NCBI GenBank assembly: GCA_007136585.1
Contig: SLGR01000029.1
Coordinates: 1-14,874, forward strand
DNA length: 14,874 nt
Reading direction: 5' to 3'
Source: Candidatus Sumerlaeota bacterium
GTDB lineage: Bacteria; CG03; SLGR01
Position 1 is the first letter of the stretch. The number at the start of each line of letters is the position of its first letter. Below are positions 1-14,874 of the stretch, in pieces. The translations under genes were made by a program, and so were the position numbers. A model generated the notes under the pieces. That model did not search any database and had not been told where the DNA came from. It was given only the letters and a program-made list of their open reading frames with translations.

Positions 1-498
1 AGTTATATCCGAAAGACCCCTGCAAGCCCTCATACCCATGCCGCGTACCACGCCTGCCGGGGTTGTTATCTTAACGGGGTCATCCGTTATAAAAACCTCC
101 TCTGAAGGGAGCCAGGTCAGATCGGATGTGTCAATCCGCCTGGAACCCGAAACTATTATAACCTCTCCGCCGGCAAATATCTCCCCCGAACCCCTCCTGT
201 AGAGCCCCTTATCCGCCCGGAGTTCGGTCCTCTCCTCCTCCAATCCTTCCTCCTCATCGTAAAAAAATACCCTCACCCCGGAGCCTTTCACCTTATCTGG
301 GTCCAGGAACTCGGCTGTATCGGCCGAGAGCCTCCAGAGAACCCTTTCCCCTTCGGTCTCCGTCATCTCAAACCCTGATATAACCCTGCCGGGTTCCTCC
401 TCATTTTCATCCGCGGAGTAAAACCCCAGGTCGCTAAGACCGCACCCGGCGAAGAATAATAATACCGGCAGGAGCTTCAGGAAGGGCTTCTTTTCCAT
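1..498 (-). CDS. lptC: LptC-like LPS export protein (partial, C-terminus off the left edge)
   Basis: This reads open from an ATG at 498 to the window edge (166 codons). LptC links the inner-membrane LptBFG transporter to periplasmic LptA and passes LPS across the periplasm. The first 19 residues are a short basic stretch, a hydrophobic run and the box FFAGC, with Cys19 as a candidate lipidation site. The mature part has the family pattern: a repeated-strand fold with W-x-L-x-A-D-x-A near residue 60, an R-R-I-D-T-x-x-L-x-W block, then V-x-I-T-T-P and V-x-G-x-G-M near the end. The start lies 22 bases inside the end of the acyltransferase gene, in another frame, which suggests coupled translation. 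Most proteobacterial LptC proteins use a transmembrane helix rather than a lipid anchor, so the lipobox is a departure. Family identity is fairly sure; lipidation is inferred from the motif only. lptA and lptB would be expected further left. Confidence 0.8.
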   Translation of the reverse strand, partial: MEKKPFLKLLPVLLFFAGCGLSDLGFYSADENEEEPGRVISGFEMTETEGERVLWRLSADTAEFLDPDKVKGSGVRVFFYDEEEGLEEERTELRADKGLYRRGSGEIFAGGEVIIVSGSRRIDTSDLTWLPSEEVFITDDPVKITTPAGVVRGMGMRACRGLSDIT

Positions 499-1373
499 CT
501 TCGGTGCATCCATACCCATTGGTCAGGGTGTTTCCTTATAAAATCCTCTATTATCCGGGTATGCCGGGCCGTATCCGTTACGGGATCACCGGTTTTTTCT
601 ACAGGATCCATTACCACGACCCTGTGAGTAAGGTCTTTCCTGCGGTAAATAAACCCGGGCAGAACGACGGTTCCCTTAAGCCTTGAGAACTGGGCGCATG
701 CTGTAGGAGTATAGGCCGGGCGGGAAAAAAAATCCACAAAAACGCCGCCGACCTTAGTATCCTGGTCAATAAGTATCCCCAGTATCTCCTTCCTTCTCAT
801 AGCTGCGATCATCTTTTTAGTATTGGCCCTTCCCTTCCTGTAAATAGTACTGACACCCCGCCCTGACCTTATTCCTACCAGTATGCGGTTGAGAAAACTG
901 TCCGATATCCTCCGGGCCACAACATTTACCCTGAACCCGGCCATTACCAGGAAGGCACCCATCAGCTCCCAGTTCCCCACGTGGGCCGTAAGATATATAA
1001 CACCTTTCTTACCGGCGTATTCAGAGAGTATATCCCTACCCTGAAATGAAACCCTTTTTTTCCAGAACTCCGCGCTTCGGAAGTTCAGAAGAGCAAACTC
1101 CGCAAGGTTCATCCCGAGGTTCCTGAAAGACCGGTTCCTTATCTCAAGTACCCGGGCGGGGGAAAGCTCCGGCATTGCGCGGGTTATATTCTCTTTAGCC
1201 CTCCTTGCGTACCCCCCCGAAAGAAAACATCCCGCAAGACCCAGCAGCCCCCCCAGCTTCAGCGAAACCATATAAGGGGCCGGTACAACAACCGCGAGGA
1301 ACCCCAGAAGAAATACCGCCAGTAAAAGGTGTCTTAGGACCTTAACAGGCCTGGTTTTCAGGAAACCTTTCAA
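477..1373 (-). CDS. LpxL/HtrB-type lipid A acyltransferase
   Basis: This is a 298-aa member of the lysophospholipid/lipid A acyltransferase family, which adds a secondary acyl chain to Kdo-lipid A at the inner face of the cytoplasmic membrane. An N-terminal hydrophobic segment (about residues 14-50) anchors it. The catalytic HxxxxE motif is seen as H131-VGNW-E136. Later family blocks are D-Q-D in the substrate region and W-V-W-M-H-R-R-W near the C-terminus. I chose a TTG start at 1373: a strong AAAGGAG at 1382-1388 lies 8 bases upstream, and this places the gene 13 bases after the kdsC stop. A longer frame from a GTG at 1439 would overlap kdsC by 53 bases and add 22 residues with no family character. 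Which position is acylated cannot be told from sequence. A second, distinct family member lies at 13366-14763. Confidence 0.87.
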   Translation of the reverse strand: MKGFLKTRPVKVLRHLLLAVFLLGFLAVVVPAPYMVSLKLGGLLGLAGCFLSGGYARRAKENITRAMPELSPARVLEIRNRSFRNLGMNLAEFALLNFRSAEFWKKRVSFQGRDILSEYAGKKGVIYLTAHVGNWELMGAFLVMAGFRVNVVARRISDSFLNRILVGIRSGRGVSTIYRKGRANTKKMIAAMRRKEILGILIDQDTKVGGVFVDFFSRPAYTPTACAQFSRLKGTVVLPGFIYRRKDLTHRVVVMDPVEKTGDPVTDTARHTRIIEDFIRKHPDQWVWMHRRWKRSPS

Positions 1374-1381
1374 ACCGGAGT

Positions 1382-1388
1382 CTCCTTT
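1382..1388 (-). promoter_or_regulatory. Shine-Dalgarno site that sets the acyltransferase start
   Basis: The minus strand reads AAAGGAG here, overlapping the TAA stop of kdsC by two bases and 8 bases upstream of a TTG codon at 1373-1371. This is the best ribosome site in the region. It argues for the TTG start over the GTG at 1439, which has no comparable site and lies inside kdsC. Confidence 0.7.
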
Positions 1389-1953
1389 ACTTCCGCCGCG
1401 GCCGGAGTTCTCCCGCGGTCCTGTATTCCTCCACAACACCTTCCCAGAGGCCGAGCGATTCCAGCAGCACCTCGGCCACCTGGCGCACAGCCCCCCTGCC
1501 CCCGGGAAAATCGCTTACGAAATCAGCTGAATCCATAACCTCCCTGACAGCGTCCGAAGGGGCGCACCCTACCCCGGCATACTCCATACACCTCAGGTCC
1601 ACCAGGTCATCCCCTATATAAAGTGCCTCGGAAGAACCGAGCCCTGCTTCCGAGAGAAGCGATTTCATAAGGGTAAACTTATCGCTGACGCCGTGGTAGG
1701 CTCCGTGGACCCCGAGTTCACGGGCCCTTTCTTCCAACTCCTGGGAGGGGCGCCCGGATATCCAGAATACTTTCACCCCCCTTGAGATAAGCGCCTTTAT
1801 CCCCAGCCGGTCCCTTACGTGCCATACCTTGGGCGATTCGCCTTTTATGAATATTGCGCTCCCGTCCGTCAGGACCCCGTCAACATCCATAAAGACAGCC
1901 TTTACGGCTGTAAACCGGGTTCTAAGCGTCGGGGTAAGGCTCTGTCCTTTCAC
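1387..1953 (-). CDS. kdsC: 3-deoxy-D-manno-octulosonate-8-phosphate phosphatase KdsC
   Basis: KdsC removes the phosphate from Kdo-8-phosphate to give free Kdo, in the cytoplasm. It is a small HAD-family phosphatase without a large cap; the 188 residues match the family. The nucleophile motif is D23-V-D25-G-V-L-T-D-G, motif II is I-S-G-R, the motif III lysine is K92 in D-K-F, and motif IV is G-D-D (114-116) followed by D119. The start is a GTG whose last bases form the TGA stop of kdsD (GTGA overlap), with GAGG 7 bases upstream. It sits between kdsD and the acyltransferase, as expected for a Kdo operon. Confidence 0.93.
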   Translation of the reverse strand: MKGQSLTPTLRTRFTAVKAVFMDVDGVLTDGSAIFIKGESPKVWHVRDRLGIKALISRGVKVFWISGRPSQELEERARELGVHGAYHGVSDKFTLMKSLLSEAGLGSSEALYIGDDLVDLRCMEYAGVGCAPSDAVREVMDSADFVSDFPGGRGAVRQVAEVLLESLGLWEGVVEEYRTAGELRPRRK

Positions 1954-2909
1954 AACCCCGCCTCTATTATATCCCGTTCGTCAACTATCCCCACGGGTCG
2001 GCCGCTGCTGTCAATAACAGGGAGGTTGTCAAAGCTGTTCTTCCTAAGGATATCCTTGGCTTCCACCGCGGGGCATTCCGGGGTGAGGGTAACAGGGTCT
2101 TTTGTCATTACCTCTTCTATTTTCCTTGTAAGCAGCTCTTCATCTTCCTGGATATGCCGGCGCAGGTCACCGTCTGTAAAGTACCCGACAAGAACCCCCG
2201 ATGAATCCACTATTGAAGCGGCCCCCGATCTTGCGCTTGTCATTACAAGAAGAGCCTCCTTCACACTCCGCCCTTTCTCCAGAACGGGGTTTACTTTTTT
2301 CCTTGCCGCCAGGTCTCCCGCCCTGAGAAGAAGACGCCTCCCAAGTGTACCCCCCGGGTGCCGGGAGGCAAAATCCTCCGGCCTGAACCCTCTCCTCTCA
2401 AGAAGAGCCAGGGCCAGCGCGTCACCCACGGCCAGCATCGCGGTAGTTGAGGTGGTCGGGGCCAGATTGAAAGGACAGGCCTCCTTTTCTATATCTATCA
2501 GGATAACGGCGTCGCTTCCCGAGGCCAGGGGAGAGTCCTTATCCCCCGTTATCGCTATGATTTTCGCTCCTATATTGCTGACCGCGGAGAGGAAAACATC
2601 AATCCCCCCGGTCTTTCCGCTGAAAGAAAGCGCTACAACGACATCATCCCCGGTAAGAACACCTATATCTCCGTGAAGACTCTCGGCTGCATGAAGAAAA
2701 AAAGCGGGGGTTCCGGTGGATGAGAGGGTAGCTGCTATCTTGCGTCCGACAAGTCCGGATTTTCCCATTCCAGCGACAGCGACCTTCCCGGAAGACGAGA
2801 GTATCACCTCGACAGCCCTGCTGAACCCCTCTCCAAGAAGCCCGGCAAGGCGCTCAAGAGCGGCAGCCTCCTGCCTGAGGACGCGGCGACCGGTATCGGA
2901 GCTGTTCAC
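1950..2909 (-). CDS. kdsD: Arabinose 5-phosphate isomerase KdsD (SIS domain plus CBS pair)
   Basis: KdsD converts ribulose 5-phosphate to arabinose 5-phosphate, the sugar that KdsA condenses with PEP. The protein has an SIS sugar-isomerase domain (about 1-185), with G-M-G-K-S-G, A-E-S-L-H-G-D, S-F-S-G-K-T, the P-T-T-S-T-T block and R-H-P-G-G, followed by two CBS domains (about 190-319). The family's catalytic Lys, Glu and His positions appear kept. I place the start at GTG 2909, giving 319 aa, close to the usual length of about 320-328. GAGG at 2918-2921 lies 8 bases upstream. A frame from 3023 would add 38 residues without family similarity, and that stretch instead encodes the small zinc-ribbon protein in another frame. 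The GTG overlaps that gene's TGA. Confidence 0.93.
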   Translation of the reverse strand: MNSSDTGRRVLRQEAAALERLAGLLGEGFSRAVEVILSSSGKVAVAGMGKSGLVGRKIAATLSSTGTPAFFLHAAESLHGDIGVLTGDDVVVALSFSGKTGGIDVFLSAVSNIGAKIIAITGDKDSPLASGSDAVILIDIEKEACPFNLAPTTSTTAMLAVGDALALALLERRGFRPEDFASRHPGGTLGRRLLLRAGDLAARKKVNPVLEKGRSVKEALLVMTSARSGAASIVDSSGVLVGYFTDGDLRRHIQEDEELLTRKIEEVMTKDPVTLTPECPAVEAKDILRKNSFDNLPVIDSSGRPVGIVDERDIIEAGL

Positions 2910-3079
2910 AGAACCGACCTCACCGCAAGGTAAAATACCGCAAGAAAGGCGTATGCCGCCCCCAGAACCTGCAGTATCCACCGGAGAGAGGGGTTCCAGA
3001 AACCCGGCAGGGGCCGGCGGCACCTGGCGCAGTACACGCTTTCTTTCTTATTCCCGGCTTTACATTTTGGACATTTCAT
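2906..3079 (-). CDS. 57-aa zinc-ribbon, single-span membrane protein of unknown function
   Basis: This small gene fills the gap between kdsA and kdsD. The ATG at 3079 has GAGGAG at 3087-3092, 7 bases upstream and inside the kdsA coding sequence. The frame overlaps the last 20 bases of kdsA, and its TGA overlaps the GTG of kdsD. The protein starts M-K-C-P-K-C and has a second pair C-A-R-C at 17-20, so Cys3, 6, 17 and 20 form a plausible zinc ribbon. A hydrophobic helix follows (about residues 34-53) and ends with a basic residue and S-V-L. The ribosome site, both overlaps, the four spaced cysteines and the clean membrane span all argue for a real gene. I do not recognise a named family; many short zinc-ribbon proteins exist. 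Its place in the Kdo operon suggests a role at the inner membrane linked to LPS synthesis, but that is inference. Confidence 0.75.
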   Translation of the reverse strand: MKCPKCKAGNKKESVYCARCRRPLPGFWNPSLRWILQVLGAAYAFLAVFYLAVRSVL

Positions 3080-3854
3080 CTACAAACTCCTCAAACATAT
3101 TAAAATCCATCTGGGTTGAGCGGTCGCTCAGGGCATCAACGGGGCGTGGATGAACCTCGCAGAAAAACCCGTCGGCCCCTGCGGCGGCCGCCGCCTTTGA
3201 AATAGGGATAATAAACTCCCTGCTCCCGCCTGTCTCTCCTGAAGATCCGGCGGGAGACTGCTGTGAATGGGTAGCGTCAAATATAACCGGAAACCCGGAT
3301 TTTTTCATTATGACCACGGACCTCATATCAACCACAAGATCAGAGTACCCGAAAGATGTTCCCCTCTCGGTGAAAATAACCCCGGAGGCTCCCGTTTCAA
3401 GCGCCTTGCGCCCCTGGCGCTCCATTGAGTAAGGGCTCAGGAACTGGCCTTTCTTTATATTTACCGGAAGCAGAGTCCTTCCGGCTGCCTCTATAAGCGG
3501 GGTCTGGCGGCATAGAAAGGCCGGGATCTGGAGACAGTCAGCCACCCGGGAAGCGGCTTCGGCCTCTTCACGGCAGTGTATATCGCATATAACGGGAAGC
3601 CCGTATTTTTCCTTTACCATACGTATGAGCTTCAGCCCCTCTTCAATCCCGGGACCGCGGAAAGACTCACCGGAACTCCTGTTGGCCTTCTCATAAGAGA
3701 GTTTAAGTATAACCTTAACCCCCCGAGATGCCAGCGAGGAAAGAAACCCCGCCGTCTCATCCACCAGGGCGGGGGATTCCATTACGCACGGACCGGCTAT
3801 AAAAACCGGCCTCCCCGCACCTACTTCAAGGCCTCCGACACTTACACTGCTCAC
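3060..3854 (-). CDS. kdsA: 3-deoxy-D-manno-octulosonate 8-phosphate synthase KdsA, metal-dependent type
   Basis: KdsA condenses PEP with arabinose 5-phosphate to make Kdo-8-phosphate. It is a TIM-barrel enzyme of the DAHP-synthase superfamily. Visible blocks are F-I-A-G-P-C23, the K-A-N-R-S-S signature, A-F-L-C-R-Q-T, V-N-I-K-K-G-Q-F, R-G-T-S-F-G-Y, F-D-A-T-H-S and E-V-H-P-R-P, then A-L-S-D-R. Cys23 in G-P-C stands where metal-dependent (class II, Aquifex-like) enzymes have Cys and the metal-free E. coli type has Asn, so a divalent-metal enzyme is expected. I start it at GTG 3854, whose bases overlap the pyrG TGA; GGGAG lies 8 bases upstream. This gives 264 aa, a normal class II length. A longer frame from 3968 would run 118 bases into pyrG. 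Confidence 0.95.
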   Translation of the reverse strand: MSSVSVGGLEVGAGRPVFIAGPCVMESPALVDETAGFLSSLASRGVKVILKLSYEKANRSSGESFRGPGIEEGLKLIRMVKEKYGLPVICDIHCREEAEAASRVADCLQIPAFLCRQTPLIEAAGRTLLPVNIKKGQFLSPYSMERQGRKALETGASGVIFTERGTSFGYSDLVVDMRSVVIMKKSGFPVIFDATHSQQSPAGSSGETGGSREFIIPISKAAAAAGADGFFCEVHPRPVDALSDRSTQMDFNMFEEFVDEMSKM

Positions 3855-5386
3855 AAGTTTTTCTCCCTGCTGTAATCCGCGCAGGCGGAAACAAACCCCA
3901 GAAACAGCCTCTCCGGCGAAGTGGGGCGCGAAGTATACTCCGGGTGGAACTGGCAGGAGAGAAACCACCTTCTCCCCTTAAGCTCTATTATCTCCGTCAG
4001 ACCGTCAGAACGATCAACCCCGGTAACCTCCACTCCTTTCCGGGACCAGGAATTCAGAACTTTTTCATCAACTCTCAGGCGGCGCCGGCGGCGCGGGGCG
4101 GCCATAGGGGCAGCGTAGGATTTTGCAGCAAGGGATCCTTTCTTAACTCTGACAGTGAGAGATCCTCTGCCGGAGGAGGTATCTAACCGGAAGGGGAGCT
4201 TCTTTTTCATAACGTTTGAACCGAACTCATCCAGCATGGTCTTAAACCCCAGGCATATACCGAAAAACGGTTTATCGGTTTCCCGGCATATCCTCACGGC
4301 CCCGGACCTGTTCTTACCCGTCCTTCCCCCGCTCTCCCCCGCGATTATAAGACCGTCAAGACCCGGGATAACCTCTTCGGGGTTTTTATTATCAAGATCT
4401 ATGAATACGGGATCAACCATGACCCCCAGAGCGCTCTGGGCGTGTTTAAGAGCTTCGCTGATACTGAGGCAGGAATCACCTGCTCCTGCGCACTCCCCTG
4501 ATATTCCCACCCTGACCGGGGAGGAAGCTCCGAGCATCCCCTGAAGCATATCCTCCCAGCTTTTCATATCCGCCCGGCGCCTCCTCATTGAAAGGAGCCT
4601 GAAAAGCTTGGTATCCACCCCCTGGCGGCGAAGGTGAACGGGGACCTCGTAAACGGTGGCTTTTACATCTCTCTGGTGTATAACGTGATCCTTCCTGACA
4701 TTACAGAAAAGGCTTATCTTTTGCCGGGCCTCCGGGGAAAGCGGTCTGGGAGACCTTGTCATTACCATATCCGGCTGGATACCTATCTCCCGCAGTTTGG
4801 CCACGCTCTGCTGGGTAGGTTTAGTCTTAACCTCCCCGGCGGAATCCACATAGGGGAGAAGCGTCAGGTGTATATACGCGGCGCGATCCCTTCCCACGTC
4901 GGTCCTTATCTGACGTATGGCCTCAAGGAAAGGCAGGCTTTCTATATCTCCCACGGTCCCCCCTATCTCAACTATTACCACATCGCTGCGCCGGGAAAAA
5001 GAGAGAATCCTGGATTTTATTTCGTCGGTAATATGAGGGATCACCTGAACGGTATGCCCCCCGTACCCGCCGCGCCGCTCCCTCGCTATGACGCTGGAGT
5101 ATATCCTGCCCGAGGTGAGGCTGCTTTCCCCGGTCATATCCCGTCCGAGAAACCTTTCATAGTGTCCCAGGTCAAGGTCGGCCTCCGCCCCGTCCGACGT
5201 AACAAAGACCTCCCCGTGCTCAAACGGGTCCATTCTTCCGGGGTCAACGTTTAAGTAAGGGTCCATCTTTATAAGGTTTACCCGGAGCCCGCACCTTGAG
5301 AGGACGCAACCTATTGATGCCGAGGTTATCCCTTTCCCGAGGGACGATACAACCCCCCCCGTTATAAATATATACCTGGTATTCAA
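3851..5386 (-). CDS. pyrG: CTP synthase PyrG with an altered glutaminase domain
   Basis: PyrG makes CTP from UTP, ATP and nitrogen from glutamine or ammonia; KdsB, encoded next to it, spends CTP on Kdo. The synthetase half (about 1-270) is well kept: G-G-V-V-S-S-L-G-K-G-I, D-P-Y-L-N-V-D-P-G, H-G-E-V-F-V-T, D-L-D-L-G-H-Y-E-R-F and G-G-T-V-G-D-I-E-S. One change there is T-Q-Q-S-V (Gln193) where the family has T-Q-H-S-V. The glutaminase half keeps its triad Cys378, His481 and Glu483, but the P-G-G-F-G motif is A-G-E-S-G, the Gln after G-I-C-L-G-x is Lys382, and the loop that normally holds S-x-E-F is missing, about 20-25 residues. The H-R-H-R-Y-E block is mostly arginine. At 511 aa it is short for the family (about 535-545). 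The start is a TTG overlapping the kdsB stop, with AAGGAGG 10 bases upstream. Confidence 0.92.
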   Translation of the reverse strand: MNTRYIFITGGVVSSLGKGITSASIGCVLSRCGLRVNLIKMDPYLNVDPGRMDPFEHGEVFVTSDGAEADLDLGHYERFLGRDMTGESSLTSGRIYSSVIARERRGGYGGHTVQVIPHITDEIKSRILSFSRRSDVVIVEIGGTVGDIESLPFLEAIRQIRTDVGRDRAAYIHLTLLPYVDSAGEVKTKPTQQSVAKLREIGIQPDMVMTRSPRPLSPEARQKISLFCNVRKDHVIHQRDVKATVYEVPVHLRRQGVDTKLFRLLSMRRRRADMKSWEDMLQGMLGASSPVRVGISGECAGAGDSCLSISEALKHAQSALGVMVDPVFIDLDNKNPEEVIPGLDGLIIAGESGGRTGKNRSGAVRICRETDKPFFGICLGFKTMLDEFGSNVMKKKLPFRLDTSSGRGSLTVRVKKGSLAAKSYAAPMAAPRRRRRLRVDEKVLNSWSRKGVEVTGVDRSDGLTEIIELKGRRWFLSCQFHPEYTSRPTSPERLFLGFVSACADYSREKNL

Positions 5387-6111
5387 ACCCGGCGGCCCTC
5401 CTTCTCAAAAATACCTCTTACTCTCTCAAGATCTTCCGGGGTATCCACACCAGGGGAATCCGAGGAGGATAAAAAAACCCTTATCCGCATCCCGTTCTCC
5501 AGGGCTCTCAGCTGCTCAAGGCGTTCGGATTTCTCCGCCTCGGTGGGCTCAAGAGAATGAAACCTCTCAAGGGACTTGCGGCGCCAGACATAAACCCCCT
5601 GGTGGATCAGGTACCGGGAAGCCCCGTACGGGACAGGGCTTCTTGAGAAATAAAGGGCGTAACCTTTCCGGTCTAAAACCGCCTTTACGGCTGAAGAACT
5701 CTGAGCCCTTTCCGGATCCGCCCTGAAAGAGGCCGTAAAAACATCAGCAGGCTCGTCCCCGAGGGCCGCTTCAACAAGCCTGTCAACAAAGACCGTATCC
5801 ATAAGAGGCTCATCCCCCTGAAGGTTCACTACCACCCCGGCTGTGGAAGAAAGCTTCCGGAGGGCGTAAAGAACCCTGTCTGAACCGGAAGCAAGGGTTT
5901 CCGGGGTCATTACCGTCTCGGCTCCGGCGGCAGCCGCTGCTGCGGCGACCTCCTCCGAATCGGCTGCAACTACAACCCTCCCGGCTCTTCTCATTTTAAC
6001 GGCGTTCTTATAGACCCTGGCTATGAGCGGTTCCCCGCATATATCCGCAAGAGGTTTGGCCGGTATTCTTGCTGATCCCAGGCGGGCCGGGATTACCGTA
6101 AGTACCGTCAA
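5383..6111 (-). CDS. kdsB: CMP-Kdo synthetase KdsB
   Basis: KdsB (3-deoxy-manno-octulosonate cytidylyltransferase) joins Kdo to CMP from CTP, giving the donor used by the Kdo transferase. It is a Rossmann-like nucleotidyltransferase of normal length (242 aa). The N-terminal nucleotide loop is I-P-A-R-L-G-S-x-R-x-P-x-K-P-L. The metal-binding N-L-Q-G-D100-E-P-L and G-V-D223-T-P-E-D-L motifs are both present, as are H-Q-G-V-Y near residue 170 and E-Q-L-R-A-L-E-N-G near 200. The start is TTG, overlapping the TGA of the heptose kinase (TTGA), with GGAG 8 bases upstream. It is followed directly by pyrG, an arrangement that puts CTP supply and CTP use in one transcript. Confidence 0.95.
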   Translation of the reverse strand: MTVLTVIPARLGSARIPAKPLADICGEPLIARVYKNAVKMRRAGRVVVAADSEEVAAAAAAAGAETVMTPETLASGSDRVLYALRKLSSTAGVVVNLQGDEPLMDTVFVDRLVEAALGDEPADVFTASFRADPERAQSSSAVKAVLDRKGYALYFSRSPVPYGASRYLIHQGVYVWRRKSLERFHSLEPTEAEKSERLEQLRALENGMRIRVFLSSSDSPGVDTPEDLERVRGIFEKEGRRV

Positions 6112-7091
6112 ACCCTTCTCTCCATTTCCGCTATAAGTTCATTTTGGGTGACCGTAGCCGTTCCCAGTTTACCTACAACCACAGCAGCGGCGAAGTTTGC
6201 AAGATGAGCAGCCTCCGAGAACCCCAGCCCTCCGGAAAGAGCCAGTGTAAAAACCCCGGATACCGTATCTCCTGCCCCTGTGACATCATAGACCTCCCGG
6301 GCCACTGTAGGTATATGTTCCACCCTGCCGTCACTGTAAAAGAGGCTCATCCCCTCCTCCCCTCTTGTTATGAGAATTGTACGGCTCTCAAGCTCTGAGA
6401 GAAGACGGCGCCCGGCTTCAAGAAGCGATTCCTCGCCTGTTATCTCAACTCCAAGGGCCGCGCCGGCCTCCGCGGTATTTGGAGTAAGAGAAGTGACCCT
6501 GCGGTAATCAAAAAAATGTCCCACCTGAGGGTCCACCACTACAGGAAGCTTCCGGGATTCAGCCTCCGATATAAGAGCCGAGATCAGGGCGGATGAGAGA
6601 AGACCTTTACCGTAATCTGATATCACAACCCCGTCGCATTTTTCAACCAGTGTGGAGGATTTACTAATAAGCCGTTCTGTCAGCCGGTCGGAGAGCTCTG
6701 ACCTGGATTCCCAATCGGCCCTTACGACCTGCTGGTGCTCGGCTATTATGCGGGTCTTGAGACTTGTAGGGCGGTCCCGGTCAAGTATTATCCCGCCGGT
6801 ATCGGCTCCTGTTGAACGGAGGATCTTAAGAAGCTCCCTCCCGGGAAGATCAGAGCCCACGGCGCTTACCAGGGATATCGCCCCTCCAAGACTCATTATA
6901 TTCGCGGCGACGTTTCCGGCCCCGCCCGGCATATACTCCTCTTTTGTCACCTCTACAACAGGGACCGGAGCCTCGGGAGAGATGCGGCGCACCCTGCCGG
7001 TGACGAACCTGTCCATAATAAGGTCCCCAACCACCAGAATACGCTTTCCTGCGAATCCTCTAACAGCATCAATTAGCTTCATTGTTTCCAT
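6108..7091 (-). CDS. hldA: D-glycero-beta-D-manno-heptose-7-phosphate kinase (HldA / HldE kinase domain)
   Basis: This PfkB-family sugar kinase phosphorylates heptose 7-phosphate at C1 on the way to ADP-heptose. Seen motifs are G-D-L-I-M-D near residue 22, R-I-S-P-E-A-P-V-P-V typical of the RfaE branch, G-G-A-G-N-V-A-A-N near 56-64, S-D-Y-G-K-G near 158, T-P-N-T-x-E near 203, and D-V-T-G-A-G-D-T with the catalytic base Asp275. At 327 aa it is only the kinase domain; the nucleotidyltransferase half found in bifunctional HldE is absent and must be encoded elsewhere. It is the first gene of the operon. An ATG at 7091 and another at 7082 are both possible starts; neither has a strong ribosome site, though GGAA sits just before the second. 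Its product is the substrate of GmhB, which is encoded at 13366-14763. Confidence 0.9.
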   Translation of the reverse strand: METMKLIDAVRGFAGKRILVVGDLIMDRFVTGRVRRISPEAPVPVVEVTKEEYMPGGAGNVAANIMSLGGAISLVSAVGSDLPGRELLKILRSTGADTGGIILDRDRPTSLKTRIIAEHQQVVRADWESRSELSDRLTERLISKSSTLVEKCDGVVISDYGKGLLSSALISALISEAESRKLPVVVDPQVGHFFDYRRVTSLTPNTAEAGAALGVEITGEESLLEAGRRLLSELESRTILITRGEEGMSLFYSDGRVEHIPTVAREVYDVTGAGDTVSGVFTLALSGGLGFSEAAHLANFAAAVVVGKLGTATVTQNELIAEMERRV

Positions 7092-7152
7092 AGCTTGATT
7101 TAAATTTTCTACAGGACCGGCCTAAAAGCTTCCCGAGCGTTAAATTAGAGGA

Positions 7153-7181
7153 ATTATAAATTATAAGGGAGTAAATTGCAA
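7153..7181 (-). promoter_or_regulatory. Sigma-70-like promoter of the Kdo/heptose operon
   Basis: On the minus strand TTGCAA (7181-7176) is followed after exactly 17 bases by a perfect TATAAT (7158-7153). A second TATAAT lies at 7165-7160 but has no -35 partner. Transcription would begin near 7146, leaving a leader of about 55 bases before hldA. No other convincing promoter was seen inside the nine-gene run. Confidence 0.65.
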
Positions 7182-7200
7182 ATCGGCGTATTTGCATTTT
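7173..7200. promoter_or_regulatory. Inverted repeat between the divergent promoters
   Basis: The arms AAATTGCAAAT (7173-7183) and ATTTGCATTTT (7190-7200) pair at 10 of 11 positions around a 6-base CGGCGT centre. Each arm contains the -35 hexamer of the promoter that points away from it. This could be an operator that controls both directions, or simply two similar promoters placed back to back. Confidence 0.45.
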
Positions 7201-7220
7201 TAGAAGGAATAACTTAGTAT
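7192..7220 (+). promoter_or_regulatory. Candidate promoter of the outer-membrane gene pair
   Basis: TTGCAT (7192-7197) and TAGTAT (7215-7220) are separated by 17 bases. The match to consensus is weaker (3/6 and 4/6) than for the opposing promoter. A nearby TATATT at 7218-7223 is a better -10 alone but has poor spacing. Transcription would begin near 7227, leaving a leader of roughly 95 bases. Confidence 0.4.
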
Positions 7221-7226
7221 ATTTAA

Positions 7227-7322
7227 GTGAAAAACCGGCGCGGAGAGGTGTATTAAATTCAAAAATGCTTCACCTGCGGCGGTTTCACCGGAATAAAAAA
7301 CAAAAGGGACCTTTTACTTTAT
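7227..7322 (+). other. Untranslated leader of the outer-membrane gene pair, with a possible stem-loop
   Basis: Together with the promoters this completes the only non-coding gap near 230 bases in the window. AAACCG (7232-7237) can pair with CGGTTT (7280-7285), and inside it AGGTG (7246-7250) with CACCT (7271-7275), around an imperfect middle and a 20-base loop. The ribosome site before the ATG at 7323 is poor: the nearest purine run, AAAGGGA, lies about 14 bases upstream. A structured leader is possible but weakly supported, and no known riboswitch pattern was recognised. Confidence 0.25.
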
Positions 7323-8243
7323 ATGAAAGCTTTATTAACCAAGATAACAGCGGTTTCCGCTGCCATACCGGTTTTCCTGTGCGGGATTTCCCTTGCGGGA
7401 GGGGCCGGCAGCTCTTCACTCTACTCTATGACCCAGCCTCCATCAGCCAGGTCATCGGCTCTTTCCGGAGCCTGCACGGCCCTTTCCGGAAGTCTTTCCC
7501 TTATGCAGTATAATCCGGCATCTCTCCTTGGAATCCCCGGCTTCTCTATCTCCACATCCTACCAGGCTATCGGGACACGGGAATACCATACCACGGCGAT
7601 GGCGGGGTTCGGGTTTGAAAACTCCGCCGTTGGAGTGGGGATAAAGTATTACGACACCGGAACCATAAGCATATATGACTCCTACGGGTATGAGGTATCG
7701 GGCAGGGGGCAGAGAGATATGATCTTTATGCTCGGGAGCGCTCAGGATTTTGAGTTTATTACAGCCGGGCTGAACCTGAAAATGTTTTTCTCGGAAATAT
7801 TCGGGGAATCCGCTTTCGGGTTTGCCGGGGACGCAGGATGTCTTTTCCCCCTCTCGCAAGGCCTGGACGCAGGGTTTTCCATACAGAACTTCGGCACCCC
7901 GGCCAAATATATTGAAAGGAAAGAGTCCCTCCCCCTTATAATTCGCGGGGCCCTGGCCTACTCCTCAAGTCTCGGGGAAAATGATTATACGGTCTCACTT
8001 GATCTTCCGTACTATGTAAATGAGAACCATTTCTTCATAAAGACAGGGGTGGAGTTCCAGGTACACGAGCTTCTGACCCTTATGGCGGGAGGGGTGCTAA
8101 CCCCCGGAAGCGGTAATGATACGGACAGGAAACTCAGCGCCGGGTGGAGTTTCGGTTCGGAGTCACTGCGTATAGTATACTCAGTTAACCTTGCATCCGA
8201 TCTTGATTCTCCGCAGCATGTGTCTACGGAGCTGAGATTCTAA
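7323..8243 (+). CDS. PorV/PorQ-like (UPF0164 family) outer-membrane beta-barrel protein
   Basis: This 306-aa exported protein starts with a basic, then hydrophobic signal peptide, probably cut near residue 26. The mature start has the family signature: A-R-S-S-A-L-S-G-A-C-T-A-L followed by Y-N-P-A-S-L, the same layout as the A-R-x-x-x-M-G-G-A and N-P-A-x-L blocks of PorV, PorQ and UPF0164 proteins. The rest is alternating polar/hydrophobic strands rich in Gly and aromatic residues, and the chain ends E-L-R-F, with the C-terminal Phe typical of barrels assembled by the BAM machinery. PorV-type barrels serve as shuttles in type IX secretion or have unknown roles in other phyla; no other type IX gene is seen here. 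The TAA stop shares one base with the ATG of the next gene. Confidence 0.7.
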   Translation: MKALLTKITAVSAAIPVFLCGISLAGGAGSSSLYSMTQPPSARSSALSGACTALSGSLSLMQYNPASLLGIPGFSISTSYQAIGTREYHTTAMAGFGFENSAVGVGIKYYDTGTISIYDSYGYEVSGRGQRDMIFMLGSAQDFEFITAGLNLKMFFSEIFGESAFGFAGDAGCLFPLSQGLDAGFSIQNFGTPAKYIERKESLPLIIRGALAYSSSLGENDYTVSLDLPYYVNENHFFIKTGVEFQVHELLTLMAGGVLTPGSGNDTDRKLSAGWSFGSESLRIVYSVNLASDLDSPQHVSTELRF

Positions 8244-10039
8244 TGAGCTTAAAAATGAAATTTACTGTTCTTTTTGCGACCGGAGTTGTTTTTCTTTCCA
8301 CTCTTACAGCAAACTCAGTGGCTGCTGAGGTTCCGGGGATTTTCAGTATGAGCCCCGGAGCTGCCGCTCTTACCGGCCTCTACCCGAGAAATGACAGGCA
8401 GGAAAACCTTTTACTCAACCCCGCGGCCACTTCAGATATCCGGCGGAGGGAGTTTACCTTCGGAACAGGTCTGCACACCGGGTTTAACAACTGGTTTTTC
8501 GGATATGCCCATCCTACCGAAATGGGCGCCCTCTCTGCAAGGGCATCTTATCTTACGGACCGCTCCGAAGACAACACCTACCTTTTTACCGCAGCGCTGG
8601 GGTACGGACTGCCCATATACCAGGATCTCAACCAGACAGGAAGCGCCGGGCTCAGCCTGAAAACCGTCGGGGAAAAACACTCCGGAGAAGACAAGCTCCT
8701 TTTTCTCTCCGACGCGGGGTTTATCCATTCCATTTACGGAGATTGGGATATAGGGATAGCTTTTAAAAACATTGGAAACTCCCGCGGAGTGGGGGAACGG
8801 CTCACGCACTCGCCCATGACCTTCCAGGTGCTCCTTAGAAGGGAGCTCCATGACGTATACCTGAGCCTGGATGACGCTCTTACAGAAATAAACTTTGCCG
8901 TTGCCGCAGAATCACGCCACCGCAGTTCATCGCTCTTAAAACTGGGCCTGGAATCCAGGTTCCGCAATACTTATATCAGGACCGGGTGCAAGGTTGATAT
9001 GGGAGGGGATAACTGGCTTGGAGTGGGGATTGGAACCAGGTACAGGGACATCGCAATAAATTATACTGTGCTTATGGCAAACGAAATCACCCCCTCGCAT
9101 TTTATCTCAACGGATTTCCGGTTCGGGGAAGTACTGGAGCCGGAAAGACTCCAGGAGCCCGAGATAGAAAGATTCTACAGGCTCGGAATGAACGAATATT
9201 ACCAGGGAAACCTGGCCAGAGCCCAGGAGTATTTCCACAAGGTTGAGCAGATAAGGTATGACCACAGGGAAACCAGGGAGTACCTGGAAGAGATATCCAG
9301 GGCCATAGCCCTTGTCCGCCAGCGCCAGCCCAAGGAAGATGAGGTAACGGGTATTTCCGAACTTCTGGAAAGGGCCGAGAGGCTCTTTGAAGACGGCAAT
9401 TACGGATCTGCACTTCAGCATTACTCGGCAGTTTTAATGGTCGACAGGGAGAACGAGAAAGCCCAGTCCAGGATATCCGAGATAAACCAGATCCTTGCCG
9501 AACAGGAAGAGAGAGAAAGAGAACTGGCCAGGCAGAGGAGAAGAGCCGCCATAGTTCGGCAGCTGGAGGATTATTACAGCCGCGGACAGAACAGCTACGG
9601 CCGCGGGAATTTCTCCGCCGCGCTGGAAACATACGAAGAAGGGATCACATACGCCCGGAGAAACAATATGCCGGCCTGGGTAAGAAGGTTTGAGACCGCC
9701 TCGCAGGAGGCCCGGGAAAAGATCGCTGAAGAACATTTTCTCCAGGGACACCAGTACTACCAGAGAAACCTTTTTACGGAAGCACTCCGGGAGTTTGAAA
9801 AAGCCGTGGAATACGATCCGGATAAAGATGCGGCAAAAAGAAGAATAACCGAGATCAGATCCAGGATGCGCAGGGAAGATGAACAGGAAGCCGAAAAGCT
9901 TTATAACCAGGGGCTTGAAGCCTACAGTGCCGGAGATTATTCCGCGGCTGCGGAGTACTGGACCGAGGCCCTTGAACTTAACCCCGACCTTATAGAGGCC
10001 CAGAAGGCCCTTGAAAGGTTACGGGCCCGGGACAGATAG
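8243..10039 (+). CDS. Outer-membrane barrel protein with five C-terminal TPR repeats
   Basis: This is a 598-aa two-part protein. A signal peptide (cleavage likely after A-A at residue 28) leads into a PorV-like barrel, about residues 29-294, with N-P-A-A-T near 59-63 and a barrel-closing end S-T-D-F-R-F at 289-294. After a short linker come five TPR units at about 308-341, 374-407, 443-472, 494-527 and 549-582, recognised by patterns such as G-D-Y-S-A-A-A-E-Y-W and A-L-E-L-N-P-D. A highly charged Glu/Arg helix (about 407-440) lies between the second and third. The TPR part should hang in the periplasm and bind partners there. Start and stop overlap (TAATG) couples it to the preceding barrel gene, so the two probably work together. 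The function is not recognised; a scaffold for envelope assembly or secretion is a guess. Confidence 0.7.
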   Translation: MSLKMKFTVLFATGVVFLSTLTANSVAAEVPGIFSMSPGAAALTGLYPRNDRQENLLLNPAATSDIRRREFTFGTGLHTGFNNWFFGYAHPTEMGALSARASYLTDRSEDNTYLFTAALGYGLPIYQDLNQTGSAGLSLKTVGEKHSGEDKLLFLSDAGFIHSIYGDWDIGIAFKNIGNSRGVGERLTHSPMTFQVLLRRELHDVYLSLDDALTEINFAVAAESRHRSSSLLKLGLESRFRNTYIRTGCKVDMGGDNWLGVGIGTRYRDIAINYTVLMANEITPSHFISTDFRFGEVLEPERLQEPEIERFYRLGMNEYYQGNLARAQEYFHKVEQIRYDHRETREYLEEISRAIALVRQRQPKEDEVTGISELLERAERLFEDGNYGSALQHYSAVLMVDRENEKAQSRISEINQILAEQEERERELARQRRRAAIVRQLEDYYSRGQNSYGRGNFSAALETYEEGITYARRNNMPAWVRRFETASQEAREKIAEEHFLQGHQYYQRNLFTEALREFEKAVEYDPDKDAAKRRITEIRSRMRREDEQEAEKLYNQGLEAYSAGDYSAAAEYWTEALELNPDLIEAQKALERLRARDR

Positions 10040-10048
10040 AAATATTTT

Positions 10049-10471
10049 TTAGTTCAGGGTATACCTGAAACGTCTCGTTCTTCCCTGAATAACGATAAAA
10101 TTCGGGTTGACAGAAACAATCCTGTTATCACCCACAAACTCATTTATGCCGTAGGTCCGGTCGTTTATTATGGCATAAAGACGCCCGTTCTCGCGCATCA
10201 CCCCCTGGAACCTTAGTGGAGGCCTGTACTCTGCCGGGGGCTCCCCCGCAAGGAGGCTCTTCTGCTTAATATAATCCTCATCTTCAGAATCTCTAAAGTA
10301 AGCCGGGAAATCATCCTCACTCTCTTCAACCTCAATATCAAACTCGCTTAAGAAACGCTGGTATAAGCCGGTGGACTGTATATACTCCAGGGCATCGGTC
10401 ACAAGACGAGGTCTGGCAGATATATATATTAAGCCCCATAGAAACAGGGCAAGAATTATAAGTTTTCTCAT
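10049..10471 (-). CDS. Small membrane-anchored protein with a GspB/PilP-like C-terminal domain
   Basis: This 140-aa protein has an N-terminal hydrophobic helix (about residues 3-18) with a short basic start, so it is probably anchored in the inner membrane with its body in the periplasm. An acidic stretch follows (about 43-67). The last 50 residues (A-I-I-N-D-R-T-Y, G-D-N-R-I-V-S-V, F-I-V-I-Q-G, R-R-F-R-Y-T-L) have the strand pattern of the GspB and PilP/GspC-type domains, where a short peptide gives its own value and location statement ending in a ligand such as x-L-x-L. I infer this resemblance by eye. The ATG overlaps the TGA of the histidine kinase (ATGA). It converges with the TPR gene, with only 9 bases between the two stops. 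No other type II secretion or pilus gene is in view. Confidence 0.55.
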   Translation of the reverse strand: MRKLIILALFLWGLIYISARPRLVTDALEYIQSTGLYQRFLSEFDIEVEESEDDFPAYFRDSEDEDYIKQKSLLAGEPPAEYRPPLRFQGVMRENGRLYAIINDRTYGINEFVGDNRIVSVNPNFIVIQGRTRRFRYTLN

Positions 10472-11544
10472 CCGCTGTCACCCTCCGGAACGGGGAGTCT
10501 TATCTCAAAAACCGCCCCGCCGGTTTCACTGTTTGAAGCGCTTATAATCCCGCCGAAGCTCTCAACAATATGTTTTACTACTGAGGTTCCTAGGCCTATA
10601 CCCTTGGGATTAGAGGAGTAAAGCGGCTCAAAAACGTTCTTTAGAGCCTCCGGGGTCAGACCGGGACCGGTATCGGAAACTCTTATAAAGTAATTTTCCT
10701 CTTCGGTGAAAGCTTCCACTTTTATCGAACCGCCTTCAGGCATAGCCTGGCAGGAGTTATGGAAAATATACTCAAAAATCTGCTTAAGTCTTCCGGGGTC
10801 AAACCTTATTTTCAGGTCACCGCTCTTTTCCAAAAACTTAAGCTCTATATTATCCGGGAGGGATACCGCTTTCGCCGCGTCTTCCGCCGCCTGCCTGATA
10901 TCAAATTCTCTTATACTAAAAGTGATTTTCCTGGAAAACTCAAGGAGCTCGGTAAGTATCTTGTCAGAAACCTCAACCTCATCGGAAAGGGTCCCTATAA
11001 ACTCCTTTACATCCGGATCGTCTATCTCAACATAATTCTGCAGGTAAAAGACAGCGTTCTTTATGCTGGCAAGAGGGTTCTTGAGTTCATGCCCGACACC
11101 GGAGGAAAGCTTCTTAATTGCGGCAAACCTTTCGGCCCTGAGAAGCTCCTTCTCCGGGGCGGAGTTTCCTCCGCTCTTAAGTGAGAGCAGCTCGTGGTTT
11201 ACTTTCACGCGCTGAAGGAACTCTTCCGGGAAAAAAGGTTCAATTATAAAATCATCGGCGCCTTCGGATATCAGGTCAGAAGGGCTCTTGCCGCAGAGAG
11301 CGATTATACGGATCTGTTCGCGCGCTCCGGATTCACCCGCCTTAACGATGAATCCTTCTTTTCCGCAAGATTCTCCGGAAACCTCTACCGCAACGACCCC
11401 CGTAAACCCCCCGTCAATCATCTCAAGGGCATTACCGGTTTCCCGGACCAGGAGCACAGTGTACCCCGCCTCTTCAAGGGCCGGGGTTATCTCCCCGGCC
11501 AGCTCTCCTCTTATACCTGCTACAAGTACTTCTCTGCCGCTCAT
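10468..11544 (-). CDS. Soluble hybrid histidine kinase with a degenerate N-terminal receiver domain
   Basis: The protein is 358 aa with no membrane segment. Residues 1-120 have a receiver-domain outline (V-L-V-A-G at the start, E-E-A-G-Y-T-V, E-G-A-D-D-F-I) but lack the functional residues: the acidic pair after strand 1 is missing, Glu54 or a neighbour stands where the phosphoacceptor Asp is expected, and the K-P motif is E-P (102-103). Residues 140-205 are the dimerisation domain with the H-box G-H152-E-L-K-N-P-L. The ATPase domain has the N-box with Asn263, G1 at D291-T-G-P-G, an F-box F-E-P-L and G2 at G-I-G-L-G (315-319). The kinase half thus looks active while the receiver looks like a pseudo-receiver. 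It starts at ATG 11544 with GGAG 7 bases upstream. No separate response regulator is seen nearby. Confidence 0.85.
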   Translation of the reverse strand: MSGREVLVAGIRGELAGEITPALEEAGYTVLLVRETGNALEMIDGGFTGVVAVEVSGESCGKEGFIVKAGESGAREQIRIIALCGKSPSDLISEGADDFIIEPFFPEEFLQRVKVNHELLSLKSGGNSAPEKELLRAERFAAIKKLSSGVGHELKNPLASIKNAVFYLQNYVEIDDPDVKEFIGTLSDEVEVSDKILTELLEFSRKITFSIREFDIRQAAEDAAKAVSLPDNIELKFLEKSGDLKIRFDPGRLKQIFEYIFHNSCQAMPEGGSIKVEAFTEEENYFIRVSDTGPGLTPEALKNVFEPLYSSNPKGIGLGTSVVKHIVESFGGIISASNSETGGAVFEIRLPVPEGDSG

Positions 11545-11594
11545 CTGAAAACTCCGTTTAATTACTGCACCGTTCTATCGTCCTATGTATAGGC

Positions 11595-11624
11595 ATTATA
11601 GTTTATAGGGCGGTTTCTTTTCAA
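11595..11624 (-). promoter_or_regulatory. Strong sigma-70-like promoter of the histidine kinase gene
   Basis: The minus strand reads TTGAAA (11624-11619), an 18-base spacer, then a perfect TATAAT (11600-11595). Transcription should begin near 11588, about 44 bases before the kinase ATG. It separates the kinase pair from the upstream lpxK cluster, although no clear terminator lies between them. Confidence 0.65.
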
Positions 11625-11649
11625 GTTTCCACCGGAGTCCCAGGAACTT

Positions 11650-12417
11650 TCACAGACCGGGGAGCTCTTTTTCTATAAGCACAGCCGAGATAGAACCTAT
11701 GGGAATGCGGCATCTCATCAGGACGGGGATACGCCTTTCGTCATCAGTAACCCATATCTTTAAACTTCCCCTGGCCTTTCTGAATATGCCGTCCTCCTCT
11801 CTTATCTCCGGAACAACTATAAGGGTATCAAACCTTCCCGCCGGTACACGTATCCTCTCCCTTCCTTCAACCGTAACCTCAAGAGGCCAGACCTCTCTGC
11901 TTGTTCCGACGTCAAAAGTGTACCTGCCTCCAACCTCCAGCTCCTTTGTACGGAGGAAGTAAAAGGAAGAAAGGACATCCTGGATATTTTCGGTAATCTC
12001 GAATCTCTCGCCGTTCTCGTATGCATACCCGCTCTCGTGGTCATAGATTATGGCAAGCTGCCTGCTGAAGTTGCCCTCGTTCAGGTCCTGCTCGTACCTA
12101 ACGGAATGCAGGTGCTGAGCATCAATGTATGACTCAACCAGATCCCGGACCTTGTAAAACGGGTCAAAGTAGGGGGCCGAACGGGCCTGTGTCACTATCC
12201 TGTACGTATCCCTGCCGTCAAGCTTGATCTTCTCCCGCACTTCCATATGGGCGTGCCCCCCGGTTATGAACCCCCATCTTACGGCAAAGGTCAGTTTCTC
12301 CCCTACTTCCCAGGGCATATTCCGGGTGCGCGCGGGGCCCCCGGCGGCCGGTGCCGCCAGTAAAAGGGAAAGTAAGAGAAAGAGAATTTTCCTATATGAC
12401 TTTTCTGATATACTCAT
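11650..12417 (-). CDS. Exported DUF3108 family protein
   Basis: This 255-aa protein begins with a basic N-terminus and a leucine-rich hydrophobic run (about 10-22) that ends A-A-P-A-A-G, a signal peptide. The mature part fits the DUF3108 family: W-x-V-G-E-K-L-T-F near the start, G-x-A-x-M-E-V, an R-D-L-V-E-S-Y-I-D stretch, D-V-L-S-S-F-Y-F-L-R, then V-P-A-G-R-F-D-T, I-W-V-T-D-D-E-R-R-I-P-V-L-M and a final I-G-S-I-S-A-V-L. The family is periplasmic and of unknown function. I chose ATG 12417 because AAAGGA lies 6 bases upstream (12424-12429); an ATG at 12432 lacks such a site. The start overlaps the end of lpxK by 26 bases, so it is probably co-translated with it, which hints at a role in LPS or envelope building. 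Confidence 0.8.
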   Translation of the reverse strand: MSISEKSYRKILFLLLSLLLAAPAAGGPARTRNMPWEVGEKLTFAVRWGFITGGHAHMEVREKIKLDGRDTYRIVTQARSAPYFDPFYKVRDLVESYIDAQHLHSVRYEQDLNEGNFSRQLAIIYDHESGYAYENGERFEITENIQDVLSSFYFLRTKELEVGGRYTFDVGTSREVWPLEVTVEGRERIRVPAGRFDTLIVVPEIREEDGIFRKARGSLKIWVTDDERRIPVLMRCRIPIGSISAVLIEKELPGL

Positions 12418-13369
12418 AGAATTTCCTTTCATCGGAAATAACAGTTTCCATCCGCAGGAATAAACCGTCTATCCCAGACGAGAAAGGTATCCTTGCCGCA
12501 TCCTTCTCGGTAGTTACCGGGATACACCCTTTTTCTCTGGCCTTTCGGGTTATCCTCTTCAGTTCGGAAACGCTCCACCCGTGGTGATCCCGCCTTATCA
12601 CCTCATCCTCAAGGAGAGCCCCTGAGCTGATAAGAAGCCTCCGGAAAGCCTCAGGTCTTCCTATCCCGCTGAAAGAGAGCGTCTTCTTCCCCTTAAGGTA
12701 ATCCGGGGGGTACACGGTATCAGAGTGTATTTTACCGTATCCCGACATCTTTTCGGAGGCCTCAAAAAACAACGGTTCCGGCTTATAATTACTAACAGTA
12801 TGGCGGATTTTTTTCAACTCTCCGGTAGAAACGCTGTCGGCGCGGTTCAATACAAAGCAGTCGGCCCGGGAAAGAGCAGTCAGGGGTTCCCTGAGCCTTC
12901 CCCGCGGAAGAAGTTTCTTCCCCCCGAAAGGGGCTCCGCAGTCAATTACAAGTATATTTATATCTTTTCTTACTTCCAGACTCTGAAACCCGTCATCCAG
13001 TATAACAGCCTCCGCACCGGCTTTCGCGGCGGCGATAACCCCCTTGTAGCGGTTCCCGGCTACTATTACTACAGAGGACGGGTTCTTTCTCCTGTGAAGA
13101 ACGGCTTCATCTCCGTACCTTATGAAATCGTCCGACTCGGTTTCCAGCACCCCCCTGCTTTTTCTCCGGTAACCCCTAAGGACAATAGCCGTCTTAACTT
13201 CCAGACCGGCCGCTATCTTTGCCGCAAGCGGGGTCTTGCCGGAACCCCCGGCGGTTATATTACCCACGCTTATGACAGGGAGCGGGGGTTTCCTGGGGCG
13301 GGAAAGAACCTTGTGTATAAAAGCCCCCGCCGCGTAAAAGACCGAGAGTATGTTAAGGAGTATCTTCAC
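12392..13369 (-). CDS. lpxK: Tetraacyldisaccharide 4'-kinase LpxK
   Basis: LpxK phosphorylates the 4' position of the tetraacyl disaccharide to make lipid IVA, at the inner membrane. The N-terminus has a short hydrophobic anchor (about 4-20), then P-V-I-S-V-G-N-I-T-A-G-G-S-G-K-T-P with the P-loop at 36-46. Other family motifs are L-R-G-Y-R-R-K-S near 64-71, G-D-E, L-D125-D-G-F-Q, L-L-P-x-G-x-L-R-E-P, S-G-I-G-R-P and the D-H-H block near 260. Its 325 residues are normal. The GTG start overlaps the stop of the acyltransferase-GmhB gene (GTGA). Its 3' end overlaps the DUF3108 gene. Confidence 0.95.
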   Translation of the reverse strand: MKILLNILSVFYAAGAFIHKVLSRPRKPPLPVISVGNITAGGSGKTPLAAKIAAGLEVKTAIVLRGYRRKSRGVLETESDDFIRYGDEAVLHRRKNPSSVVIVAGNRYKGVIAAAKAGAEAVILDDGFQSLEVRKDINILVIDCGAPFGGKKLLPRGRLREPLTALSRADCFVLNRADSVSTGELKKIRHTVSNYKPEPLFFEASEKMSGYGKIHSDTVYPPDYLKGKKTLSFSGIGRPEAFRRLLISSGALLEDEVIRRDHHGWSVSELKRITRKAREKGCIPVTTEKDAARIPFSSGIDGLFLRMETVISDERKFYEYIRKVI

Positions 13370-14763
13370 GGGGAGGTTATGATCTCCGCCGCCTCAAGCA
13401 GAGTGGAAGCGGTATGATCGGGGGCGCACCCGGAATCCCTGCTCCCGCGGTCATTTCCTATAAGCACAGTGCCCGCTGAGAGGCTGCGCCCGAAACTCAC
13501 GTCGGAAAGTTTATCTCCCACAACAAAGCTGGATCCAAGATCTATATTAAGATCCGCAGCGGCGCTGAGCCCCATACCCGTACGGGGTTTCCGGCACGAA
13601 CAACCGTCATCGGGGTGGTGGGGACAGTGAAGGACCCGGTCCACTATCACTCCTTCCCGGGAAAAGAGCTCAAGCATATACCCGGTAAGACGTCTGTAAT
13701 CGGCCTCGGAATAATATCCCCGGGCTATCCCTGACTGGTTCGTAACTATTACTATGAGGTACCCCGCTTTCCTTAATAATCTTATACCCTCCAGGGCCCC
13801 GGGAAGGATCTCAAATGACTCCTTATCGGAAACATATCCTGTATCCCGGTTTATTGTCCCGTCCCTGTCAATGAATACCGCGCGCCAGCGCCCCTTCCAG
13901 AAATTATGGAGCCAGAACCACTCCCGGGGATCTGAACGGACCTTATCCTCCAGCCACTTCATCTGTATACCTGTATTTATAAAATCAGCCTTCAGCGGAT
14001 CATCACCTGATACAAAATCAAACGGTTTCCCGTACTCGATATGAATCCCGTCTTCGGTATGGCGGCTGGAGGCGGGTATAACCTTAACCCCCGTTTTTCT
14101 GTACAGAACCGAGGGAAGATGCGTAGCCCATACCGGGCGCCCCATAAAAGGCACCGGTATCCCGCTCTTTATCCGCTGGTCAACGAGCATATATATATTA
14201 CCGGACCGGCGGAGCTTTCTAAGCACCTCTTTCAGAGAGTTCCTGTTGCGTATAACCTCTCCCCCGAAAGAGGTGCGGAGGTCCCTGACTATCCTTTCAA
14301 AGGCGGGGTTGTGGACCCTTCTGGCAAGAGGGTGGAGTTCTATGCCTGAGACCGCAAGGTTCATCCCTGTTATCTCCCAGTGCCCCAGGTGCCCGGTTAC
14401 TATTATGCTGCCGCCTTCAAGGTTCCCGGTCCCGGTAGCCCGCACAGCGTCAAAATACCTTCCGGAAGCGTACTTGAGAAGCTCAATAACATTCCGCCCC
14501 AGGTTCTCAAATACGGACCTTCCCGTAATGCGGCACCAGGGTTCTCCCCTATCCGGGAATGCTCTCCTTAAGTTCTCCAGGGTTATCCCGCGGCGGCGGG
14601 GAAGCAGAAGATAAGCCGCAGATCCGGCAAAGCTCCCCAACCCCAGGGCAGTCTTGCGGGGCAGTACCTCTATGGTTTTCTTAATAAGAATAAGCAATGC
14701 GTACAGAAGAAGGTCCGCGGGTCCCATTGTGAAGAAGGGTTTTCGGCTGGTTACGGAAGGCAC
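13366..14763 (-). CDS. LpxL-type acyltransferase fused to heptose bisphosphate phosphatase GmhB
   Basis: One 465-aa reading frame carries two enzymes. Residues 1-291 are a lipid A acyltransferase of the LpxL/LpxM family: an N-terminal hydrophobic segment, N-L-R-R-A-F-P, the catalytic H125-LGHW-E130, D-Q-R near 195 and W-F-W-L-H-N-F-W near 282-289. Residues 293-465 are GmhB, a HAD phosphatase that removes the 7-phosphate of heptose 1,7-bisphosphate: D299-R-D301-G-T-I-N, V-T-N-Q-S-G-I-A-R-G, the zinc loop with C380, H382, C388 and C390, R-K-P-x-x-G-M, and G-D-K-x-S-D. The two halves meet within a few residues, with no linker, stop or internal start. GTG 14763 starts 6 bases after the upstream stop; ATG 14727 is an alternative, and neither has a good ribosome site. 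Each domain is clear; that they act as one protein is inferred from the unbroken frame. Confidence 0.85.
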   Translation of the reverse strand: MPSVTSRKPFFTMGPADLLLYALLILIKKTIEVLPRKTALGLGSFAGSAAYLLLPRRRGITLENLRRAFPDRGEPWCRITGRSVFENLGRNVIELLKYASGRYFDAVRATGTGNLEGGSIIVTGHLGHWEITGMNLAVSGIELHPLARRVHNPAFERIVRDLRTSFGGEVIRNRNSLKEVLRKLRRSGNIYMLVDQRIKSGIPVPFMGRPVWATHLPSVLYRKTGVKVIPASSRHTEDGIHIEYGKPFDFVSGDDPLKADFINTGIQMKWLEDKVRSDPREWFWLHNFWKGRWRAVFIDRDGTINRDTGYVSDKESFEILPGALEGIRLLRKAGYLIVIVTNQSGIARGYYSEADYRRLTGYMLELFSREGVIVDRVLHCPHHPDDGCSCRKPRTGMGLSAAADLNIDLGSSFVVGDKLSDVSFGRSLSAGTVLIGNDRGSRDSGCAPDHTASTLLEAAEIITSP

Positions 14764-14769
14764 CTTAAC

Positions 14770-14874
14770 TTACGCCTGCTCTCCCTCCCTGAGCATTATC
14801 AGGCGCCTGGACCACCTGCTTGACTTTATCTTTACGATAAGCCCGGCAAGTATCCAGATAAGGATGGAGTTAGG
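14770..14874 (-). CDS. C-terminal tail of an unidentified, probably membrane, protein
   Basis: Thirty-four codons and a TAA read open from the right edge. The tail starts with a hydrophobic stretch (I-L-I-W-I-L-A-G-L-I-V) and ends with a basic then polar run (S-S-R-W-S-R-R-L, then R-E-G-E-Q-A). This fits a last membrane helix with a cytoplasmic end. The stop lies 6 bases before the next gene's GTG, so it is probably part of the same operon. I do not recognise the family; an LPS glycosyltransferase, flippase or other envelope protein would suit the context, but nothing visible tests it. Confidence 0.45.
   Translation of the reverse strand, partial: PNSILIWILAGLIVKIKSSRWSRRLIMLREGEQA

Follow-up and report, generated by a model that had tools for sequence, protein, structure and literature searches.

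A predicted zinc-finger membrane protein encoded between kdsA and kdsD in two bacterial lineages

The kdsA-kdsD junction and its small open reading frame

We analyzed a stretch of 14,874 nucleotides from a Candidatus Sumerlaeota bacterium (contig SLGR01000029.1, positions 1 to 14,874; hereafter the window), which carries a run of genes for the synthesis of Kdo, a sugar found in the outer membrane of Gram-negative bacteria. Between kdsA and kdsD lies a minus-strand open reading frame whose 57-aa product, MKCPKCKAGNKKESVYCARCRRPLPGFWNPSLRWILQVLGAAYAFLAVFYLAVRSVL, is referred to here as ZR-TM. The features of this region are as follows, with the basis of each assignment in brackets.

2906-3079, minus strand: small open reading frame ZR-TM, 57 aa, finger plus C-terminal helix (open reading frame, homologues at the same junction, purifying selection, codon usage)
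3020-3073, minus strand: predicted zinc finger C3-x2-C6-x3-N10-x6-C17-x2-C20 with RanBP2/NZF-like spacing (invariant cysteines, AlphaFold/Foldseek, Pfam)
2912-2986, minus strand: predicted C-terminal transmembrane helix, residues 32-56, with conserved L39, Y43, L46 and Y50 (prediction, alignment)
3087-3092, minus strand: GAGGAG ribosome-binding site within kdsA codons, 7 nt ahead of the ZR-TM ATG (sequence)
3060-3968, minus strand: kdsA, metal-dependent type, whose true start may fall inside the open reading frame and whose 3' end overlaps ZR-TM by 20 nt (NCBIfam)
1950-2909, minus strand: kdsD, KpsF/GutQ family, with a GTG start at 2909 overlapping the ZR-TM stop (NCBIfam, codon usage)
1387-1953, minus strand: kdsC, the operon gene next after kdsD (NCBIfam)
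3851-5386: open reading frame of pyrG, between kdsB and kdsA
5383-6111, minus strand: kdsB, upstream in the same gene run (Cytidylyltransferase match, gene order in relatives)

The layout agrees with what a sequence-only reading had proposed, namely a GAGGAG site 7 bases before the ATG, a start that overlaps kdsA and a stop that overlaps kdsD. The latter overlap is 4 nt long (GTGA), and a GGTGAGG at 2918-2924 precedes the kdsD GTG. The 20-nt overlap with kdsA recurs in G001, G003, G004, G005 and G006, as judged from match coordinates, and G-rich stretches resembling GAGGAG occupy the equivalent place in several relatives. Elsewhere in the window, a 465-aa open reading frame (13366-14763, minus strand) encodes a fusion in which an LpxL-like lipid A acyltransferase (residues 23-290) is followed by a GmhB-type heptose-bisphosphate phosphatase (294-444); the corresponding halves are adjacent in L064 (G001), L066 (G005) and L068 (G004). 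Two frames run against the operon direction on the plus strand, one whose product has no match in Pfam but on inspection looks like a PorV-type outer-membrane protein (7323-8243) and one encoding a TPR protein (8243-10039).

A short frame overlapped at both ends might have arisen by chance where kdsA overlaps a kdsD extended at its N terminus, the upstream frame of kdsD being open to 3023. Shuffling, codon usage, homologues and substitution patterns all oppose this reading. Among 300 dinucleotide-shuffled windows, none gave an open reading frame of at least 45 aa in which a double C-x-x-C preceded a membrane-grade helix, and the unshuffled window contains exactly one, ZR-TM. The ZR-TM frame has a codon score of 0.175, and true genes have a mean of 0.25 with a 5th percentile of 0.116; the wrong frames across the same stretch score -0.20 and -0.04. 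For the possible kdsD extension (3023-2910, 38 codons) the score is -0.010, which supports the earlier placement of the kdsD start at 2909; kdsD homologues mostly align from about residue 33-46 onward of the 357-aa open reading frame.

With the window sequence as the only query, G003-G006 each yielded a homologue at E 1e-11 to 1e-12, and G001 yielded a weaker match. Across 14 homologues M1, L39 and the four cysteines (3, 6, 17 and 20) are invariant, Y43 nearly so, and the asparagine at position 10 of the window protein is kept in most. Close pairs have dN/dS values of about 0.12-0.17, indicating purifying selection: 0.156 for G004/G006 (Fisher p 1e-6) and 0.12-0.15 for G386 against the rest of its genus (Fisher p 3e-4). 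The signal is weak in G008/G012 (0.24, p 0.03); the closest pairs differ by too few changes, and G082/G388 yield no ratio because dS is saturated. The expectation that relatives sharing the junction would keep the frame, its cysteines and purifying selection was mostly borne out; the junction of one genome of the window's own family (G002) lacks the frame. ZR-TM is almost certainly a genuine gene. The chance frame, to which we assign a vanishingly small probability, was rejected on the strength of a conserved frame with invariant cysteines. The case illustrates how an upstream extension of the following gene can mask overlapped small genes.

A predicted finger and a C-terminal helix

ZR-TM had been described beforehand as a zinc-ribbon protein with two C-x-x-C pairs 10 residues apart and a single membrane helix after them. 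Both pairs are present in the open reading frame, the Kyte-Doolittle maximum over 19 residues is 2.13, and the AlphaFold model (mean pLDDT 84, pTM 0.42) consists of a small finger and one helix over residues 32-56 of 57, with block pLDDT of about 88-96. Together with cysteine invariance, Foldseek matches and purifying selection, this supports the predicted architecture.

Several comparisons bear on the kind of finger. The C-x(2-4)-C-x3-N-x6-C-x2-C pattern of RanBP2/NZF domains (PF00641) is present as C3, C6, N10, C17 and C20, and Foldseek superposes the finger model on Nup153 ZnF2 (PDB 3gj3, 7mo2) at 0.7 A over 25 residues with a probability of up to 0.93; the E value of 0.58 exceeds 0.1 because the domain is tiny. 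On the other hand, ZR-TM is bacterial, is fused to a membrane helix, begins M-K-C and thus lacks the tryptophan two residues ahead of the first cysteine, and scores 18.8 bits, under the gathering cut-off of 27. The Pfam zinc-ribbon models DZR, Zn_Ribbon_1 and Zn_ribbon_3 (PF12773, PF13240, PF13248) match most family members (11-13 of 14 homologues at E 0.01 or better), but the window protein falls below their curated cut-offs and the models omit the helix. ZR-TM is also not a double ribbon, having four cysteines instead of eight and matching positions 1-23 of the 45 in the DZR profile. Weak matches to PDB profiles include ribosomal L32 and eL40. Taken together, the model and the spacing suggest a finger of RanBP2/NZF type.

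The predicted helix sits at the extreme C terminus, and the lysines and arginines of the N-terminal domain point to a cytosolic location, as in a tail-anchored protein. We are confident that ZR-TM combines a zinc finger with a tail anchor. The four best-conserved positions of the helix core (L39, Y43, L46, Y50) fall within a 60 degree arc, as do 18 of 3060 sets of four, a post hoc count; the helical moment of conservation over residues 34-56 was not significant. The copies linked to kds genes in both lineages described below share the signature P-x-W-[KR]-W ... I-Y-x-x-L-x-x-x-Y-x-x-x-R. The helix half of G003 is 50-53% identical to that of the G223 group and 16-22% identical to that of coaE-linked copies from its own phylum, with the kds-linked G001 intermediate and partly similar in appearance to the latter.

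Distribution, neighborhood and history

A family profile was run over 386 genomes spread across bacteria. Strong matches were found only in the window's phylum, G082 and G223/G353, with a weaker one in G157 (E 4e-9); three genomes (G386, G387, G388) were added from the genera of G082 and G223/G353. Names of neighbors other than kds genes were read from sequences by resemblance. The order kdsA-ZR-TM-kdsD is found in six genomes of the window's order (G000, G001, G003, G004, G005, G006) and in six of a second lineage (G082/G388 and G223/G353/G386/G387), giving 12 genomes with linked copies. In a related family of the window's phylum (f5) the gene lies between uvrB and coaE (G008, G012), between dnaE and coaE (G015) or directly before coaE (G009, and probably G010, where the copy is partial). 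Where f5 genomes carry kdsA and kdsD on one contig (G008-G012, G014), the two are adjacent with no ZR-TM between them. The same holds for the sister genus represented by G002, in which kdsA runs into kdsD and the sole match elsewhere has an E value of 0.005 in a genome that is 84% complete. Given these f5 copies and the G002 junction, the gene does not always accompany kdsA and kdsD, and its Kdo link is recurrent but not obligatory. The distant G157 copy follows uvrB and precedes kdsC, an acyltransferase gene and two genes resembling lptC and lptA.

In 80 named loci from other bacteria, among the matches listed, the 4 kb around kdsA contained no small finger-helix frame. These loci, retrieved by a KdsA-alignment scan whose patterns biased the selection, cover many phyla with none from the window's clade; Kdo synthesis as such therefore does not need ZR-TM.

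Further observations were made in these neighborhoods. In G002, kdsA ends in a different C-terminus (LKLQKKGSRQD; L083:2200-2300) at the site that lacks the finger gene, as though its loss had freed the overlap. The gene uvrB precedes the finger gene in both f5 and the distant G157 (L061:6411-7221, L062, L072:4406-6737), an unexplained second recurring neighbor. A second finger-helix protein of 75-92 aa, related to ZR-TM, is encoded immediately ahead of rpmF-plsX in six members of the order (L075:4877-5128, L073:5846-6073, L191:1501-1731, L193:1465-1743, L188, L192); it was not found in G000 and G002, both incomplete genomes. Finally, a 56-aa four-cysteine protein, Trm112/YcaR-like by resemblance, is encoded between kdsB and kdsA (L069:7797-7967, L070:7796-7966, L183:423-593), and the operons of G223/G353/G387 thus hold two tiny cysteine-rich genes. 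Like ZR-TM it is tiny, has four cysteines and belongs to a Kdo operon, but it is soluble, has another cysteine spacing and lacks the helix; its presence alongside ZR-TM marks it as a separate gene.

In a KdsA tree, the window's order groups with f5 in one supported clade (97/91). The G082/G223 group falls in another part of the tree, close to an Elusimicrobia record and G157. As the KdsA of the second lineage is not sister to that of the window, the linkage is either an old one that has persisted or one that arose repeatedly. The pattern may reflect ancient inheritance followed by losses, transfer or repeated insertion, the deep branches of the tree being too weak to separate them and the 57 residues of ZR-TM a weak basis for a tree of its own.

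Possible roles at the membrane

Our search found no literature on a zinc-ribbon protein at the kdsA-kdsD junction. Zinc-ribbon proteins with a single membrane helix are a known kind; ZR-TM is apparently a new small family among them, and its link to the Kdo operon is a recurring one.

We considered whether ZR-TM might deliver zinc to KdsA or sense zinc for it. All KdsA sequences examined in these clades carry the Cys-His-Glu-Asp metal set, with or without an adjacent finger gene, so that co-variation of metal type with the gene is uninformative. This set defines the Zn/Fe form of KdsA (PMC3052366). ZR-TM and KdsA are likely coupled in translation. Structural fingers of this type, however, hold zinc tightly, and KdsA of G002 and f5 is of the metal type without an adjacent copy. 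A metal-dependent KdsA permits a zinc-supply role but gives it no support, and we regard such a role as quite improbable.

Judging from sequence, the probable role of ZR-TM is to dock or regulate enzymes of the cell envelope at the membrane. An adaptor is the simplest reading because a basic cytosolic finger with almost no periplasmic part could hardly be an enzyme or a periplasmic sensor, and we lean slightly toward it. The lysine- and arginine-rich finger would hold one zinc and face the cytoplasm, with the helix crossing the membrane and leaving almost no periplasmic tail. By binding a cytosolic partner, the finger would retain that partner at the membrane, and the conserved face of the helix (L39, Y43, L46, Y50) could pack on itself or on another membrane protein. 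The gene overlaps would couple translation of ZR-TM to that of KdsA and KdsD, which makes the Kdo enzymes, generally regarded as soluble, the first candidates. The likeliest partners would then be the Kdo-8-phosphate enzymes or their regulator, and Kdo supply would be positioned close to lipid A assembly or adjusted to it.

The sequence-only reading had likewise suggested a small membrane partner of the Kdo enzymes. That suggestion draws its support from a location that recurs in 12 genomes of two lineages, and it is weakened by the f5 copies near coaE and by G002, which has none at the junction. A partner within the Kdo/LPS pathway is conceivable, though somewhat short of an even chance, and the full explanation, an inner-membrane finger adaptor with a tail anchor serving the Kdo-8-phosphate enzymes or their regulator, is put forward tentatively. 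Besides the shared junction, points in its favor are the helix likeness of kds-linked copies in both lineages, purifying selection, the retained 20-nt overlap, the G157 copy ahead of kdsC and envelope genes, the related protein at rpmF-plsX and the arc of conserved helix positions; the 80 loci without a finger gene, the non-significant helical moment and the low Pfam scores count against it. The f5 context and the G002 absence make a broader membrane role about as likely. ZR-TM would then be a general housekeeping finger that might, for instance, dock ribosomes or RNA, take part in membrane quality control or sense redox state or zinc, with its kds position reflecting co-expression only. The varied contexts (kdsA|kdsD, uvrB|coaE, dnaE|coaE, uvrB|kdsC) fit such a role, as do the related paralogue upstream of rpmF-plsX, the protein or RNA binding of RanBP2-type fingers in known structures and the weak resemblance to L32 and eL40; the junction kept in both lineages and a helix signature that is largely kds-specific argue against it.

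In E. coli, LapB (YciM) regulates the proteolysis of LpxC by FtsH (PMC7730581). By analogy, ZR-TM might be a minimal functional counterpart that hands an enzyme of early LPS synthesis to a protease in the membrane, both proteins combining a membrane anchor and a zinc domain in an LPS context. The LapB zinc-ribbon model matched once per genome and the two matches that were read were RadA-like, so no LapB was evident by this ribbon-model search. The likeness, however, concerns only how the two might work: LapB is a TPR array with a C-terminal rubredoxin-type ribbon, whereas ZR-TM has 57 aa, an N-terminal finger, no TPRs and no sequence match to the LapB ribbon, and its neighbors are kds genes, not lpxC or ftsH. 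We consider this role improbable.

Returning to the adaptor, a stronger and rather doubtful version would make ZR-TM a dedicated membrane receptor of the Kdo branch. Translated in a constant ratio to KdsA and KdsD, it would keep Kdo synthesis at the inner membrane and couple it to lipid A assembly, and the paralogue would serve the plsX phospholipid operon. If true, this would mean that phyla which have received little study recruit envelope precursors through an additional layer at the membrane. More generally, a conserved and probably co-translated membrane finger next to the Kdo enzymes of two distant lineages would imply that the supply of Kdo can be localized or regulated at the membrane.
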